From Salipiger thiooxidans (lineage in GTDB: Bacteria > Pseudomonadota > Alphaproteobacteria > Rhodobacterales > Rhodobacteraceae), in assembly GCF_900102075.1 (NCBI RefSeq), contig NZ_FNAV01000002.1, positions 186,001 to 250,000 of the forward strand: 64,000 nt of DNA. The letters run 5' to 3'. A program made the translations under genes and the position numbers. The stretch's first letter is position 1; every line of letters begins with the position of its first letter. Under the pieces are notes generated by a model, which had not been told where the DNA came from, ran no database searches, and worked only from the letters and a program-made list of their open reading frames with translations. Shown here one piece after another: positions 1 to 64,000 of this stretch.

Positions 1-298
1 GGCCGAAAGAGACGTTCTCGCGCACGGTCATGTGCATGAACAGCGCGTAGGTCTGGAAAACGATCCCGAGGCCGCGCTGGCGGGCGGGAATGGAGGCGAG
101 GTTGCGCCCGGCGAGTTCGATCCGACCCGAGGTCGGAGTCTCGAAACCGGCGATCATCTGCAGCGTGGTGGTCTTGCCGCAACCCGAGGGCCCCAGCAGC
201 GAGACGAACTCGCCCTTCTCGACCGTGCAGCTCAGCGAGTCGACGGCCCTGACCTCGCCATAGGTCTTGGTGAGGCCGTCCAGTACCAGAAATGCCAT
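1..298 (-). CDS. ABC transporter ATP-binding protein, PotA/UgpC-like (3' part missing)
   Basis: Only the first 99 or so codons lie in the window; the gene runs off the left edge. The translation begins MAFLVLDGLTKTYGEV and contains the Walker A motif GPSGCGKTTT near residue 37 and a Q-loop VFQTYALFMHM near residue 81. These are typical of ATPases that energise spermidine/putrescine, iron or sugar-type importers. It lies 71 bases downstream of a periplasmic binding-protein gene on the same strand, so it is probably the ATPase of that importer. Permease genes would be expected beyond the edge. The family call is secure; the substrate is not known. Confidence 0.9.
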   Translation of the reverse strand, partial: MAFLVLDGLTKTYGEVRAVDSLSCTVEKGEFVSLLGPSGCGKTTTLQMIAGFETPTSGRIELAGRNLASIPARQRGLGIVFQTYALFMHMTVRENVSFG

Positions 299-317
299 CT
301 TAGCTCCTGCATGGATG

Positions 318-349
318 GGCGGACGGGGATCGCGCTGCCCCCGCCCGCC
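318..349 (-). other. Intercistronic stem-loop between binding-protein and ATPase genes
   Basis: GGCGG-A-CGGGG (318-328) pairs with CCCCG-C-CCGCC (339-349), with one mismatch and a 10-base loop. It sits in the 71-base gap between the solute-binding protein gene and the ATPase gene on the minus strand. No run of T follows in that direction, so mRNA stabilisation or partial attenuation after the binding-protein gene is more likely than full termination. That role is inferred. Confidence 0.5.
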
Positions 350-369
350 GTATCTGTGTGTGGGTGGAA

Positions 370-1401
370 TTACCGTTCGACTTCGCGGGCCCAGCGGCTG
401 GTCCACTCCTGGCGGGCCGGGTTGATCACGTCCCAGTCGACGGCGACGAGGTCGGCGATCTTGTCACCGTAGGGCAGCACTTCGGCGAGCTCTGCAGGCA
501 GCTCGGCCTCGGTGTTGACCGGGCCGGCCCCCATGGCGTCGGCGAGACGCACCTGGATTTCCGGGTCCAGCAGGAAGTCGATGAAGGCCTGCGCCTCTTC
601 CGGCACGTCGCTGTCCACCACCGGGCAGGCGGCGAGCATCAGGGCGACGGCACCCTCTTCGGGATAGGCGAAGGCGGCCGGGAAGCCGGTGTCGGCCAGC
701 GACTTGGTGCGGCCCGAGCCCCAGATCGAGACGGCGATCTCTTCCGACTGGAAGAGCTCGGACATCTTGCCCGAGGATGGTTCGAACACCAGCACGTTCG
801 GCGCGATGTCGTTGGCCATGACCTCGAAGCCCGGGTCGATGTCCTCTTCGCCGCCGCCGGCGAGGCGCGCTTCCATGACCAGAGTGTGCAGGCCATAGGT
901 GTTCGAGATCGGCGGGATCGAGAGGATGCCCTCGAACTTCGGATCCATCAGGTCCTTCCAGCTTGACGGGGCGTCCCAGCCCTCGCGCTCGAACCACTCG
1001 GTGTTGTAGGTGAAGCCGGTGGCGACGAAGCCGATGCCGATGGAGTTCGGGCCGAGCTTGGCGATATCGTAGATGTTCTCCTTGGCCGGGCTGTCGACCA
1101 TGGCGTCGCAGAAGCCAAGCGCGTCGGCCTGGTACATCGGGCCGTCGTCGAGGATCACCACGTCGAGTTCCTGCGCGTTCTTCTGCGCCTGGAGACGGGC
1201 GAGGTTCTCGGTCGAGTTGCCGGGAACGAAGGCGATGGTGACGTCATGCGTCTTCTCGAACTCGGGGATGATGAGTTCCTTCATCAGCGTCTCGAACGAG
1301 CCGCCATAGCCGCCGACAGTCAGCGTCTTGTCCTGCGCCAGCGCCGGAAGCGCGGTGCCCAGGCTCAGGAGGGCCGTCGTCGCAATCGTCTTTTTCAGCA
1401 T
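370..1401 (-). CDS. Extracellular solute-binding protein, PotD-like (polyamine/iron family)
   Basis: This 343-residue protein has a clear Sec signal peptide (MLKKTIATTALLSLGTALPA, likely cleaved before QDKT). The mature part begins TLTVGGYGGSFE and contains a GNSTENLARLQAQ segment, as in PotD/AfuA-type binding proteins for polyamines, ferric iron or similar small cations. It should act in the periplasm as the capture subunit of the importer whose ATPase follows at 298. A LysR gene is divergent and begins 110 bases away, so it probably controls this operon. The ligand cannot be read from sequence alone. Confidence 0.88.
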   Translation of the reverse strand: MLKKTIATTALLSLGTALPALAQDKTLTVGGYGGSFETLMKELIIPEFEKTHDVTIAFVPGNSTENLARLQAQKNAQELDVVILDDGPMYQADALGFCDAMVDSPAKENIYDIAKLGPNSIGIGFVATGFTYNTEWFEREGWDAPSSWKDLMDPKFEGILSIPPISNTYGLHTLVMEARLAGGGEEDIDPGFEVMANDIAPNVLVFEPSSGKMSELFQSEEIAVSIWGSGRTKSLADTGFPAAFAYPEEGAVALMLAACPVVDSDVPEEAQAFIDFLLDPEIQVRLADAMGAGPVNTEAELPAELAEVLPYGDKIADLVAVDWDVINPARQEWTSRWAREVER

Positions 1402-1456
1402 TTGCCGTATCCCTGTTGGTTGCTTGTGACGCCTAAATGAAGGCCGACGATTGCCA

Positions 1457-1474
1457 ATTCTTTCAAATGAGAAT
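1457..1474. promoter_or_regulatory. Candidate LysR operator between divergent genes
   Basis: The inverted repeat ATTCT-N8-AGAAT lies in the 110-base divergent gap and contains a T-N11-A core (1458-1470), the usual shape of LysR binding sites. A second perfect palindrome, GAACGTTC, follows at 1480-1487. The neighbouring LysR gene starts at 1512, so autoregulation and control of the ABC operon are both plausible. The site is predicted from symmetry and position only. Confidence 0.45.
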
Positions 1475-1511
1475 AATTCGAACGTTCATTCCATAAAGTT
1501 ATGGGTCATTC

Positions 1512-2465
1512 ATGGCGCGCACGAATATGAGGCAGATCGAGGCCTTCAATGCCGTAATGAAATGCGGGTCCGTGACGCGCGCCGCGGAAACGCTGTTTGT
1601 CAGTCAACCGGCCGTCACGAAGTTGATTCGAGCCTTCGAGGACAGTTGCGGCTTCGCGCTCTTCGAACGCGCGGCCGGCCGGCTGCACCCGACCGCCGAG
1701 GCGCAGCGGCTGTTTCTCGAAACCGAAAAGCTGCTGACCGGGGTGGCGCGGGTCGAGAACGTCGCCCGGGCGATCCGCGACCTCGAACGCGGCGAGGTGG
1801 CCGTCACCGCCTACCCTGCCCTCAGCCTTCGCTTCCTGCCGATCATCGCGTCTGACTTCCTCGCGGAACGGCCTGACGTGCGGCTCGCGATCGAGACCCG
1901 AAACTCGCAGTCGGTCTACGAGGCCATGCTCAACGGATCCTCGGATTTCGGCATCTCCCTCGTCCCGACCAGGCACAGCGGCATCGAGTGCAAGCCCTTC
2001 CATGACAACGTACTGGTGTGCGCCCTTCCGCCCGGGCACCGCCTGACGGAGAAGCCCATCGTCGACCTGCGCGAACTGGTGCACGAGCGCTTCATCTCGC
2101 TCGGGAGGGACGACCTGTCGACGGTCGTCACCAAGGAAGCGTTCGACCGGGCGGGGGTCGAGATCGACGCCGCGATCCACGTCCAGATGGCAGACACCGC
2201 CTGCACCTTCGTGGCAAGGGGCCAGGGTGTGGCGCTGGTGCCGGTGCTCGCCACCCTGGGCTGGCGCACCGACGAGATCGAGCTGCGCCCGATCTGGCCG
2301 AGCGTGAACAAGACCATGTGGCTCTATACCCGCACCTACGAGCCGCTCTCGATGCTGGCGGGCCTGCTGCTGGGCCGCGTGCGCGAGGCGCTGGACGAGA
2401 TCAACGACAAGTACCGCCCCGATCCCGAGGCCATCTCCGAGCTGCCGCCGCTGCCGGTGTTCTGA
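1512..2465 (+). CDS. LysR-family transcriptional regulator
   Basis: This 317-residue protein has an N-terminal winged helix-turn-helix (about residues 5-64; MRQIEAFNAVMKCGSVTRAA, then QPAVTKLI) and a LysR substrate-binding domain (about 95-300). It is divergent from the PotD-like binding-protein gene, the classic LysR arrangement, so it most likely regulates that importer in response to its substrate or a metabolite. A start at the sixth codon (MRQIEAF) is an alternative. It ends well before the RidA gene, which probably has its own promoter. Confidence 0.92.
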   Translation: MARTNMRQIEAFNAVMKCGSVTRAAETLFVSQPAVTKLIRAFEDSCGFALFERAAGRLHPTAEAQRLFLETEKLLTGVARVENVARAIRDLERGEVAVTAYPALSLRFLPIIASDFLAERPDVRLAIETRNSQSVYEAMLNGSSDFGISLVPTRHSGIECKPFHDNVLVCALPPGHRLTEKPIVDLRELVHERFISLGRDDLSTVVTKEAFDRAGVEIDAAIHVQMADTACTFVARGQGVALVPVLATLGWRTDEIELRPIWPSVNKTMWLYTRTYEPLSMLAGLLLGRVREALDEINDKYRPDPEAISELPPLPVF

Positions 2466-2478
2466 GGCGCGCGCCTCC

Positions 2479-2501
2479 GGTCATAACCTCGGGTCATGAC
2501 C
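2479..2501. repeat. Tandem GGTCATRACC repeat upstream of the RidA gene
   Basis: GGTCATAACC (2479-2488) and the perfect palindrome GGTCATGACC (2492-2501) are 13 bases apart and run straight into TTGACA (2502-2507), a good -35 match. No convincing -10 box was found at the right spacing. Two near-identical palindromic half-sites in front of a possible promoter suggest a regulator site. The regulator is unknown. Confidence 0.4.
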
Positions 2502-2515
2502 TTGACATCATTTCT

Positions 2516-2545
2516 CATTTGCACGTTGCCGCATCGCGGCAAATG
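2516..2545. repeat. Inverted repeat in the RidA leader
   Basis: TTGCCGC-ATC-GCGGCAA (2526-2542) is a perfect 7-base inverted repeat with a 3-base centre. Around it, CATTTGC (2516-2522) and GCAAATG (2539-2545) form a second, overlapping symmetric pair. No T-run follows, so an operator or leader hairpin is more likely than a terminator. Confidence 0.4.
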
Positions 2546-2614
2546 CTCCGCGCCAGCGCGCCCCGCTTCGGGCCGCGACGACAGGACCATTTCGTCCAGC
2601 AAGGAGACAACCGG

Positions 2615-2959
2615 ATGATCACCCGCACCACGCGCACCGCGATCCACCACCGCATCGTCGAGCACAACGGCACCGTCTACATCGGCGGCCTCGTCGCCGA
2701 CGACCGCAGCAAGGACATGAAGGGCCAGACCGAAGAGATCTGCGCCAAGCTCGACGCGCTGCTGGCCGAGGCCGGCACCTCGAAGGACAAGCTGCTGTCC
2801 GCCATGATCTACGCCACCGACTTCTCGCAGAAGGACGGGCTGAACGAGGCCTGGACCACCTGGCTCGACCCCGAGCACCTGCCCGTGCGCGCCTTCATCG
2901 GCGTGGCCGAACTGGGCAAGGACGTGCTCGTCGAGATCGTGGTCACCGCCGCGAAGTAA
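2615..2959 (+). CDS. RidA-family (YjgF/UK114) protein
   Basis: This 114-residue protein has the length and fold signature of the RidA/YjgF family. RidA proteins hydrolyse reactive enamine/imine intermediates released by PLP enzymes, or act as ring-opening deaminases. The sequence has VYIGGLVADD near the start and the C-terminal block VEIVVTAAK. The start was placed at the ATG preceded by AAGGAG (2601-2606). The family's usual catalytic arginine block near the C-terminus (R-x-A-V/I) appears here as PVRAFIGVAEL. It is a single-gene unit, with repeats upstream and a strong terminator downstream. The abundance of PLP and amine enzymes nearby fits a detoxifying role. Confidence 0.9.
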   Translation: MITRTTRTAIHHRIVEHNGTVYIGGLVADDRSKDMKGQTEEICAKLDALLAEAGTSKDKLLSAMIYATDFSQKDGLNEAWTTWLDPEHLPVRAFIGVAELGKDVLVEIVVTAAK

Positions 2960-3019
2960 TCCCGGACAGGCGGGCGCAAAGACCCGCCGCCGGACCTGCC
3001 GCTTTGTCATTGGCAGAAA

Positions 3020-3055
3020 AAACGGGGCGTGTTTCCACGCCCCGTTTCCTTTTGT
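3020..3055 (+). terminator. Rho-independent terminator after RidA
   Basis: AAACGGGGCGTG (3020-3031) pairs perfectly with CACGCCCCGTTT (3036-3047) around a 4-base loop and is followed by CCTTTT. It closes the RidA unit. Because of its A-run and T-run symmetry it can also stop the opposing DppA-like transcript, which ends at 3074. Confidence 0.88.
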
Positions 3056-3073
3056 CCCGATGAAAGGCGCCGA

Positions 3074-4771
3074 TCACTCGGCGCGGTACCAGTCGGCGAT
3101 GTTCCAGATCTGGCTGTCCCAGCTGTTCATCCGCACGCCCTCGAGGCTGCGTGCCTTGCCCGAGATGTTGTTGCGGTGGATGAGCGGCACGATGGAGTAG
3201 CTGTCGATCAGCATGTCGTTCATCTCGCGCGCGATGCGGCCGCGCTCGTCGAGCGTCGCGGCGGTGCGGAACTCTGCGATCAGGGCGTCGTAATCCTCCG
3301 AGCAGAAGCGCTGGATGTTGTTGCCCTGCCATTGCGTTTCCGGCGACGGCACGTTGGCGCAGCTCCAGTTGCCGAGGAAGGCCTCGGGGTCCTGCCCCTT
3401 GGAGTTGTCGGTGTACATCTGCACGTCGGCGTAGAACTTCTGGCGGGTGTCGGGCGAACCCGGGTCGCCGCCGAAGAACACCGAGGCGTCGATGTTGCGC
3501 AGCTCGGTCTCGACGCCGATCTCGCCCCACCACTGCTTGATCAGCGCCTGGCTGTCCTGGCGCACGCCGTTGGTCGAGGTCTGGAACAGGATCGAAAGCT
3601 TCTCGCCGTCCTTGTCGCGGATGCCGTCGCCGTCGCTGTCGGTCCAGCCGGCCTCATCGAGCAGCGCGGCCGCGGCCTCGAGATCCTGCACCTCGCAGCC
3701 CGCGTTGGCGTCCGACGCATAGAGCTCGGGCGCCGGGACCACGGCGCAGCCCGGCACGCCCGCGTCGCCGTAGAGCGCCTCGGCGACGATCGAACGGTCG
3801 ATGGCCAGCGACAGCGCCTTGCCGACGCGCGGATCCGAGAGGAACGGGTGCTTGCCGCCCGCGAAGGTGGCGCGCGCCTCGCCGAGCGCCGGATCCGGGT
3901 CGGTCTGGTTCATGAAGATGAACTCGACGGCCGAGCCGTCCGAGGCGATGACCTCGCCCGGACCGTCGGTCATCTGCGCGAGGATGTCGGGCGAGAGCTG
4001 CAGGTTCCAGGCGTAGTCGACCTCGCCGGTCTGCAGCACCGCGCGCGCCGCCGACGCAGGGTCGCCGCCCCCCTTGATGGTGACCGAGGCGAAGGCCGGC
4101 TTGTCGGCCTCGCGGTAGTTCGGGTTCATCGCGTAGGTGATCACGTCGTTGGCGCGGAAGTCCGTCACCATGTAGGGGCCGGTGCCGACTGGATAGGTGT
4201 TCTCTTCGGTGCAGGTCGCCACCAGCTCGCCGGTGCAGTCCTTGAACTGCGCTTCCTGCAGGATCGGCGCCTCGGAGCTCACGAAAGCGGTGTAGGGATA
4301 GGGCTTGGGCTCGGAGAAGCGCACCTCGATGGTGCGGTCGTCCACGGCCACCACGTCGGCGACACCGTCGAACTGCGACAGCGCCGCGCAGCCGCTGTGT
4401 TCATCGGTGCAGTATTTCCAGGTGAAGATCACGTCCTGCGGCGTCACGGCGGTGCCGTCGGCCCAGGTCAGCCCCTCGCGCAGGGTCCAGGTGATGCTCA
4501 TCAGGTCCTCGGCCACGCCGCCGTTCTCGACCGTCGGGATCTCGTCCACGAGGATCGGCACCAGGGCGCCGGTCTCGGAGAAGCGCGCCAGGGGCTCGAG
4601 CACGAGCGAGGCGGCCTCGACCTCCTTGGCGATGCCCGAAAGATACGGGTTCATCGTCGAGGCCGCCTGCCAGTAGAGGATCTTCAGCGCGCCGTCGCTG
4701 CCGCGCTCGGCGCTCGCCGTCATCGGCAGCAGCGCCAACGCGGTGGCGGCCATCAGGGCATGGGGTTTCAT
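3074..4771 (-). CDS. ABC transporter substrate-binding protein, DppA/OppA family (SBP_bac_5)
   Basis: This 565-residue protein has a Sec signal peptide (MKPHALMAATALALLPMTAS, cut after A21) and the layout of family 5 binding proteins for peptides, nickel, opines or oligosaccharides. Examples are WTLREGLTWADGT for the conserved W-x-F-x-L-R block and the DSQIWNIADWY end. No permease or ATPase genes adjoin it, so it is a solitary binding protein that must use permeases encoded elsewhere. One of the two Dpp-type systems in this window is possible but unproven. It is divergent from an RpiR-type regulator, 143 bases away. Confidence 0.9.
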   Translation of the reverse strand: MKPHALMAATALALLPMTASAERGSDGALKILYWQAASTMNPYLSGIAKEVEAASLVLEPLARFSETGALVPILVDEIPTVENGGVAEDLMSITWTLREGLTWADGTAVTPQDVIFTWKYCTDEHSGCAALSQFDGVADVVAVDDRTIEVRFSEPKPYPYTAFVSSEAPILQEAQFKDCTGELVATCTEENTYPVGTGPYMVTDFRANDVITYAMNPNYREADKPAFASVTIKGGGDPASAARAVLQTGEVDYAWNLQLSPDILAQMTDGPGEVIASDGSAVEFIFMNQTDPDPALGEARATFAGGKHPFLSDPRVGKALSLAIDRSIVAEALYGDAGVPGCAVVPAPELYASDANAGCEVQDLEAAAALLDEAGWTDSDGDGIRDKDGEKLSILFQTSTNGVRQDSQALIKQWWGEIGVETELRNIDASVFFGGDPGSPDTRQKFYADVQMYTDNSKGQDPEAFLGNWSCANVPSPETQWQGNNIQRFCSEDYDALIAEFRTAATLDERGRIAREMNDMLIDSYSIVPLIHRNNISGKARSLEGVRMNSWDSQIWNIADWYRAE

Positions 4772-4824
4772 GGGGGGGTCTCCTGTTGGGATCGGTCCCC
4801 GACGGCCTCAGGCGCGCCGGGCTT

Positions 4825-4874
4825 TATGTAATAAAAGTTGCGCAGTATACGCGCTTCAGTCAATATGTAACAAA
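4825..4874. promoter_or_regulatory. Direct repeats in the divergent promoter region, candidate RpiR site
   Basis: TATGTAATAAA (4825-4835) and TATGTAACAAA (4864-4874) are 39 bases apart in an AT-rich island between the DppA-like gene (start 4771) and the RpiR gene (start 4915). The local AT content contrasts with the GC-rich genes. The repeat could bind the RpiR regulator on both sides of the overlapping promoters. This is a prediction from repetition and position. Confidence 0.4.
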
Positions 4875-4914
4875 CCATACACCGCACAATCGCCCTCAAC
4901 CCGCGCCTGCCCCA

Positions 4915-5787
4915 ATGAAATCCTCCGACGATCTTGCCGCGCGGCTGCGCAATTCGGCGGTGTCCACCGCCGAGCGCAAGCTTGCCGCGGCCTTTGCCGA
5001 GAACTTTCCCGGCAGCGCGCTGGGAACCGTCGAATCGCTGGCGACCCGCGCCGGGGTGAGCGGGCCGACCGTGCTGCGCTACCTCGCCAAGCTCGGGTTC
5101 CCGCGCTTCGCAGACTTCCAGGACGCGGTGAAGGCTGAGATCGACCGCCAGCTCGGCTCGCCCCTGCAGCAGATCGACCGCGCAAAGGACGGCGGCGCCG
5201 AGCACCATCTCTATCGCCGCGCGCTGCTGATGCAGGCCGAGAGCCTGCGCCGTGCCGCCGACCAGGCGGTGCCGGCCGAGTTCGACGCCATCGCCGAGCT
5301 GCTGTCGGACAGCCGCCTGCACGTGCGGCCCCTTGGCGGGCGCTACAGCCGCATCCTCGCGCAGCGGCTGGCGATGCAGCTCTCGCAGCTGCGCCCCGAC
5401 GTGACGCTGCTCGATATGCAGCTGGGCTTTGCCTACGACACGCTGGTGGATCTTGGCCCGCGCGACCTCGTGGTGATCTTCGACTACCGCCGCTACCAGG
5501 AAGAGCTGCTCTCCTTCGCCGAGGGTGCGCGGGCGGCGGGGGCGCGCATCGTGCTGCTGACCGATCCGTGGCGCTCGCCCATCGCGCAGCTGGCCGAGGC
5601 GGTGCTGACCGCGCCCGACGAGACGCTGTCGCCCTTCGGCTCACGGGTGGTGCCCACCGCGCAGGTCGAGGCGCTGGTGGCCGCGGTGGCCGACCGCAAC
5701 CGCGAGGCGGCCCGGGCGCGGCTGGCGCGGATCGAGACGTTGCGCAGCGAGGGCGCCAAGCGCACGGACGGAGACACGCATGACTGA
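4915..5787 (+). CDS. MurR/RpiR-family transcriptional regulator
   Basis: This 290-residue protein has an N-terminal HTH_6 domain (about residues 5-80, including GVSGPTVLRYLAKLGFPRFADF) followed by a SIS sugar-phosphate isomerase-type domain (about 125-265). Such regulators bind sugar phosphates or other phosphorylated or small ligands. The start was set at the ATG at 4915, because upstream in-frame codons would run through the AT-rich promoter. It overlaps the next gene by 8 bases, so it probably regulates its own operon and the divergent DppA-like gene. Confidence 0.9.
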   Translation: MKSSDDLAARLRNSAVSTAERKLAAAFAENFPGSALGTVESLATRAGVSGPTVLRYLAKLGFPRFADFQDAVKAEIDRQLGSPLQQIDRAKDGGAEHHLYRRALLMQAESLRRAADQAVPAEFDAIAELLSDSRLHVRPLGGRYSRILAQRLAMQLSQLRPDVTLLDMQLGFAYDTLVDLGPRDLVVIFDYRRYQEELLSFAEGARAAGARIVLLTDPWRSPIAQLAEAVLTAPDETLSPFGSRVVPTAQVEALVAAVADRNREAARARLARIETLRSEGAKRTDGDTHD

Positions 5788-6523
5788 ATACCCGGTGATC
5801 CTGAACCCCGAGGGCCGCTTCCCCGGGCTCATCGTCGTGGACCACGCCGGCATCGCGACGCCTGACCGCTTCGGCGCGCTGGGGCTCGAGGAGCACTGGC
5901 ACGCGACGCACCATTTCTGCGACCTCGGCGTCGAGCCTCTGGCGCGCGCGCTGGCCGACCGGCTCGACGCGCCGGTGGTGCTTGGGACAGTGAGCCGGCT
6001 GGTGCTGGACCTCAACCGCTGGCTCGAGGATCCGCGCTCGATCGCGGTGCAGGTCGAAGGCACGCCGATCCCCGGCAACCGCACGCTCACGCCCGAGGCC
6101 CGCGCGCTGCGGCAGGAGGCGATCTTCTGGCCCTACCACGAGGCGGTGGGTGTGCTCTGGGCCCGCGTCACGGCGCGCCATGCCGACCCGGTGTTCCTTG
6201 CCCTGCACAGCTGCACCCGCGTCTTCGACGGCATCCGCCGGCCGTGGGACGCGGGCACGATCTGGAACGAGAACCCTGCGCTCTCAAGGCCACTGCTCGA
6301 GGCCCTCGGGCGCGATGCCGGATTGAGGCTGGGGGACAACCAGCCCTACTCCGGGCGCGGCGGTATCTACACCGTGGACCGCCATACGCATGGCAGCGGG
6401 CTCCGGGCCTGCGGCATCGAAATCAGCAACGATTTGCTCGAGACACCGCGTGACACCGCCGGCTGGGCGGCGCGCCTGGCGGCGGCACTCGAAACCTGTG
6501 TCGGCGAAAGGGAACGCGCATGA
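5780..6523 (+). CDS. N-formylglutamate amidohydrolase-family hydrolase
   Basis: This 247-residue zinc amidohydrolase-like protein has the family blocks in order: DHAG at 21-24 (usually SxPHxG), DLNR at 77-80, HSCT at 143-146, NQPYSG at 187-192 and EISNDL at 214-219. The family removes N-formyl groups, as in the last step of the HutF histidine route, and related members act on other N-acyl amino acids. There are no other hut genes here. It is coupled to a FAD oxidoreductase by an ATGA overlap, which suggests amide hydrolysis followed by amine oxidation. The exact substrate is unknown. Confidence 0.85.
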   Translation: MTEYPVILNPEGRFPGLIVVDHAGIATPDRFGALGLEEHWHATHHFCDLGVEPLARALADRLDAPVVLGTVSRLVLDLNRWLEDPRSIAVQVEGTPIPGNRTLTPEARALRQEAIFWPYHEAVGVLWARVTARHADPVFLALHSCTRVFDGIRRPWDAGTIWNENPALSRPLLEALGRDAGLRLGDNQPYSGRGGIYTVDRHTHGSGLRACGIEISNDLLETPRDTAGWAARLAAALETCVGERERA

Positions 6524-7788
6524 CCGAAATCAACAAGACACCCTACGCCCATGACGCGCCCCCGCCCCCGCCGACGCGGCCACTCGAGGGGCTCTACACC
6601 GCCGACGTGACGCTGGTGGGCGCGGGCTTCAGCGGCACCATCGCCGCGCTGGAACTGGCGCGGCGCGGGCTGTCGGTGGCGCTGCTGGAAGCGGGCGAGA
6701 TCGGCCGAGGCGGCTCGGGCCGCAACCATGGCCAGTGCATTCCGGTGTTCAACTACCTCGACCCCGCCGAGCTGCCGCCCGCGGGCTTTGCCCTGCTGCG
6801 CGACTCCGGCCGCATGGTCTTCGACATGATCGAGGAGCTGGGGATCGACTGCGCGCCCGTGCAGAAGGGCTGGCTCAACGCCGCGCACAGCCCCGCGGGC
6901 CTTGCCCGTGCCCAGGCCGCGCACGCCAAGTACGCAGCCTATGGCAAGGCCGACCGCTTCCTCGATCCCGCCGAGGTCGAGGAGCTGAGCGGCATCCCCG
7001 GCTATCTCGGCGGCTGGGTGCACCGCGACGGCGGCCACCTGAACCCGCTGGCCTACGTCCGCGGGCTCGCCTCGGCCGCGAAGGAGGCGGGCGTCCGGAT
7101 CTTCACTCAAACGCCGCTCATCGGCATCACCCGGAGCGCGCAGGGCCGCTGGCTGCTGCGCACCCCGCATGGCGAGATCACCAGCCGCAAGGTCGGGCTG
7201 ACCACCAACGCCTATGGCACGCAGGTCATTCCCGCCCGGCTGCGCAAGAGCATCGTGCCGATCACCTCCTACGCGGTCGCCAGCGAGCGGCTGACAAAGG
7301 CGCAGCGCGCGGCGGTGCTGCCCTCGGGTGTGAACTTCTCGGACACCCGGCGCGACCCGATGTTCTTCCGCGTCGACACCGAGGGCCGGATCATCACCGG
7401 CGGGCTGGTCGAACCCCGGCGCGGTCGCCTGACCGAGCACACCTTCGAGGGCTTCACCAAGCGGCTCACGGACCTCTACCCGGTGCTCGAGGGCCTGCAG
7501 TGGACGCACCACTGGTCCGGCACCGTCGGAATCTCCGCCCGCCAGCGCCCGGCGATCTTCGAGCTCGAGGACGGGCTCTGGGGGCTCGTGGGCTACTCCG
7601 GGCGCGGCGTGCCGACCTCGGCGGCGCTCGGGCGCGCCTTCGCCGAGACGCTTCGGGATCCCGACGAGGGCGCAAAGCTCTGGCCCTCCGAGTCGCCCGC
7701 GCGCATTGTTGCCGGGCGCGCTATCGGACTTGCGGTGCAGGGCTTCCGCGGCACCATCAACAAGGTGCGCGACCGGCTCGAGAGCTGA
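6520..7788 (+). CDS. FAD-dependent oxidoreductase, DAO/PuuB-like
   Basis: This 422-residue protein has a dinucleotide-binding motif GAGFSG at 34-39 and an acidic end LLEAGE about 20 residues later. It also has the motif GGSGRNHGQ and a C-terminal block LVGYSGRGVPTS. These are features of D-amino-acid-oxidase-fold amine oxidases such as gamma-glutamylputrescine oxidase. It would oxidise a primary or secondary amine, giving an aldehyde or keto product plus ammonia or an amine. The start overlaps the previous stop (ATGA at 6520-6523), so the two are translated together. It converges with the aminotransferase gene, leaving a 7-base gap. Confidence 0.88.
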   Translation: MTEINKTPYAHDAPPPPPTRPLEGLYTADVTLVGAGFSGTIAALELARRGLSVALLEAGEIGRGGSGRNHGQCIPVFNYLDPAELPPAGFALLRDSGRMVFDMIEELGIDCAPVQKGWLNAAHSPAGLARAQAAHAKYAAYGKADRFLDPAEVEELSGIPGYLGGWVHRDGGHLNPLAYVRGLASAAKEAGVRIFTQTPLIGITRSAQGRWLLRTPHGEITSRKVGLTTNAYGTQVIPARLRKSIVPITSYAVASERLTKAQRAAVLPSGVNFSDTRRDPMFFRVDTEGRIITGGLVEPRRGRLTEHTFEGFTKRLTDLYPVLEGLQWTHHWSGTVGISARQRPAIFELEDGLWGLVGYSGRGVPTSAALGRAFAETLRDPDEGAKLWPSESPARIVAGRAIGLAVQGFRGTINKVRDRLES

Positions 7789-7795
7789 GCCCCGC

Positions 7796-9133
7796 TCAGC
7801 GCGCGAGCGGTACGCAGACCTCAGCCAGCGCGGTCAGGAACGCCGCCGCATCGTCGCGGTTGAAGCAGAGCGGCGGCCGCACCTTCAGCACGTTGCCGAA
7901 GGGCCCCGTCGCGCCGACCATGACGCCGCGCTCGCGCAGCCCGTTGATGACGGCGCGGGCGGCGGCGCCATCGGGCTCGCGGGTGCCGGGACGGCTGATC
8001 TCGACCCCTAGGAACAGCCCCGCGCCGCGCACATCGCCGATCACCGAGCCCTCGCCACAAAGCCCGCGCACGCCCTCGCGCAGATGCGCGCCCATGGCGC
8101 TGGCATTGGCGAGCAGCCCTTCGCCCTTGAGCGTGTCGAGCACCGCAAGCCCCGCGGCAGCCGCCAGAGGATTGCCGCCGAAGGTGTTGAAATAGCCGGC
8201 ATTCCGCGCGCAGAAGGCGGTCAGGATCTCGGGCCGCGTCACCGCGCCCGACATCGGAAAGCCGTTGCCCATGGGCTTGCCCATCGTGACGATGTCGGGC
8301 GTCACGCCGTGGGCGCCGAAGCCCCACATCGACTGTCCGGTGCGCCCGAAGCCAGGCTGCACCTCGTCCGCGATGAAAAGCCCCCCGGCCGCCTGCACCG
8401 CCTCGACCGCCGGCACGAGCAGCCCCTCGGGCGCCGCGTAGACGCCGTCGCTCGAAAAGATCGTGTCGATGATCAGCGCCGAGATCCCGAAGCCCGCGCG
8501 CCCGAGATCGTCAATCGCCGCCTGCACTGCCGCACCGAAGCTGGCGCCCGGATCGGCGTCACCGCTGCGGAAGGCCTCGGGCGGCGGCACCGTCCGCACG
8601 TGCGCGGGCACCGAGCGGTCGGCGCGAGACCCGGGCGAGATCGCCGTCGTAGAGCTCGAGTTGCCGTGATAGGCGAGCTCGGTCACGATGACGCCGCGCC
8701 GGCCGGTGAAGGCCTCGGCCATGCGCAGGGCAAGGTCGTTACTCTCGGAGCCGGTGCAGGTCAGCACCACGTTGTCGAGCCCCGCCGGAAACTCGGCCAG
8801 CAGCCGCTCGGCGTAGTCGTGCACGATGTCCACGAGGTAGCGTGTGTTAGTGTTGAGGATGCCCGCCTGCCGCGCGATGGCCTCGGCCACGGCGGGGTGC
8901 GAATGGCCGATGCAGGGCACGTTGTTGTAGAGGTCGAGGTACCCCCGCCCGTCGACGTCGTACATCCACGCACCGCTTGCCCGCGCCATGTGGATGGGCC
9001 GGTCGTAGAACAGCACCGAGGCGGCGCCGAAGCTGGCGCGGCGGCGGGCCAGCGCCGCGGCGAGGCCGGGATCCTCGACCACGGCCGTCTCGTCGAAGCG
9101 GTTCAGGTCTATGACTTCGCTGATCTCTGACAT
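7796..9133 (-). CDS. Class III PLP-dependent enzyme, phospho-lyase-like (AGXT2L/PHYKPL type)
   Basis: This 445-residue protein is of class III aminotransferase fold. The PLP lysine is Lys286 in TMGKPMGNGFP, the aspartate that binds the PLP nitrogen is Asp256 in DEVQPGFGRTG, and GSESNDLALR lies at 128-137. The GKPMGNG form of the lysine motif is typical of the subgroup that holds ethanolamine-phosphate and 5-phosphohydroxylysine phospho-lyases, which release phosphate and ammonia rather than transaminate. The gene directly upstream encodes a hydroxylysine-kinase-like protein, only 5 bases away, as expected for a kinase/phospho-lyase pair. The family call is firm. The phospho-lyase reaction is inferred, and an ordinary omega-transaminase is the alternative. 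Confidence 0.85.
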   Translation of the reverse strand: MSEISEVIDLNRFDETAVVEDPGLAAALARRRASFGAASVLFYDRPIHMARASGAWMYDVDGRGYLDLYNNVPCIGHSHPAVAEAIARQAGILNTNTRYLVDIVHDYAERLLAEFPAGLDNVVLTCTGSESNDLALRMAEAFTGRRGVIVTELAYHGNSSSTTAISPGSRADRSVPAHVRTVPPPEAFRSGDADPGASFGAAVQAAIDDLGRAGFGISALIIDTIFSSDGVYAAPEGLLVPAVEAVQAAGGLFIADEVQPGFGRTGQSMWGFGAHGVTPDIVTMGKPMGNGFPMSGAVTRPEILTAFCARNAGYFNTFGGNPLAAAAGLAVLDTLKGEGLLANASAMGAHLREGVRGLCGEGSVIGDVRGAGLFLGVEISRPGTREPDGAAARAVINGLRERGVMVGATGPFGNVLKVRPPLCFNRDDAAAFLTALAEVCVPLAR

Positions 9134-9138
9134 CTGTC

Positions 9139-10122
9139 CTATCCGTGTTCCGAAAGGTAGCGTTCCGCCAGTTCCACCGTGCCCACGGTGAACCCGGTCC
9201 CGGCGCTCTGGCCGAGAGGCGTTTCCGAGTGGCCGGCAGCCCAGGCGGTAAGCTGGATACGCCGCAGCAGCACCAGCGCGGGCAGGATCGCCTCGTCCTC
9301 GGGCGCGACGGGCGCGACGCCGCGGTATCCCTCGAGCCAGCTCGCCTGAAGCGCGCCGAGCCGCGGGTCGCATTCCAGCCCGCTGACGGAGGCGGCGAAA
9401 TCGAACATGAACCAGCCCATGCCGCAGTCGTCGAAGTCGATGACGCCGAGCCTTGTGCCCTCGGCCAGCAGGTTGGCGGGTTTCATGTCGGCATGGATGA
9501 GCCCCCAGCGCGCGGCGTCGCGGCCATAGGCATCGGTGCGCTCGCGCAGGTGCGCCACGGCGCGTTCCAGCACTGCCCGCCCCTCGGGCCCGAGGCCGAT
9601 GCCACAGCGCCAGTCGCCCCAGTCGGCGTCCGGGCCGATGCAGCTCTCCCAGTCCCAGACCCGCCGCACGAAGCCCGCGGGCGGGCTCCAGCGCCGGGCA
9701 TGGTCGTGCAGCCGCGCGGTCATCTCGCCCAGCGTCGTGAACCACGCCACGAGGTCGCCGGTCTCGTCCGGCGGCAGGCCGGGCATGAACTCGAAGCAGG
9801 CGATCAGCATCCGCGTGCCCCCGGCGTCGAAGCGCGCGAGCGGCGCGCCATCGGCCAGAGGGATCGGCGCGGGGGTGGGCACCACGTCGCCGTCGCGCAG
9901 GGCAGCGAGCCACGCCAGCTCCGAACGGATCTCGGCTTCGGAATTGTAGCCCGGCCGCTGCACGCGCATGACGACGCGGCGCCCGGGCGGCTCCACAAGG
10001 AAGGTGGCGTTCTCGGAGACGGTCAGCAGCCGGCACGGCGTGTCGGGCGCGAGCCCCCAGAGCGGCAGCGCCTCGCGCAGCCCGCGTTCCAGTACCACAA
10101 GGAAGGCATCGTCGTAGAGCAT
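9139..10122 (-). CDS. APH-family small-molecule kinase, hydroxylysine-kinase-like
   Basis: This 327-residue protein of the aminoglycoside phosphotransferase/choline kinase fold has the catalytic loop GLIHADMKPANLL near residues 207-218 (H-x-D-x(4)-N). The metal-binding VIDFDD follows near 226-231. N-terminal ENATFLV replaces the usual nucleotide-binding loop. Family members phosphorylate hydroxyls of amino alcohols such as choline, ethanolamine, homoserine or 5-hydroxylysine. It sits between the transporter ATPase (3-base gap) and the class III PLP enzyme (5-base gap), so it very likely makes the phospho-substrate that the PLP enzyme cleaves. Antibiotic resistance is unlikely in this context. 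Confidence 0.85.
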   Translation of the reverse strand: MLYDDAFLVVLERGLREALPLWGLAPDTPCRLLTVSENATFLVEPPGRRVVMRVQRPGYNSEAEIRSELAWLAALRDGDVVPTPAPIPLADGAPLARFDAGGTRMLIACFEFMPGLPPDETGDLVAWFTTLGEMTARLHDHARRWSPPAGFVRRVWDWESCIGPDADWGDWRCGIGLGPEGRAVLERAVAHLRERTDAYGRDAARWGLIHADMKPANLLAEGTRLGVIDFDDCGMGWFMFDFAASVSGLECDPRLGALQASWLEGYRGVAPVAPEDEAILPALVLLRRIQLTAWAAGHSETPLGQSAGTGFTVGTVELAERYLSEHG

Positions 10123-10125
10123 CGT

Positions 10126-11238
10126 TCAGCGCGCGATCTTGCGGGTGGTCTCGGGATCGAAGAGGTGCATCCGCAGGCTGTCCGCAAAGAGCCGGATCTG
10201 CCGCGCCACCTCCCAGTCGCCCTCGGCGGGAAGGCGGGCGGCCAGCTCGGACCCGCCCTGCCCCAGCTTGACGTTGAGGATGGTCTCGGGGCCAAGCGCC
10301 TCGACGGTCTCGATGCTGCAGTCGATGGCGGCGGGGGCGGCCCCCTCGGGTGTCTCGAAGAGATCCTCGGGGCGGATGCCAAGGATCACCTCGCGCCCGG
10401 TATAGGGCGCATAGGCCGCGCGGTAGGCCTCGGGCACCGGCACCGAGAGCCCGGGCGCGATGACCGCGAGCCCCTCGCCCGCCGCCTCGATCCGCGCCGG
10501 GATCAGGTTCATCGGCGGGGTGGCGAGGAAGCCCGCCACGAAGGTGTCCGCCGGGTCGCGGTAGACGTCCTGCGGCTTGCCCACCTGCACGATCTCGCCG
10601 CCGCGCATGATGCAGATGCGGGTGCCCATGGTCATCGCCTCGACCTGGTCATGGGTGACGTGGATCATCGTGGTCCCGAGCTTGCGGTGCAGCTTGATGA
10701 GCTCGGTGCGCATCACCGAGCGCAGCTTGGCGTCGAGGTTCGACAGCGGCTCGTCGAGCAGGAAGGCGCGCGGCTCGCGCACCAGCGCCCGGCCCAGCGC
10801 CACCCGCTGACGCTGCCCGCCAGAGAGCTGCGAGGGCTTGCGGTCGAGCAGCGGGCGGATGCCCAGCGTCTCGGCCACGCCCGCGATGCGGCTCTCGATT
10901 TCCGGCCCCGGCGTGCCGCGCAGCTTGAGCCCGAAGGCCATGTTCTGGCGCACCGACATGTGCGGATAGAGCGCGTAGTTCTGGAACACGATGGCGAGGT
11001 CGCGCTCGGCCGGGTCCACGTCGTTGACGCGCTGCCCGTCGATCAGCAGGTCGCCCTGCGACACCGGCTCGAGCCCCGCGATCATGCGCAGCGTGGTGGA
11101 CTTACCGCAGCCCGAGGGGCCGAGGAAGATCATGAACTCGCCGTCCTCGATCTGCAGGTCGATGCCCTTGACCGCGTGCACGGCGGAGGCGCCCTGCCCG
11201 TAGATGCGCGAGACGGAGTTGAGTTGGATGGATGCCAT
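10126..11238 (-). CDS. CUT1-type ABC transporter ATPase, MalK/UgpC-like
   Basis: This 370-residue protein has an N-terminal ATPase domain (Walker A GPSGCGKST at 40-48, signature LSGGQRQRVALGRA, Walker B FLLDEPLSNLD, switch histidine in MIHVTHDQ). It also has a C-terminal TOBE/OB regulatory domain from about residue 240. This is the full length for MalK/UgpC proteins that power sugar, glycerol-phosphate and polyol importers. It belongs to the operon that runs from 14350 down to 7796. The substrate class is carbohydrate-like by family; the linked kinase and PLP enzyme suggest an amino-hydroxyl compound. Confidence 0.93.
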   Translation of the reverse strand: MASIQLNSVSRIYGQGASAVHAVKGIDLQIEDGEFMIFLGPSGCGKSTTLRMIAGLEPVSQGDLLIDGQRVNDVDPAERDLAIVFQNYALYPHMSVRQNMAFGLKLRGTPGPEIESRIAGVAETLGIRPLLDRKPSQLSGGQRQRVALGRALVREPRAFLLDEPLSNLDAKLRSVMRTELIKLHRKLGTTMIHVTHDQVEAMTMGTRICIMRGGEIVQVGKPQDVYRDPADTFVAGFLATPPMNLIPARIEAAGEGLAVIAPGLSVPVPEAYRAAYAPYTGREVILGIRPEDLFETPEGAAPAAIDCSIETVEALGPETILNVKLGQGGSELAARLPAEGDWEVARQIRLFADSLRMHLFDPETTRKIAR

Positions 11239-11244
11239 TGCGTC

Positions 11245-12132
11245 TTAGTCCTGAACCTGGCGCATCGAGCGCCACAGCACCGCCGTCAGCCCCGCGATCA
11301 CGATGAGAAGCATGGCCGCCATGGCGCAGGCCTCGCCCAGATCGAGGCTCACGAAGGCGCGCCGGTAGATGAAGTAGCTGATGAGATCGGTGGCGACCCC
11401 GGGGCCGCCGCGGGTCATGATGTAGATGATGTCATAGGTCTTGATGGCAAAGATCATGCGGATGAGCAGCGTCACCACGATCACCGGCTTCATCATCGGC
11501 AGGGTGATGTGCCAGAAGCGCTGGAAGGGTGTGGCCCCGTCGACCCGCGCCGCCTCGTAGGGCTCGGCGGGAAGCGCGCTGAGACCGGCGAGCAGGAGGA
11601 CCACCATGAACGAGACCTGGTGCCAGATGTCGACCAGAACCACGGTCCAGAACGCCATGTCGGGGGCGCCCAGCCAGTTGACCGGCTCGATCCCCACGGT
11701 GCCCAGAAGCCAGTTCACGATGCCGAGCGTCGGGTGCAGGATCATCCGCCACATGAGCCCCACCACCACCGGGTTGATGAGCAGCGGGCAGAGCAGGATG
11801 AGGTAGTAGACCGTCTTGCCCCGCCTCGCGTCGTTCAGCATCAGCGCCACGACGAAGCCCGCGACGAACTGGATGCCAACCACCGCCACCACGAAGAGCA
11901 GCGTGATCCAGGCGGAATGCAGGAACTCGCCGTCATCGGCGGCCTTGGCGTAATTCCCGAGGCCGGCGAAATCGTCGTAGCCCGGGAAGATCAGCGAGTA
12001 GTTGAAGAAGGAGGTGATCCCGGCCCAGACGATCGGGAACAGGACCACCGCCGCAAGAAGGACGAGACCCGGCGCCGTCAGCAGCCAGCCGAAGCGCCGG
12101 TTCTCTCTTTCCATGGTCGTCACATGCGCCAT
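11245..12132 (-). CDS. CUT1-type ABC transporter permease, MalF/UgpA-like
   Basis: This 295-residue inner-membrane protein has about six membrane segments and the conserved cytoplasmic EAA loop (PYEAARVDGATPFQRFWHIT, about residues 200-219) that contacts the ATPase. The first membrane helix is close to residue 15 (LTAPGLVLLAAVVLFPI). Gaps of 6 and 9 bases to its neighbours show operon membership. It is paired with the MalG-like permease at 13487-14350. Confidence 0.92.
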   Translation of the reverse strand: MAHVTTMERENRRFGWLLTAPGLVLLAAVVLFPIVWAGITSFFNYSLIFPGYDDFAGLGNYAKAADDGEFLHSAWITLLFVVAVVGIQFVAGFVVALMLNDARRGKTVYYLILLCPLLINPVVVGLMWRMILHPTLGIVNWLLGTVGIEPVNWLGAPDMAFWTVVLVDIWHQVSFMVVLLLAGLSALPAEPYEAARVDGATPFQRFWHITLPMMKPVIVVTLLIRMIFAIKTYDIIYIMTRGGPGVATDLISYFIYRRAFVSLDLGEACAMAAMLLIVIAGLTAVLWRSMRQVQD

Positions 12133-12141
12133 GAGGCGGGG

Positions 12142-13419
12142 TTACTCCTGACGGCCGTCTTTGATGGCGAGCTCGTCGAACTCGGCGGCGGCGGCGTCGA
12201 GCGCCTCCTGCGCCGATTTCTCGCCCGAGACCGCCAGCGACAGCTCGCGGCCCAGCACCTCGACGAACTGAGGCGTGTAGGTGAAGGTCGGGAAGTTATG
12301 CGAGCCCAGCAGCAGCTCCTTGAGCGCGGTGGTCTGCGGGTACTTGGCGATCACCTCGGCGTCGTCGAACACGTCGAGCCGGGTGGCCGAGCCGCCGAGC
12401 AGCGCGCGTTTCTTCGCGATCTCGGGGCTTTCGACCCACTTCAGGAATTCCCAGGCCGCGTCGGGGTTGGGAGAGGATTTCGGGATCGCCCAGCCCCACG
12501 CGCCGTTGAGAGAGCCGCCCTCTTCCGGCGTCTGGCCGGGGACGCCCATGATCTCGCCCTTGCCGACGATGGCCGAGCCCGAGGCATCGTCAACGGCAGC
12601 CCGGAAGAAGTTGTAGGTGATGTAGCTGTAGGCCTGGCCCTGGCTGAAGACGTTGAACGCCTCGTCGAACGAGAAGCTGGCCGCGCCCACCGGACCGTAG
12701 TCGTTGAGGTTGGTGATGTAATCCTCGAGCGCCGCCACACCCTCGGGCGAGTTGAAGGTGGCGTGCCAGCCGTCGTCGATGAACTCGCCGCCCTTGGCGA
12801 AGAGGTAGTTCGACCATTCCATCGCGATGGGATCGGGGCGCAGGCCCTGGTTCACCACGCCGTAGGAGCCGTCCTTGGTGAAGAACTTCACCTGCTGCAG
12901 GTACTCGTCCCAGGTCTCGGGCTTCTTCAGCTCGGTGCCGAAAGCGTCCATGTAGGCGGTCTTGTTGGCCTCGTCCTCGAGCAGGTCGGTGCGGTAGAGC
13001 AGCCCCATGGCGTAGTTGTAGAAGGGCAGCATGTAGGTGGTGCCCTCGACCTGCCCCACGAGGTCCATCATCGCGGGCACGTAGACCGAGGTGTCGAAAC
13101 CGTCAGCGGCGATGCGGTCGTCCAGCGGCTGCATCCAGCCCGCCTTGAAGAACTCGCCCACCCAGTAGAAGTCGACCACGATGGCCGAGTAGCTGCCCGA
13201 GTTCGACACCAGCTGCGGCACCAGCTTGGTGTGCATCTCGGCGTAGTTGACCACCTCGAGGTTCACGTCGATGCCGGTGGCCTCCTCGAACTCGGGCAGG
13301 AGCTGCTGGATGTAGGTGGTGTCCGGCACCGCCTCCATCAGGATGTTGACCGTCTCGGCGTGGGCCGCCACGGCGGTCAGCGCCAGCGCGCTGAGCGATG
13401 AGAGCATGTATTTCTTCAT
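12142..13419 (-). CDS. CUT1-type extracellular solute-binding protein
   Basis: This 425-residue periplasmic protein has a Sec signal peptide ending AAHA at residue 21. The mature sequence has the family 1 sugar-binding style: LPEFEEATGIDVNLEVV near the start and GAWGWAIPKSSPNPDAAWEF in the C-terminal half. It is the capture subunit of the importer. It lies 67 bases after the MalG-like permease gene and 9 bases before the MalF-like one, an unusual order (permease, binding protein, permease, ATPase). Confidence 0.92.
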   Translation of the reverse strand: MKKYMLSSLSALALTAVAAHAETVNILMEAVPDTTYIQQLLPEFEEATGIDVNLEVVNYAEMHTKLVPQLVSNSGSYSAIVVDFYWVGEFFKAGWMQPLDDRIAADGFDTSVYVPAMMDLVGQVEGTTYMLPFYNYAMGLLYRTDLLEDEANKTAYMDAFGTELKKPETWDEYLQQVKFFTKDGSYGVVNQGLRPDPIAMEWSNYLFAKGGEFIDDGWHATFNSPEGVAALEDYITNLNDYGPVGAASFSFDEAFNVFSQGQAYSYITYNFFRAAVDDASGSAIVGKGEIMGVPGQTPEEGGSLNGAWGWAIPKSSPNPDAAWEFLKWVESPEIAKKRALLGGSATRLDVFDDAEVIAKYPQTTALKELLLGSHNFPTFTYTPQFVEVLGRELSLAVSGEKSAQEALDAAAAEFDELAIKDGRQE

Positions 13420-13486
13420 ACTGGTGTCTCCTTGTTGGACGGGGATCCCGATCTTTGCGCCGGGTCGGTTTGGGGTCGTGTCCGGG

Positions 13487-14350
13487 TCACTTCAGGGCGC
13501 CGAGAGACAGCCCCTTGATGAGGTATTTCTGCAGGAACGGCAGCAGGATGAGCACCGGCGCCAGCGCCAGCAGCGTGGCCGCCGCGAGGGGGGCGATGTT
13601 GACGCCCGCGTGGGTCTCGAGCGAGGCCAGCCCCACCGCCAGCGTCTGGCTGGAATGGTTGCCAAGGATCAGCGCGTAGAGGAACTCGTTCCAGCTCAGG
13701 ATGAAGCCCAGCAGCCCCGCGGCGATGATGCCGGGCATGGCCACGGGGATAGTGACCCTGGTGAAGGCCTGCCAGCGGGTGGCGCCGTCGCAGCGCGCGG
13801 CCTCTTCGAGCGAGCGGGTGTCCTCGTCGAAGAAGGAAATCATGATCCACGCCATGAACGGCAGGTTGATGGCGACGTGGGCGATGGTGATGGCGATGAT
13901 CCCCGGCACCGGCATCAGCGTGGTGAAGACGAGGAACATCGGCAGCACCAGCACGATGGGCGGGATCATCTGGCTCGAGAGCACCATCATCATCAGCGGC
14001 CACCCCCCGGTGCGGTAACGGGCGGTGGCATAGGCCATCATCGCCGCGGCGGGGAGCGAGATCGCGGTGGCCAGCACCGCCACGAAGACCGAATTGCCGA
14101 ACCAGCGGGTGAAATCGTACTGGGTCAGAACCTCGACGAAATTGTGCAGGCCGATCTGGCCGATTTCGGGCGGCAGCCTGTAGGCGGTGAGCTTGTCGGT
14201 CAGGCTGACCCGCAGCACCCAGAGCAGCGGCAGCGCGATGCTGGCGGAGAACCCCGCCAGGATCAGGTGCCGCACCAGTCCATCGAGCCGCGCGACCTTC
14301 ATGCGAGCGACCGTCCCGGATCGCGGGTATCCCTGTGCGTCATTGTGCAT
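13487..14350 (-). CDS. CUT1-type ABC transporter permease, MalG/UgpE-like
   Basis: This 287-residue inner-membrane permease has an EAA loop (SLEEAARCDGATRWQAF) and the C-terminal block FLQKYLIKGLSLGALK that is typical of MalG/UgpE partners. It is the first gene of the minus-strand operon. The start at 14350 is preceded by TTCGGGACG; a start at 14302 (MKVARL) is an alternative with a shorter N-terminus. The divergent BtpA/SgcQ-like gene begins 205 bases away. Confidence 0.91.
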   Translation of the reverse strand: MHNDAQGYPRSGTVARMKVARLDGLVRHLILAGFSASIALPLLWVLRVSLTDKLTAYRLPPEIGQIGLHNFVEVLTQYDFTRWFGNSVFVAVLATAISLPAAAMMAYATARYRTGGWPLMMMVLSSQMIPPIVLVLPMFLVFTTLMPVPGIIAITIAHVAINLPFMAWIMISFFDEDTRSLEEAARCDGATRWQAFTRVTIPVAMPGIIAAGLLGFILSWNEFLYALILGNHSSQTLAVGLASLETHAGVNIAPLAAATLLALAPVLILLPFLQKYLIKGLSLGALK

Positions 14351-14421
14351 CGTCCCGAATTTTCATCGACGTTTCCACGACGCCGCCCACCATGCAACAA
14401 AAATGATCGAATTAACTTGCG

Positions 14422-14435
14422 TTTTTGTTTGTTTT
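14422..14435 (+). promoter_or_regulatory. Candidate DeoR operator, copy 1 (divergent ABC/BtpA promoters)
   Basis: TTTTTGTTTGTTTT lies inside two direct copies of GTTTTTGT with a 10-base period (14421-14438), in the gap between the ABC operon and the BtpA-like gene. Twelve of its 14 bases match TTTCTGTTTGTATT at 16913-16926, just ahead of the DeoR gene. DeoR regulators often bind T-rich tandem repeats of about one helical turn, so this is a good candidate operator for both divergent units. Confidence 0.55.
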
Positions 14436-14555
14436 TGTGAGAACCGTTTCAGGACGCCGCTTTTGCGGGCAAATGCTTTGCCCGCCCGCACCACGCGACA
14501 GAGATCAGACCGCCGGCGCCATGACCGCCCCGGCCACAGGGAAAGGCGAGTAGCA

Positions 14556-15353
14556 ATGACACTTGAATTCTTCGGGTCGAACCGGAAGGGCGTGATCGCC
14601 ATGGCCCATATCGGCGCCCTGCCCGGCTCGCCGCTCTACGACGCCGACGGCGGCATGGCCAAGCTCATCGACGAGGTCGCCTCGGACATCGAGAAGCTGC
14701 AGGCCGGCGGCGTGCATTGCATCATGTTCGGCAACGAGAACGACCGCCCCTACCAGCTCAAGGCCTGCCCGCAGTCGCTGGCGGCGATGACCGCGGTGGT
14801 GATGGCGGTGAAGCCGATGCTGAAGGTGCCCTTCGGCGTGAACTACCTGTGGGATCCGGTGGGCTCGGTGGCGCTTGCCAATGCCACGGGTGCGAGCTTC
14901 GCGCGAGAGATCTTCACCGGGCTCTTCGCCTCGGACATGGGCATGTGGGAACCCAACGCCGGCGAGGCGCTGCGCCTGCGCCGCAACCTCGGCTGCACCG
15001 ACCTCAAGCTGCTGTTCAACATCAACGCCGAGTTCGCCTCGTCCCTCGACAGCCGCCCCATTGAGCTGCGCGCCAAGAGCGCGGTGTTCTCGTCGCTGGC
15101 AGACGCCATCCTCGTCTCCGGGCCGCTCACCGGCCAGTCGGCCGAGACCTCGGACCTGTGCAAGGTCCGCGAGGCGGTGCCCGACACCCCGCTGCTGGCC
15201 AACACCGGCGTGCGCATCGACAACGTGCAAGAGATCATGTCGATCGCAGACGGCTGCGTCATCGGCACTCATTTCAAGGTCGACGGCAACACCTGGAACA
15301 AGGTTGACGCGGACCGGGTCAAGCGTTTCATGGACGTGGTCGACAGCCTGTAA
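14556..15353 (+). CDS. BtpA/SgcQ-family TIM-barrel protein
   Basis: This 265-residue protein of the BtpA/SgcQ family begins MTLEFFGSNRKGVIAMAHIG. It has conserved blocks GVHCIMFGNENDRPY, PFGVNYLWDP, DAILVSGPLTG and LLANTGVRIDN that mark a TIM-barrel enzyme. BtpA was named for photosystem I biogenesis in cyanobacteria. Heterotroph homologues (SgcQ) sit in sugar operons, and their reaction is unknown to me. The start at 14556 follows AAAGGCGAG. It is followed 9 bases later by an FGGY kinase, so it probably handles a phosphorylated product in the same pathway. Confidence 0.85.
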   Translation: MTLEFFGSNRKGVIAMAHIGALPGSPLYDADGGMAKLIDEVASDIEKLQAGGVHCIMFGNENDRPYQLKACPQSLAAMTAVVMAVKPMLKVPFGVNYLWDPVGSVALANATGASFAREIFTGLFASDMGMWEPNAGEALRLRRNLGCTDLKLLFNINAEFASSLDSRPIELRAKSAVFSSLADAILVSGPLTGQSAETSDLCKVREAVPDTPLLANTGVRIDNVQEIMSIADGCVIGTHFKVDGNTWNKVDADRVKRFMDVVDSL

Positions 15354-15362
15354 GGGGCCATA

Positions 15363-16874
15363 ATGCAAGACGATTACGTCATCGGGCTGGACATCGGCAC
15401 CACCAGCACCATCGCCGCGCTTGTGGCCGTGCCGGCGCGGGTCACCGCCACCGCAAGCCGGCCCGTGACGCTCTCGTCACCGCACTACGGCTGGGCCGAG
15501 GAAGACCCCGAGGAGTGGTGGGCCAACGCCTGCGAGGTGCTGGCCGAGGTCATGCAGGCCCTGCCCAAAGGCGCCCGCCTGCGCGGCATCTGCGTCACCG
15601 GGATGCTGCCCGCGGTGGTGCTGCTCGACGCCGACGGCCAGCTGCTCCGCCCCTCGATCCAGCAGAGCGACGGGCGCTGCGGCGCCGAGGTGCAGGCGCT
15701 TGCCGCCGAGGTGCCAGAGGCCGACTTCCTTGCCCGCACCGGCAACGGCATCAACCAGCAACTGGTGGCCGCGAAGCTGCGCTGGATCGAGACCCACGAG
15801 CCCGAGGTCTTTGCCCGCATCGCCACGGTCTTCGGTTCTTACGACTTCATAAACCTGCGCCTCACCGGTCATCGCGGGGTCGAGCACAACTGGGCGCTCG
15901 AGGCCGGATTCATCGACCTCGCCGACCACGCCATCGCCGGGGATCTCGTGGCTCTGGCGCATCTGCCGCCCGGGGCGATCCCGCCGAAACACGCCTCGCA
16001 CGACGTCATCGGCGCGGTCACTGCCGGGGCCGCCGCGGCGACCGGCCTGCCCGAGGGTCTGCCGGTCTTCGGCGGGGCTGCGGATCACATCGCCTCGGCG
16101 CTGGCGGCGGGGCTCACCGCGCCCGGCGACGTGCTGCTGAAATTCGGCGGCGCGGGCGACATCATCGTGATCTCTGACGCGGTGCGTGCCGACCCGCGGC
16201 TGTTCCTCGATTACCACCTCGTACCCGGGCTCTACGCGCCCAACGGCTGCATGGCGGCAACCGGTTCGGCGCTCAACTGGTTCTCGGGCCTGCTGATCCC
16301 CGAGCCCGGCCCCGAACCCGACGCGGAAAAGCCCCACCGCACGCTCGACCGGCTCGCGGGTGCGGTGCCACCGGGCAGTGACGGGCTGCTCTGCCTGCCC
16401 TATCTTCTCGGCGAGAAGACCCCGATCCACGACCCGCTCGCCCGTGGCACCTTCACCGGGCTCGGGCTCAACCACACGCGCGGCCATCTCTGGCGGGCGC
16501 TGCTCGAATCCGTGGCCTATGCCTTCCGCCACCACCTCGAGGTGCTCGAGGAGATCGGCCACCACCCGCGCCGGCTGTTTGCCTCGGACGGCGGCAGCGC
16601 CAGCCGGGTCTGGATGCAGATCATGGCCGACGTGGCCGGGCGGCCGGTGCAGGTGCTGGGCAATGCCCACGGCTCCTGCGCGGGCGCGGCCTGGGTGGCG
16701 GCGGTGGCCGCTGGCACCGCCGACTGGGCCGAGATCACCACGCTCGTGGCCTATGGCGAGCTGTTCGAACCCGACCCCGTCGCAAAGGCCGTACACGACG
16801 CAGGCTACCGCGATTTCCGGGCGCTCTACGAGGCGCTGAAGCCGTTCTTCCACCGCGAGGCATCGCCCGCCTGA
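15363..16874 (+). CDS. FGGY-family carbohydrate kinase, xylulokinase-like
   Basis: This 503-residue sugar/polyol kinase has the N-terminal phosphate loop GLDIGTTSTIAAL (8-20), the central GGAADHIASALAAG that carries the likely catalytic aspartate (about residue 240), and the C-terminal ATP-binding FASDGGSASRVWMQ. It would phosphorylate a ketose or polyol with ATP in the cytoplasm. It is co-transcribed with the BtpA-like gene and followed by a DeoR gene, whose family usually senses sugar phosphates. The substrate cannot be assigned. Confidence 0.9.
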   Translation: MQDDYVIGLDIGTTSTIAALVAVPARVTATASRPVTLSSPHYGWAEEDPEEWWANACEVLAEVMQALPKGARLRGICVTGMLPAVVLLDADGQLLRPSIQQSDGRCGAEVQALAAEVPEADFLARTGNGINQQLVAAKLRWIETHEPEVFARIATVFGSYDFINLRLTGHRGVEHNWALEAGFIDLADHAIAGDLVALAHLPPGAIPPKHASHDVIGAVTAGAAAATGLPEGLPVFGGAADHIASALAAGLTAPGDVLLKFGGAGDIIVISDAVRADPRLFLDYHLVPGLYAPNGCMAATGSALNWFSGLLIPEPGPEPDAEKPHRTLDRLAGAVPPGSDGLLCLPYLLGEKTPIHDPLARGTFTGLGLNHTRGHLWRALLESVAYAFRHHLEVLEEIGHHPRRLFASDGGSASRVWMQIMADVAGRPVQVLGNAHGSCAGAAWVAAVAAGTADWAEITTLVAYGELFEPDPVAKAVHDAGYRDFRALYEALKPFFHREASPA

Positions 16875-16912
16875 CCCGGCGCCAGGGGGCCGCTTGTGCC
16901 TTTCAATGTTGC

Positions 16913-16926
16913 TTTCTGTTTGTATT
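16913..16926 (+). promoter_or_regulatory. Candidate DeoR operator, copy 2 (deoR promoter)
   Basis: TTTCTGTTTGTATT lies 67 bases before the DeoR start and matches 12 of 14 bases of the site at 14422-14435. A repeated CTTTC (16900-16904 and 16912-16916) precedes it. It suggests autoregulation of the DeoR gene and common control with the ABC and BtpA/FGGY units. Confidence 0.5.
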
Positions 16927-16992
16927 GATCCGACTATGACCGGACCGGGTCGTGGGCCGCACCTTATGACCTGAGGAAGGGACCAGCACAGC

Positions 16993-17793
16993 ATGAGCAC
17001 CGCCACATCGAAGGGGCCCGGCAGGCTGATCGGGCGCGTCCGCAAGGACCGCATCTCGCAGATGGTGCGCGACAACGGCTTCATGTCCTCCGCCGATCTG
17101 GCCGAGACCTTCAAGGTCTCCGAGATGACCGTGCGCCGCGATCTCGCGGAGCTCGAGGAACGCGGCGACCTGCGGCGCACCCATGGCGGCGCCATCGCCT
17201 CGGAGCCCGAGGCCGAGACCCGCATCGCCGAGCCCTTCTTCGACGAGCGCCTCCGGCGCAATGCCGAGGCCAAGGCCCGCATCGCCCGCGCCGCCGCCCG
17301 GCTGGTGACGGCGGGCCAGATCACCGCGCTCGACGTGGGCACGACCACCTTCGAACTCGGCAAGCTGCTGGTGGCGGAGGCGCAGCAGCGCGTCTTCACC
17401 AACAACCTGCGGGTCGCGGCGCTCGACACCCGGGCCGAGGTCTACCTGCTCGGCGGGAGGCTGCGGCCCAACGAGAAATCCATGGTCGGCCCCATCGCGC
17501 TGGAACAGGCGCGCAAGCTCTGGTTCGACATCGCCTTCATCGGCGTCTCGTCGATCTCGCCGGAGGGGATCTTCGATTATTCCATCGAGGATACCGAGAT
17601 CAAACGCGTCTACATGAGCCGCGCCACCCGCAAGGTGGTGCTGGCGGACAGCTCGAAGTTCGACGAGATGGCGCTGGTGCAGATCGGCACGCTCGGCCAG
17701 TTCGACGTGCTGGTGACGGACGAGGCACCGGGCCCCGCGCTCGCGGCGGATCTTGCCGCCGCGAAGGTCAGGGTGATCGTCGCCGGGGCCTGA
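16993..17793 (+). CDS. DeoR/GlpR-family transcriptional regulator
   Basis: This 266-residue protein has an N-terminal DeoR helix-turn-helix (ADLAETFKVSEMTVRRDLAE, with the usual RRTHGGA that follows) and a DeoRC sugar-phosphate sensor domain (about residues 90-250, with DVGTTTFELGKLL). DeoR proteins usually repress sugar operons and release DNA on binding a phosphorylated intermediate. Here the likely targets are the ABC operon, the BtpA/FGGY operon and its own gene, all of which have or adjoin the shared TTTYTGTTTGTWTT site. It converges on the SDR gene (9-base gap). Confidence 0.92.
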   Translation: MSTATSKGPGRLIGRVRKDRISQMVRDNGFMSSADLAETFKVSEMTVRRDLAELEERGDLRRTHGGAIASEPEAETRIAEPFFDERLRRNAEAKARIARAAARLVTAGQITALDVGTTTFELGKLLVAEAQQRVFTNNLRVAALDTRAEVYLLGGRLRPNEKSMVGPIALEQARKLWFDIAFIGVSSISPEGIFDYSIEDTEIKRVYMSRATRKVVLADSSKFDEMALVQIGTLGQFDVLVTDEAPGPALAADLAAAKVRVIVAGA

Positions 17794-17802
17794 GCGCGCC
17801 GC

Positions 17803-18588
17803 TCAGGTGGTGTAGACACCGCCGGTCACGTTGATGCCCTGCCCGGTCATGAAGCCCGCCGCGTCCGAGGCGAGGAAGGCCACCAGCGTTGCGATGTCCT
17901 CGGGCTCTTCGAGCCGGCCCAGCGGCGTCTGGCGGACGTAGTCGGCGATGACCTCCTCGGGGGTGAGGCCGCGCAGCTCTGCCTCCCACGCCACTTCGCG
18001 CTCCTGCATGCCGGTGCGCACGAAGCCCGGGCAGACCGCGTTGACGCGAATGCCGTCCGAGGCCAGCTCGCGCGCCAGCGCCTGCGTCCAGCCCAGCACC
18101 GCGAATTTCGAGGCAGAGTAATGCGCCAGCAGCGGCGCGCCGATCTTGGCGGCGAGCGAGGCGGTGTTCACGATCACGCCCGTGCCCGCCGAAAGGAAAT
18201 GCCGCGCGGCGATTTGGTTGGTCAGGAACACGCCGCGGGTGTTGACGTCGAGGTTGAAGTCCCATTCCTCGTCGGTCAGCTCCACCGCCCGGTTCATGGT
18301 CGAGACCCCGGCGTTGGCGCAGAGGATGTCGTAGCCGCCGAAGGCTTCGGTCACCTGCGCAAAGGCGGTCTCGACGCTGTCGCGGCGGCGCACGTCGATG
18401 CCGAGCCCGATGTGGTCCGCGCCCAGCCCGGCGGCGGTCTCGCGCGCGGCGGCCTCGTCGAGGTCGGCGATGGCGACCCGGACCCCGTGCTCGGCCAGCG
18501 TCGCGCAGATCGCGGCGCCGATGCCCCTCGCGCCGCCGGTCACGATAGCGCGCTTGCCTGCGAGGTCGGTTCCGATCTTCATGGTCAT
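17803..18588 (-). CDS. SDR-family NAD(P)-dependent oxidoreductase
   Basis: This 261-residue short-chain dehydrogenase has the cofactor motif TGGARGIG near residue 17, NAG in ILCANAGVS, and the catalytic YSASK. The C-terminus FMTGQGINVTGGVYTT is typical of sugar or polyol dehydrogenases such as sorbitol and ribitol types. Its ATG overlaps the stop codon of the HAD gene (18585-18588), so the two are translationally coupled. Together with the HAD hydrolase it may oxidise a dephosphorylated polyol. The specific substrate is unknown. Confidence 0.9.
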   Translation of the reverse strand: MTMKIGTDLAGKRAIVTGGARGIGAAICATLAEHGVRVAIADLDEAAARETAAGLGADHIGLGIDVRRRDSVETAFAQVTEAFGGYDILCANAGVSTMNRAVELTDEEWDFNLDVNTRGVFLTNQIAARHFLSAGTGVIVNTASLAAKIGAPLLAHYSASKFAVLGWTQALARELASDGIRVNAVCPGFVRTGMQEREVAWEAELRGLTPEEVIADYVRQTPLGRLEEPEDIATLVAFLASDAAGFMTGQGINVTGGVYTT

Positions 18589-19289
18589 TGCTCCTTGGTC
18601 AGATCGCCCGGCCGCGGCAGGGCATCGGGCGCGGTGACGCCCAGAATGGGGGTGATGAGTTCGTCGAGCCGCGCCACGGTCAGCTCGGCGCCGGGCACAA
18701 CGAGATGCTCGGTCGCGATGCCGAAGACCCGCAGCCCGGCGGCGCTGGCCGAGATGGCGCCGGTTTCACTGTCCTCGACGGCCGCGACCTGGGCGGGCGC
18801 GAGACCGAGGCGCGAGGCCGCCATGGCGTAGGGCGCCGGGTGAGGCTTGCCGTGGGGCACGTCGTCGTAGCTGACGGAGAACGCGATGTCGCCGGCGATG
18901 CCGAGGGCCGCGATATTGGCGTCGACGATGCGGCGGACCGAGTTCGAGACGCAGACCATGCGGACCCCTGCCCCGCGCGCCGCCGCCAGCAGCTCTTCCA
19001 TGCCCGCCAGCGGCCGCAGCTCTCCGGCACGGGCGCAGTAGCGCGCGACGATGAGGTCGGTCCAGCGCTGGTGCGACAGGTCCGCAGGCCGGCGCGGTTC
19101 CAGCGCGGTCCAGACGTCGGCGAGATGCACGCCGCGGAAGCGATCGTCGTCGAGGCCGCTCAGGTCGACCCCGGTCTCGGCGCAGACCTCGTTCAGCACG
19201 TCGAGGTGCAGCGGCTCGCTGTCGACCAGCGTCCCGTCAATGTCAAAGGCGATGGCCGCGATGGTGGCGGCCCCGGACGGTACGGTCAT
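18585..19289 (-). CDS. HAD-superfamily hydrolase, beta-phosphoglucomutase/phosphatase-like
   Basis: This 234-residue HAD protein has motif I FDIDGTLVDSEPLH near residue 12, motif II CVSNS, motif III GKPHPAPY and motif IV VEDSETG. The fold is that of small sugar phosphatases and beta-phosphoglucomutases. The start was set at MTVPSGAATIAAIAFDIDG (19289), because upstream in-frame codons are not conserved in style and lie in the promoter gap. It heads a two-gene operon with the SDR. Confidence 0.88.
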   Translation of the reverse strand: MTVPSGAATIAAIAFDIDGTLVDSEPLHLDVLNEVCAETGVDLSGLDDDRFRGVHLADVWTALEPRRPADLSHQRWTDLIVARYCARAGELRPLAGMEELLAAARGAGVRMVCVSNSVRRIVDANIAALGIAGDIAFSVSYDDVPHGKPHPAPYAMAASRLGLAPAQVAAVEDSETGAISASAAGLRVFGIATEHLVVPGAELTVARLDELITPILGVTAPDALPRPGDLTKEQ

Positions 19290-19492
19290 GAAGGCTCCGC
19301 TGGTTTCGTGCGACCCTAACCAAGATTCGAACAGTTGCAAACATTTTAGCACACTGGCTTTGCCCTGGGCACGCGCCCTGGCCACCGGCGCAGGTATCGC
19401 AGCCATAGGCAGGCGCTATTTGTGAGCGGACCGCCCTCGTGCTTGTCTTGGCCCGACAGCCTCGCGCCCCTTTCACAGCCAAGGACCGACCG

Positions 19493-20737
19493 ATGCCCTT
19501 CTCGCCCGACGCCCGCGCAGATCTCGACCGCTATTGGAGCACCATCGAGGCCTCGGCCCAGATCGGCATGGGGCGCCCTGGCGGGTTGTCGCGACTGGCG
19601 CTGTCGGATGCGGACCGCGACATGCGCGACCTCTTCGTGGAGTGGTGCGAGGACGCGGGCCTCACCATCGGCATCGACGAATGCGGCTCGATCTTCGCCC
19701 GCCGCGACGGTCGCCAGAACGAGCTGCCGCCGGTGATGATCGGCAGCCACCTCGACACGCAGATCAACGGCGGCCGATTCGACGGAATCGCGGGGGTGCT
19801 GGCGGCGCTCGAGGTGGTGCGCAGCCTCAACGATCTGGGCCACGTCACCCGGCGCCCCATCGTCATCGTCAACTGGACCAACGAGGAAGGCTCCCGCTTC
19901 TCGCCACCGATGGTGGCCTCGGGCTGCTTCGTCGGTCGCTACGAGACCGGCTGGGTGCATGATCTCGTCGCCGATGACGGCGCCCGCTTCGGCGACGAGC
20001 TCTCGCGCATCGGCTACAAGGGCAACATCCCCTGCGGCGGCGCCGAGATCGACGCCTATCTCGAGATGCACATCGAACAGGGCCCGCTGCTCGACGCCGA
20101 AGGCTACGAGCTGGGCGTGGTGACCGGCGGCTACCCGAGTCGCGGCATCCGCGCCCGCTTCGAGGGCGAGACCGCCCACACCGGCCCCACGCCCATGGAC
20201 CTGCGCCACAACGCGCTGGTGGCCGGCGCGCGCTGGCTGACGGCGGTGGACGACATCGGCTGGGATTACGCGGTGCATGACGGCAAGGCCACCGCGGCCA
20301 AGCTCAGCGCCTGGCCCAACAAGCCCGGGATCCTGTCCGAGAGCGCCGAGGCGATCTGCGACGTTCGCCACCCGGACCCGGTCACCACCCGCGTCATGGC
20401 CGAGAAGATGCGCCGCGCGCTGCACGAATCCGCCGCAAGGGCCGGCTGCACCGCCAGCGTCGAGGACGAATGGCACTGGGGCGGCGACATCTTCGATGCA
20501 GGCCTCGTGGCCATGGTGCGTGGCGAGGCGCAGCGCATGGGCTTGCGCTGGCGCGACATCCAGAGCCAGGCCGGGCACGACGCCTATTTCCTCGCCACCC
20601 ACTGCCCCACCGCGATGATCTTCACGCCCTGCAAAGGCGGCATCACCCACAACAACCGCGAGGATTGCGCGCCCGAGGATCTCGTCGCCGGTCTCAACGT
20701 GCTGCTGCACACGGCCGTTGCCCGCGCCGACCGCTGA
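19493..20737 (+). CDS. M20-family Zn-dependent amidase (hydantoinase/carbamoylase family)
   Basis: This 414-residue protein has the metal ligands of the allantoate amidohydrolase/N-carbamoyl-L-amino-acid hydrolase family: His86 in GSHLDTQ, Asp97 in GRFDG, Glu131-132 in NEEG, HIEQGP near residue 200, and QSQAGHDAYF near the C-terminus. These enzymes remove carbamoyl or ureido groups from amino-acid derivatives, releasing ammonia and carbon dioxide. The start at 19493 follows AAGGACCGACCG. It is alone on the plus strand between divergent and convergent neighbours. It could complete a hydantoin route begun by HyuAB at 33671, but that link is only inferred. Confidence 0.88.
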   Translation: MPFSPDARADLDRYWSTIEASAQIGMGRPGGLSRLALSDADRDMRDLFVEWCEDAGLTIGIDECGSIFARRDGRQNELPPVMIGSHLDTQINGGRFDGIAGVLAALEVVRSLNDLGHVTRRPIVIVNWTNEEGSRFSPPMVASGCFVGRYETGWVHDLVADDGARFGDELSRIGYKGNIPCGGAEIDAYLEMHIEQGPLLDAEGYELGVVTGGYPSRGIRARFEGETAHTGPTPMDLRHNALVAGARWLTAVDDIGWDYAVHDGKATAAKLSAWPNKPGILSESAEAICDVRHPDPVTTRVMAEKMRRALHESAARAGCTASVEDEWHWGGDIFDAGLVAMVRGEAQRMGLRWRDIQSQAGHDAYFLATHCPTAMIFTPCKGGITHNNREDCAPEDLVAGLNVLLHTAVARADR

Positions 20738-20753
20738 CCGGCGGTGCGCGGCC

Positions 20754-21686
20754 TCAGCCCATGTCGGGGTAGAGGTTCAGCAGCTCCTCGATGAGATGCA
20801 CGAACTTCTCCTCGGCGGAGGAAAGCTGCAGCCGCGGGTTGGTGACGAGGAAGACGTCGGCGCCGAGCTGCTGGTCCGAGATCTTGAGCGGCCAGAGATT
20901 GCCGTGCTCGATTTCATCCATCACCGAGACCAGCGGCAGGATCCCGATGCCGAGCCCGGACATGATCATGCGCCGGATCTCTTCCATGTTGGGCGAGGCG
21001 CCGCTGATGCGCTGGCCGAGGTTGGCGCTCTGGCGCAGCACCGCCATGGGCTCGAGCCCGCCCGCGTCGGTGGCGCAGGCGAAGGTGATGAAGGGCTCCT
21101 GCTGGAGATCGCGCAGCGCCACGTCCTCGCGCCCGAAGAGCGGGTGCTCCTTGCCGCAGAAGATGCCGAACTCCTCGCGGAAGAGCTTGCGGCAGGTCAG
21201 GTTCATCACCGGCTTCGACAGCAGGCAGACCCCGAGGCCGACGCGCTCGTCCTGAAGGTTGCGGATGATGGTCTGGCTGCTTTGCACCTCGATGCGGAAG
21301 CTGACCGAGGGGTGGCGCTGGTGGAAGAGCCGGAGTGCCTCGTCGAAGAGCGGGCTGCGCAGGTTGGTGATGATCTGGAACCGCACCTCGCCGCGCTCCT
21401 CGTCCACACCGTGGCGGCTGAGGCCGGCGATGCGGTCGGCCGAGCGGAGCATCTCGGTGCATTCGCGGTGGATCTTGGTGCCGCGCAGGGTCAGCTCGAA
21501 ATGGCGGCTGTCGCGGAACACCAGCTGACAGCCGAGCTGCTCCTCGAGCTTGCGCAGGGCGTTGGTGACCGAGGGCTGGCTCACCCCCAGACGCTGCGCC
21601 GCCCGCGTCAGGCTCTGCTCTTCCGCGATCACGTGGAAGGTGCGCAGGAGGTTCCAGTTCAGCTCGGTCAGGGAAATACCGTCCAT
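20754..21686 (-). CDS. LysR-family transcriptional regulator
   Basis: This 310-residue protein has a LysR helix-turn-helix (about residues 5-65, with LTRAAQRLGVSQPSVTNALRKL) and a substrate-binding domain (about 90-290). The start was chosen at MDGISLTELNWNLL; further upstream the frame is open only as GC-rich read-through. It is divergent from the RraA-like gene and the Dpp operon. A perfect 6-base-arm palindrome of LysR type lies between them at 21866-21882, so these genes are its likely targets. Confidence 0.9.
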   Translation of the reverse strand: MDGISLTELNWNLLRTFHVIAEEQSLTRAAQRLGVSQPSVTNALRKLEEQLGCQLVFRDSRHFELTLRGTKIHRECTEMLRSADRIAGLSRHGVDEERGEVRFQIITNLRSPLFDEALRLFHQRHPSVSFRIEVQSSQTIIRNLQDERVGLGVCLLSKPVMNLTCRKLFREEFGIFCGKEHPLFGREDVALRDLQQEPFITFACATDAGGLEPMAVLRQSANLGQRISGASPNMEEIRRMIMSGLGIGILPLVSVMDEIEHGNLWPLKISDQQLGADVFLVTNPRLQLSSAEEKFVHLIEELLNLYPDMG

Positions 21687-21865
21687 TTTTTCATCACTTG
21701 CCGGAGCAACGGGAATTGTCCCGGCCCGCGATCCCCCGGGGACCGCAGGGCACGGTCGCCGCGAGGCGTTACACGCGGATGGCGTGACTTTACAGCGAAA
21801 ACGCGCCTCCGCCAGCATCCGCGCACAACGTCGCACAGCCGCGCCGCGCGCCGGCCCGCCACGAG

Positions 21866-21882
21866 GCTATCCCAGCGATAGC
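21866..21882. promoter_or_regulatory. Candidate LysR operator (GCTATC-N5-GATAGC)
   Basis: GCTATC-CCAGC-GATAGC is a perfect inverted repeat whose core reads T-N11-A, the standard LysR recognition shape. It is 70 bases before the RraA-like start and 180 bases from the LysR start. Position and symmetry make it the best operator candidate in this gap. Confidence 0.6.
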
Positions 21883-21951
21883 GGACGGTTATTTGACCCT
21901 GCCCAATCATAACGCTTCGATTTGGGGAACTCTTGCAGATCGGACCGCCTC

Positions 21952-22587
21952 ATGACCGCCACCCCGGACGCCACCGTCGATTACGCCACCGTCGAAACAG
22001 CGACGCTGGGCCACTTCCTGTCCGACGGCTTCATGGTCCCGGCGATCCAGTCGGTGAGCTCGGGGATTCGCATCGCGGGCCCGGCGCTGACCGTCCGCCT
22101 GCCCGGAGACGACGGCATGGCGCTGGTCGAGGCGCTCTCCATCGCCGAGCCCGGCCAGATCGTGGTCGTCGACCGTTGCGGCGACCTGCGCCACGCCTGC
22201 TGGGGCGCCGTCACCACCAATGCCGCCATCGCGCGCGGCGTGAAGGGCGCCATCATCGACGGGTTCATCACCGATCTCAGCGCGATCCGCGAGCTGGGCT
22301 TCCCGGTCTGGTGCCGCGGCCGCTCGCCCATCACCACCCGCCAGCGCGGGCTTGGCGGCAACGTCAATCACCGCGTCGCCTGCGGCGGGGTCAGCGTCGC
22401 GCCGGGCGACCTGGTGATCGCGGACGAGAACGGCGTGGTGGTGCTGCCCCCCTCTGATGCCGAAATGCACTGCACCCGGGCGCTGGCGATGCAGGCCAAC
22501 GAACCCGAGCTCATCCGCCGCCTGCATGCCGGCGAGACCATGGCCGACCTGGCCCAACCGAAAGAGCCGCGCGTGGCGGCCGACTGA
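21952..22587 (+). CDS. RraA-like protein (aldolase/decarboxylase superfamily)
   Basis: This 211-residue RraA/HMG-aldolase-like protein has the blocks GQIVVVDRCGDLRHACWG and GVKGAIIDGFITD. Active members carry D-x20-R-D, where the Arg binds substrate and the last Asp helps bind metal. Here the Arg position is Thr107 (DGFITD, 103-108) and the first Asp position is Ala, so the usual pyruvate-aldolase or decarboxylase chemistry may be lost or changed. It is followed by the Dpp-type binding-protein gene with 33 bases between, so it belongs to that operon. RNase E inhibition is not implied. Confidence 0.82.
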   Translation: MTATPDATVDYATVETATLGHFLSDGFMVPAIQSVSSGIRIAGPALTVRLPGDDGMALVEALSIAEPGQIVVVDRCGDLRHACWGAVTTNAAIARGVKGAIIDGFITDLSAIRELGFPVWCRGRSPITTRQRGLGGNVNHRVACGGVSVAPGDLVIADENGVVVLPPSDAEMHCTRALAMQANEPELIRRLHAGETMADLAQPKEPRVAAD

Positions 22588-22620
22588 ATGACAAACGCAA
22601 CGCAACAGGGAACTCTCCTC

Positions 22621-24147
22621 ATGACCCTCACGACGACCACCATGGCCCGCCTGCTGGGCGCGAGCGCTCTGGCGCTGTCGCTGGCCGCCGGTGCCGCCCA
22701 CGCGGGCAAGGCCGACGACACGCTGAACGTGGCCTTCGCCGCCGAACCGGAGCCGCTCGACAGCTACAAGATCGCGGGCCGTCAGGGCCTGATCCTCGCC
22801 CGCCACATCTATGACGGGCTGCTCTACAAGGACCTCAACACCGGCGAGTTCCTCCCGGCGCTGGCCGAGAGCTACGAGTACGTCGAGCCGCTGGTGATGG
22901 AGTTCAAGCTGCGCGAGGGCGTCAAATTCCACAACGGCGCGGATTTCACCGCCGATGACGTGGTGACCACCTTCGACATGGTGACCGACCCCGAGTACGG
23001 CACCCGCTACGCGATCTACGTCGACTGGATCGACAGCGTCGAGAAGATCGACGACTACACCGTGCGCATCAACATGTCGAAGCCCTTCGCCGGCGCGCTC
23101 GAGATGCTCGCCGACGCGCTGCCGATCTACCCGCACGAATTCTTCGCCGAGAACGGCTCCGAGGGCATCACCCGCACGCCCATCGGCACCGGCCCCTACA
23201 AGCTGGTCTCGCAGGAGCCCGGCGTGCGCTACGAGCTCGAGAAGTTCGAGGACTACTATCCCGAGGGCCCGAAGGCCGGCGCCAGCATCGGCAAGATCGT
23301 CGTGCGCACCATCCCCGAGCTCAACACCCAGTACGCCGAGCTGATGTCGGGCAACCTCGACTGGATCTGGCGCATCCCGCCGGATCAGGCCTCGCGTCTG
23401 GAGAGCCGCGTGCAGGTGATCTCGGCGCCGATCATGCGCATCGCCTACGTGGGCTTCGCACCGCTCGCGCTCGACGCCGAGAGCCCCATCGCCAAGCAGG
23501 AGGTCCGTCAGGCCCTGATCCACGCAGTCAACCGCGAGGCCATCACCAAAGCCTTCGGCGGCGCCGGCTCCGAGGTGCTGAATACGCCCTGCAACCCGGC
23601 CCAGTTCGGCTGCGAGCAGGACGTCACCGCCTATGAGTACGACCCCGAGAAGGCCAGGCAGATGCTGGCGGACGCGGGCTATGCCGACGGCTTCGAGATG
23701 GAGATGGTCTTCGCCGCTATGCCCCGCCCCGTGGCCGAGGCCGTGGCCGCGGATCTCGCCAAGGTCGGCGTGACGCTGATCCTGAACGAGCAGCAATACG
23801 CGGCCGGCGTCGGCCAGTGGCGCGCCAAGGAGCTTCCGGCGTTCTTCTCGAACTGGGGCAGCTACGGCATCGGCGACGCGGCCTTCATCCTGTCGAACTT
23901 CTTCGGCGGCGGCGCCGACGACCTGATCCAGGACCCGCAGCTTGCCGAGTGGCTCACCACCGCCGACACCGCGTCGGACCGCGAGGTGCGCGCCGAAAAC
24001 TACTCGATGGCGGTGAAGGAGATCGTGGACCAGGCCTACTGGATGCCCATGTACAACTTCAACGTGAACTACGGCCTCTCGCCGGACCTGAGCTTCACGC
24101 CCTACCCCGACGAGTTCGCCCGCTGGTGGGAAGCCAGCTGGAAGTGA
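22621..24147 (+). CDS. ABC transporter substrate-binding protein, DppA-like (system 1)
   Basis: This 508-residue family 5 binding protein has a Sec signal peptide of about 28 residues (MARLLGASALALSLAAGAAH in its core). The start at 22621 follows AGGGAA at 8 bases; the upstream ATG at 22588 is possible. Conserved blocks are GLLYKDLNTGEFLPALAESY, LREGVKFHNGADFTADDV and IGTGPYKLV. It is the periplasmic capture subunit for the transporter encoded downstream, for peptides or peptide-like, opine or cyclic amide ligands. A GC-rich stem-loop follows before the permease gene. Confidence 0.92.
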   Translation: MTLTTTTMARLLGASALALSLAAGAAHAGKADDTLNVAFAAEPEPLDSYKIAGRQGLILARHIYDGLLYKDLNTGEFLPALAESYEYVEPLVMEFKLREGVKFHNGADFTADDVVTTFDMVTDPEYGTRYAIYVDWIDSVEKIDDYTVRINMSKPFAGALEMLADALPIYPHEFFAENGSEGITRTPIGTGPYKLVSQEPGVRYELEKFEDYYPEGPKAGASIGKIVVRTIPELNTQYAELMSGNLDWIWRIPPDQASRLESRVQVISAPIMRIAYVGFAPLALDAESPIAKQEVRQALIHAVNREAITKAFGGAGSEVLNTPCNPAQFGCEQDVTAYEYDPEKARQMLADAGYADGFEMEMVFAAMPRPVAEAVAADLAKVGVTLILNEQQYAAGVGQWRAKELPAFFSNWGSYGIGDAAFILSNFFGGGADDLIQDPQLAEWLTTADTASDREVRAENYSMAVKEIVDQAYWMPMYNFNVNYGLSPDLSFTPYPDEFARWWEASWK

Positions 24148-24157
24148 TCCCCGACTG

Positions 24158-24190
24158 GGGGCGCGCGATCCTGCGCGCCCCACCTTTTCC
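24158..24190 (+). other. Intercistronic stem-loop after binding-protein gene
   Basis: GGGGCGCGC (24158-24166) pairs perfectly with GCGCGCCCC (24173-24181) around GATCCT and is followed by ACCTTTT. It lies in the 64-base gap between the binding-protein and permease genes. A stem with a short T-run here would let the binding protein be made in excess of the membrane subunits by partial termination or mRNA protection. Confidence 0.65.
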
Positions 24191-24211
24191 GACTGACCAC
24201 GGGCCCCTGCC

Positions 24212-25135
24212 ATGCTGAGCTTTCTCCTGCGCCGCCTCGTCGTGGCGCTTGGCGTCGCCGTAGCCGTCTCGGCCTTGAGTTTCGCGCTGATCTTCCTCAC
24301 CGGCGATCCGGCCATCGCCATCGCGGGCTCGGGCGGCAGCGCCGGCGACGCCGAGGCGATCCGTCTGGCCTATGGCTTCGACCGACCCATCGTCGTGCAA
24401 TACGCCGACTGGATCGGCTCCGCCCTCACCGGCGACTTCGGCCAGTCGATCTATTTCAACATCCCCGTCTCCGAGATCATCGGCAACCGCATTCCCGTCA
24501 CCCTGACGCTGGGCATGCTGGCCTTCCTCGCGGCGCTTGCCATCGCGCTGCCGCTGGGCGTGGCCGCCGCCATGCGCCCCAACGGCTTCATCGACCGTTT
24601 CGCGCTGGTGCTCGCGGTCTCGGGACAGGCGGTGCCGAGCTTCTGGCTCGGGCTCATGGCCATCGTGGTCTTCGGCGTCTGGTACGGGCTCGTGCCGATC
24701 TCGGGCACCGAAACGTGGCAGGGCTACATCCTGCCGGTGCTGGTGCTGGCTTACTCCGCCATCCCCGAGCTCATGCGCATCACACGCTCAGGCATGATCG
24801 AGGTGCTGAACACCGACTACATCCGCTCGGCGCAGGCCAAGGGCCTGCCCACCGGACGGGTGATCCTGGTGCATGCGCTGCGCAACGCGGTGCTGCCGCT
24901 GATCTCGCTCTCGGCGGTGCAGCTGGGCATTCTGCTCTCGGGCTCCATCGTGATCGAGAGCGTCTTCGCGGTGAACGGGCTCGGCCGCCTCGCGTGGGAG
25001 TCTCTGCTGCGCTCGGACCTGCCCGTGGTGCAGGCGATCATCCTGATCCTGTCGCTCTTCTACGTGGTGCTGACCACCGCCGCCGACCTGCTGAACGCAT
25101 GGCTCGACCCGCGCCTGAGAGGAGGCGCCGCATGA
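24212..25135 (+). CDS. ABC transporter permease, DppB-like (system 1)
   Basis: This 307-residue DppB-type permease begins MLSFLLRRLVVALGVAVAVS, a typical N-terminal helix. A conserved MIEVLNTDYIRSAQAKGLP EAA-type loop lies about residues 193-211, and NGLGRLAWESLLRSDLPVVQ near the C-terminus. It has six predicted membrane segments. Its stop overlaps the start of the DppC-like gene (ATGA). Confidence 0.93.
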   Translation: MLSFLLRRLVVALGVAVAVSALSFALIFLTGDPAIAIAGSGGSAGDAEAIRLAYGFDRPIVVQYADWIGSALTGDFGQSIYFNIPVSEIIGNRIPVTLTLGMLAFLAALAIALPLGVAAAMRPNGFIDRFALVLAVSGQAVPSFWLGLMAIVVFGVWYGLVPISGTETWQGYILPVLVLAYSAIPELMRITRSGMIEVLNTDYIRSAQAKGLPTGRVILVHALRNAVLPLISLSAVQLGILLSGSIVIESVFAVNGLGRLAWESLLRSDLPVVQAIILILSLFYVVLTTAADLLNAWLDPRLRGGAA

Positions 25136-26007
25136 CCCTTGAGACCGCCATCGCCCCCCGCCCCGTCTCGCGCCTGCGCAAGGTGCTGCGCAACAGCGGC
25201 GTCACGCTGGGCGGCCTGCTGATCCTGATCGTGGCGCTGCTCGCCATCCTCGCGCCGCTCATCGCCCCGCACGACCCCTACGCGCAGGATCTGACGCAGC
25301 GCTTCCTGCCGCCGTTCTGGCACGACCGCGCCGTGCCCGAGCATCTGCTCGGCACCGACCATCTCGGGCGCGACTACGTCTCGCGGCTGATCTACGGCGC
25401 AAGGGTGTCGCTGGGCGTGGGCGTCGGCGTGGTGATCGTGTCGGGTTTCATCGGCATCTCGCTGGGGCTCATCGCGGGCTATTTCGGCGGCTGGATCGAC
25501 ATGGTCATCAGCTTCGCCACCACCATTCGCCTGTCGCTGCCCATCGTGCTGGTGGCGCTCGCCGCCGTCGCCATGGGAGGCGCGTCCTTCACCACGCTGG
25601 TGACCGTGCTGGGGCTCTTGCTCTGGGACCGCTTCGCCGTGGTCACCCGCGCCGCCACCCAGTCGCTCAGGCATCAGGAGTTCATCTCGGGGCTGCAGGC
25701 CATCGGCGCGCGCTGGCCGCGGATCCTGTTCCTCGAGATCCTGCCCAACATGCGCGGCACCATCCTCGTGGTGATGACGCTCGAGATCGCCAACGCGATC
25801 CTGCTGGAAAGCGCGCTGTCCTTCCTAGGGCTGGGGGTGCGCCCGCCGATGCCCTCGTGGGGGCTGATGATCGCCGAGGGACGCGAGAACATCCTCTTCG
25901 ACCCGTGGCTCGTGGCCCTGCCCGGCGCGATGATCTGCCTGCTGGTGCTGGCGGTGAACCTGCTGGGCGACGGCATGCGCGACCTGACCGGGGAGGCCCG
26001 CAAATGA
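25132..26007 (+). CDS. ABC transporter permease, DppC-like (system 1)
   Basis: This 291-residue DppC-type permease has the hallmark LLGTDHLGRDYVSRLIYGAR near residues 72-91, the EAA loop SLRHQEFISGLQAIGARW, and the C-terminal block LSFLGLGVRPPMPSWGLM. The start at 25132 is preceded by GAGAGGAGG and overlaps the DppB stop. It pairs with the DppB-like protein to form the channel. Confidence 0.93.
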   Translation: MTLETAIAPRPVSRLRKVLRNSGVTLGGLLILIVALLAILAPLIAPHDPYAQDLTQRFLPPFWHDRAVPEHLLGTDHLGRDYVSRLIYGARVSLGVGVGVVIVSGFIGISLGLIAGYFGGWIDMVISFATTIRLSLPIVLVALAAVAMGGASFTTLVTVLGLLLWDRFAVVTRAATQSLRHQEFISGLQAIGARWPRILFLEILPNMRGTILVVMTLEIANAILLESALSFLGLGVRPPMPSWGLMIAEGRENILFDPWLVALPGAMICLLVLAVNLLGDGMRDLTGEARK

Positions 26008-26993
26008 CCGCGCCCCTGCTCGACATCGACGACCTGCACGTCACCATCCCCACCGATCGCGGCGACCTTCACGCGCTGCGCGGCGCGGGCCTGCGGCTGG
26101 AGTCGGGCAAGACGCTCTGCCTCGTGGGCGAGAGCGGCTGCGGCAAGTCGCTGACCGCCATGTCGCTGATGGGCCTGCTGCCCCGCAAGGCACGGCAGAG
26201 TGCCGGGCGCTTTGCGCTGATGGGCACGGACTACGCCGGGAAGGCCCCCAAGGCCTGGGCGAACTTGCGCGGTCGCGACATGGCGATGATCTTCCAGGAT
26301 CCGAACCAGTCGCTGAACCCCACCATGACCGTGGGCGTGCAGATGACCGAGGCGCTGCGCCATTTCGAGAAGCTCTCGAAAGCGCAGGCCGAGGACCGCG
26401 CCATCGCCATGCTCGACCGCGTGGGCATCGCCGATCCGAGGTCGCGGCTCGGGCAGTACCCGCACCAGTTCTCGGGCGGCCAGCGGCAGCGGCTGATGAT
26501 CGCCTCGGCGCTGATCGGGCGGCCAAAGCTGCTAATCGCGGACGAGCCCACGACCGCGCTCGACGTCACCATCCAGGCACAGATCCTGCAGGTCATCGCC
26601 GAGCTGCAGGACGAGCTTGGCCTCGGGCTGCTGCTGATCACCCACGATCTTGGCGTTGCCGCCGCCATCGCCGACGACGTGGCGGTGATGTACGCGGGCC
26701 GGGTGATCGAGACCGGCCCCGTGGCGCAGCTTTTCGCGGTGCCCGCGCATCCCTACACGCAAGGCCTGATGGTCGCGATCCCGGTGCCCGGACGCACCCG
26801 GCCCGGCACGCCCCTGCCCGCCATCTCCGGCCGGGTGCCCGGGCTCATCGGCGGCGTCACCGGCTGCGCCTTCCGCGACCGCTGCGCACTGGCGGGCGAT
26901 GGCTGCGCCAGCGATCCGCTGCCCCGCCACGCCTTTGCCTCGGGCGGCTTCGTCGAATGCACGCGGCCCTCGCTCTCGGAGACGCGCCCATGA
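26004..26993 (+). CDS. ABC transporter ATPase, DppD-like (system 1)
   Basis: This 329-residue ATPase has Walker A GESGCGKS near residue 42, a Q-loop MIFQDPNQSLNP, signature FSGGQRQRLMIA and Walker B LLIADEPTTALD. A C-terminal oligopeptide-transporter domain carries cysteines (CAFRDRCALAGDGC) and may bind an Fe-S cluster. The start at 26004 overlaps the upstream stop by ATGA. Confidence 0.93.
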   Translation: MTAPLLDIDDLHVTIPTDRGDLHALRGAGLRLESGKTLCLVGESGCGKSLTAMSLMGLLPRKARQSAGRFALMGTDYAGKAPKAWANLRGRDMAMIFQDPNQSLNPTMTVGVQMTEALRHFEKLSKAQAEDRAIAMLDRVGIADPRSRLGQYPHQFSGGQRQRLMIASALIGRPKLLIADEPTTALDVTIQAQILQVIAELQDELGLGLLLITHDLGVAAAIADDVAVMYAGRVIETGPVAQLFAVPAHPYTQGLMVAIPVPGRTRPGTPLPAISGRVPGLIGGVTGCAFRDRCALAGDGCASDPLPRHAFASGGFVECTRPSLSETRP

Positions 26994-27979
26994 CCGCCCC
27001 CCAGACCGCCCAAATGACCGCCCCCCGCCAGCCGATGATCCACCTGCGCGACCTGCGCAAGACCTACTCCGTGCGGCAGGGCATGTTCGGCAAGCCCAAG
27101 GAGCTGCACGCGGTCGATGGGCTGAGCCTTGAGGTGCCCGAGGGCACGACGCTGGGCCTCGTCGGCGAGAGCGGCTGCGGCAAGAGCACCGCCATGTCCA
27201 TGGCCGTGGGGCTGCTCAGGCCCGACAGCGGCTCGGTCTCCATCGGCGGGCACGATCTCTACGCCCTGCCGGTGGCCGAGCGGGTGCGGCTGATCCAGCC
27301 CGTTTTCCAGAACCCGCGCGCAGCGCTGAACCCGGTGCGCCGGATCGGCGACCTCGTGGGGCAGCCGCTGCGACTGCACGGCGGCCGCGACATCGCCCGC
27401 AAGGCGCGCGAGATGATGGACCGCGTGGGCCTGCCGACCCGGCTTTTCGACGCCTACCCCGGCGAGCTTTCGGGCGGCCAGCGCCAGCGCGCCGCCATCG
27501 CCCGGGCGCTGATCCTCGAGCCCAAGGTGCTGGTCTGCGACGAGCCTACCTCGGCGCTCGACGTCTCGGTGCAGGCGCAGGTGCTGAACCTGCTGCTCGA
27601 GCTGAAGCGCGACATGCAGCTCACCATGATCTTCGTCTCGCACAACCTTGCCGTGGTCGAGCACGTCTCGGATCGGGTCGCGGTCATGTACCTTGGCCGC
27701 AAGGTCGAGGAGGCTCCGGCGCCCGCGCTCTTCAAGACCCCGCGCCACCCCTACAGCCGGATGCTGGTGGGGGCGACGCTGGTGCCCGAGCCCGGTCACC
27801 CGCTGCCCGCCCAACCCAAGGGCCAGCCGCCCGCGGACCCGTTCCTCGCGCCCATGGGCTGCCGCTTCGCGCCGCGCTGCGCCTTTGCGCAGCCAAGCTG
27901 CGCCGAACGTCCCGCCCCGGCCATCACCGAGCCCGCCCGCAGCTTCTGGTGTCACCGCCCCGAGGCCGTCACCGCCTGA
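26990..27979 (+). CDS. ABC transporter ATPase, DppF-like (system 1)
   Basis: This 329-residue ATPase has Walker A GESGCGKST near residue 57, signature LSGGQRQRAAIARA and Walker B VLVCDEPTSALD. The C-terminal motif CRFAPRCAFAQPSC is shared with DppF/OppF proteins. It overlaps the DppD-like gene by ATGA and is the last gene of the operon that starts at the RraA-like gene. A perfect 16-base palindrome follows at 28037-28052. Confidence 0.93.
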   Translation: MTAPQTAQMTAPRQPMIHLRDLRKTYSVRQGMFGKPKELHAVDGLSLEVPEGTTLGLVGESGCGKSTAMSMAVGLLRPDSGSVSIGGHDLYALPVAERVRLIQPVFQNPRAALNPVRRIGDLVGQPLRLHGGRDIARKAREMMDRVGLPTRLFDAYPGELSGGQRQRAAIARALILEPKVLVCDEPTSALDVSVQAQVLNLLLELKRDMQLTMIFVSHNLAVVEHVSDRVAVMYLGRKVEEAPAPALFKTPRHPYSRMLVGATLVPEPGHPLPAQPKGQPPADPFLAPMGCRFAPRCAFAQPSCAERPAPAITEPARSFWCHRPEAVTA

Positions 27980-28036
27980 GCCGTGCCAACTCCGGCATTG
28001 CAAGAAAGACCCCAGCTGCACTAGGAAGCGGCCAGC

Positions 28037-28052
28037 CAGCCCGGCCGGGCTG
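28037..28052. repeat. Perfect 16-base palindrome between two ABC operons
   Basis: CAGCCCGGCCGGGCTG is a perfect inverted repeat with no spacer, in the 114-base gap between the Dpp-type operon and the PhnD-like gene. It lacks a T-run. A cruciform-forming operator or a weak stem at the operon boundary are both possible. Confidence 0.45.
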
Positions 28053-28093
28053 CACCGCATTCCTATCCCCTCGTGACAGACGGAAGGTCCGCC

Positions 28094-28951
28094 ATGACCC
28101 GCATCGCCCCGCTCGCCCTTGCCGCCCTGCTTGGCTCCACCTCGCTTGCCGCCGCGCAGACGCTCTATTTCTCGGCCATCCCCGACGAGGACGAGACCCG
28201 CCTCATCGAGCGCTTCTCGGCGGTCGCCGAGTATCTCAAAAGCGAGCTTGGCGTCGACGTCGAATTCGTGCCCGTGAAGAGCTACGCCGCCTCGGTCACC
28301 GCCTTCCGCAACGACCAGATCCAGCTCGCGTGGTTCGGCGGACTCACCGGCGTGCAGGCCCGCCTCGCGGTTCCCGACGCCCGCGCCATCGCGCAGGGCA
28401 AGGAAGACCCGATCTTCGTGAGCTACTTCATCGCCAATACCGAAACCGGTCTCGAGGAGTCCGACACCTTCCCCGAGGCTGCCAAGGGCATGTCGTTCAC
28501 CTTCGGCGCCAAGACCTCGACCTCGGGCCGGCTGATGCCCGAGTACTGGATCCGGCAGGAGACCGGCGAGGCCCCCGAGGCGTTCTTCTCGAAGGTCGGC
28601 TTCTCGGGCGACCACAGCCAGACCCTGCGGCTCGTCGCCTCGGGCGCGTGGGACATCGGTGCGCTGAACTTCGCGGTCTACGACAAGGCCGTCGAGGAAG
28701 GCGCCCCCGAGGTCGAGACCGCCAAGGTGATCTGGCAGACCCCGCCCTACCCCGATTACAACTGGACCATCCGCGGCGACGTCGATGCCCGCTTCGGCGA
28801 GGGCTTCGCCGACAAGGTGCAGGCTGCGCTCATCGGCATGGACGACCCCGACCTGCTCGCGGCCTTCCCGCGCGAGGCCTTCATCCCCGCCGCCAACGAG
28901 GATTTCCAGCCGATCGAGGAAACCGCCAAGGAGCTCGGCCTCATCGAATGA
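28094..28951 (+). CDS. PhnD-family periplasmic binding protein (phosphonate/oxyanion-type)
   Basis: This 285-residue protein has a Sec signal peptide ending AAAQ near residue 22. It has the PhnD-type pattern SAIPDEDETRLIERF, VKSYAASVTAFRNDQIQLAW and GAKTSTSGRLMPEYW. The start at 28094 is preceded by GGAAGG. PhnD-like proteins bind phosphonates, phosphite or other oxyanions. A subgroup that, as I recall, annotation pipelines name putative selenate-binding has a similar FSAIPD-x-(D/E) start. There is no C-P lyase gene in the window, so the ligand remains open. It heads a three-gene transporter operon. Confidence 0.85.
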   Translation: MTRIAPLALAALLGSTSLAAAQTLYFSAIPDEDETRLIERFSAVAEYLKSELGVDVEFVPVKSYAASVTAFRNDQIQLAWFGGLTGVQARLAVPDARAIAQGKEDPIFVSYFIANTETGLEESDTFPEAAKGMSFTFGAKTSTSGRLMPEYWIRQETGEAPEAFFSKVGFSGDHSQTLRLVASGAWDIGALNFAVYDKAVEEGAPEVETAKVIWQTPPYPDYNWTIRGDVDARFGEGFADKVQAALIGMDDPDLLAAFPREAFIPAANEDFQPIEETAKELGLIE

Positions 28952-29610
28952 CGCTGGCCGCGCTGGATCGGGAAACGCTGGGTTACGGGCGCGCCGCGGT
29001 GCTGCCCGGGCTCAGCTTCGCGCTCGCTCCCGGCGAGCGCGTCGTGCTTCTGGGCCGCAGCGGCGTGGGCAAGACAACGCTGCTCAACGCCATGCACGAC
29101 CGGCTGGCGCGCGACCACCGCACGGCGCTCGTGCCGCAGGACCATGCGCTGGTGCCGCAGCTTTCGGTGCTCAAGAACGTGCTGATGGGCCGGCTCGACG
29201 ATCACGGCGCGCTCTACAACCTCACCAACCTGCTGCACGTCCGCCGCGCCGACCGAGCGGGCGTGGTCGACGTGCTGACGCCGCTGGGGCTCGCCGAGCT
29301 TGCCGACCGCCCGGTGCGGGCGCTCTCGGGCGGACAGAAACAGCGCGTGGCGCTGGGGCGCGCGTGGTGGCGCGGCGGCGCGGTGCTGATCGGCGACGAG
29401 CCGGTCTCGGCCGTGGACGAGACCCATGCCGAGGCGCTGCTCGGCCAGATGCGCGACCGCTTCCCCACGGCGCTGCTGGCGCTGCACGACGTGGCGCTGG
29501 CCCGGAGCTTCGCCACGCGACTGGTGGGGCTGCGCCGCGGCGGCATCCTCTTCGACGCGCCGGCGACGGAGGTGAGCGATGGCGACATCGCGGCTCTCTA
29601 CGCCCACTGA
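28948..29610 (+). CDS. ABC transporter ATPase, PhnC-like (short)
   Basis: This 220-residue ATPase has Walker A GRSGVGKTT near residue 37, signature LSGGQKQRVALGRA and Walker B VLIGDEPVSAVD, then the switch histidine LALHDV. It is about 40-50 residues shorter than typical PhnC proteins, mainly around the helical insert. ATGA overlap with the binding-protein gene, and a 32-base overlap with the permease gene, show tight coupling. Confidence 0.88.
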   Translation: MTLAALDRETLGYGRAAVLPGLSFALAPGERVVLLGRSGVGKTTLLNAMHDRLARDHRTALVPQDHALVPQLSVLKNVLMGRLDDHGALYNLTNLLHVRRADRAGVVDVLTPLGLAELADRPVRALSGGQKQRVALGRAWWRGGAVLIGDEPVSAVDETHAEALLGQMRDRFPTALLALHDVALARSFATRLVGLRRGGILFDAPATEVSDGDIAALYAH

Positions 29611-31123
29611 GGCCCGCCGCAGCGCCCGCCGCGAGGGCTGGACCCGCCCCCGGGTGGTCACGCTCTTCCTCGCGCTGGCACTGCTGGCCCTGCCCTTCGC
29701 CGACTTCGGCCTCGCCGGCCACGACCCGGGCGCCGCGCTCTCGCGGATGCTTGCGGGCTTCCTGCGCCCCGATTTCGGCGCCGTCGAGCAGATCGGCCGC
29801 GCCATCTGGCTGACCGTGGCCTTCGCCGTCGCGGGCGTGGCGGCGGGAGCCTCGTCGGGGCTGGTGCTGGCGCCGTTCTATCACCTGCGCGCCGTGCGCT
29901 GGCTGTGCATCGCGCTGCGCTCGGTGCACGAGCTCTTCTGGGCGCTGATGCTGATGCAGATCCTCGGGATCTCGCCCCTGACCGGCGTGCTGGCCATCGC
30001 CCTGCCCTATGCCGGGATCTTCGCCAAGGTGTTCTCGGAACAGCTCGACGAGGCCGACCCGCGCCCGGCCGAGGTGCTGCCGCGCGGCACCGACGCGCTG
30101 TCGCGCTTCCTCTACGCCCGCGCGCCGCTCGCACTGACCGCGATGAAGCACTACACGCTCTACCGGCTCGAATGCGGCATGCGGGCGAGCGCCGTGCTGG
30201 GCTTCGTCGGCCTTCCGACGCTGGGCTTCCAGCTCGACAGCTTCTTCCGCATGGGCGACTACGGCGCCGCCTCGGCCATCATGATCTGCTACGTTGTGCT
30301 GATCGCCAGCGTCCGGCAGTGGATGCGCCCGGTACTGGCGCCGCTCTGGCTGCTGGCCTCGGCGGTGACGCTGGCGCTGGTCAAGTCGCCGCCGATGGGC
30401 TCGGGCGCCCTGATGCGCTTCCTGACCGAGGACATCGTGCCCGCGCCCCTGCGCGACGGCTGGGACTTCACGGGGCTGCTGCACTGGCTGGTGCCGCTCG
30501 TCACCGACGAGATGCTGCCCGGCCTCCTCGCCACCTTCGTCGTGGCGCAGATCGCGCTGGCGCTGACCGGGGCGCTGGCCTTCGCGGGCTTCGGGCTGAT
30601 CGTGCCCCGGGTCACGCCGCGCTGGGGCCGCGCGCTGGGACATCTCGGACTGGTGATCCTGCGCAGCTTCCCCGAGTACATGCTGGCCTACCTCTTTCTG
30701 CAGGTCTTCGGCCCTTCGATGCTGCCCGCCGTGCTGGCGCTGGCGCTGCACAACGGCGCCATCATCGCGCACCTTCTGGGCCGCGAGGGCGAGACGCTGC
30801 TGCCCACCCTGCGCCGCGATGCGCCCCGGGGGCTGACGCTCTGGGGGTGGGAGCTGGCGCCGCGGCTCTCGGGGCCGTTCCTCGCGCTCTGCCTCTACCG
30901 GTGGGAGATCATCCTGCGCGAGACCGCCGTCATGGGCCTGCTCGGCATCGCCACGCTCGGCTTCTACATCGACAGCGCCATGGCCGAGCTTCGGCTCGAC
31001 CGGGCGGTGGTGCTGCTGATCGCCACCGGGCTGGTCACCGCGGGCATCGACGCGCTGTCGCGGGCATTGCGCCGCCGCACCGGCGCGGGGCTCTCGGGAC
31101 AGACCCGCGTCGAGGGGTGCTGA
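29579..31123 (+). CDS. Two-domain ABC transporter permease, fused PhnE-PhnE
   Basis: At 514 residues this is about twice the length of PhnE. Two permease halves are visible: residues about 25-275, with a coupling loop at EVLPRGTDALSRFLYARAPL, and about 290-505, with LLPTLRRDAPRGLTLWGWEL. Both halves carry the end pattern G-x-x-T-L-G-F (LPTLGFQLDSF and IATLGFYIDSA). One polypeptide therefore supplies the whole channel, in place of a PhnE dimer. The gene overlaps the ATPase by 32 bases. It should sit in the inner membrane. Confidence 0.88.
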   Translation: MATSRLSTPTEARRSARREGWTRPRVVTLFLALALLALPFADFGLAGHDPGAALSRMLAGFLRPDFGAVEQIGRAIWLTVAFAVAGVAAGASSGLVLAPFYHLRAVRWLCIALRSVHELFWALMLMQILGISPLTGVLAIALPYAGIFAKVFSEQLDEADPRPAEVLPRGTDALSRFLYARAPLALTAMKHYTLYRLECGMRASAVLGFVGLPTLGFQLDSFFRMGDYGAASAIMICYVVLIASVRQWMRPVLAPLWLLASAVTLALVKSPPMGSGALMRFLTEDIVPAPLRDGWDFTGLLHWLVPLVTDEMLPGLLATFVVAQIALALTGALAFAGFGLIVPRVTPRWGRALGHLGLVILRSFPEYMLAYLFLQVFGPSMLPAVLALALHNGAIIAHLLGREGETLLPTLRRDAPRGLTLWGWELAPRLSGPFLALCLYRWEIILRETAVMGLLGIATLGFYIDSAMAELRLDRAVVLLIATGLVTAGIDALSRALRRRTGAGLSGQTRVEGC

Positions 31124-31191
31124 GCCGGAGTTTGGCGGAGGCGCCGCCGCGGCCTATGTTGCAGGCAGAGCCCCCGCAACCGGACCGCCCC

Positions 31192-32544
31192 ATGAACGCC
31201 TTCACACCGCCCTCCGTCACCCCGCCCGGCAAGCCGCTCGGCATCCTCGCGAGCCTCAAGGCCGTGCGGCGAAACGTGCTGAACATCATCCCGGCGATCT
31301 CCTACACTCAGCCCATCGTCACCGGGACCACCGGCACCGCGCGCTGGCACATGGTGCAGGGCCCCGAGGGGATGAAGCGCGTCTTCCTGGACAACGTCGC
31401 CAACTATCCCAAGTCCGAGGTCATGCTGCGGATGCTGCGTCCGGCGGTGGGCGAGAGCCTCTTCACCTCGGAAGGCGCGCACTGGCGCTGGCAGCGCCGG
31501 GCCATTGCGCCGGTCTTCGCCGCCCGCCATGTCGAGGCCCTGGCCCCGGTGATGACCGCCACCGCCGACCGCGCCGCCGACCGGCTGGCCCGTGCCGGCG
31601 GCGAGGCCGAACTGGTGCAGGCGATGCTCTCGGCCACCTTCGATGTAATCTGCGACGTGGCGCTCTCCGGGCGCGAGCATTTCGACGCCGACGCCTATGG
31701 CGCCGCCATCACCCGCTATTTCCTGACCGTGGGGCGCGCCTCGCTGATGGATTTCCTCGAGGTGCCGCCATGGGTGCCCCGCCCCGCCGAGCTGCTTGGA
31801 CGCGGCGCGGTGAAGACCATGCACCGGATGGTCGCCAGCGCCATCGACGCACGGCGGGTACAGGGCTCGGGGCCGCTCGACGACCTGCTCGACCACATGA
31901 TGAAGGCCACCGACCCCGAGACCGGTCGGGCGATGTCGCCGCAGGAGCTTTTGCACAACATGCAGTTCTTCATCGTCGCCGGTCACGAGACCACGGCGCT
32001 GTCGATTTCCTGGGCGCTCTACCTGCTGGCCAATGACGCCGAGGTGCAGGAGCGCGCCCATGCCGAGGCGCGCGGCGTGCTGGGCGACCGGCCCGCGGGG
32101 TTCGAGGACCTCGCGCAGATGCCCTACATCGAGCAGGTGCTCGAGGAATCGATGCGGCTCTACCCGCCGGTGGGCTTCCTCGCCCGCAACGTGCTCGAGA
32201 CCGACCGGATCTACGACCGCGAGATCCGCCCGCGCGAGACCGTCTTCATCAACACCTACGCGCTGCACCGGCACCGCGACTACTGGACGGCCCCCGACGT
32301 CTTCGATCCCGATCACTTCTCGCCCGAGGCCAGGGCCGGCCGGGACCGCTACACCTACCTGCCCTTCGGCGCCGGGCCCCGGATCTGCGTGGGCGCCAAT
32401 TTCGCCATGATGCAGGCGCAGATCATCCTGGCGACGCTTCTGGCCCGCTTCCGCTTCACCCCTGCGGGGCCAGACCCCGAGCCGGTGATGCACATGACGA
32501 TCCGTCCCGAACCGGGCGTCACGCTGGGCATCCGCGCGGTCTGA
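31192..32544 (+). CDS. Cytochrome P450
   Basis: This 450-residue P450 has the oxygen-activation motif AGHETT near 263-268, the E-x-x-R in EESMRLYPP near 317-321, and the heme-binding FGAGPRICVG with Cys399 as the axial ligand. There is no N-terminal membrane anchor, so it should be soluble. No ferredoxin or ferredoxin reductase gene adjoins it, so its electron donors must be encoded elsewhere. It follows the PhnE-like gene by 68 bases and may be co-transcribed. An ATG at 31156 would add 12 residues. The substrate is unknown; the sequence style suggests hydroxylation of a fatty or terpene-like compound, but this is weak. Confidence 0.92.
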   Translation: MNAFTPPSVTPPGKPLGILASLKAVRRNVLNIIPAISYTQPIVTGTTGTARWHMVQGPEGMKRVFLDNVANYPKSEVMLRMLRPAVGESLFTSEGAHWRWQRRAIAPVFAARHVEALAPVMTATADRAADRLARAGGEAELVQAMLSATFDVICDVALSGREHFDADAYGAAITRYFLTVGRASLMDFLEVPPWVPRPAELLGRGAVKTMHRMVASAIDARRVQGSGPLDDLLDHMMKATDPETGRAMSPQELLHNMQFFIVAGHETTALSISWALYLLANDAEVQERAHAEARGVLGDRPAGFEDLAQMPYIEQVLEESMRLYPPVGFLARNVLETDRIYDREIRPRETVFINTYALHRHRDYWTAPDVFDPDHFSPEARAGRDRYTYLPFGAGPRICVGANFAMMQAQIILATLLARFRFTPAGPDPEPVMHMTIRPEPGVTLGIRAV

Positions 32545-32884
32545 CGCCGCACGGTTTTCGTGCATTCGGTCACAATTCGGACAATTCTTCTCCGTATCGC
32601 GGCGTACCAGCGCGACGCGATCCCCTGATGGTGTGAATTCGTGCGAGGGTTCGCGCAGCCGTAACGTCCAATGAACACGGGGGCATGGCGCCGGGCCGAT
32701 GGGTGATCCTGCGTCCGCGTCACCGCCCGGGATAAGAAATACTTTGCGGACGACAAATGTTTTCAATTGGACGACGTGTCACAAACTTGTCTCACTTCAA
32801 CGCAATCGAGACCGCTCGCAGCACGGGACACCCCACGACGCCATGCCAGCAACGACCCGAAATCCGCTCCGACCCGCGTACCGC
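32545..32884. other. 340-base gap without a gene
   Basis: This lies between the P450 gene and the converging GntR gene. A weak stem GCACG-GTTTT-CGTGC (32549-32563) follows the P450 stop but has no T-run. The stretch 32735-32830 is richer in A and T and has no convincing open frame or RNA gene. I see no further function in it. Confidence 0.4.
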
Positions 32885-33556
32885 TCAGGCGGTCAGCGCG
32901 CGCGTCAGGCGGGGCATCAGGGCAAGATGGCGGCGGATCACCTCGACCGCGCGCTCCTCGTCGTGGACCGAGAGCGCGGCGACCATCTCACGGTGTTCCA
33001 CCTCGATGATCTCGGTCTTGCCGACGCCCTGCCGCAACGACAGCATCGCGGCCCGGGACAGCGGCGCCTGAAGCCCATCAAACACCTGAACCAGAACGGT
33101 ATTTCCCGCCGCGGCAACAAGCGCCTGATGGAACAGCCGGTTGATCTCGACGCAGCCCAGCAGGTCTTCGGCCGGGGTCGCCTCATGGGCTTCGCAGAGT
33201 TCCAGAAGCGTGTCCGGGATCGGGCGTTTCTCGCGGCAGATCTTGCTCGCGGCGTGGGTCTCGACCATCAGCCGGACCTCGTGCAGGTCGCGCAGCTCGG
33301 TGGGCGACAGCCAGCGCACCATGGCGCCCCGGCGCGGGTGCTGTTCGAGGTAGCCCTCCGCAGCCAGCCGGCTCAGCGCCTCGCGCACCGGAGAGCGCGA
33401 CACGCCGGTTATCTCGCAGGCCTGCGCCTCCTCGACGAAAGCGCCCGGCTCGAAACTTCCCTTGAGAATGGCGGATCGAATCCCGGTGTAGGCACGCTCG
33501 CGGGCGGACTGGACCGGCCCCACACCGACCGAATGAGCATCTTTTCGACTGTTCAC
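32885..33556 (-). CDS. GntR-family transcriptional regulator, FCD subfamily
   Basis: This 223-residue protein has a GntR winged helix (about residues 17-80, with GVSRSPVREALSRLAAEGYLE) and an all-helical FCD effector domain (about 90-215) that usually binds organic acids through a metal. It is divergent from the HyuAB operon with 114 bases between. A TTGTATACAC palindrome, the usual type of FCD operator, lies just before hyuA. It is therefore the likely repressor of the hyuAB-Dpp operon, relieved by a substrate or product acid. Confidence 0.92.
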   Translation of the reverse strand: MNSRKDAHSVGVGPVQSARERAYTGIRSAILKGSFEPGAFVEEAQACEITGVSRSPVREALSRLAAEGYLEQHPRRGAMVRWLSPTELRDLHEVRLMVETHAASKICREKRPIPDTLLELCEAHEATPAEDLLGCVEINRLFHQALVAAAGNTVLVQVFDGLQAPLSRAAMLSLRQGVGKTEIIEVEHREMVAALSVHDEERAVEVIRRHLALMPRLTRALTA

Positions 33557-33632
33557 TCATCTTCTCCACAACTTTCTGTCACAAACCCCGCGATCGCACG
33601 CGACAAGGCTGGACAGAATCATCTCTCCTCTC

Positions 33633-33642
33633 TTGTATACAC
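33633..33642. promoter_or_regulatory. Candidate GntR (FCD) operator
   Basis: TTGTATACAC contains the perfect palindrome TGTATACA (33634-33641), close to FCD-subfamily sites of the TTGTATACAA type. It is 29 bases before the hyuA start, where bound repressor would block transcription. Confidence 0.55.
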
Positions 33643-33670
33643 GACGTAGACGTCAGAAGGACAAGCAACC

Positions 33671-35773
33671 ATGATGGACGGGACTCAGGGCTTCGGATCC
33701 AAAACCACCTGGCGGGTCGGGGTGGATTCGGGCGGCACCTTCACCGACGTCTGCATGTTTGACGAGGCCAGCGGCGAGATCGCCGTCTGGAAGGTTTCCT
33801 CCACCCCCGACGACCCGTCGCGGGGCATCGCGCAGGGCGTCGAGGAAGGCATGAAGGAACGCGCCGGTGGCAGCGAAAGCGACCCGGCGGCGGCCATCGC
33901 CTATCTCGGCCACGGCACCACCGTCGCCACCAACGCGCTGATTACCCATCGCGGCGCCAAGGTCGGCCTGCTGACCACTGACGGTTTCCGCGACCTGCTC
34001 GAGATCGGCCGTCAGAAGCGCCCGGATCTCTACGACCTCTTCGCCGAGAAGCCCAAGACGCTGGTCCCCCGCGAGCTGCGGTTCGAGCTGCCCGAGCGCA
34101 TGCTGCGCACCGGCGAGGTCTCGGTCCCGCTCGACGAGGAGGCCGTGCGCAAGGCTGCCCGCGCCATGAAGGCCGCCGGGGTCGAGGCGGTCGCCATCTG
34201 CTTCCTCTACGCCTTCGTGAACCCCGCCCATGAGAAGATCGCCAAGGCCATCGTCGAAGACGAGATGCCCGGCGTCTTCCTTTGCGCCAGCCACGAGATT
34301 GCCCCCGAATTCCGCGAATTCGAGCGCCTCTCGACCGCGACCGTGAACGCCTATCTCGGGCCGATCATGCACCGCTACATCTCGCGCCTGACGCCGCGGC
34401 TCGAAGAGCTCGGCCTGCCGATCGCGCCGCACCTCACCCAGTCGAACGGCGGTGTCGTCCGCTTCGAGGTGGCCGCCGAAACCCCGGTCCGCGCGGTGCT
34501 CTCCGGCCCCTCCACCGGCGTGGTGGCGGCGCAGGCCATCGGCACGCGCGGCGGTTTCGACGACATCATCACCTTCGACATGGGCGGCACCTCGTCCGAC
34601 GTCGCGTTGATGGCGGGCGGCGAGACCACCCAGACCAACGAGAGCATCGTACACGGCTACCCGATCAAGGCGCCGATGCTCGACATCCACACCGTGGGCG
34701 CCGGCGGCGGCTCCATCGCCACCATCGACAGCGGCGGCCTGCTCAAGGTCGGCCCCGAGAGCGCCGGCGCCGATCCGGGCCCGGTCTGCTACGGCCGTGG
34801 CGCAACCGAGCCCACCGTCACCGACGCCAACATCGTTCTGCAGGTGCTGAACCCGGTCGAGATCCTTGACGGGCGGATGAAGGTCCACCGCGACCTCGCC
34901 CTGGAAGCCATTGGCAAGATGGCGGAAAAGCTCGGGATGGAGACCATGGACGTGGCCCAGGGCATCATCTCGGTGGTGACCGCGAACATGGCCAAGGCGA
35001 TCCGGGTGATCTCGGTCCAGCGTGGCCACGACCCGCGCAACTACGCGCTGATGGCTTTTGGCGGCGCCGGCCCGCTGCACGCGGTGCGCCTTGCGCAGGA
35101 ACTCGGCATGACCACCGTGGTGATCCCGCGCAACCCGGGCATCCTCTGCGCCATGGGCCTTCTGCTCACCGACCTGCGCGCCGATTTCTCGACCACCAAG
35201 CTGGTGGCGCTGGACGCCGGGAACCTCGACGTCATCGCCGAGGCCATGAGCAAGGTCGAGGACGAGGCGGCGGGCTGGTTCGCCAGCGAGGCGATCCCGG
35301 CGGACAAGCAGATGACGACCCGCCGCGTCGACATGCGCTATGACGGCCAGAACTACGAGCTTTCGATCCCCCTGCCCGACGGCCCGGTGACAGCCGAGAC
35401 GCTCGTCGCGCTCGAGAAGGGGTTCACCGAGGCGCACGAGCGCATGTATGGCTTCGCGGTGCCCGAAGAGCGCATCCTCTGCGTCACCTTCCGCGCCGAG
35501 GCCATGGGCCTCGTGAAGAAGGCCGAGCTGCCCGAGCGCCCGCTGGGCGATGCGGATGCCTCGGGCGCCGTCATCGGCAGCCGCGAGGTCTGGTACCCCG
35601 AGACCGGCGCCTTTACCGAAACGACGCTCTACGCCCGCGACCGGCTGGCGCCCGGCAACGTCTTCCAGGGCCCCGCGATCGTCGAGCAGATGGACACCAC
35701 CACGCTCATCCCGCCGGGGGTCACGGCTCGTGTGGACACCATCGACAACCTCATCCTGGAGCTGAGCGCATGA
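33671..35773 (+). CDS. hyuA: Hydantoinase/oxoprolinase subunit A (HyuA family)
   Basis: This 700-residue protein has an N-terminal Hydant_A_N domain and an ASKHA-type phosphate loop GVDSGGTFTDVCMFD (16-30). A hydantoinase A core follows, with SNGGVVRFEVA and FDMGGTSSDVALM in the middle. These enzymes open five-membered cyclic amides with ATP: 5-oxoproline, N-methylhydantoin or hydantoins. They act as complexes with HyuB, encoded next with an ATGA overlap. A caprolactamase or acetone carboxylase-like role is less likely given its length and partner. Confidence 0.9.
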   Translation: MMDGTQGFGSKTTWRVGVDSGGTFTDVCMFDEASGEIAVWKVSSTPDDPSRGIAQGVEEGMKERAGGSESDPAAAIAYLGHGTTVATNALITHRGAKVGLLTTDGFRDLLEIGRQKRPDLYDLFAEKPKTLVPRELRFELPERMLRTGEVSVPLDEEAVRKAARAMKAAGVEAVAICFLYAFVNPAHEKIAKAIVEDEMPGVFLCASHEIAPEFREFERLSTATVNAYLGPIMHRYISRLTPRLEELGLPIAPHLTQSNGGVVRFEVAAETPVRAVLSGPSTGVVAAQAIGTRGGFDDIITFDMGGTSSDVALMAGGETTQTNESIVHGYPIKAPMLDIHTVGAGGGSIATIDSGGLLKVGPESAGADPGPVCYGRGATEPTVTDANIVLQVLNPVEILDGRMKVHRDLALEAIGKMAEKLGMETMDVAQGIISVVTANMAKAIRVISVQRGHDPRNYALMAFGGAGPLHAVRLAQELGMTTVVIPRNPGILCAMGLLLTDLRADFSTTKLVALDAGNLDVIAEAMSKVEDEAAGWFASEAIPADKQMTTRRVDMRYDGQNYELSIPLPDGPVTAETLVALEKGFTEAHERMYGFAVPEERILCVTFRAEAMGLVKKAELPERPLGDADASGAVIGSREVWYPETGAFTETTLYARDRLAPGNVFQGPAIVEQMDTTTLIPPGVTARVDTIDNLILELSA

Positions 35774-37368
35774 CCGGCCAAACCACCACTCACGCACTCG
35801 ACCCGATCACCGTCGAGGTCATCGGCGCCGCTCTCTCGTCGATCGTGGAGGAGACCGGCGAGGCTCTCGTCCGCGCCTCCTACTCGACCAACATCAAGGA
35901 ACGCCGCGATTGTTCTACGGCGCTCTTCGATCGGCACGGCCAGACGCTGTGCCAGGCCGAGCACATCCCGATCCACCTCGGCAGCTTCCTCGACTTCATC
36001 CCGATGCTGCTGAAGGATCACAACCCCGAGGACATGCGCCCCGGCGATGTCTTCGTGGGCAACGACGCCTACCGCGGCGGCGGCACCCACCTGCCCGACA
36101 TCGTGCTTGCCGAGCCGATCTTCGTCGAGGGCGAGCTGGTGGCGTGGACCGTGAACCTCGCCCACCACTCGGACTTCGTCGACCGGGCCCACGCCCACAT
36201 CTACCAGGAAGGCCTGCGCATCCCGCCGATCCGTCTCTACAAGGCGGGCGAGTTGCAGAAGGACGTGCAGGAGCTCATCCTGCTCAACTGCCAAGTCCCG
36301 CGCGAGCGCCTGTCGGACCTGCGCGCCCAGATGGCGGCGAACCGCGTCGGCGTCATGCGCTTCCAGGAGCTCTGCGCCCGTCACGGCGTCGACACGGTGC
36401 TGGCCTCGGGCGAGGCGCTGCTGGATTACGCCGAGCGCAAGATGCGCGCCGGCATTGCCGCCCTCCCCGACGGCAGCTGGCGCTTCGAGGACGTCTTCGA
36501 CAACCTCGACTTCGACGAGCCGATCCCCTTCGCTGTGACCGTGACCGTCGCGGGCGATGAGATGACGCTCGACTTCGAAGCCCCCGAGCAGATCCGCGCG
36601 CCGATCAACATGACGCGCACCGCGCTGCTGGCCACCACCTACTATATCGTCAAGTCGGTCATCGACCCGACGGTACTGCCGAACGCAGGCCTCGCGCGGC
36701 CGCTCAACGTGAAGGCGCCCGAGGGCTCGATCCTGAACTGCAAGCACCCCGCCGCGGTGAACGGCCGGGTGCAGACCTGCCAGCGCGTCGCCGACCTCAT
36801 CCTCGGCGCGCTCGCCCAGGCGGTGCCCGAGCGCGTCTCGGCCTGCACCAACTCGGCCTGCTCGGTCGCGGTGTTCTCGGGCACCCGCCAGAGCGGCCCC
36901 GACGCCGGCACCTACTGGGTCTATCTCGAGACCATCGGCGGCGGCGGCGGTGCCCGCCCGACCGCGGACGGGCTCGACGGCATCCACGTGCACGCCACCA
37001 ACACCTCGAACCTCCCCGTCGAGGCGCTCGAGGGAGAATACCCCCTGATCCTCGAGCGTTACGAGCTCGTCGACGGCTCTGCGGGCGTCGGCAAGCACCG
37101 CGGCGGCATGGGTCTGCGCCGGGTCTACCGGGCGACCGAGGACTGCATGGTCCACGTCGACGTGTCGCGCAACAAGTCGCGGTCCTGGGGTCTTCAGGGC
37201 GGCGGTGAAGGCGGCCACGGCAGCTATGTCACCAGCCCCGACTGCGCCCCCTTCGAGCGCGGCTACGGCACCCTGCGCGCCGGCGAATGGCTCGAGGTCA
37301 TCACCCCCGGCGGTGGCGGCTACGGCACGCCCGAGGAATGCAGCCAAGCGCCCCTCGCCGCCGAATGA
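35770..37368 (+). CDS. hyuB: Hydantoinase/oxoprolinase subunit B (HyuB family)
   Basis: This 532-residue Hydantoinase_B protein begins LDPITVEVIGAALSSIVEE. It has the family segments DRHGQTLCQAEHIPIH and NDAYRGGGTHLPDIV in the N-terminal half and GGGGGARPTADG late in the sequence. It forms the second half of the ATP-dependent cyclic-amide hydrolase. The C-terminus ITPGGGGYGTPEE is typical. An 85-base gap separates it from the binding-protein gene of the same operon. Confidence 0.9.
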   Translation: MTGQTTTHALDPITVEVIGAALSSIVEETGEALVRASYSTNIKERRDCSTALFDRHGQTLCQAEHIPIHLGSFLDFIPMLLKDHNPEDMRPGDVFVGNDAYRGGGTHLPDIVLAEPIFVEGELVAWTVNLAHHSDFVDRAHAHIYQEGLRIPPIRLYKAGELQKDVQELILLNCQVPRERLSDLRAQMAANRVGVMRFQELCARHGVDTVLASGEALLDYAERKMRAGIAALPDGSWRFEDVFDNLDFDEPIPFAVTVTVAGDEMTLDFEAPEQIRAPINMTRTALLATTYYIVKSVIDPTVLPNAGLARPLNVKAPEGSILNCKHPAAVNGRVQTCQRVADLILGALAQAVPERVSACTNSACSVAVFSGTRQSGPDAGTYWVYLETIGGGGGARPTADGLDGIHVHATNTSNLPVEALEGEYPLILERYELVDGSAGVGKHRGGMGLRRVYRATEDCMVHVDVSRNKSRSWGLQGGGEGGHGSYVTSPDCAPFERGYGTLRAGEWLEVITPGGGGYGTPEECSQAPLAAE

Positions 37369-37453
37369 ACCACCCCGATCCCGCATCGGACCAAACGCAT
37401 CAGAACCCAAGGGCCGGAAAGAGCTCGCAACAACCGACAAGGAGACTGTCACA

Positions 37454-38983
37454 ATGACCACCAAGATGAACCGTCGCGGCTTTCTCGCCACCACCGGCGC
37501 CGCTGCCGGTGCCCTCGGCTTCCTCGGCAAGGCCGCCTTCGCGCAGGATGGCGGCACGCTCCGCTTCGGCCTCTCGGCCTACCCGCCGAGCTTCGACGTC
37601 TGGGCCTCGAACGGCACCGCTGCCGGCACCATCAAGCTGATGTGCCACCGCGGCCTGCTGAGCTACGACAAGGACGGCGTCATGCAGGGCGAACTGGCGG
37701 AAAGCTGGGACGTGGGCGAGGACGGCACCTGGACCTTCAAGCTGCGCGACGCCAACTGGCACGACGGCACCCCGGTGACCGCCGCCGACGTGGCCTGGAC
37801 AGTGACCGAGGCGCAGAAAGCGGACTCGGCGGCCTACCTGCAGGGTCAGCTCGCCACCATCACCTCGATCGAGACCCCGGACGAGAAGACCGTCGTGATG
37901 AAGACCGACGGACCGCAGGCCGTGCTGCCGAACTGGTTCGCGCATTACAACATGTCGATCATGAAGTCCGGCTCCGAGCGCGACAGCATGATGGGCGCGG
38001 GCCCGTTCAAGCTCGTGTCGACCGACCGCGGCGTGTCGCTCTCGCTCGAGGCAAACACCGACTACTACAAGGAAGGCATGCCGAAGGTCGCGGGCGTCGA
38101 GGCCATCGTCTACGCCGACGAGAACCTGCGCGTCGCGGCGCTCGAGGCCGGTGACGTGGACGTCGTGGAATACGTGCCGTGGCAGGCCATGGCGCAGGTC
38201 GGCGACAACGACTCGCTGCAGCTCGACACCACCTTCGGTCCGTTCATGTACCTGACCTTCAACGGCAGCAAGCCGCCGTTCGACAACCCGCTGGTCCGCC
38301 GCGCCGTCGGCCACGCCATCAAGCGCGAGGACATCGCCGCCGCCGCCTTCTACGAGCGCGGCGCGCCGCTTGAGCACCTGCCGATCGCCGATGCCTCGGA
38401 GTTCTACAACGCCGATCTCGCGAACTCGTGGAACTACGACCCGGACAAGGCCATGGCACTGCTCGCCGAGGCCGGCTACCCGGACGGCTTCGACTGCACC
38501 ATGCTGTCGACCGCGCAATACGGCATGCACCAGTCCACCGCCGAGGTCTGCCAGGCCTACCTGTCGATGGTCGGCATCAACGTGACCCTCGACCTGCCGG
38601 AATGGTCGACCCGCATCAAGAAGGGCAACGAGGGCAGCTACGACCTGTCTGTCATGGGCACCGCCGCCGACAACAACGACCCCGACGGCCTTGCCAACGT
38701 GCTCGACGGCAGCCTGCCCGCCGCCTACGCCCGCAGCTACGGTCTCGAGACGCCCGAGATCTCCGAGCTCTTCAAGAAGGGCCGCGCCATCTTCGACGCC
38801 GAAGAGCGCAAGGCCATCTACAAGGAGCTCGAGCAGATCGCCATCGACACGGCGCCGATAATGGGCCTGTGCTGGCGTGAGCAGGGCTACGGCCTTGCCG
38901 GCAACGTCAGCGGCTTCTCCAACATGCCCGGTCAGCTGACCTTCTATTCCGGCTTCACGCTGGAAGAAGCGATGCTCGGCTAA
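37454..38983 (+). CDS. ABC transporter substrate-binding protein, DppA-like, Tat-exported (system 2)
   Basis: This 509-residue family 5 binding protein begins MTTKMNRRGFLATTGAAAGA. The twin arginines at 7-8 in NRRGFL indicate export through the Tat pathway, with cleavage near residue 30. The mature protein has the usual LAESWDVGEDGTWTFKLRD block. The start at 37454 follows AAGGAGACTGTCACA. It is the capture subunit for the second Dpp-type importer and lies in the HyuAB operon, so cyclic amides or the peptides that contain them are plausible ligands. Confidence 0.91.
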   Translation: MTTKMNRRGFLATTGAAAGALGFLGKAAFAQDGGTLRFGLSAYPPSFDVWASNGTAAGTIKLMCHRGLLSYDKDGVMQGELAESWDVGEDGTWTFKLRDANWHDGTPVTAADVAWTVTEAQKADSAAYLQGQLATITSIETPDEKTVVMKTDGPQAVLPNWFAHYNMSIMKSGSERDSMMGAGPFKLVSTDRGVSLSLEANTDYYKEGMPKVAGVEAIVYADENLRVAALEAGDVDVVEYVPWQAMAQVGDNDSLQLDTTFGPFMYLTFNGSKPPFDNPLVRRAVGHAIKREDIAAAAFYERGAPLEHLPIADASEFYNADLANSWNYDPDKAMALLAEAGYPDGFDCTMLSTAQYGMHQSTAEVCQAYLSMVGINVTLDLPEWSTRIKKGNEGSYDLSVMGTAADNNDPDGLANVLDGSLPAAYARSYGLETPEISELFKKGRAIFDAEERKAIYKELEQIAIDTAPIMGLCWREQGYGLAGNVSGFSNMPGQLTFYSGFTLEEAMLG

Positions 38984-38998
38984 GCGCAAGTCAGACAA

Positions 38999-39955
38999 AT
39001 GTTGAGATACATCGCCTTCCGAAGCCTCGTCGCCCTGTTCCTCGTCTGGGTCGTCGTCACGATCGTCTTCCTGCTTCTGCACCTCATCCCCGGGGATCCG
39101 GCGGAGTTGCTGCTGAGCACCGGGAACGTCGCGGCCGATCCGCAGGCGGTCGCCGCCCTGCGCGAGCAGATGGGGCTCAACGCTCCGCTCTGGCAGCAGT
39201 ATCTCGACCATATGGCCGGTGTCCTCACCGGTGATCTCGGCGCGTCGTTCCGCGATGGCGCGCCGGTGATCGAGCAGATCGCCCTGCGCCTTCCGCGCAC
39301 GCTCGAGGTCATCCTCGCCGCGTCGCTGATCGCAACCGGCATCGGCGTGCCGCTCGGCACCTACGCGGCCATCCGCGCCGACGGCAAGGCCGATGCCGTG
39401 ATCTCCTTCTTCGCATCCGCCTCGCTCTCGACCCCGGTCTTCGTCGTGGGCTCGGTGGTGATCCTGATCTTCGCGCAGGAGCTGAAATGGCTCCCCGCCG
39501 GGGGCTTCGTGCCCTTCAGCGAGGATCCGGTGGAACATTTCAAACTGCTGCTGATGCCCGCGGGCACCGTGGCGCTGTCGCTCCTCGCGGTGATCACCCG
39601 CATGAGCCGCGCCTCCGTGCTCGAAGTTCTCCAGCGCGACTACGTGCGCACCGCCCGGGCCAAGGGCCTGTCGCGGGCTCCGATCCTGCGCCGCCACGTG
39701 GTCCGCAACGCACTGATCCCGGTGCTGACCGTGCTGGGGCTCGAGATGGGTACGCTGATCGGAGGCACCGTCCTGGTGGAATTCGTCTTCAACTGGCCCG
39801 GTCTGTCGGGCTACCTCGTGTCGGCCGTCGATGCCCGCGACTATCCCGAAGTGGTCGGCATCGTGATGACGATCTCGGTCCTCTTCGTCTTCCTCAACCT
39901 CGTGGTCGATGTGGTGAACGCCATGCTCGATCCCCGCATCTCGCTGGTGCGCTGA
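38999..39955 (+). CDS. ABC transporter permease, DppB-like (system 2)
   Basis: This 318-residue permease has the N-terminal MLRYIAFRSLVALFLVWVVV helix, the coupling loop VLEVLQRDYVRTARAKGLSR, and six predicted membrane segments. It is 15 bases after the binding-protein gene and its stop overlaps the next start by one base (TGATG). It is clearly distinct in sequence from the system 1 DppB-like protein. Confidence 0.92.
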   Translation: MLRYIAFRSLVALFLVWVVVTIVFLLLHLIPGDPAELLLSTGNVAADPQAVAALREQMGLNAPLWQQYLDHMAGVLTGDLGASFRDGAPVIEQIALRLPRTLEVILAASLIATGIGVPLGTYAAIRADGKADAVISFFASASLSTPVFVVGSVVILIFAQELKWLPAGGFVPFSEDPVEHFKLLLMPAGTVALSLLAVITRMSRASVLEVLQRDYVRTARAKGLSRAPILRRHVVRNALIPVLTVLGLEMGTLIGGTVLVEFVFNWPGLSGYLVSAVDARDYPEVVGIVMTISVLFVFLNLVVDVVNAMLDPRISLVR

Positions 39956-41807
39956 TGAAGGCCTCGACCCGCAAGCTGATCCTGCCCGGCACCATCGTCG
40001 CGCTGATCATCGCCACCGTCATTCTCGCCCCCGTGCTGCCGCTGCAGGACACCCGGGGCATGGACATCCCCCACCGCTTCGCCGGCCCCTCGGCCGCGCA
40101 CTGGCTCGGCCAGGACGAGTTCGGCCGCGACGTGCTCTCGCGCCTGATCTGGGGCGGCCGCGCCTCGCTCTTCATCGCCGTGGGCTCGGCCGTGCTGGCG
40201 GCCATTGCCGGCACCGCGCTCGGGCTGCTGGGCGGCTACTTCCGCGGCGCGGTGGAGCTCTTCACCGTGCGCGCCGCCGAGATCATCCTCTGCCTGCCGC
40301 CGCTGCTGCTGGCGCTGCTGGTCGTGACGATCCTCGGCGCGGGCACCTGGCCGCTGATCCTCGCGCTCACCATCCTCTACACGCCGAACTACGCCCGTGT
40401 GGTCTATGCCGCCACGCAACAGGTGCGCGGGCTCGACTTCGTGACCGCGCAGCGCGCCATGGGCACGCATCCGCTGAAGATCCTCGTGCGGACCATCCTG
40501 CCCAACGTGCTGCCGCCGCTGCTGGTGCAGATGTCGCTGGTCGTCGCCTCGGCCATGGTGATCGAGAGCGGCCTGTCGTTCCTCGGCCTCGGCGTGGTGC
40601 CCCCCACCCCGTCCTGGGGCCTGATGATCCGCGCCGCCCGCGGCGCCATGGAGGTCGCACCCCTGCTGCTGGTCTGGCCGTCGCTGGCGCTTGCCGGCAC
40701 CATCCTGACCTTCAACCTGCTCTGCGACCGCCTGCAATCCGCGCTCGATCCCCGGGCGGTTACCGCCGGTGGCGCGCTCTGGCTGCGGCCCCGCTCGCGC
40801 GAGGCGAAAAAGCCGGTGACCCCGGTCGCCGCCCCCGCCGAGGCGCCGCTGCTCGAGATCTCGGACATGTCCATCGCCGTCCACGACATGGAGCTTGTGC
40901 GCCGCGTGTCGCTGACCGTTCGCCCCGGCGAGACCGTGGCGCTGGTGGGCGAGAGCGGCTCGGGCAAGACCCTGACCGGCCTCGCCATGACCGGCCTGCT
41001 GCCCGACACCCTGCGCGTCACCGGCGGCAGCGCCGTCTACACCACCCGCGACGGCACCGCGGTCGACCTTGCCAAGCTCGACGAGGAAGGCATCCGCAAG
41101 CTGCGCGGCGACGAGATCTCGATGGTGTTCCAGGACGCCGCCGCCTCGCTCAACCCGGTGCTGCGCATCGGCGACCAGCTCGGCGAGGCGATCCAGGCCC
41201 ACCACCAGATCTCTGGCGAGGCGCTGCAGAAGCGCATCCTGGACCTGCTCCGCCACGTCGGCATCCCCGACCCCGAGCGCCGGCACCGCGCCTACCCGCA
41301 CGAGCTCTCGGGCGGCCAGCGTCAGCGCGCCATGATCGCCCTCGCCGTGGCCAACAACCCCCGGCTGCTGATCGCCGACGAGCCGACCACCGCGCTCGAC
41401 CCGACGATCCAGGCGCAGATCCTTCAGCTCTTCGCGCAGCTCAAGAAGGACACGCCGGGCATGGGTATGATCTTCGTCACCCACGACCTTGCCGTGGTGG
41501 CCGAGATCGCCGACAGGGTGACGGTGATGTACGCGGGCGAGGTGGTCGAGGAAGGCCCCGTGGCCGAGGTCTTCGCCCGTCCCCGTCACCCCTACACCGC
41601 CGCGCTGATCTCGTCGGTGCCCGAGAGCGGTGCCGAGCGGCTCACCGCGATCCCCGGCACCGTGCCCTCGCCGCGCAACATGCCCACAGGCTGCCGCTTC
41701 GCGCCGCGCTGCGGCTTCGCGACCGCCGAGTGCGAGAGCCGGTCGCCCAAGGCCGAACACCCCGCAGCCGACCGTGTCACCCGCTGCTTCCGCTGGGAGA
41801 ACGTCAC

Positions 41808-41811
<4 letters not shown>
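39955..41811 (+). CDS. Fused ABC permease-ATPase, DppC-DppD (system 2)
   Basis: A single 618-residue frame holds a complete DppC-type permease (about residues 1-268; HWLGQDEFGRDVLSRLIWGG, LSFLGLGVVPPTPSWGLM). A 30-residue linker (about 269-298, rich in Pro, Ala and Arg) follows, then a full DppD-type ATPase (about 299-618; Walker A GESGSGKT near 333, signature LSGGQRQRAMIA, Walker B LLIADEPTTALD). The frame is open throughout with no internal stop, so the fusion is real in this sequence. Fusions of this type are known in public databases but are a minority arrangement. The C-terminal domain has CRFAPRCGFATAEC. Confidence 0.93.
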
Positions 41812-42805
<994 letters not shown>

Positions 42806-42809
<4 letters not shown>

Positions 42810-43519
42810 CCGATCCCGTCGCGATGATCACCGGCGCCAATCGCGGTATCGGCGCCGCCATCGCGCTGGCGCTGGCGGAGCGCGGCTACCGGCTGGCGCT
42901 GGGGCTGCGCGATCCCTCGAAGCTCCCCGCGAGCCTTGCCGAGCACGACCCGCTGGTGGTGCAGTACGACGCCGCCGTGGCCGAGGACGCCCGTGCCTTC
43001 GTCGAGGCCACCGAGACCGAGTTCGGCCGCATCGACGCGCTGGTCAACAACGCCGGCATCGGCGGCCCGCTCGAGCTCATGCCCGAGCCCGCGCAGGACG
43101 ACGAGGAGATGGAGGCGATGCTCGACAGGCTGCTCTCGGTCAACGTCAAGGCGCCGTTCCGGCTGACCCGTGCCGCCCTGCCCGCGCTCTGCCGTTCGGG
43201 GACGGGGCGGGTCATCGTGCTGGCCTCGCTCTCCGGGCAGCGGGTGCTGGGGCTGAACGCCGGCTACCAGATGACCAAGCACGCGGCGATCGCGCTCTCG
43301 CACGCCGCACGGCGCGCAGGCTGGGACCAGGGTGTGCGCGCCTGCGCCGTCTGCCCCGGCTTCGTCGCCACCGACCTGACACTGCGGCACGACCTGCCCC
43401 GGCACGAAATCACCCAGCCCGAAGACCTCGCTCGCCTCGTCGCCGAGGTGGTCACGCTTCCCAACAGCGCCAGCGTCTCCGAGCTCAATGTCAACTGGCG
43501 CTACGAACCGGGGTTATGA
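42806..43519 (+). CDS. SDR-family oxidoreductase
   Basis: This 237-residue short-chain dehydrogenase has TGANRGIG near residue 9, NNAGIGG, and the catalytic YQMTK with an upstream serine in LASLSGQ. It is embedded between the transporter ATPase and a FAD oxidase with ATGA overlaps on both sides. It therefore belongs to the catabolic operon and probably oxidises or reduces an alcohol or carbonyl intermediate. Confidence 0.88.
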
Positions 43520-44838
43520 TGCGTCCTTATGCAGACAAGGTCGAAAGCGACCCGTCCGTTCCTGCAGCCGTCGATATCGTCGTCATCGGCGGCGGCATCG
43601 TCGGCTGTTCCGCCGCCTTCTGGGCCGCCGAGCAGGGCCACCGCGTGGCGCTGATCGAGAAGGGCCGCATCGCCGGCGAGCAGTCCAGCCGCAACTGGGG
43701 CTGGGTCCGCCGCATGGGCCGCGCCGTGGCGGAGTACCCGCTGGGCATCGAGAGCCTGCGGATCTGGGACACGCTGGCGCAGCGCACCGGACACGACACC
43801 GGCTTCTGCCGCACCGGGGTGGTCTACACCGCCCAGACCGACGCCGAGATGGCGTGGATCGAGACGGTGCGCCGGGACGCCCAAACCTTCGGGCTCGCCG
43901 CCCAGTCGCTGACCCCGGCGCAGCTGTCGGACCGCTTCGAGGGCGCGTCGCTCACCGCACGTGCCGGGCTCTACACCGAGGACGACGGCCGCGCCGAACC
44001 GGCGCTCGCCGCCCCCGCGCTGGCGCGCGGCGCCCGCACCAAGGGCGCCACCGTGCTCACCGGCTGCGCCGTGCGCAGCATCGAGACCAAGGCCGGCACC
44101 GTCTCGGCCGTGATCACCGAGCGCGGGCGCATCGCCTGCAACGCGGTGATCGTCGCCGGTGGTGCCTGGTCGCGGCTGTTCCTCGGCAACCTCGGGATCG
44201 ACTTCCCGCAATTGCGGGTGCGCGGCTCGGCCATGCGCACCGCGCCGATCAAGGGCGGCCCGGCCCACGCGCTCGGCAACGGCGCCTTCGGGATCCGGCC
44301 ACGCCTCGATGGCGGCTATACCATCGCTCAGCGCGGCCGCTCCAAGGTGCAGATCACGCCCGACAGCTTCCGGCTCTTCGGCAAGTACCTCGGCAGCCTC
44401 CGCGAGAACCGCGGCGAGATCAGCCTGACCGTCGACCGCAGCATGTGGGACGGGCTGGTGACGCCCCGGCACTGGCAGCCCGACGAGATCTCGCCCTTCG
44501 AGAAATGCCGCGTGCTCGATCCCGAGCCGCAGGAGGCCGCACTCGCCAAGGCGATGCGTGCCGTGCAGGCCGCCTTCCCGGCGCTGAAACAGGCCACCAT
44601 CACCGAGAGATGGGGCGGCATCATCGACGTCACCCCCGACGCGGTGCCAGTGATCGACCCGGTGGACGAGATCCCCGGGCTGGTCATCGCCAGCGGCTTC
44701 TCTGGCCACGGCTTCGGCATCGGCCCCGCCGCGGGCCAACTGGCCGGCGAACTCGCCACGGGCGTCCCGACGCTCGTGGACCCCACGCCCTTCCGGCTCG
44801 ACCGCTTCGGCGGAGCGATGCTGAAAGCGGCAGAGTGA
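43516..44838 (+). CDS. FAD-dependent oxidoreductase, DadA/sarcosine-oxidase-like
   Basis: This 440-residue DAO-fold flavoprotein has GGGIVGCSAAFWAAEQGHRV (starting near residue 22) for FAD binding, SSRNWGWVRRMGR, and a C-terminal ASGFSGHGFGIGPAAG block. It would oxidise a D-amino acid or N-methyl amino acid such as sarcosine, passing electrons to oxygen or quinone. It is the last gene of the hyuAB operon and overlaps the SDR stop by ATGA. Confidence 0.88.
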   Translation: MMRPYADKVESDPSVPAAVDIVVIGGGIVGCSAAFWAAEQGHRVALIEKGRIAGEQSSRNWGWVRRMGRAVAEYPLGIESLRIWDTLAQRTGHDTGFCRTGVVYTAQTDAEMAWIETVRRDAQTFGLAAQSLTPAQLSDRFEGASLTARAGLYTEDDGRAEPALAAPALARGARTKGATVLTGCAVRSIETKAGTVSAVITERGRIACNAVIVAGGAWSRLFLGNLGIDFPQLRVRGSAMRTAPIKGGPAHALGNGAFGIRPRLDGGYTIAQRGRSKVQITPDSFRLFGKYLGSLRENRGEISLTVDRSMWDGLVTPRHWQPDEISPFEKCRVLDPEPQEAALAKAMRAVQAAFPALKQATITERWGGIIDVTPDAVPVIDPVDEIPGLVIASGFSGHGFGIGPAAGQLAGELATGVPTLVDPTPFRLDRFGGAMLKAAE

Positions 44839-44867
44839 CCGAAGACGGGAAAAATTTTCTCTATCGG

Positions 44868-44879
44868 TCGGAAATCCGA
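44868..44879. repeat. Short palindrome in the creatininase promoter gap
   Basis: TCGGA-AA-TCCGA lies in the 118-base gap before the creatininase-like gene, next to a second palindrome GAAAA-A-TTTTC. Either could be part of an operator for the TRAP operon. Support is limited to symmetry. Confidence 0.3.
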
Positions 44880-44956
44880 ATGAATTGGACGCCCCCCGCG
44901 GCGTTCCGCTTCACTGGGACCCGACCGCACACGACGACTGACAAGGAACGGAACAG

Positions 44957-45766
44957 ATGATCGACAAGATCCGAATGGCAGAGCTGACCTCGGAAGAGGC
45001 ACGGCAGGAACTCACCTCCGAGGCCGTGGTGCTGCTGCCCATGGGCTCGCTCGAAGACCAAGGCATCCACGCGCCGATGGGCGACTACCTTGCCGCCGAC
45101 CTGATGGCGATGGAGATCGCCAAGGCCGCGCGCGAAGGCGGCGTGTCCACATTCGTGGCGCCCGTCATCCCCTTCGGCGGCAAGGACTATTTCGAATCGA
45201 GCCACGGCGGCATCTCGATCAGCCACGCGACGCTCTGCGGCATCCTCGACGACATGTTCGGCTGCCTCAACCGTCACGGCATCCGCAAGATCATGATCGT
45301 CAACGGCCACGGCGGCAACGTCCCTGCGATCACCGAGGTGGCGCTGCGCTGGCGCCAGAAGGCGGGTCTCTTCATCCCGTCGATGTACCTCTGGCAGGTG
45401 GCCTACGGCGAGCTTCCCGCGCTCATCGGCGCCGAGAAGGCCAAGGCCTCGTCCGGCCACGGCGGCGACCCGCTGACCTCGGTCGGCCTGCACTTCTACC
45501 CCGACCTGATCCGCAAGGACCTCGTGCGCGAAGCCCCCACCGGCAGCACCATCAAGGGCATGGACATCGGCGGCTTCTCGTCGGTGGTCTACGACGGCGC
45601 CAAGATCCAGGCGCCCATCGAGGCGCTCGAGGCGACCGAGACCGGCGCCTACGGCTGCAACCCGACGCTGTGCTCGGCCGAGACCGGCGACGTGCTGGTC
45701 AAACGCCTTGCCGCCATCGGCGCGGGTCTGGTGATCGACCACGTCGCCAAGGGCCTGCACGACTGA
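44957..45766 (+). CDS. Creatininase-family protein with altered metal site
   Basis: This 269-residue creatininase-fold protein has the region GSLEDQGIHAPMGDY (30-44), NGHGGN near 115 and GHGGDPLTS near 170. In true creatininases the ligands are Glu34, His36, Asp45, His120 and Glu122 in EQHGPHLPLGTD and HAGE-x-ETS. Here His36 corresponds to Gln35, Asp45 to Tyr44 (with Asp one position earlier), and the HAGE segment reads GHGGDPLTS. So creatinine hydrolysis is doubtful and another amidohydrolase reaction is possible. It is followed 67 bases later by a TRAP transporter operon. Confidence 0.83.
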   Translation: MIDKIRMAELTSEEARQELTSEAVVLLPMGSLEDQGIHAPMGDYLAADLMAMEIAKAAREGGVSTFVAPVIPFGGKDYFESSHGGISISHATLCGILDDMFGCLNRHGIRKIMIVNGHGGNVPAITEVALRWRQKAGLFIPSMYLWQVAYGELPALIGAEKAKASSGHGGDPLTSVGLHFYPDLIRKDLVREAPTGSTIKGMDIGGFSSVVYDGAKIQAPIEALEATETGAYGCNPTLCSAETGDVLVKRLAAIGAGLVIDHVAKGLHD

Positions 45767-45784
45767 TCCCCGCAACAACCACGA

Positions 45785-45806
45785 ACCGGCGGCGCCGACC
45801 GCCGGT
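45785..45806 (+). other. Intercistronic stem-loop before TRAP dctP-like gene
   Basis: ACCGGCGG (45785-45792) pairs perfectly with CCGCCGGT (45799-45806) around a 6-base loop, between the creatininase-like gene and the binding-protein gene. No T-run follows. It may protect the downstream message or separate expression levels. Confidence 0.5.
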
Positions 45807-45833
45807 CACCCCCCCAACCAGGAGGAACTTCCC

Positions 45834-46835
45834 ATGACTACCAAGACGATCCTTGGCCTCGCTTCGGGCCTCGCCATGCTGCTGGGCACCGTGGCCCATG
45901 CAGAAACCACCTGGAAGATGGCCACCAAGATGCCGGTGGACAGCCCCGAAGGGCAGGTCTTCCAGAAATTCGCCGAGCTGACCGAGGAATACACCGGCGG
46001 CGAGCTCAAGATCACCGTCTACCCCAACGAGCAGCTGGGCAAGGAGAACGCCGTTCTCGAGCAGCTGCAGGCGAACATCATCCAGATCTACGCCGAGGGC
46101 TACAGCTACATGAAGAAGTGGGAGCCGGCGCTGGACTGGACCACGCCCGCCTTCGCCTTCGACGACTATGACCACTGGGTCCGCTTCATGAACTCGGACA
46201 CCGTGAAGGGCTGGTTCGACAACGCCGCCGCGCAGTCCGGCGTGCGTCCGCTGGGCGACCCGACCCGCGTCCTGCGCGGCCCGTTCCGCGTGACGGTGTC
46301 CAACGTGCCGATCGAGACCGCCGACGACTACAACGGCCTCAAGCTGCGCATGCACGAAAGCAAGAGCGCCATCGAGACCTGGGACGCCATCGGCACCGAG
46401 GTGATCACCCTGCCCTGGACCGAGGTCTACCAGTCGATCTCGAAGGGCATCGTGCAGGCGGTGAACTCGCCCATCGCGCTGGTGGAAGCCATGCGCTTCA
46501 ACGAGGTCGCTCCCTACATCACCCGCATGGACGAGTACTGGCAGTCCATCGGCTTCATGGTCAACGAACAGGCTCTGAACGCACTCGACGAAGAGACGCG
46601 CGCCGGCCTGCTCAAGGCCTATGACGAGGCCGGCGAGATGTCGCAGGACCTGATGTTCTCCGTTGCCGACGAGAGCATCAAGCGCATGGTCGATGCCGGC
46701 GCCACCTACGTCGAGCTCGACACTGCCCCGCTGGTCGAGACCATGAAGACCTATTACGAGGCCCAGGACGCTGCCGGCGCCCTGCCCGAAGGTCTGCTCT
46801 CGGCCATCGAAGAGACGCGGGCCACCCCACAGTGA
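45834..46835 (+). CDS. TRAP transporter periplasmic binding protein, DctP family (system 1)
   Basis: This 333-residue protein has a Sec signal peptide (MTTKTILGLASGLAMLLGTV, cut near AHAE). The DctP region LKLRMHESKSAIETWDAIG has the carboxylate-binding Arg, followed by TEVYQSISKGIVQAVNSP. The start follows AGGAGGAACTT. TRAP binding proteins usually capture carboxylic or sulfonic acids for sodium-driven import. It is encoded with its two membrane subunits directly downstream. Confidence 0.93.
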   Translation: MTTKTILGLASGLAMLLGTVAHAETTWKMATKMPVDSPEGQVFQKFAELTEEYTGGELKITVYPNEQLGKENAVLEQLQANIIQIYAEGYSYMKKWEPALDWTTPAFAFDDYDHWVRFMNSDTVKGWFDNAAAQSGVRPLGDPTRVLRGPFRVTVSNVPIETADDYNGLKLRMHESKSAIETWDAIGTEVITLPWTEVYQSISKGIVQAVNSPIALVEAMRFNEVAPYITRMDEYWQSIGFMVNEQALNALDEETRAGLLKAYDEAGEMSQDLMFSVADESIKRMVDAGATYVELDTAPLVETMKTYYEAQDAAGALPEGLLSAIEETRATPQ

Positions 46836-47395
46836 CACCGTTCGAATATTCCCCAGAGAGCCCGCTGCAGCGGGCTCTCAACCGGCTCGACCGGTTGAAC
46901 TGGCAGATGGGCGGCGCCTTCCTGTGGCTGTCCAACGCCTGCCTGCTGGCGATGCTGGCGCTGACCACCGCGACCATGATCCTGCGCCCGATGGGCCTTG
47001 CCGCCTACTGGATCTGGCCGTGGACCATGGTGTTTTTCATCTGGCTCAGCTTCTTCGGCTTCTTCGCCCTCTATGCGCGCCTCAAGGACGTGCGCGTGGA
47101 CTTCCTCGCCGAGCGGATGGGCGCGGCCGGGATGCTGGTGACGCGGATCGTCTCCGACGCCGCCACGTTGATTGTGACCGGTGTCCTGCTGATGCAGGTG
47201 CCCAAGGTCATCGCGACCTCCACCGGCATCTATGACGGTGCCACCATGCCGACCGGCGTAGAGCTCCCCCGTCTCGCCCTGTCGCTGCCGCTTTTCATCT
47301 CGACGGCGCTCGTAGCGCTGACCGCCATTCTCGATATCGCGAAGCTGGCGGCCGGCATGCCCGAGAACGTCACCGACCACCATCCGGAAATCTGA
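46832..47395 (+). CDS. TRAP transporter small permease, DctQ family (system 1)
   Basis: This 187-residue membrane protein has four predicted membrane segments, of which the first begins near residue 28 (FLWLSNACLLAMLALTTAT). It starts with GTG in a GTGA overlap with the binding-protein stop, so translation is coupled. It forms the membrane complex with the DctM-like protein. Confidence 0.9.
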   Translation: MTPFEYSPESPLQRALNRLDRLNWQMGGAFLWLSNACLLAMLALTTATMILRPMGLAAYWIWPWTMVFFIWLSFFGFFALYARLKDVRVDFLAERMGAAGMLVTRIVSDAATLIVTGVLLMQVPKVIATSTGIYDGATMPTGVELPRLALSLPLFISTALVALTAILDIAKLAAGMPENVTDHHPEI

Positions 47396-47398
47396 CCC

Positions 47399-48685
47399 AT
47401 GGCCTGGATCCTCTTCGGCACCTTCATCGCGCTGATCCTCTTGCGCGTGCCCATCTCGATCGCCATCGGCACCGCCACGGTGCTCACCTTCCTGACGTCC
47501 GATTTCTCGACCGCGCTGCAGATCATTCCCCAGCAGATGCTCGAGGGCGTGAACAAGGCGTCGCTCACCGCCGTGCCGTTCTTCATCATGGCCGGCAACC
47601 TGATGAACGCGACCGGCGTGACCGAGCGCATCTTCGCCTTCGCCAACGCGCTGGTGGGCCACCTCAAGGCCGGCCTCGCGCAGGTGAACATCCTGTCGTC
47701 GATGATCTTCGCGGGCATCTCGGGCGCCGCCGTCGCCGACTGCGCCGGCCTCGGCGCCATCGAGATCAAGGCAATGCGCGAGAACGGCTACAAGCCCGAC
47801 TTCGCGGCCGCGATCACCGTGGCCTCGTCGGTCATCGGCCCGCTCATCCCGCCGTCGATCGGCCTCGTGCTCTACGCCTTCCTGGCGCAGCAATCCATCG
47901 AGCGGATGTTCCTCGCGGGCCTGATCCCGGGCATCCTCGTGGGCCTCGCGCTGATGATCTACGTTCGTATCCGGGCGCAGTTCCAGGAGTTCCCCACCCA
48001 GCGCCGGGCCACCGTGCGTGAAGTGGCGGGCACCGCCAAGCACGGCTTCCTTGCGCTGGTGGCCCCCGCGATCATCCTGGGCTCGATCATGTTCGGCTTC
48101 GTCACCGCCACCGAGGCGGGCGTTCTGGCCTGCATCTACTGCATCCTGATCGGCATCTGGTACAAGGAACTGACCTTCCGCGCCTTCTTCGCGGCGCTCA
48201 GCGACACCGCCATGATGACCGCCGTCATCATGATCATCATCGCCTTCTCCATCGCCATGGGCTGGCTGCTGGCCATCGACCAGACGCCGCAGAAGCTTGC
48301 GGATTTCACCTTCGCGCTGACCGACAACAAGAACGTGTTCCTCGCTCTGCTGCTGGTCTTCATCATCCTCGTCGGCTGCGTCGTCGAGGGGGTGCCCGCG
48401 AAGCTGATCCTGGTGCCGACCCTGCTGCCGCTCATCGACGCCTACGGCATCGACCGGGTGCACTTCGGCATCATCATCCAGCTCGGCCTGCTGATCGGCA
48501 TCGCGACGCCGCCCATGGGCATCGGCCTCTACATCGTCTCCGAGGTCGGCCGTGTCCGCTTCGAGAAGGTGACCATGGCCGTGCTGCCGATGCTGGTCCC
48601 ACTCTTCGCGGTGCTGATCCTTCTCACTTACGTGCCGCAAACCGTCACGTTCCTGCCCGACCTGATCCTCGGGCCCCAAAACTAG
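47399..48685 (+). CDS. TRAP transporter large permease, DctM family (system 1)
   Basis: This 428-residue membrane protein has about 12 membrane segments and the DctM signature region FAGISGAAVADCAGLGAIEI plus SVIGPLIPPSIGLVLYAF. It is the ion-coupled transport subunit. It starts 3 bases after the DctQ-like stop and is followed by an RraA-like gene 10 bases later. Confidence 0.93.
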   Translation: MAWILFGTFIALILLRVPISIAIGTATVLTFLTSDFSTALQIIPQQMLEGVNKASLTAVPFFIMAGNLMNATGVTERIFAFANALVGHLKAGLAQVNILSSMIFAGISGAAVADCAGLGAIEIKAMRENGYKPDFAAAITVASSVIGPLIPPSIGLVLYAFLAQQSIERMFLAGLIPGILVGLALMIYVRIRAQFQEFPTQRRATVREVAGTAKHGFLALVAPAIILGSIMFGFVTATEAGVLACIYCILIGIWYKELTFRAFFAALSDTAMMTAVIMIIIAFSIAMGWLLAIDQTPQKLADFTFALTDNKNVFLALLLVFIILVGCVVEGVPAKLILVPTLLPLIDAYGIDRVHFGIIIQLGLLIGIATPPMGIGLYIVSEVGRVRFEKVTMAVLPMLVPLFAVLILLTYVPQTVTFLPDLILGPQN

Positions 48686-48695
48686 GAAGACCTCT

Positions 48696-49373
48696 ATGTC
48701 CAACCTGATCTACAAGCTGAACCCGATGCCGGAGAAGATCCCGCAGGAGAAGCTCGACCGGCTCGCGAAGCTCGAAACCGCCACCATCGGCCACTTCTAC
48801 CACTTCGGTTTCGCCGGTCCCGCCGTGCAGCCCGTGCTGCCGGGCAAGGTGGTCGCCGCGACCGTGGCGACGCTGGCCATCCCTGGGCTCGACTCGACGC
48901 TGCTGCACCACTGCCTCAGCCAGTGCGGACCGGGCTACTTCCTTGCGGTCGACCGTCTGGGCGACACCAAATACGCCTGCTGGGGCGGCGGCGTGACCCG
49001 CATGGCCGCGATGATCGGGCTCGAGGGCGGCTGCGTCGACGGCCCCCACACCGACACCGCCGAGATTGCCGAGCAGGATTTTGCCATGTGGTCGCGCGGC
49101 GCCTCGCCCGTCACCACCCGCCTCTACAACACCGGCGGCGGCTTCAACGTGCCGGTCTCGATCAACGGCGCGGCGGTTCTGCCGGGCTACGCGGTGCTGG
49201 CCGATGACTGCGGCGTGCTCTTCATCGCCCCCGAGGACCTCGACGAAGTGCTCGAGCGCGGCGAATTCCTGACCGAGCGCGGCCGCGTCAACGAGGCCAA
49301 GATCACCGAGGGCACGCATCTCGGCGAGATGTCCGGCGCGTCCAAGATGATTGAGGACAAGCTCAAGGCCTGA
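48696..49373 (+). CDS. RraA-like protein, second copy
   Basis: This 225-residue RraA-superfamily protein has DRLGDTKYACWGGG and GLEGGCVDGPHTD. As in the copy at 21952, the catalytic Arg of D-x20-R-D is replaced by Thr (Thr119 in DGPHTD, 115-120), while the last Asp is kept. It is co-transcribed with a TRAP carboxylate importer, so an aldolase, decarboxylase or binding role towards an oxo- or hydroxy-acid is plausible. The unusual active site leaves the reaction open. It converges on the LysR gene with a 2-base gap. Confidence 0.82.
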   Translation: MSNLIYKLNPMPEKIPQEKLDRLAKLETATIGHFYHFGFAGPAVQPVLPGKVVAATVATLAIPGLDSTLLHHCLSQCGPGYFLAVDRLGDTKYACWGGGVTRMAAMIGLEGGCVDGPHTDTAEIAEQDFAMWSRGASPVTTRLYNTGGGFNVPVSINGAAVLPGYAVLADDCGVLFIAPEDLDEVLERGEFLTERGRVNEAKITEGTHLGEMSGASKMIEDKLKA

Positions 49374-49375
49374 CC

Positions 49376-50281
49376 CTAGAGGTCGGTGAAGGAGGCGTAG
49401 CGCCCATGCTCTGCACACCATGCCAGCGCCGCCTCCCGAGCGAGGCCCAGCACCGTGTCCACCTGCTTGCGGCGGGCACGGTTGGCGTGGGTGCAGGCCA
49501 CCACGAGCGGCGGCAGCGGTTCGGTGGCCGGGATCTCGACGACCCGGCCCGCCGCGATGTCCTGCTCGAGCGCGGTGAGCGCCAGCGCCGAGGCACCGTA
49601 GCCCTTGCGCACCATGTCGCAGATCGTGGCGAGCGAGTTTCCGTAGTGCCGCGGCGCCGGCTGGTCGCGCATCTCCTCGACGTATTCCGCCACCGGATTG
49701 AAGAGCGGCGAGGTCTTCGGGTAGAGCACCAGCGGCAGCGCCCGCAGCTCTTCCGGCGGCATCGGCAGGGAGCGCCCGGCGATCACGTCGGGATGCGCCA
49801 CCCAGCCCACGTCGTACTGCACTCCGAAATCGGCGCAGACCCGGTCGCCACTGGCGGTAAAGGCCGCATCCAGCGTGCCAGCCTCGACGAAGCCGCGCAG
49901 CTGCAGGTCCGAGCCCGAGTAGATGTCGAGCATGATCTCGCCGTCGGCATCGGCCGCGTCGCGCAGCAGCGGACCCCAGGTCAGCGCGGCCATGCCCGCG
50001 AGACCCACGGTCAGGCGGCGTTTCTTCTTGTCCTGCAGCCGGCCCATCATGGCCTCGCGCAGGTTGAGGAACTGGACGGCGAACTCCGCCACCTCGAGCC
50101 CCTGGTCCGTGAGGACGAACCCCTGCGCATCCCGGTCGATGAGGGTCTTTCCCAGATCCTTCTCGAGCGAATGGATGCGCGCCGAGACCGCGGGCTGCGT
50201 GAGCCCGAGAAACTCGGCCGTCTGGCGGTGGTTGCCGAACTGGCTCAGCCAGTAGAAGGCCTCCAGCTGCTTGAAATTCAT
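49376..50281 (-). CDS. LysR-family transcriptional regulator
   Basis: This 301-residue protein has a LysR helix-turn-helix (MNFKQLEAFYWLSQFGNHRQ, then TQPAVSARIHSLEKDLG) and a substrate-binding domain (about 90-295). It is divergent from the 2-hydroxyacid dehydrogenase gene with only 38 bases between the starts, so the operator must overlap both promoters. It also converges on the RraA-like gene. Confidence 0.91.
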   Translation of the reverse strand: MNFKQLEAFYWLSQFGNHRQTAEFLGLTQPAVSARIHSLEKDLGKTLIDRDAQGFVLTDQGLEVAEFAVQFLNLREAMMGRLQDKKKRRLTVGLAGMAALTWGPLLRDAADADGEIMLDIYSGSDLQLRGFVEAGTLDAAFTASGDRVCADFGVQYDVGWVAHPDVIAGRSLPMPPEELRALPLVLYPKTSPLFNPVAEYVEEMRDQPAPRHYGNSLATICDMVRKGYGASALALTALEQDIAAGRVVEIPATEPLPPLVVACTHANRARRKQVDTVLGLAREAALAWCAEHGRYASFTDL

Positions 50282-50319
50282 GACAGATCCCCAAAGACAA
50301 ACGACTCAAAGGAGCCACT

Positions 50320-51252
50320 ATGACCGTCGCCCTCTACCTCCCCCTCGAAGACAAGACCCAGTGGTGGGTGGACATGCTGGCCGAGATGCTGCCGGGCTGG
50401 ACGGTCAAGGCGCTCGACGCCGTGACCGACCCCGCCGAAGTGGAATACGCCGTCGTCTGGCGCCCCCGCACAGGTGACATCGCCAAGTTCCCCAACCTCA
50501 AGGCCGTGGTCTCGATCGGCGCCGGCATCGACCACGTGCTCGCCGACAGCGAGCTGCCCGAAGGCGTGCCGATCATCCGCACCGTCGGCGACGACCTGAC
50601 CCAGCGGATGCGCGAATACGTGGCCCTGCACGTGCTGCGCCACCACCGCGACATGCCGCGCCAGCTTCAGGCGCAGGCCGAGAAGGACTGGCACGCCATC
50701 GTGGTGCCCGTCGCCCCCAACCGCACCGTCGGCGTCATGGGCCTCGGCAACCTTGGCGCCGCCGCCGCGCAGACCCTGTCGGCGCTCGGCTTCAACACCC
50801 GTGGCTGGTCGAAGTCGCCCAAGGACATCGCCGGCGTCGAGACCTTTGCCGGCCCCGAGGGCATGGACGCCTTCCTCGACGGCTGCGAGATCCTCGTGAA
50901 CCTGCTGCCGCTGACCGAGCAGACCACCGGCATCCTGAACGCCGAGCTCTTCGGCAAGCTCGCCGAGGGCGCCTGCCTGATCAACTGCGCGCGTGGTCCG
51001 CACCTCGTCGATGCCGATCTGCTGGAGGCGCTGGAAAGCGGCCAGATCAAGCAGGCGACGCTGGACGTGTTCCACATCGAGCCGCTGCCCGCCGAGCACC
51101 AGTTCTGGGATCACCCGGCGATCACCGTGACCCCGCACGTGGCCTCGCAGATCGACGCCGTGACCGGCGGCCGGATCATCGCGGCGAACCTCAAGACCTT
51201 CGAGGAAACCGGCACCTGCGCCGACCTGGCCGACGCCAAGCGCGGCTACTGA
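50320..51252 (+). CDS. D-isomer-specific 2-hydroxyacid dehydrogenase, GhrA-like (glyoxylate/hydroxypyruvate reductase)
   Basis: This 310-residue protein has the NAD(P)-binding GLGNLG near 141-146, the catalytic Arg in NCARGPHLVD near 224, Glu in FHIEPLP near 253, and His in VTPHVASQ near 271. These make the R-E-H triad of GhrA-type enzymes, which reduce glyoxylate, hydroxypyruvate and related 2-oxo-acids. The gene follows AAAGGAG. It is next to a TRAP acid importer and an RraA-like gene, so it probably reduces an oxo-acid formed from the imported acid. Confidence 0.9.
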   Translation: MTVALYLPLEDKTQWWVDMLAEMLPGWTVKALDAVTDPAEVEYAVVWRPRTGDIAKFPNLKAVVSIGAGIDHVLADSELPEGVPIIRTVGDDLTQRMREYVALHVLRHHRDMPRQLQAQAEKDWHAIVVPVAPNRTVGVMGLGNLGAAAAQTLSALGFNTRGWSKSPKDIAGVETFAGPEGMDAFLDGCEILVNLLPLTEQTTGILNAELFGKLAEGACLINCARGPHLVDADLLEALESGQIKQATLDVFHIEPLPAEHQFWDHPAITVTPHVASQIDAVTGGRIIAANLKTFEETGTCADLADAKRGY

Positions 51253-51270
51253 TCTACGTCCGACCGACCG

Positions 51271-51305
51271 AAAGCGCCCGCCCCCCGGCGGGCGCTTTTC
51301 TTTTG
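51271..51305 (+). terminator. Rho-independent terminator after the 2-hydroxyacid dehydrogenase
   Basis: AAAGCGCCCGCC (51271-51282) pairs perfectly with GGCGGGCGCTTT (51287-51298) around CCCC, followed by TCTTTT. It ends the plus-strand unit 19 bases after the stop. The next 128 bases hold no recognisable feature before the converging SDR gene. Confidence 0.9.
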
Positions 51306-51433
51306 CCCGTACTGCTGAGCTGCGCGGGAGAGGGTCCCTGCCCCCGGCCCCGCGCGCATCTCCGCCCACGGAATGGCCCGGCCGGACGGACGCGCCGATG
51401 CGGGGATGCCCCCGCAATCGGCACGCCGCCGGG

Positions 51434-52165
51434 TCAGGCATGCTGGCCACCGTTCACGTCGATGACCGCGCCGTTCACGTAGGAGGCCTGTTCCGAGCAC
51501 AGGAACAGCACCACCCGCGCCACCTCGTCGGGCTTGCCCAGACGGCGCAGCGGGATGACCTCGAGCATGTCCTCGGTGCCCGGTGACAGGATCTCGGTCT
51601 CGATCTCGCCAGGCGTCACCATGTTCACCCGCACCCCGCGCGGGCCGAGCTCGGCCGCGGCCTCGCGGGTCAGCGCCCCGAGCGCGGCCTTGGAGCAGGC
51701 ATAGGCCACCCCGGCGAAGGGGTGCACGCGGCTGCCCACGATCGAGCCCACGTTGACCACGGTACCCTTGGCCGCCGAAAGTTCGGGCAGCAGGTCGCGC
51801 ATCAGCGAAGCGGGCCCCAACAGGTTGACGTTCATCACCTGGCGCCAGACCTCGTCCGAGCTGTCGGCGATGCCGAGGCGCGCGCCCCCCTCGCCCTTGG
51901 GCGAGATGCCGGCGTTGTTGACGATGGCGTTGAGCCCGGCCCCGCCGAGCGCCTCGCGCACCCGCTCGACCATCTCGTCGCGCGCGTCGGGATCGGCGAG
52001 GTCGCCCTGGATGTGGTCGGTCGCCCCCGCGTGCCATGGGCAGCGCGAGTCGAAGGCGGTGCGGGACACCGTCAGCACCCGCCACCCGGCCGCCTGGAAC
52101 ACCTTCACCGTGGCATGGCCGATTCCCCGGCTGGCCCCGGTCAGAAGCAGTGTTTTCTGTAACAT
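51434..52165 (-). CDS. SDR-family oxidoreductase
   Basis: This 243-residue short-chain dehydrogenase has TGASRGIGHATV near residue 9, NNAGIS, and the catalytic YACSK. The C-terminus SYVNGAVIDVNGGQHA is typical of 3-oxoacyl-reductase-like SDRs. It is 38 bases downstream of the gamma-glutamyltransferase-like gene on the same strand and is probably co-transcribed with it. The substrate is unknown. Confidence 0.89.
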   Translation of the reverse strand: MLQKTLLLTGASRGIGHATVKVFQAAGWRVLTVSRTAFDSRCPWHAGATDHIQGDLADPDARDEMVERVREALGGAGLNAIVNNAGISPKGEGGARLGIADSSDEVWRQVMNVNLLGPASLMRDLLPELSAAKGTVVNVGSIVGSRVHPFAGVAYACSKAALGALTREAAAELGPRGVRVNMVTPGEIETEILSPGTEDMLEVIPLRRLGKPDEVARVVLFLCSEQASYVNGAVIDVNGGQHA

Positions 52166-52203
52166 CTTTCCGTTTCTCCTGGCGAGCTGTCCTTGCGTTA
52201 CCT

Positions 52204-53871
52204 TCAGATGTGGAACGCAATTCCCTCGCCTGCAAGGCCGCCGCCGAGCGCCGACACGGTTCCGTCGGCGCGCCAGCAGGCAGCGCCCGTCATCTCGCCA
52301 TCGGCCCCGAAGGCGATGGCGTTCATCCCGCCCGCGATATGCGGCACGATCTGCACCTCGTGGCCCTTGGCCGCCAGCGCCTCCTGGTGGTGGGCGTAGG
52401 CGGGCTCGAGCTCCACATGCGCGCCCTCGGTCCAGACGCGGGGCGCCTCGACCGCCTGCTGCGGGGTCATGCCGAAGTCGATCATGTTGACGATGGCCTG
52501 CATCGCCGAGGGGAAGATCCGCAGCGCGCCGGGCAGCCCCAGCGCGAAGGCGGGCTTGCCGTCCCTGAGCACGATCATCGGCGCCATCGAGGTCGGCACC
52601 CGCTTGCCCGGCATGACCGAGAGCGCCTTCCCCGGGTGCGGGTCGAAGTTGTACATGTAGTTGTTCGGGATGATGCCCGTGCCAGGCACCATGATGCGCG
52701 CGCCGAAGAGGCCGTTGATGGTGTGCGTGGCCGACACGATCCGCCCGTCGCGGTCAGCGACGGTGATGTGGGTGGTGTTGTTGCTCTCGTAGCCCGGCGG
52801 CACCGGGGTCGCGCCGCCCACGTCGCGCAGACGGGCCTGGCACTCGGCGGCATATTCCTTGGAGATCAGCTTCTGCACGGGGATGTCGACGAAATCCGGG
52901 TCGCCCGAGGCGGCACGGCGATCCTCGAAGCCGACGCGGATGACCTCGGCCAGCAGGTGCAGCTTCTCGACGCTGTCGAAGCCCATGGCCTTCAGGTCGT
53001 AGGCCTCGAGCATGTTCAGCATCTGCGTCACGTGCACGCCCGACGAGGCGGGCGGCGGCGGGCCCACGATGTCGTGGCCACGGTAGGTGCCGAAGATGGC
53101 GTCACGTTCGCGCGCCACGTAGGTGCGCAGATCGTCCATCGAGACGTGACCCGCATCCTCGCCGCCGGTGTTCAGACGGTCGACCAGCGCCTGCCCCAAT
53201 GCACCGCCATGCAGGGCGTCCGCGCCCTCGGTCGCGATCAGGCGGAGGCTTTCCGCGTAGTCCGCCTGCACCAGCCGGTGCCCGGGCTTGGCGGGGGTGC
53301 CGTCGGGCAGGAAGATGGACGAGATCACCGGATCGTTGATCATGTCCTCGGCATGGCGCTCGATGTTCGACGACAGGTAGCTGGTGACCGGGAAGCCGCC
53401 CGCGGCAAGCCGGATCGCCGGCGCGATCACGTCGGCGAAGGGCAGCGCGCCGTGCTGGGCGTGCATCTGGCACCAGCCGCGCAGGTTGCCCGGCACCGCC
53501 ACCGAGGACGCGCCCACGAGGTTGCGGCGGCCCGCGGTTTCCATGTAGTCGGGCAGCCGGTCCGACACCGGCGTGAACATCCCGGGCGTGGCCGAGGCCC
53601 CGGCCTGCGACAGGCAGTCATAGACGGTGTGCGTGCCATCGGGCAGGCGCAGATGCGAGACGCCGCCGCCCGCGATGCCCACCATCATCGGCTCGACCAC
53701 GGTCAGCGCCAGCAGCGCCGCCACGGCCGCATCCACCGCGTTGCCGCCGAAGGCCAGCATCTCGTGGCCGGCGGCGGAGCCCAGCGGGTGGTTGGTGACC
53801 ACCACCCCCTGCGAGCCCCGCGCGGGCGACTTGCGGCAGATGAAGGGAAGCGGCGTGGTGTCGGAGGGCAT
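52204..53871 (-). CDS. Gamma-glutamyltransferase-family N-terminal nucleophile hydrolase
   Basis: This 555-residue Ntn-hydrolase is made as a single chain that should cut itself before Thr366 (SNNTTHITVAD), giving large and small subunits. GKRVPTSMAPMIV matches the oxyanion-site block usually written SSMSP, here with Thr for the first Ser. GSAAGHEMLAFGGNAVDAAV is the usual N-terminal block. The family transfers or hydrolyses gamma-glutamyl groups, and some members are acylases. The start at MPSDTT leaves no signal peptide, so unlike classic periplasmic GGT it may be cytoplasmic. It is divergent from the second TRAP operon. Confidence 0.87.
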   Translation of the reverse strand: MPSDTTPLPFICRKSPARGSQGVVVTNHPLGSAAGHEMLAFGGNAVDAAVAALLALTVVEPMMVGIAGGGVSHLRLPDGTHTVYDCLSQAGASATPGMFTPVSDRLPDYMETAGRRNLVGASSVAVPGNLRGWCQMHAQHGALPFADVIAPAIRLAAGGFPVTSYLSSNIERHAEDMINDPVISSIFLPDGTPAKPGHRLVQADYAESLRLIATEGADALHGGALGQALVDRLNTGGEDAGHVSMDDLRTYVARERDAIFGTYRGHDIVGPPPPASSGVHVTQMLNMLEAYDLKAMGFDSVEKLHLLAEVIRVGFEDRRAASGDPDFVDIPVQKLISKEYAAECQARLRDVGGATPVPPGYESNNTTHITVADRDGRIVSATHTINGLFGARIMVPGTGIIPNNYMYNFDPHPGKALSVMPGKRVPTSMAPMIVLRDGKPAFALGLPGALRIFPSAMQAIVNMIDFGMTPQQAVEAPRVWTEGAHVELEPAYAHHQEALAAKGHEVQIVPHIAGGMNAIAFGADGEMTGAACWRADGTVSALGGGLAGEGIAFHI

Positions 53872-54328
53872 GGTGCGGTCTTTCCTGTTCGGACGGGGTC
53901 GCGTGGCAGCGCGGCGCCTCCCGTCACGGGCGGCGAGGGCTGCCACTGTGGTTTCGGGCAAAAATTACAGAGCCGTTTGCCAAAGGTCACGCGGAAAGTG
54001 CCGGATCCCGCGGAGCCTGTCGCGAAGCGGCAATAATGCGGGCGCGGAAACCCGGGACAGGGCGCCTTCGGCCCGGTTCCCGATGGGTGAAATCCGCTGA
54101 AGCGACGGGTTTTGGCTTCGCCTGACCTTCCGTTCGCACATATTTTATGCAATTGTGACGATATTTCTGGGGTTTTGGGAGTATCAACGCCGATTTTTCG
54201 CAAATATTGCCCGAACGGTCGATAATCTGCGATTGTTCAGTCATGATCGGCTACCGTAGAACCCGATTCAACAAGAGACAGGGAATCGCTTCCGGCTCGT
54301 CCCGGGACGCTTTGACAGGAGAATGCCA
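53872..54328. other. 457-base divergent intergenic region
   Basis: This separates the gamma-glutamyltransferase-like gene from the second TRAP operon. Bases 54130-54250 are much richer in A and T than the flanks and probably hold the promoter(s). No clear inverted repeat or -35/-10 pair stood out. Short open frames cross it but lack ribosome sites and family resemblance. No regulator gene adjoins this unit. Confidence 0.5.
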
Positions 54329-55330
54329 ATGACCTTCCACAAACCCCTCGGCGCCCTGATCGCCGCAGCCGGCCTTGCCGCGACGCTCGCGGCGCCCGCC
54401 GCCGCCCGCGACATCAAGATCGGCCACTTCGGCGCCCCGGGCACCCCGTTCGACGAGGGCGTCCAGTTCTTCGCCGAGAAGGTCGAAGAGCTCTCGGGCG
54501 GCGATTACACCGTCACCAACTTCCCGTCGGGCCAGCTCGGCAACGAGGCGCAGCAGATCGGCGCGCTGCAGGGCGGCCTGCAGGAGATGCTGATCACCTC
54601 CTCCACCAACCTCATCAAGTACAACGAGCGCTTCCAGCTCATCGACCTGCCCTTCGCCTTCGCCGACGACGCCGCCACCGACAAGGTGCTGCTCGGCCCG
54701 GTGGGCGACGAGATGCTGGCCGGGCTCGACGGCTCGGGCATGAAGGGCCTGACCTTCATCGACAACGGCTTCCGCGACCTGTCGAACTCCAAGCGCCCGA
54801 TCGAAAAGCTGGCCGACTTCGATGGCCTGAGCTTCCGCGTGATCGGCGCGCCGGTGTTCATCAACACCTTCGAGGCGCTCGGCACCAACCCCGTGCCGAT
54901 GCCCTTCCCCGAGGTCTACACCGCGCTCGAGACCGGCACCGTCGACGGCCAGGACAACCCGCTGCTGACCGTGCGTGACCTGAACTTCTACGAGGTGCAG
55001 GACTATCTCACCACTTCCAAGCACGCCTACTCGGCGCTGGTCATGCTGATCTCGCAGCCGTTCTGGAACAGCCTCTCGGACGACGACAAGGCCATGCTCC
55101 AGCAGGCCGCCGACGAGACCGCCATCGAAAACCGCAAGATCATGCGCGCCGCCGTCGAAGAGGCGAAGGCGTTCCTCGCCAGCGAAGAGGGCGGCATGAC
55201 CGTCTCCGAGCTTACCCCCGAGGCCCGCGCCGAGATCGTCGAAGCGGTCGCCCCGGTCACCGAGGGCCTCGTCACCGACGCGATCCGTCCGCTCTACGAA
55301 GAGATGCAGGCCACCCTGGCCGAAGACTGA
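54329..55330 (+). CDS. TRAP transporter periplasmic binding protein, DctP family (system 2)
   Basis: This 333-residue protein has a signal peptide ending near AAPAAA (residue 25-27) and the DctP region LSFRVIGAPVFINTFEALG with the substrate-binding Arg, then TGTVDGQDNPLL. The start at 54329 is 7 bases after AGGAG; the ATG at 54323 is too close to it. It captures an organic acid, or possibly a sugar-like acid, for the two permease subunits downstream. Confidence 0.93.
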   Translation: MTFHKPLGALIAAAGLAATLAAPAAARDIKIGHFGAPGTPFDEGVQFFAEKVEELSGGDYTVTNFPSGQLGNEAQQIGALQGGLQEMLITSSTNLIKYNERFQLIDLPFAFADDAATDKVLLGPVGDEMLAGLDGSGMKGLTFIDNGFRDLSNSKRPIEKLADFDGLSFRVIGAPVFINTFEALGTNPVPMPFPEVYTALETGTVDGQDNPLLTVRDLNFYEVQDYLTTSKHAYSALVMLISQPFWNSLSDDDKAMLQQAADETAIENRKIMRAAVEEAKAFLASEEGGMTVSELTPEARAEIVEAVAPVTEGLVTDAIRPLYEEMQATLAED

Positions 55331-55340
55331 TCGCCCTGCC

Positions 55341-55370
55341 GGGGCCGGTGCATGCTCCCGCGCCGGCCCC
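55341..55370 (+). other. Intercistronic stem-loop after TRAP binding-protein gene
   Basis: An 11-base stem joins 55341-55351 to 55360-55370, with GGGGCCGG opposite CCGGCCCC and one G-T pair, around an 8-base loop. It is in the 69-base gap between the binding-protein and DctQ-like genes. Its place matches the stems at 318-349 and 24158-24181, each directly after a binding-protein gene. Confidence 0.65.
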
Positions 55371-55399
55371 TTCTCCCTTCTCCAGCCCAGGAGTATCGA

Positions 55400-55909
55400 A
55401 TGCGCGCCCTACGCCTGGCCGAACGGCTTCTCGAAGCCATGGTGGCCTTCCTCCTCTTCGCCCTCGTGGCGATGGTCTTCACCAACGTCATGATGCGTTT
55501 CTTCTTCAATTCCGGCATCGTGGTGACCGAGGAGCTTTCGCGCATCGCCCTCTCCATCCTCATCCTCACCGGCGCCGTTCTGGCGCTGATCCAGCAGCGC
55601 CACATCGCGATGACGCTGGTGGTCGACCGCCTGCCCGAGCCCGCCAAGAAGGCTGTCGTGGCGCTCACCGGCGCGGTCATGCTCTACGGCAACTTCTTGC
55701 TGGCGCAGGGCGCGTGGATGCAGGCCAAGCTGAACTTCTCGTCGAACTACCAGATTTCGGGGCTGCCCTCCGCCACCATCTACGTCGCCGCCACCCTGGC
55801 CGGCACCGCGCTCGCGCTGGTCGTGGCCGGGCGCATGGTGCTGATCCTCTCGGGCCGCATGCCTGCCGACAAGTTCTTCCAGGCGGCGTCCGCCGACATC
55901 GCGGAGTAA
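55400..55909 (+). CDS. TRAP transporter small permease, DctQ family (system 2)
   Basis: This 169-residue membrane protein has four predicted segments, starting with AMVAFLLFALVAMVFTNVMM near residue 17. It carries the DctQ-type TEELSRIALSILILTGAVL. The start at 55400 follows CAGGAG; longer upstream frames run into the stem-loop. It ends 7 bases before the DctM-like gene. Confidence 0.92.
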   Translation: MRALRLAERLLEAMVAFLLFALVAMVFTNVMMRFFFNSGIVVTEELSRIALSILILTGAVLALIQQRHIAMTLVVDRLPEPAKKAVVALTGAVMLYGNFLLAQGAWMQAKLNFSSNYQISGLPSATIYVAATLAGTALALVVAGRMVLILSGRMPADKFFQAASADIAE

Positions 55910-55916
55910 CCGTCCC

Positions 55917-57194
55917 ATGACCTTCGTCGTCTTCCTTTCGGTCCTGATCCTCGGCATCGTGCTGGGCCTGCCGATCGCCTGGGCGCTGATCGCCTGCGGC
56001 ATCGCGCTGATGCTGCATCTGGACTATTTCAACGCCCAGATCATCGCTCAGAACATGATCCTCGGCACCGACAACTTCATCCTGCTGGCGATCCCCTTCT
56101 TCATACTCGCGGGCGAGCTGATGAACCGCGGCGGGCTGTCGCGGCGCATCATCGAGGTCGCCATGGCCGCCTTCGGCCACCTGCGCGGCGGGCTCGGCTA
56201 CGTGGCGATCTGCGCCTCGCTTATCATGGCCTCGCTCTCGGGCTCGGCCATCGCCGACAGCGCCGCCCTCGCCGCCATCCTGATCCCGATGATGAAGCTC
56301 GGCGGCTACCCCGAGGGCTCGTCCGGCGGCCTGCTCGCCGCGGGCGGCGTCATCGCTCCGGTGATCCCGCCGTCCATCGCACTGGTGGTCTTCGGCGCAA
56401 TCGCCAACGTCTCGATCAGCGGGCTCTTCATGGCGGCCATCGTGCCCGGCATCCTGATGGCGGGATCGCTGGTGCTGGCGTGGCGCTTCGTGTCGCGTGG
56501 CGGTGCCTTTCAGACGCTCGAGCGCAAGAGCCGCGCCGAGATCCTGCAGGCGCTGTGGAAAGCCCTGCCCGCGCTGGTGCTGCCGGTGGTGGTGATCGGC
56601 GGCCTGCGCGTGGGCGTCTTCACGCCCACCGAGGCCGCGGTGATCGCCGCCGTCTACGCGGCGCTCGTCGGCGCCTTCGTCTATGGCGAGCTGACCCTCA
56701 AGAGCTTCTACGAAGGGCTCGTCGAGGCCGGCAAGACCTCGGCCGTGGTGATGTTCCTCATCGGCACCTCGATGGTCTCGGCCTGGCTCATCACCATCGC
56801 CAACCTGCCGACGCAGGTGATCGCCTTCCTGCAGCCGTTCATGGACAGCCCGCAGATGCTGGTCGGCATGATCGTCTTGCTCACGCTGCTGCTGGGCATG
56901 GTGCTCGACTTCACGCCACTGAGCCTGATCCTGATGCCGATTGTCATTCCGCTGGGCAAGGCCGCAGGGATCGACCTGATCTACTTCGGCGTGGTCTTCA
57001 CAATCGCCGGGGCGCTGGGGATGCTGACGCCGCCGGTCGGCAACGTGCTGAACGTGGTCGCGGGCGTCGGCAGGGTGCGGCTCGACCGGATCATGGTCGG
57101 CGTGCTGCCCTTCCTCTTCGCCGAGATCGCGGTGCTGCTGCTGCTGGTGCTCTTCCCGCAGATCATCACGGTGCCGCTGGGTCTGCTGCGGTAA
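55917..57194 (+). CDS. TRAP transporter large permease, DctM family (system 2)
   Basis: This 425-residue membrane protein has about 12 segments and the signature region MASLSGSAIADSAALAAILI, GGVIAPVIPPSIALVVFGAI and TPPVGNVLNVVAGVG. It is the last gene of the second TRAP operon. A strong bidirectional terminator stands between it and the converging FGGY kinase gene. Confidence 0.93.
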   Translation: MTFVVFLSVLILGIVLGLPIAWALIACGIALMLHLDYFNAQIIAQNMILGTDNFILLAIPFFILAGELMNRGGLSRRIIEVAMAAFGHLRGGLGYVAICASLIMASLSGSAIADSAALAAILIPMMKLGGYPEGSSGGLLAAGGVIAPVIPPSIALVVFGAIANVSISGLFMAAIVPGILMAGSLVLAWRFVSRGGAFQTLERKSRAEILQALWKALPALVLPVVVIGGLRVGVFTPTEAAVIAAVYAALVGAFVYGELTLKSFYEGLVEAGKTSAVVMFLIGTSMVSAWLITIANLPTQVIAFLQPFMDSPQMLVGMIVLLTLLLGMVLDFTPLSLILMPIVIPLGKAAGIDLIYFGVVFTIAGALGMLTPPVGNVLNVVAGVGRVRLDRIMVGVLPFLFAEIAVLLLLVLFPQIITVPLGLLR

Positions 57195-57357
57195 GCCACG
57201 ACAGAACAAGGCCAGGCGCTCCGGGACAAACACCGGACCGCGGGCCGACGCGCGGACTCTCCCTCCGCGCAGGCGCCGTCCCGCCCACCGGGGCGGCGTC
57301 TACTTTTCCGGGGATGCCGGTTCGGGCGATGTCCGGACCGCCGTTCCGCGCACACAA

Positions 57358-57383
57358 AAAAGCCCCGCCGGAGCGGGGCTTTT
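57358..57383. terminator. Bidirectional terminator between TRAP and polyol-kinase operons
   Basis: AAAAGCCCCGC (57358-57368) pairs perfectly with GCGGGGCTTTT (57373-57383) around CGGA. With A-runs before and T-runs after, it works for both strands and serves the TRAP operon and the opposing FGGY operon, whose last stop is at 57403. A further GC-rich inverted repeat, CCGCC to GGCGG, lies near 57270-57293. Confidence 0.9.
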
Positions 57384-57402
57384 CCATAAAAGCGCTGGTG
57401 CC

Positions 57403-58803
57403 TCAGTCGCGCCAGCCGCGGGCGCGGTCGACCGCCCCGGCGAAACGGGCCATGCGGCCCTCGCGGTCGCAGGGCCGCGGCTTCACCGTGGCGCGCAGCG
57501 GCGGCGCAGGCAGGGTCGCGCCAAGTCCCAGCGCCGCGAGCTGCGCGGCACCGACGCCGGTCAGCTCTTCGGTGGCGGGCAGCACGATCTCGGCGCCCGT
57601 GACGTCGGCAAGGAACTGGCAGAGGTAGGGCGCGCGCGCCAGCCCGCCGTCCATCGAGATCCGCGCCACCGGACCGCCCTGCCCCATGCGGGCAATGACC
57701 TCGGCCGCGCGCAGGGCGATGCCCTCGATCAACGCCTGGGCCATGTCCTCGCGCGTGGTGGCCCCGGTCATGCCGATGAAGAGCCCGGCGGCGCTGCCAT
57801 CCCAATGCGGTGCGGCCAGACCCGAGAGCGCCGGCACGAAGGCCAGCCCGCGGTCGATGGCGGGCGCGGCCTCGAACCCGGCAAGCGCCGCCGGACCGTC
57901 GAGCAGCCCGATGCGCTGCGCCCATTCCACCGCGGCCCCGGCGGCATGCACGCCACCGTCCACAGCATAGGTGGTCTCGTCCCCGATGCACCAGGCAACG
58001 GTGGGCAGAAGCCCGCTGTCATCCTCGGCGGGCCGCTCGGGGCCTGTCACCGCAAGTGCGAAGGCACCGGTGCCGAAGGTGATCTTGGCATCTCCCGGCG
58101 CCCGGCAGCCGTGGCCGTAAAGCGCCGCCTGCTGGTCGACCACCGCCGCCGTGACAGGCACGCCGTCGATCTCGCCGAAATCCGAGACCGTGGGACGGAT
58201 CTCGGGCAGGCAGTCGAGCGGCACGCCGAAGAGCCGGCAGAGCTCGGGGTCCCAGTCGCCGGTCTCGAGCGACATCAGCGAGGTGCGCGAGGCGGTGGTC
58301 ACGTCGGTGAGCGCGCGCCCGGTCAGGTGCTGGAGGAAGAAGGCATCGGTGGTACCAAGCCGGAGCCGGCCGGCGCGATGGGCTTCCTGCACGCGGCGCT
58401 CGTTGTCACCGAGCCACGCCAGCTTGGACGCCGAGAAATAGGGATCGAGCGGCAGCCCGGCCCACGCGCGCACCGTCGGCGCGGCCCCGGCCATCCCGGC
58501 CAGCCGTGCTTCGGTGCGGCGGTCCTGCCAGACGATCACGGGCGACAGAGGCGCGCCGGTCACCGCGTCCCACGCCAGGCAGCTTTCGCCCTGGTTCGAG
58601 AGCGCGATGGCGTCGACCCTGCCCGCAGCCGCGATCACCGCGCGCAGGTTGGCGAGCAGCTCCATCGGGTCGTGTTCGACCCGGTCGGCGGCGGGGAAAT
58701 GCTGGGCGTGGCGGACCGAATGCACGATCTCGACCGCACCGCTGTCGTCGGCCACCAGACCCCGGGTCGAGGTCGTGCCCTGGTCGAGCGCGAGAATGCG
58801 CAT
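57403..58803 (-). CDS. FGGY-family kinase, glycerol-kinase-like with altered substrate site
   Basis: This 466-residue kinase has the N-terminal DQGTTSTRG, VIVWQDRRT near 89-97, Tyr122 in DPYFSASK, Asp223 in VVDQQAALYG and a GlpK-like ASRTSLMSL. E. coli GlpK holds glycerol with Arg83, Glu84, Tyr135 and Asp245. The matching residues here are Gly72, Glu73, Tyr122 and Asp223 (NQGES in place of NQRET). Losing the Arg suggests a longer or different polyol, for example a tetritol or pentitol, or a ketose, rather than glycerol. It is the last gene of a three-gene operon, 3 bases after the GlpB-like gene. Confidence 0.88.
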   Translation of the reverse strand: MRILALDQGTTSTRGLVADDSGAVEIVHSVRHAQHFPAADRVEHDPMELLANLRAVIAAAGRVDAIALSNQGESCLAWDAVTGAPLSPVIVWQDRRTEARLAGMAGAAPTVRAWAGLPLDPYFSASKLAWLGDNERRVQEAHRAGRLRLGTTDAFFLQHLTGRALTDVTTASRTSLMSLETGDWDPELCRLFGVPLDCLPEIRPTVSDFGEIDGVPVTAAVVDQQAALYGHGCRAPGDAKITFGTGAFALAVTGPERPAEDDSGLLPTVAWCIGDETTYAVDGGVHAAGAAVEWAQRIGLLDGPAALAGFEAAPAIDRGLAFVPALSGLAAPHWDGSAAGLFIGMTGATTREDMAQALIEGIALRAAEVIARMGQGGPVARISMDGGLARAPYLCQFLADVTGAEIVLPATEELTGVGAAQLAALGLGATLPAPPLRATVKPRPCDREGRMARFAGAVDRARGWRD

Positions 58804-58806
58804 GGT

Positions 58807-60039
58807 TCAGTCGTCCCTTTCCAGCCCGAGGTGAAGATCGCCGCTCAGGGCCGCCGCGTCCAGTGCCGGCACCCGCAGGCGGATCGGCTGTTCGGGATAG
58901 GCGCGCAGGGTCTTCACCACGAGCTCGCGCCCGGTCGCATCGCGCAGCACCAGCCGCCCGCGCGCCGCGCCCTCGGCGCGGATGTTGAGCTCGGTGGCGC
59001 CGCTGATTCGCTGCGGCACCACGTAACGCAGCCCCTCGCCGGGGCGCACCGCGGCACCGGCCCGCGACGCGGGCTCGGTCGTCTCGCCGGTCTCGGCGGC
59101 CAGCTCGCGCGCGATCACGCCCGCGACGCGCCGGCCTTCGGCCCAGCAGACGCCCGCGGTCTCGACCGGGTGCAGCACGTTGCCCGCCACGAACACGTGC
59201 GGATCCGAGCTGCGGCCCCCGGCGTCGATCTCGGGACCGAGCGAGCCCGCGTCCAGCGCCAGCCCGCTGGCCCGCGCCACCGTTGCTTCGGGGGTGAAGC
59301 GCCCCGAGAAGACGATGCCGTCGCAGGCGAGCATGGTCTCGGTGCCGTCGTTGCGGCGCAGGCGCAGGCCCTCGACGCGGGTGCGGCCCTCGATCGACAG
59401 AAGCTCGGCGCCGGTCAGCACCGGCACCCGCAGCAACGCCGCCAGCGCCATGAAGAGCCGCCGGGTCTGCACCCGCTCGCGGGTCTCGACCAGCGCGACC
59501 GGACGCATGCCGTGCCGCATGCAGGTCAGCAGCGCCGAAAGCGCCACCATCTCGCTGCCGACGATCACCGGGCGCAAGAACGGCTTGCGCCCCTCTTCGT
59601 AGACAAAGGACTGAAGCGCGGCGGTGTTCATCACCCCCACCGGGCGCAGCCCCGGCGCAAGCCGCTGGGCGCGGGTGCGCTCGCGGTTGCCGGTGGCGAT
59701 CAGCACGCGGCGGGCGGTGAGGGTCATCGCCCCCTGCGTGGTCGCAAGTTCGAGCACGCCGCCCGAGCGCACTGCAGTCACCGTGTGGTCGGTGCGGATC
59801 TCGACGCCCGCTTCCTCGGCGGTGGCCACCAGCCGCCGCGCATAGGCGGGGCCGGACAGCACGCGACGGAACTCGCGCATGCCGAAGGGCGGGTGGCCGC
59901 AGTGGCGCGGGATACCGCCCGCCCTGCCGAAGCGCTCGAGCACCACGACCCGGGCCACGCCCTGCCGCTTCAGCTCGACCGCCGCCGAGAGGCCCGCCGG
60001 GCCGCCGCCCACGATGGCCACGTCACATGTATCGCTCAT
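58807..60039 (-). CDS. NAD(P)/FAD-dependent oxidoreductase (GlpB/HcnB-like)
   Basis: This 410-residue flavoprotein has GGGPAGLSAAVELKRQG near residue 11, GGIPRHCGHPPFGMREF near 41 and a second nucleotide-binding region in the middle (PVIVGSEMVALSALLTC). These belong to the class of small subunits found with GlpA-like or opine-type dehydrogenases. It would carry electrons from the larger flavoprotein encoded directly upstream, with which it overlaps by ATGA (60036-60039). No DUF1667 gene, often the third partner in such clusters, was found. Confidence 0.88.
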   Translation of the reverse strand: MSDTCDVAIVGGGPAGLSAAVELKRQGVARVVVLERFGRAGGIPRHCGHPPFGMREFRRVLSGPAYARRLVATAEEAGVEIRTDHTVTAVRSGGVLELATTQGAMTLTARRVLIATGNRERTRAQRLAPGLRPVGVMNTAALQSFVYEEGRKPFLRPVIVGSEMVALSALLTCMRHGMRPVALVETRERVQTRRLFMALAALLRVPVLTGAELLSIEGRTRVEGLRLRRNDGTETMLACDGIVFSGRFTPEATVARASGLALDAGSLGPEIDAGGRSSDPHVFVAGNVLHPVETAGVCWAEGRRVAGVIARELAAETGETTEPASRAGAAVRPGEGLRYVVPQRISGATELNIRAEGAARGRLVLRDATGRELVVKTLRAYPEQPIRLRVPALDAAALSGDLHLGLERDD

Positions 60040-61436
60040 GCGTCGCCCTCCGGCAGAATGTCGGCACGCAGCTTGCCCTCGGAAAGGGTGGCAACGCGGG
60101 CGAGACAGTTGAAGCCCTGGCAGCGCCCCATGGCGCAGCGGGTGCGGCGGCGCAGGCCGCCGAAATCGCCCGGCGGCAGCGGGCTGTCGAGCGCGGCGCG
60201 GATCTCACGCGCGGTGACCATCTCGCAATGGCAGACGATGCCGTCATGGCCGGGGGTCTGATAGTCGCGCGGCAGGTGCTCGGCGAGGTTGGGCATGACC
60301 GGCTGCGGTGGCGCGTTCACCGCCCCGCGCACCGCCTGATGCGCTCTGCCCCAGAGTGCGAAGACGTGGCTCGCGATGCCGAGCGCGGCGGTGAGCCCGG
60401 TTGAGCGGATGCCGCCCGCGCAGTAGTAGCCGAGGTCGGCGTCGGCGTGGACACGGTATTCCTTGCGCTCGGTGGCCGGGCGCAGCCCCGCGTAGACCGC
60501 CGTCACCGGCATGTCGCGCAGCGCGGGCACCAGCTCCACCGCCTTGTCCATGAGCATGTCGAGCTCGGGCCGGGTCACGTCGGGGCGGTCGCGCGCCTCC
60601 TGCTCCTCGGCGGTGGGGCCGACCAGCAGGTTGCCGAAGATCGTGCGCGTCAGCACCACGCCCTTGGTGCGGTCATTGGGCACCGGCAGCAGGATGGTGC
60701 GCAGGTGCTCCGACGCCGCCTTGTCATAGACCACGAACTGGCCCTTGCGGGGGCGGATCTCGAAGCTGGGCTTGCCGGTGAACATGGTTTCGACGTGGTC
60801 GCCGTAGAGACCGGCACAGTTGACCACGGTGGTCGCCTTCACCTCGCCTGCTGCGGTGTCGAGCACCCATGTCGCACCGTCACGCCGCGCGCCCTTGAGC
60901 GCCGCGTTGAAGAGGAAGCGCGCGCCCAGCATCTGCGCCTGCGTGGCATAGGCCAGCGGCGCCGACCACGGGTCGATCACGTACTCGCGCGGGACCAGAA
61001 GCGCACCGCGGACGTGGGCCGCCAAAGCGGGTTCGCGCGCCAGCACCTCGGCGCGGCCCAGCAGGCGGGTGTCGGTGACGCCGTTCTCCTGTGCCTGCGC
61101 CAGCAGCGTCGGCAGCCGGGCCTCTTCCTCGTCGCTCCAGGCCGCGACCATGGCGCCGGTCTCGAGGACCGGCAGGTTCATCGCGGCGCGGATGTCCATG
61201 TATTCCGCGTAGGCCGCCTGCATGCAGGCCAGTTCCAGCGAGCCGGTGGGCGCGTCGAAGCCGGTGTGCAGGATGGCGCTGTTGGCTTTCGAGGCCCCGG
61301 ACAGGATGTCCGTCGCGGCCTCGAGCACGACCACGGTCGCGCCCTCGAGCGCAAAGCGCCGGGCCATGGCGCAACCGACCACGCCCGCCCCGATGATCGC
61401 GACATCTGCCTCTGGCGATGTATGAACCAAGTGCAT
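60036..61436 (-). CDS. FAD-dependent dehydrogenase with BFD-like [2Fe-2S] domain, GlpA-like
   Basis: This 466-residue protein has an N-terminal FAD site GAGVVGCAMARRFALEGATV near residue 16, a DAO/GlpA-type body, and a C-terminal BFD-like Fe-S region with Cys402, Cys404, Cys434 and Cys439 (CHCEMV and CAMGRC). The family includes anaerobic glycerol-3-phosphate dehydrogenase GlpA and polyol-phosphate dehydrogenases. It probably oxidises the phosphorylated product of the FGGY kinase. It is the first gene of the operon, divergent from the FAD/Fe-S dehydrogenase at 61607. Confidence 0.89.
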   Translation of the reverse strand: MHLVHTSPEADVAIIGAGVVGCAMARRFALEGATVVVLEAATDILSGASKANSAILHTGFDAPTGSLELACMQAAYAEYMDIRAAMNLPVLETGAMVAAWSDEEEARLPTLLAQAQENGVTDTRLLGRAEVLAREPALAAHVRGALLVPREYVIDPWSAPLAYATQAQMLGARFLFNAALKGARRDGATWVLDTAAGEVKATTVVNCAGLYGDHVETMFTGKPSFEIRPRKGQFVVYDKAASEHLRTILLPVPNDRTKGVVLTRTIFGNLLVGPTAEEQEARDRPDVTRPELDMLMDKAVELVPALRDMPVTAVYAGLRPATERKEYRVHADADLGYYCAGGIRSTGLTAALGIASHVFALWGRAHQAVRGAVNAPPQPVMPNLAEHLPRDYQTPGHDGIVCHCEMVTAREIRAALDSPLPPGDFGGLRRRTRCAMGRCQGFNCLARVATLSEGKLRADILPEGDA

Positions 61437-61606
61437 TCTCCGTCATTCCGCTGCGACACTGAACTCAATCGCAGCATTTCTTCTGAACGTGCATATTTTT
61501 GACCGTTTCCACAATATCCTTCCGTCAATTTTACATGGATCCATTGCAATCGGTCACATCATGCGGCAATTTTCAGCAACCCAACAGCCCGCCCGGAGCC
61601 TTCGCG
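61437..61606. promoter_or_regulatory. Divergent promoter gap, GlpA-like operon and FAD/Fe-S dehydrogenase
   Basis: This 170-base gap is richer in A and T than its flanks, notably 61490-61575, and must hold the promoters for both directions. I found no convincing inverted repeat or consensus box, and no regulator gene adjoins it. Confidence 0.5.
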
Positions 61607-64000
61607 ATGCCCAGCCAGATTCCCTCCGCCACCGCCGCAGAACGCGCCTTCGCCGAGGCGCTGCGCCGCGAGGGGTTCACGGGCGAGGTTTCGACCGGGG
61701 CGTCGGACCGGGTGGTGATGGCGACGGACAACTCTATCTATCAGATATTGCCCGGCGCCGTGGTGTTTCCGCGCGACGAGGCCGATCTTGCGCTGGTGGC
61801 CCGGCTGCTCGACCGGCCGGAATTCCACGAGATCGTGCTGCGCCCGCGCGGCGGCGGCACCGGCACGAACGGCCAGTCGCTGGGCGGCGGCGTGGTGGTG
61901 GACTGCTCGCGCCACATGACCCAAATCCTCGAGATCGACACCGAGGCCCGCCGCGTGCGGGTCCAGCCCGGCGTCATCAAGGACCAGCTCAATGCCGCGC
62001 TGAAGCCGCACGGCCTGTTCTTCGCGCCCGAGCTCTCGACCTCGTCACGGGCGACCATCGGCGGCATGATCTCGACCGATGCCTGCGGTCAGGGCTCCTG
62101 CGTCTACGGCAAGACCTCGACCCACGTGCTCTCGCTGAAAGCGGCGCTGGTGGGCGGCGAGATGCTCGAGACCGGGCGCGCGCCCTATGCGCCACGCGCC
62201 GGTCGCGGCGGCGAGGTGCTGCGGGTGCTCGACGAGATCAGTCGCGACGAGGCGGCGCTGATCGAGGAGCGCTTCCCCAAGCTCAACCGTGCACTTACCG
62301 GCTACGACCTTGCCCATATCCGCGACGACGACAGCATCGACGCCCGCGCGGTGCTCTGCGGCTCCGAGGGCACGCTGGCGCTGATCGCCGAGGCCACGCT
62401 CAACGTGCTGCCGATTCCCGCCGCCTCGGCGTTGCTGCTGATCTTCTACCCCGACTTCCAGGCAGCGCTGCGCGACGCACGGGACATGGCGACGCTGGGG
62501 GCCACCTCGGTCGAAACCATCGACAGCCGGGTGCTCGGGCTCGCGCGCGAGGAAGCGGGCTTTCCGGCGCTGGCGCATCTCTTCCCGCAGGCGGGCGCCG
62601 AGGGTGTCAACATCGTCGAATTCACCGGCGACGACCCCGCGGCGCTGGCCGCCCGCGCCACCGCCCTGCGCGACGAGCTCTCGACCGCGCCGGGGCGGCT
62701 GGCGATCACCATCGCGTCGGGCGACGAGGTGGCAAAGGTCTGGGGCCTGCGCAAGGCCTCGGTCGGGCTGCTGGGCCGCTCCGATGGCGCCAAGCGCCCG
62801 ATCCCCTTCGTCGAGGATTGCGCCGTCCCGCCCGAGAACCTCGAGCCCTTCATCGCCGCCTTCCGCGCCGTGCTTGATCGCGAGGGGCTGGACTACGGCA
62901 TGTTCGGTCACGTCGACGCGGGCGTGCTGCACGTGCGCCCGGCGCTCGACCTCACCGACCCGGCGCAGGAGCCGATGATCCGCCGCGTCACCGAACAGGT
63001 GGCGGCGCTGGCGCGGCAGCACGGCGGGCTCCTCTGGGGCGAGCACGGCAAGGGCGTGCGCTCCGAGTTCGTGCCCGAGGTCTTCGGCCCGCTCTACCCG
63101 GCACTGCAGCGGATCAAGGCCGCCTTCGACCCCCGCAACCAGCTCAACCCCGGCAAGATCGCCACCCCCGACGACGGCGCGCTGTGGAAGATCGACGAGG
63201 TGCCGATGCGCGGCCAGATGGACCGGCAGGTGCCGCAGGCGCTGCGCGACGCCAACACCTCGGCCTTCGCCTGCAACGGCAACGGCGCCTGCTTCAACCG
63301 CGACCCGCGCGACGTGATGTGCCCCTCCTACAAGGCCACCGGCGACCGGCGGCATTCGCCCAAGGGCCGGGCCTCGCTGATGCGCGAGTGGCTGCGGCAG
63401 GGCGGCCCCGAAGGCAAGGCCGACGCCGATTTCGAGGCCGAGGTGAAGGAGGCCATGGACGGCTGCCTGTCCTGCGCCGCCTGTGCCACGCAATGCCCGA
63501 TCCGGGTGGACGTGCCGAAGCTGCGCTCGGCCTTCCTCGACGATTACCACGCCCGCCACGCCCGCCCGCTGCGCGACCACGCGCTCGACCATCTCGAGGC
63601 GTTGATGCCGCTCGCCGCGAAGATGCCGCGGCTGGTGAACCTCTTCACCACGGGCCCCGGAGCGGCGCTGCTGAAACGCGCGGGGCTCACCGCCCTGCCC
63701 GCCTTCCCTGTCACGCGTCCCGCCCTGCCGACGCTGCGCGAAGCCGAGATCGCCGCGCTCGACCCGGCCCGCGACGTGGTGCTGGTGCCCGATGCCTTCA
63801 CACTGGTCTTCGAGCCGCAGATCGTGGCCGACCTCGCCGCAGTGCTCGACCGTCTCGGGCGGCGGCTGCGGGTCGCGCCCTACCGCCCCTCGGGCAAGGC
63901 GCGCCGGGTGCTTGGCCGCCGCAAGGGCGCCGACCGGCAGGCCGAGGCGCAGAGCGCGCTGCTGCGCCAGCTCGCCGCCTCGGGCGTGCCGATGGTGGGC
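61607..64000 (+). CDS. FAD/FMN-linked dehydrogenase with Fe-S domain, YdiJ-like (3' end missing)
   Basis: About 798 codons are in the window and the gene runs off the right edge. The N-terminal FAD-binding domain has LRPRGGGTGTNGQSLGGG near residues 83-100. The FAD oxidase C-terminal domain follows, with FGHVDAGVLHVRP and a GEHGKGVRSEF block. A 4Fe-4S motif CLSCAACATQCP begins near residue 620. This layout and a length near 1000 match YdiJ-type 2-hydroxyacid dehydrogenases (D-2-hydroxyglutarate or D-lactate type). The start follows GGAGCC. It is divergent from the polyol operon. The exact acid is unknown. Confidence 0.88.
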   Translation, partial: MPSQIPSATAAERAFAEALRREGFTGEVSTGASDRVVMATDNSIYQILPGAVVFPRDEADLALVARLLDRPEFHEIVLRPRGGGTGTNGQSLGGGVVVDCSRHMTQILEIDTEARRVRVQPGVIKDQLNAALKPHGLFFAPELSTSSRATIGGMISTDACGQGSCVYGKTSTHVLSLKAALVGGEMLETGRAPYAPRAGRGGEVLRVLDEISRDEAALIEERFPKLNRALTGYDLAHIRDDDSIDARAVLCGSEGTLALIAEATLNVLPIPAASALLLIFYPDFQAALRDARDMATLGATSVETIDSRVLGLAREEAGFPALAHLFPQAGAEGVNIVEFTGDDPAALAARATALRDELSTAPGRLAITIASGDEVAKVWGLRKASVGLLGRSDGAKRPIPFVEDCAVPPENLEPFIAAFRAVLDREGLDYGMFGHVDAGVLHVRPALDLTDPAQEPMIRRVTEQVAALARQHGGLLWGEHGKGVRSEFVPEVFGPLYPALQRIKAAFDPRNQLNPGKIATPDDGALWKIDEVPMRGQMDRQVPQALRDANTSAFACNGNGACFNRDPRDVMCPSYKATGDRRHSPKGRASLMREWLRQGGPEGKADADFEAEVKEAMDGCLSCAACATQCPIRVDVPKLRSAFLDDYHARHARPLRDHALDHLEALMPLAAKMPRLVNLFTTGPGAALLKRAGLTALPAFPVTRPALPTLREAEIAALDPARDVVLVPDAFTLVFEPQIVADLAAVLDRLGRRLRVAPYRPSGKARRVLGRRKGADRQAEAQSALLRQLAASGVPMVG

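What the first reader, a model, noticed from the sequence alone, without database searches (positions are those of the whole stretch)
7796..10122. Kinase and PLP phospho-lyase pair joined to a sugar-type ABC importer
An APH-fold kinase (HADMKPANLL catalytic loop) and a class III PLP enzyme (GKPMGNG lysine motif) are adjacent, 5 bases apart. In animals, hydroxylysine kinase and 5-phosphohydroxylysine phospho-lyase, and the related ethanolamine-phosphate phospho-lyase, use these two families in sequence: phosphorylate an amino alcohol, then eliminate phosphate and ammonia to give an aldehyde. Here the pair ends an operon with a CUT1 importer that normally takes sugars or polyols. A phosphorylate-then-eliminate route for an imported amino-polyol or amino-alcohol would be new to me.
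Basis: partly seen in the sequence, partly recalled or inferred. Interest (0 to 1): 0.72.

Follow-up and report, generated by a model that had tools for sequence, protein, structure and literature searches.

The report
Amino-alcohol kinase and phospho-lyase gene pair
Two adjacent genes probably break down an amino alcohol by first adding a phosphate and then removing phosphate and ammonia together, a route already known in animals and bacteria, here attached to a sugar-type uptake system whose cargo is still unknown.

Summary
In detail: an APH-fold kinase (9139-10122, -) and a class III PLP enzyme (7796-9133, -), 5 nt apart, end a tight CUT1-importer operon. By sequence the PLP enzyme is a phospho-lyase: its best solved relatives are bacterial phospholyase 5g4i and human ETNPPL, it falls in their clade (100/100) apart from transaminases, and it carries their signature residues. 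The kinase groups (94/95) with 6ef6, recalled as the mycobacterial aminopropanol kinase. The pairing is ordinary: 51 of 52 phospho-lyase genes in my loci had a homologous kinase nearby, the 52nd a choline/ethanolamine-type kinase; 0 of 10 other class III genes examined in this genome did. So phosphorylate-then-eliminate is supported, but it is a known bacterial kind. Unusual is the company: a sugar/polyol-type operon (SDR, FGGY kinase, BtpA, DeoR, HAD, CUT1) that occurs without the pair in other bacteria and with it in only one other genus found (Mangrovicoccus). An Agrobacterium plasmid joins a related importer to a pair of another lineage. The substrate, and whether the importer carries it, remain open. 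The same genome has a second pair in a likely aminoacetone/aminopropanol operon.

The parts
7796..9133 (-). PLP-dependent class III enzyme of the phospho-lyase clade (445 aa, Lys286)
9139..10122 (-). APH-fold amino-alcohol kinase (327 aa, HADMKPANLL)
10126..11238 (-). CUT1 ABC importer ATPase (UgpC/MalK type)
11245..12132 (-). CUT1 importer permease (UgpA type)
12142..13419 (-). CUT1 solute-binding protein
13487..14350 (-). CUT1 importer permease (MalG type)
14556..15353 (+). BtpA/SgcQ-family TIM-barrel protein, divergent from the importer
15363..16874 (+). FGGY carbohydrate kinase (xylulokinase-like; closest solved 3ifr)
16993..17793 (+). DeoR-family regulator
17803..18588 (-). SDR dehydrogenase (closest solved 3ak4, quinuclidinone reductase)
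18585..19406 (-). HAD phosphatase, overlaps the SDR by 4 nt

Best explanation
The pair is a two-step amino-alcohol pathway. Step 1 (inferred): the APH-fold kinase transfers phosphate from ATP to the hydroxyl of a vicinal amino alcohol. Step 2 (inferred, with strong family evidence): the PLP enzyme binds the amine as an external aldimine in place of Lys286 and eliminates phosphate; hydrolysis of the enamine/imine gives an aldehyde (or ketone), ammonia and phosphate. No transamination partner is needed. I put about 0.85 on this reaction type, about 0.5 on a small substrate (1-amino-2-propanol, ethanolamine or a near analogue) and about 0.3 on a hydroxylated amino-polyol. The pair has been joined to the 3' end of a CUT1 importer operon whose own core (SDR, FGGY kinase, BtpA barrel, HAD, DeoR) most likely oxidises, phosphorylates and cleaves or epimerises a polyol or ketose (inferred from families only). 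Co-regulation with that operon is inferred from the 3- and 5-nt gaps.
For: Best PDB relatives of the PLP enzyme: 5g4i phospholyase (2e-109) and 6tor human ethanolamine-phosphate phospho-lyase (7.5e-97), then dialkylglycine decarboxylase (5.5e-57) and GABA transaminases (7.7e-54 or weaker). Tree of 63 rows: the window enzyme sits in a 55-row clade (100/100) with both reference phospho-lyases, apart from the 6 own-genome class III enzymes and the decarboxylase. Signature N70, N71, R98, W270 and P287 are in 56 of 56 clade rows, K417 and R419 in 55 of 56; the window enzyme has them all; each is in at most 1 of 8 outgroup rows. Kinase: best PDB hit 6ef6 (2.9e-77), in one 19-row group with it, 94/95, not starred. 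Pairing: 51 of 52 phospho-lyase loci have the homologous kinase within 1.8 kb, 48 of 52 within 220 nt on the same strand; the exception L046 has a PF01633 choline/ethanolamine kinase next to it. Control: 0 of 10 other class III loci examined in this genome, of 11 known. One relative lies beside an annotated ethanolamine permease (L086). The cluster's genes are kept in Mangrovicoccus, with SDR and HAD moved a few kb away.
Against: No substrate is shown for either enzyme. The aminoacetone-reductase-type SDR found in 11 of 14 sister-clade loci is missing from the window (best match 38%) and from the Mangrovicoccus stretches L078 and L123 (best 38%), so the aminopropanol route cannot simply be carried over. 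The pairing count used 40 of the 127 matches, mostly the best-scoring, plus 12 other loci; six of the 52 (L086-L091) were fetched by kinase similarity, which biases those six; without them it is 45 of 46. A kinase of this family in Tsukamurella is paired instead with a decarboxylase-like PLP enzyme, so kinase and phospho-lyase are not inseparable. PMC6620236 (passages) reads the microcompartment PLP gene as an aminotransferase and its phosphotransferase as acting on lactyl-CoA.
Confidence: 0.68

Rival explanations
1. Imported amino-polyol pathway: the CUT1 importer brings in an amino-deoxy polyol or amino-polyol conjugate; kinase and phospho-lyase convert it to a deoxy-aldehyde or ketone that then enters the SDR/FGGY/BtpA part.
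For: Pair is the last two genes of the importer operon with 3- and 5-nt gaps, kept in Mangrovicoccus. An Agrobacterium cucumeris plasmid joins an importer of the same family (SBP 45%, permeases 42-44%, ATPase 44% identical) to a pair of another lineage, with a diol dehydratase and an SDR.
Against: Core importer plus SDR, BtpA, FGGY and DeoR occurs without a neighbouring pair in four g372 genomes with a 72-73% identical binding protein, and in Thermus, Salipiger and Labrenzia. g372 genomes do carry unlinked PLP relatives (best 50-52%) and kinase relatives (42-44%), so this is not a clean test.
Confidence: 0.25
2. Cytosolic aminoacetone/1-amino-2-propanol catabolism, as in the own-genome paralogous operon: the pair is a duplicate that handles the same substrate under another regulator.
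For: Sister clade of 14 rows (tree); 11 of 14 loci carry an SDR like that of L038, whose best PDB match is 6ci8/6ci9 (5.4e-93; recalled as the mycobacterial aminopropanol dehydrogenase), and 7 of 14 L038's type of PotF-like binding protein.
Against: That SDR and that binding protein are missing from the window and from the Mangrovicoccus stretches; kinase only 47% and PLP 57% identical to the own paralog.
Confidence: 0.3
3. The PLP enzyme is an ordinary omega-transaminase and the kinase acts on an unrelated sugar or drug.
For: No NCBIfam equivalog is reached: the 25 best of 69 matches shown for the PLP enzyme, and all 4 for the kinase, are below cut-off; Pfam names are generic.
Against: Clade, signature residues and near-constant kinase pairing all point to phospho-lyase.
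Confidence: 0.06

Closest known systems
Ethanolamine-phosphate phospho-lyase (bacterial 5g4i, recalled as A1RDF1 of Arthrobacter aurescens; human ETNPPL 6tor)
   Same: Same clade (100/100), same signature residues; 44% and 42% identical over 408 aligned columns
   Different: Different subclade; substrate untested here
(S)-1-amino-2-propanol kinase of the aminoacetone-utilisation (RMM) microcompartment, Mycobacterium smegmatis (6ef6 by recall; the papers seen only as reference lines in PMC8007038)
   Same: 6ef6 is the best solved relative of the kinase (2.9e-77) and grouped with it at 94/95, short of the tree's star threshold
   Different: CUT1 importer instead of a permease; no PF00936 shell gene found in the window's genome (the control rang in 2 of 14 genomes)
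Human hydroxylysine kinase and 5-phosphohydroxylysine phospho-lyase (recalled; Veiga-da-Cunha 2012 seen only as a reference line)
   Same: Same two superfamilies used in sequence (recalled)
   Different: Hydroxylysine enzymes were not compared by sequence here
PbfA, (R)-1-hydroxy-2-aminoethylphosphonate ammonia-lyase
   Same: Class III PLP lyase (PMC8154272, passages)
   Different: Window enzyme scores 183.9 bits against a cut-off of 525
CUT1 sugar/polyol importer systems (UgpC ATPase, SDR, FGGY kinase)
   Same: Importer type and core genes
   Different: An amino-alcohol kinase/phospho-lyase pair is appended

Membership tests
PLP phospho-lyase (ETNPPL/A1RDF1 type) | Falls in the clade of characterised phospho-lyases, outside transaminases | tested here: met
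   55-row clade 100/100; some outgroup branches are flagged as long
PLP phospho-lyase (ETNPPL/A1RDF1 type) | Clade signature residues present | tested here: met
   N70, N71, R98, W270, P287 (56/56), K417, R419 (55/56)
PLP phospho-lyase (ETNPPL/A1RDF1 type) | Releases phosphate from an O-phospho amino alcohol | not testable with these tools
   needs enzyme assay
Amino-alcohol kinase (APH fold) | APH fold with HxDxxxxN catalytic loop | tested here: met
Amino-alcohol kinase (APH fold) | Groups with 6ef6 in a kinase tree | tested here: met
   19-row group with 6ef6, support 94/95, just short of starred; that 6ef6 is the aminopropanol kinase is recalled
Amino-alcohol kinase (APH fold) | Phosphorylates an amino alcohol | not testable with these tools
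   needs assay
Aminoacetone/aminopropanol utilisation operon | 6ci8-type SDR with the pair | tested here: not met
   best match in the window is 38%; own paralog L038 has the type
Aminoacetone-utilisation microcompartment (RMM) | BMC shell genes (PF00936) | tested here: not met
   none in the window's genome
PbfA | Reaches the curated NCBIfam cut-off | tested here: not met
   183.9 against 525 bits
CUT1 importer | UgpC-type ATPase, two MalFG-type permeases, sugar-type SBP | tested here: met
   ATPase over cut-off, permeases by best match only

The most novel reading that the evidence does not exclude
A CUT1 importer takes up an amino-deoxy polyol (or a polyol conjugate of an amino alcohol); the kinase phosphorylates it and the phospho-lyase removes phosphate and ammonia together, giving a deoxy aldehyde or ketone that enters a polyol pathway. 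Pairs of two lineages would have been joined to this importer family independently (window/Mangrovicoccus and the Agrobacterium cucumeris plasmid).
Probability: 0.2. Interest if true: 0.6.

Novelty: new variant of a known kind. Interest (0 to 1): 0.38.

Why it matters
It suggests that PLP enzymes of this clade, named aspartate or class III aminotransferases in the plasmid records read here, are probably phospho-lyases, and that an APH-fold kinase next to them is the sign: a simple rule for correcting annotation. It also gives a concrete locus for asking whether this route handles polyhydroxylated amines, and points to aminoacetone/aminopropanol operons without a microcompartment.

Tried and rejected
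Transaminase reading of the PLP enzyme: rejected on tree and signature residues. PbfA: rejected on score. The FAD oxidoreductase and N-formylglutamate amidohydrolase at 5780-7788 (+), convergent with the PLP gene: considered as partners and dropped, because in the loci no match to the amidohydrolase was kept and the only oxidoreductase match, in L078, is at 27%. Structure of the binding protein for ligand hints: model mean pLDDT 57.4, too poor, not searched. BtpA model (pLDDT 69.0) matches dihydropteroate synthase, ribulose-phosphate 3-epimerase, thiamin phosphate synthase and HisF barrels: this says only that it is a phosphate-binding-type barrel. PDB search with the paralog's PotF-type SBP gave nothing at 1e-10. 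Paper searches for BtpA/SgcQ clusters and for a natural role of quinuclidinone reductase gave nothing usable in the listings. The P0005 search of 390 order genomes found only the own genome at 1e-110. My simple ORF picker merges or misses some genes, so the neighbourhood strings were not used for counts.

Full report
What is there. On the minus strand, 14350-7796, six genes follow each other with gaps of 67, 9, 6, 3 and 5 nt: permease, binding protein, permease, ATPase, APH-fold kinase, class III PLP enzyme. Divergent from the first permease (205 nt) run BtpA 14556-15353, FGGY kinase 15363-16874 and DeoR 16993-17793; after DeoR lie, on the minus strand, HAD 19406-18585 and SDR 18588-17803. The importer is CUT1 type (ATPase UgpC model 448.8 bits, cut-off 432). 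The binding protein's best solved relatives are a trehalose/maltose binding protein (6e-44), 5iai (8.2e-34), 5ci5 and a sorbitol binding protein 4rya.

The PLP enzyme. phmmer against the PDB puts 5g4i phospholyase (2e-109) and 6tor human ethanolamine-phosphate phospho-lyase (7.5e-97) first, then dialkylglycine decarboxylase (5.5e-57) and GABA transaminases. In a 63-row tree the window enzyme is inside a 55-row clade (100/100) that holds both reference phospho-lyases; seen from the transaminase side, human ETNPPL branches first, the 13-row subclade with 5g4i next (98/96 for the 54 rows left), then the window's side of 41 rows (80/93), so the window enzyme is bracketed by phospho-lyases (several outgroup branches are flagged as long). 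Of 56 clade rows (the A. cucumeris enzyme added), all have N70, N71, R98, W270 and P287; 55 have K417, R419 and N290; the window has them all. I read R98, K417 and R419 as likely phosphate-binding, by charge only.

The kinase. Best PDB hit is 6ef6 (2.9e-77), deposited as aminoglycoside phosphotransferase; I recall it as the (S)-1-amino-2-propanol kinase of M. smegmatis. The papers of Mallette and Kimber (2018) on that kinase and on the aminopropanol dehydrogenase I saw only as reference lines. In a 55-row kinase tree the window kinase lies with 6ef6 and with the kinases of Chimaeribacter and Acinetobacter (19-row group, 94/95, not starred); the Chimaeribacter kinase is next to an annotated ethanolamine permease.

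The pair is the rule. 115 of 295 family genomes, the own one included, have a PLP relative at 1e-100. In the fetched loci, 51 of 52 phospho-lyase genes have a homologous kinase within 1.8 kb, 48 of 52 within 220 nt on the same strand, one of those fused (distances are between domain matches). Forty of the 52 were taken from the 127 matches, mostly the best-scoring; six more came from other searches with the PLP enzyme; these 46 give 45 of 46. The remaining six (L086-L091) were fetched by the kinase and are biased. The one exception, L046, has a PF01633/APH kinase directly beside it. As control, 10 of the 11 other class III genes of this genome were examined: none has such a kinase within 1.5 kb, while both phospho-lyase genes do.

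Two pairs in one genome. The own-genome paralog (L038; PLP 57%, kinase 47%) lies in the sister clade. Of the 14 sister rows, L038 included, 11 loci carry L038's type of SDR (59-90% in the other ten) and 7 its type of PotF-like binding protein; L046, L048 and L088 have neither. L038's SDR is closest to 6ci8/6ci9 (5.4e-93), recalled as the mycobacterial aminopropanol dehydrogenase. This looks like an aminoacetone/1-amino-2-propanol operon; no PF00936 shell gene was found in this genome, while the control search rang in E. coli and Synechococcus, so here it would work without a microcompartment.

The window's operon is different. Its SDR is closest to 3ak4, quinuclidinone reductase (2.6e-110), and only 38% identical to L038's SDR; no closer match to L038's SDR lies in the window or in the Mangrovicoccus stretches. 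Its FGGY kinase is closest to 3ifr (6e-219). The same core (DeoR, SDR, importer, BtpA, FGGY) occurs without a neighbouring pair in four genomes of genus g372 (SBP 72-73%), Thermus (L161), Salipiger (L160) and Labrenzia (L162), and the SDR/DeoR/BtpA/FGGY part with another importer in Rhizobium (L159). Core plus pair was found only here and in Mangrovicoccus, where SDR and HAD lie about 7-11 kb beyond DeoR and an aldehyde dehydrogenase and a PALP enzyme lie between FGGY and DeoR. The HAD also follows FGGY in Salipiger, Labrenzia and Rhizobium sp. ACO-34A. Thus the pair is an addition to what looks like a polyol/ketose-type system. FGGY (48-49% to g372 against 77% to Mangrovicoccus) and DeoR (47-49% against 74%) diverge most; I draw no conclusion from that.

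A second joining. In A. cucumeris pO132a one run holds permB, SBP (45%), permA, diol dehydratase, ATPase, SDR, kinase and PLP enzyme. The PLP enzyme is closest to that of L061 (69%), outside the window's subclade, and the kinase gave no BLAST hit to the window kinase at 1e-5 and lies on the other side of the kinase tree. So importers of this family have met such pairs at least twice. That favours a functional link, and is the main support for the novel case; two cases are few.

Mechanism. Inferred: ATP-dependent phosphorylation of the hydroxyl, then PLP-dependent elimination of phosphate and loss of ammonia, giving an aldehyde or ketone. The aldehyde dehydrogenase beside the Mangrovicoccus cluster would fit an aldehyde product but is one case. 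Substrate unknown.

Literature limits. Passages only were read of PMC8154272, PMC6620236, PMC8007038 and PMC6787980. PMC6620236 reads the microcompartment PLP enzyme as an aminotransferase, which goes against a phospho-lyase step there. Early work on ethanolamine/aminopropanol phosphate lyases in Erwinia and Pseudomonas is recalled. I make no claim that the CUT1+pair cluster is unpublished; the listings of my ten paper searches did not show it, and none of them asked for exactly that.

Noticed in passing
L038:7926-16259 (own genome C35); L081, L090, L039, L041, L042, L054: Operons of kinase, phospho-lyase, PotF-type importer, a 6ci8-like SDR and a DeoR regulator (no DeoR match found in L042): candidate aminoacetone/aminopropanol catabolism; no shell gene in the own genome, not searched in the others.
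   Followed up: partly
L165:9621-19870 (A. cucumeris pO132a): CUT1 importer, diol dehydratase (large and medium subunit in one frame, plus small subunit), SDR, kinase and phospho-lyase in one run.
   Followed up: partly
L085:6956-9170 (Tsukamurella plasmid): Aminopropanol-kinase-like gene paired with a PLP enzyme that groups with dialkylglycine decarboxylase, not with phospho-lyases.
   Followed up: partly
L079:2293-4722: Kinase and phospho-lyase fused in one frame in an actinobacterial MAG.
   Followed up: no
L159-L163, L098-L101, window 14556-18588: Widely conserved SDR/DeoR/BtpA/FGGY module with variable CUT1 importers; pathway not identified.
   Followed up: partly
L123:13878-16154: A dimethylformamidase beta-like (DMFA2_C) gene sits between the HAD and SDR genes in Mangrovicoccus.
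   Followed up: no
window 28073-31123: Binding protein, ATPase and permease reading frames that look like a phosphonate-type ABC importer, followed by a cytochrome P450-like frame (by eye, no family search).
   Followed up: no
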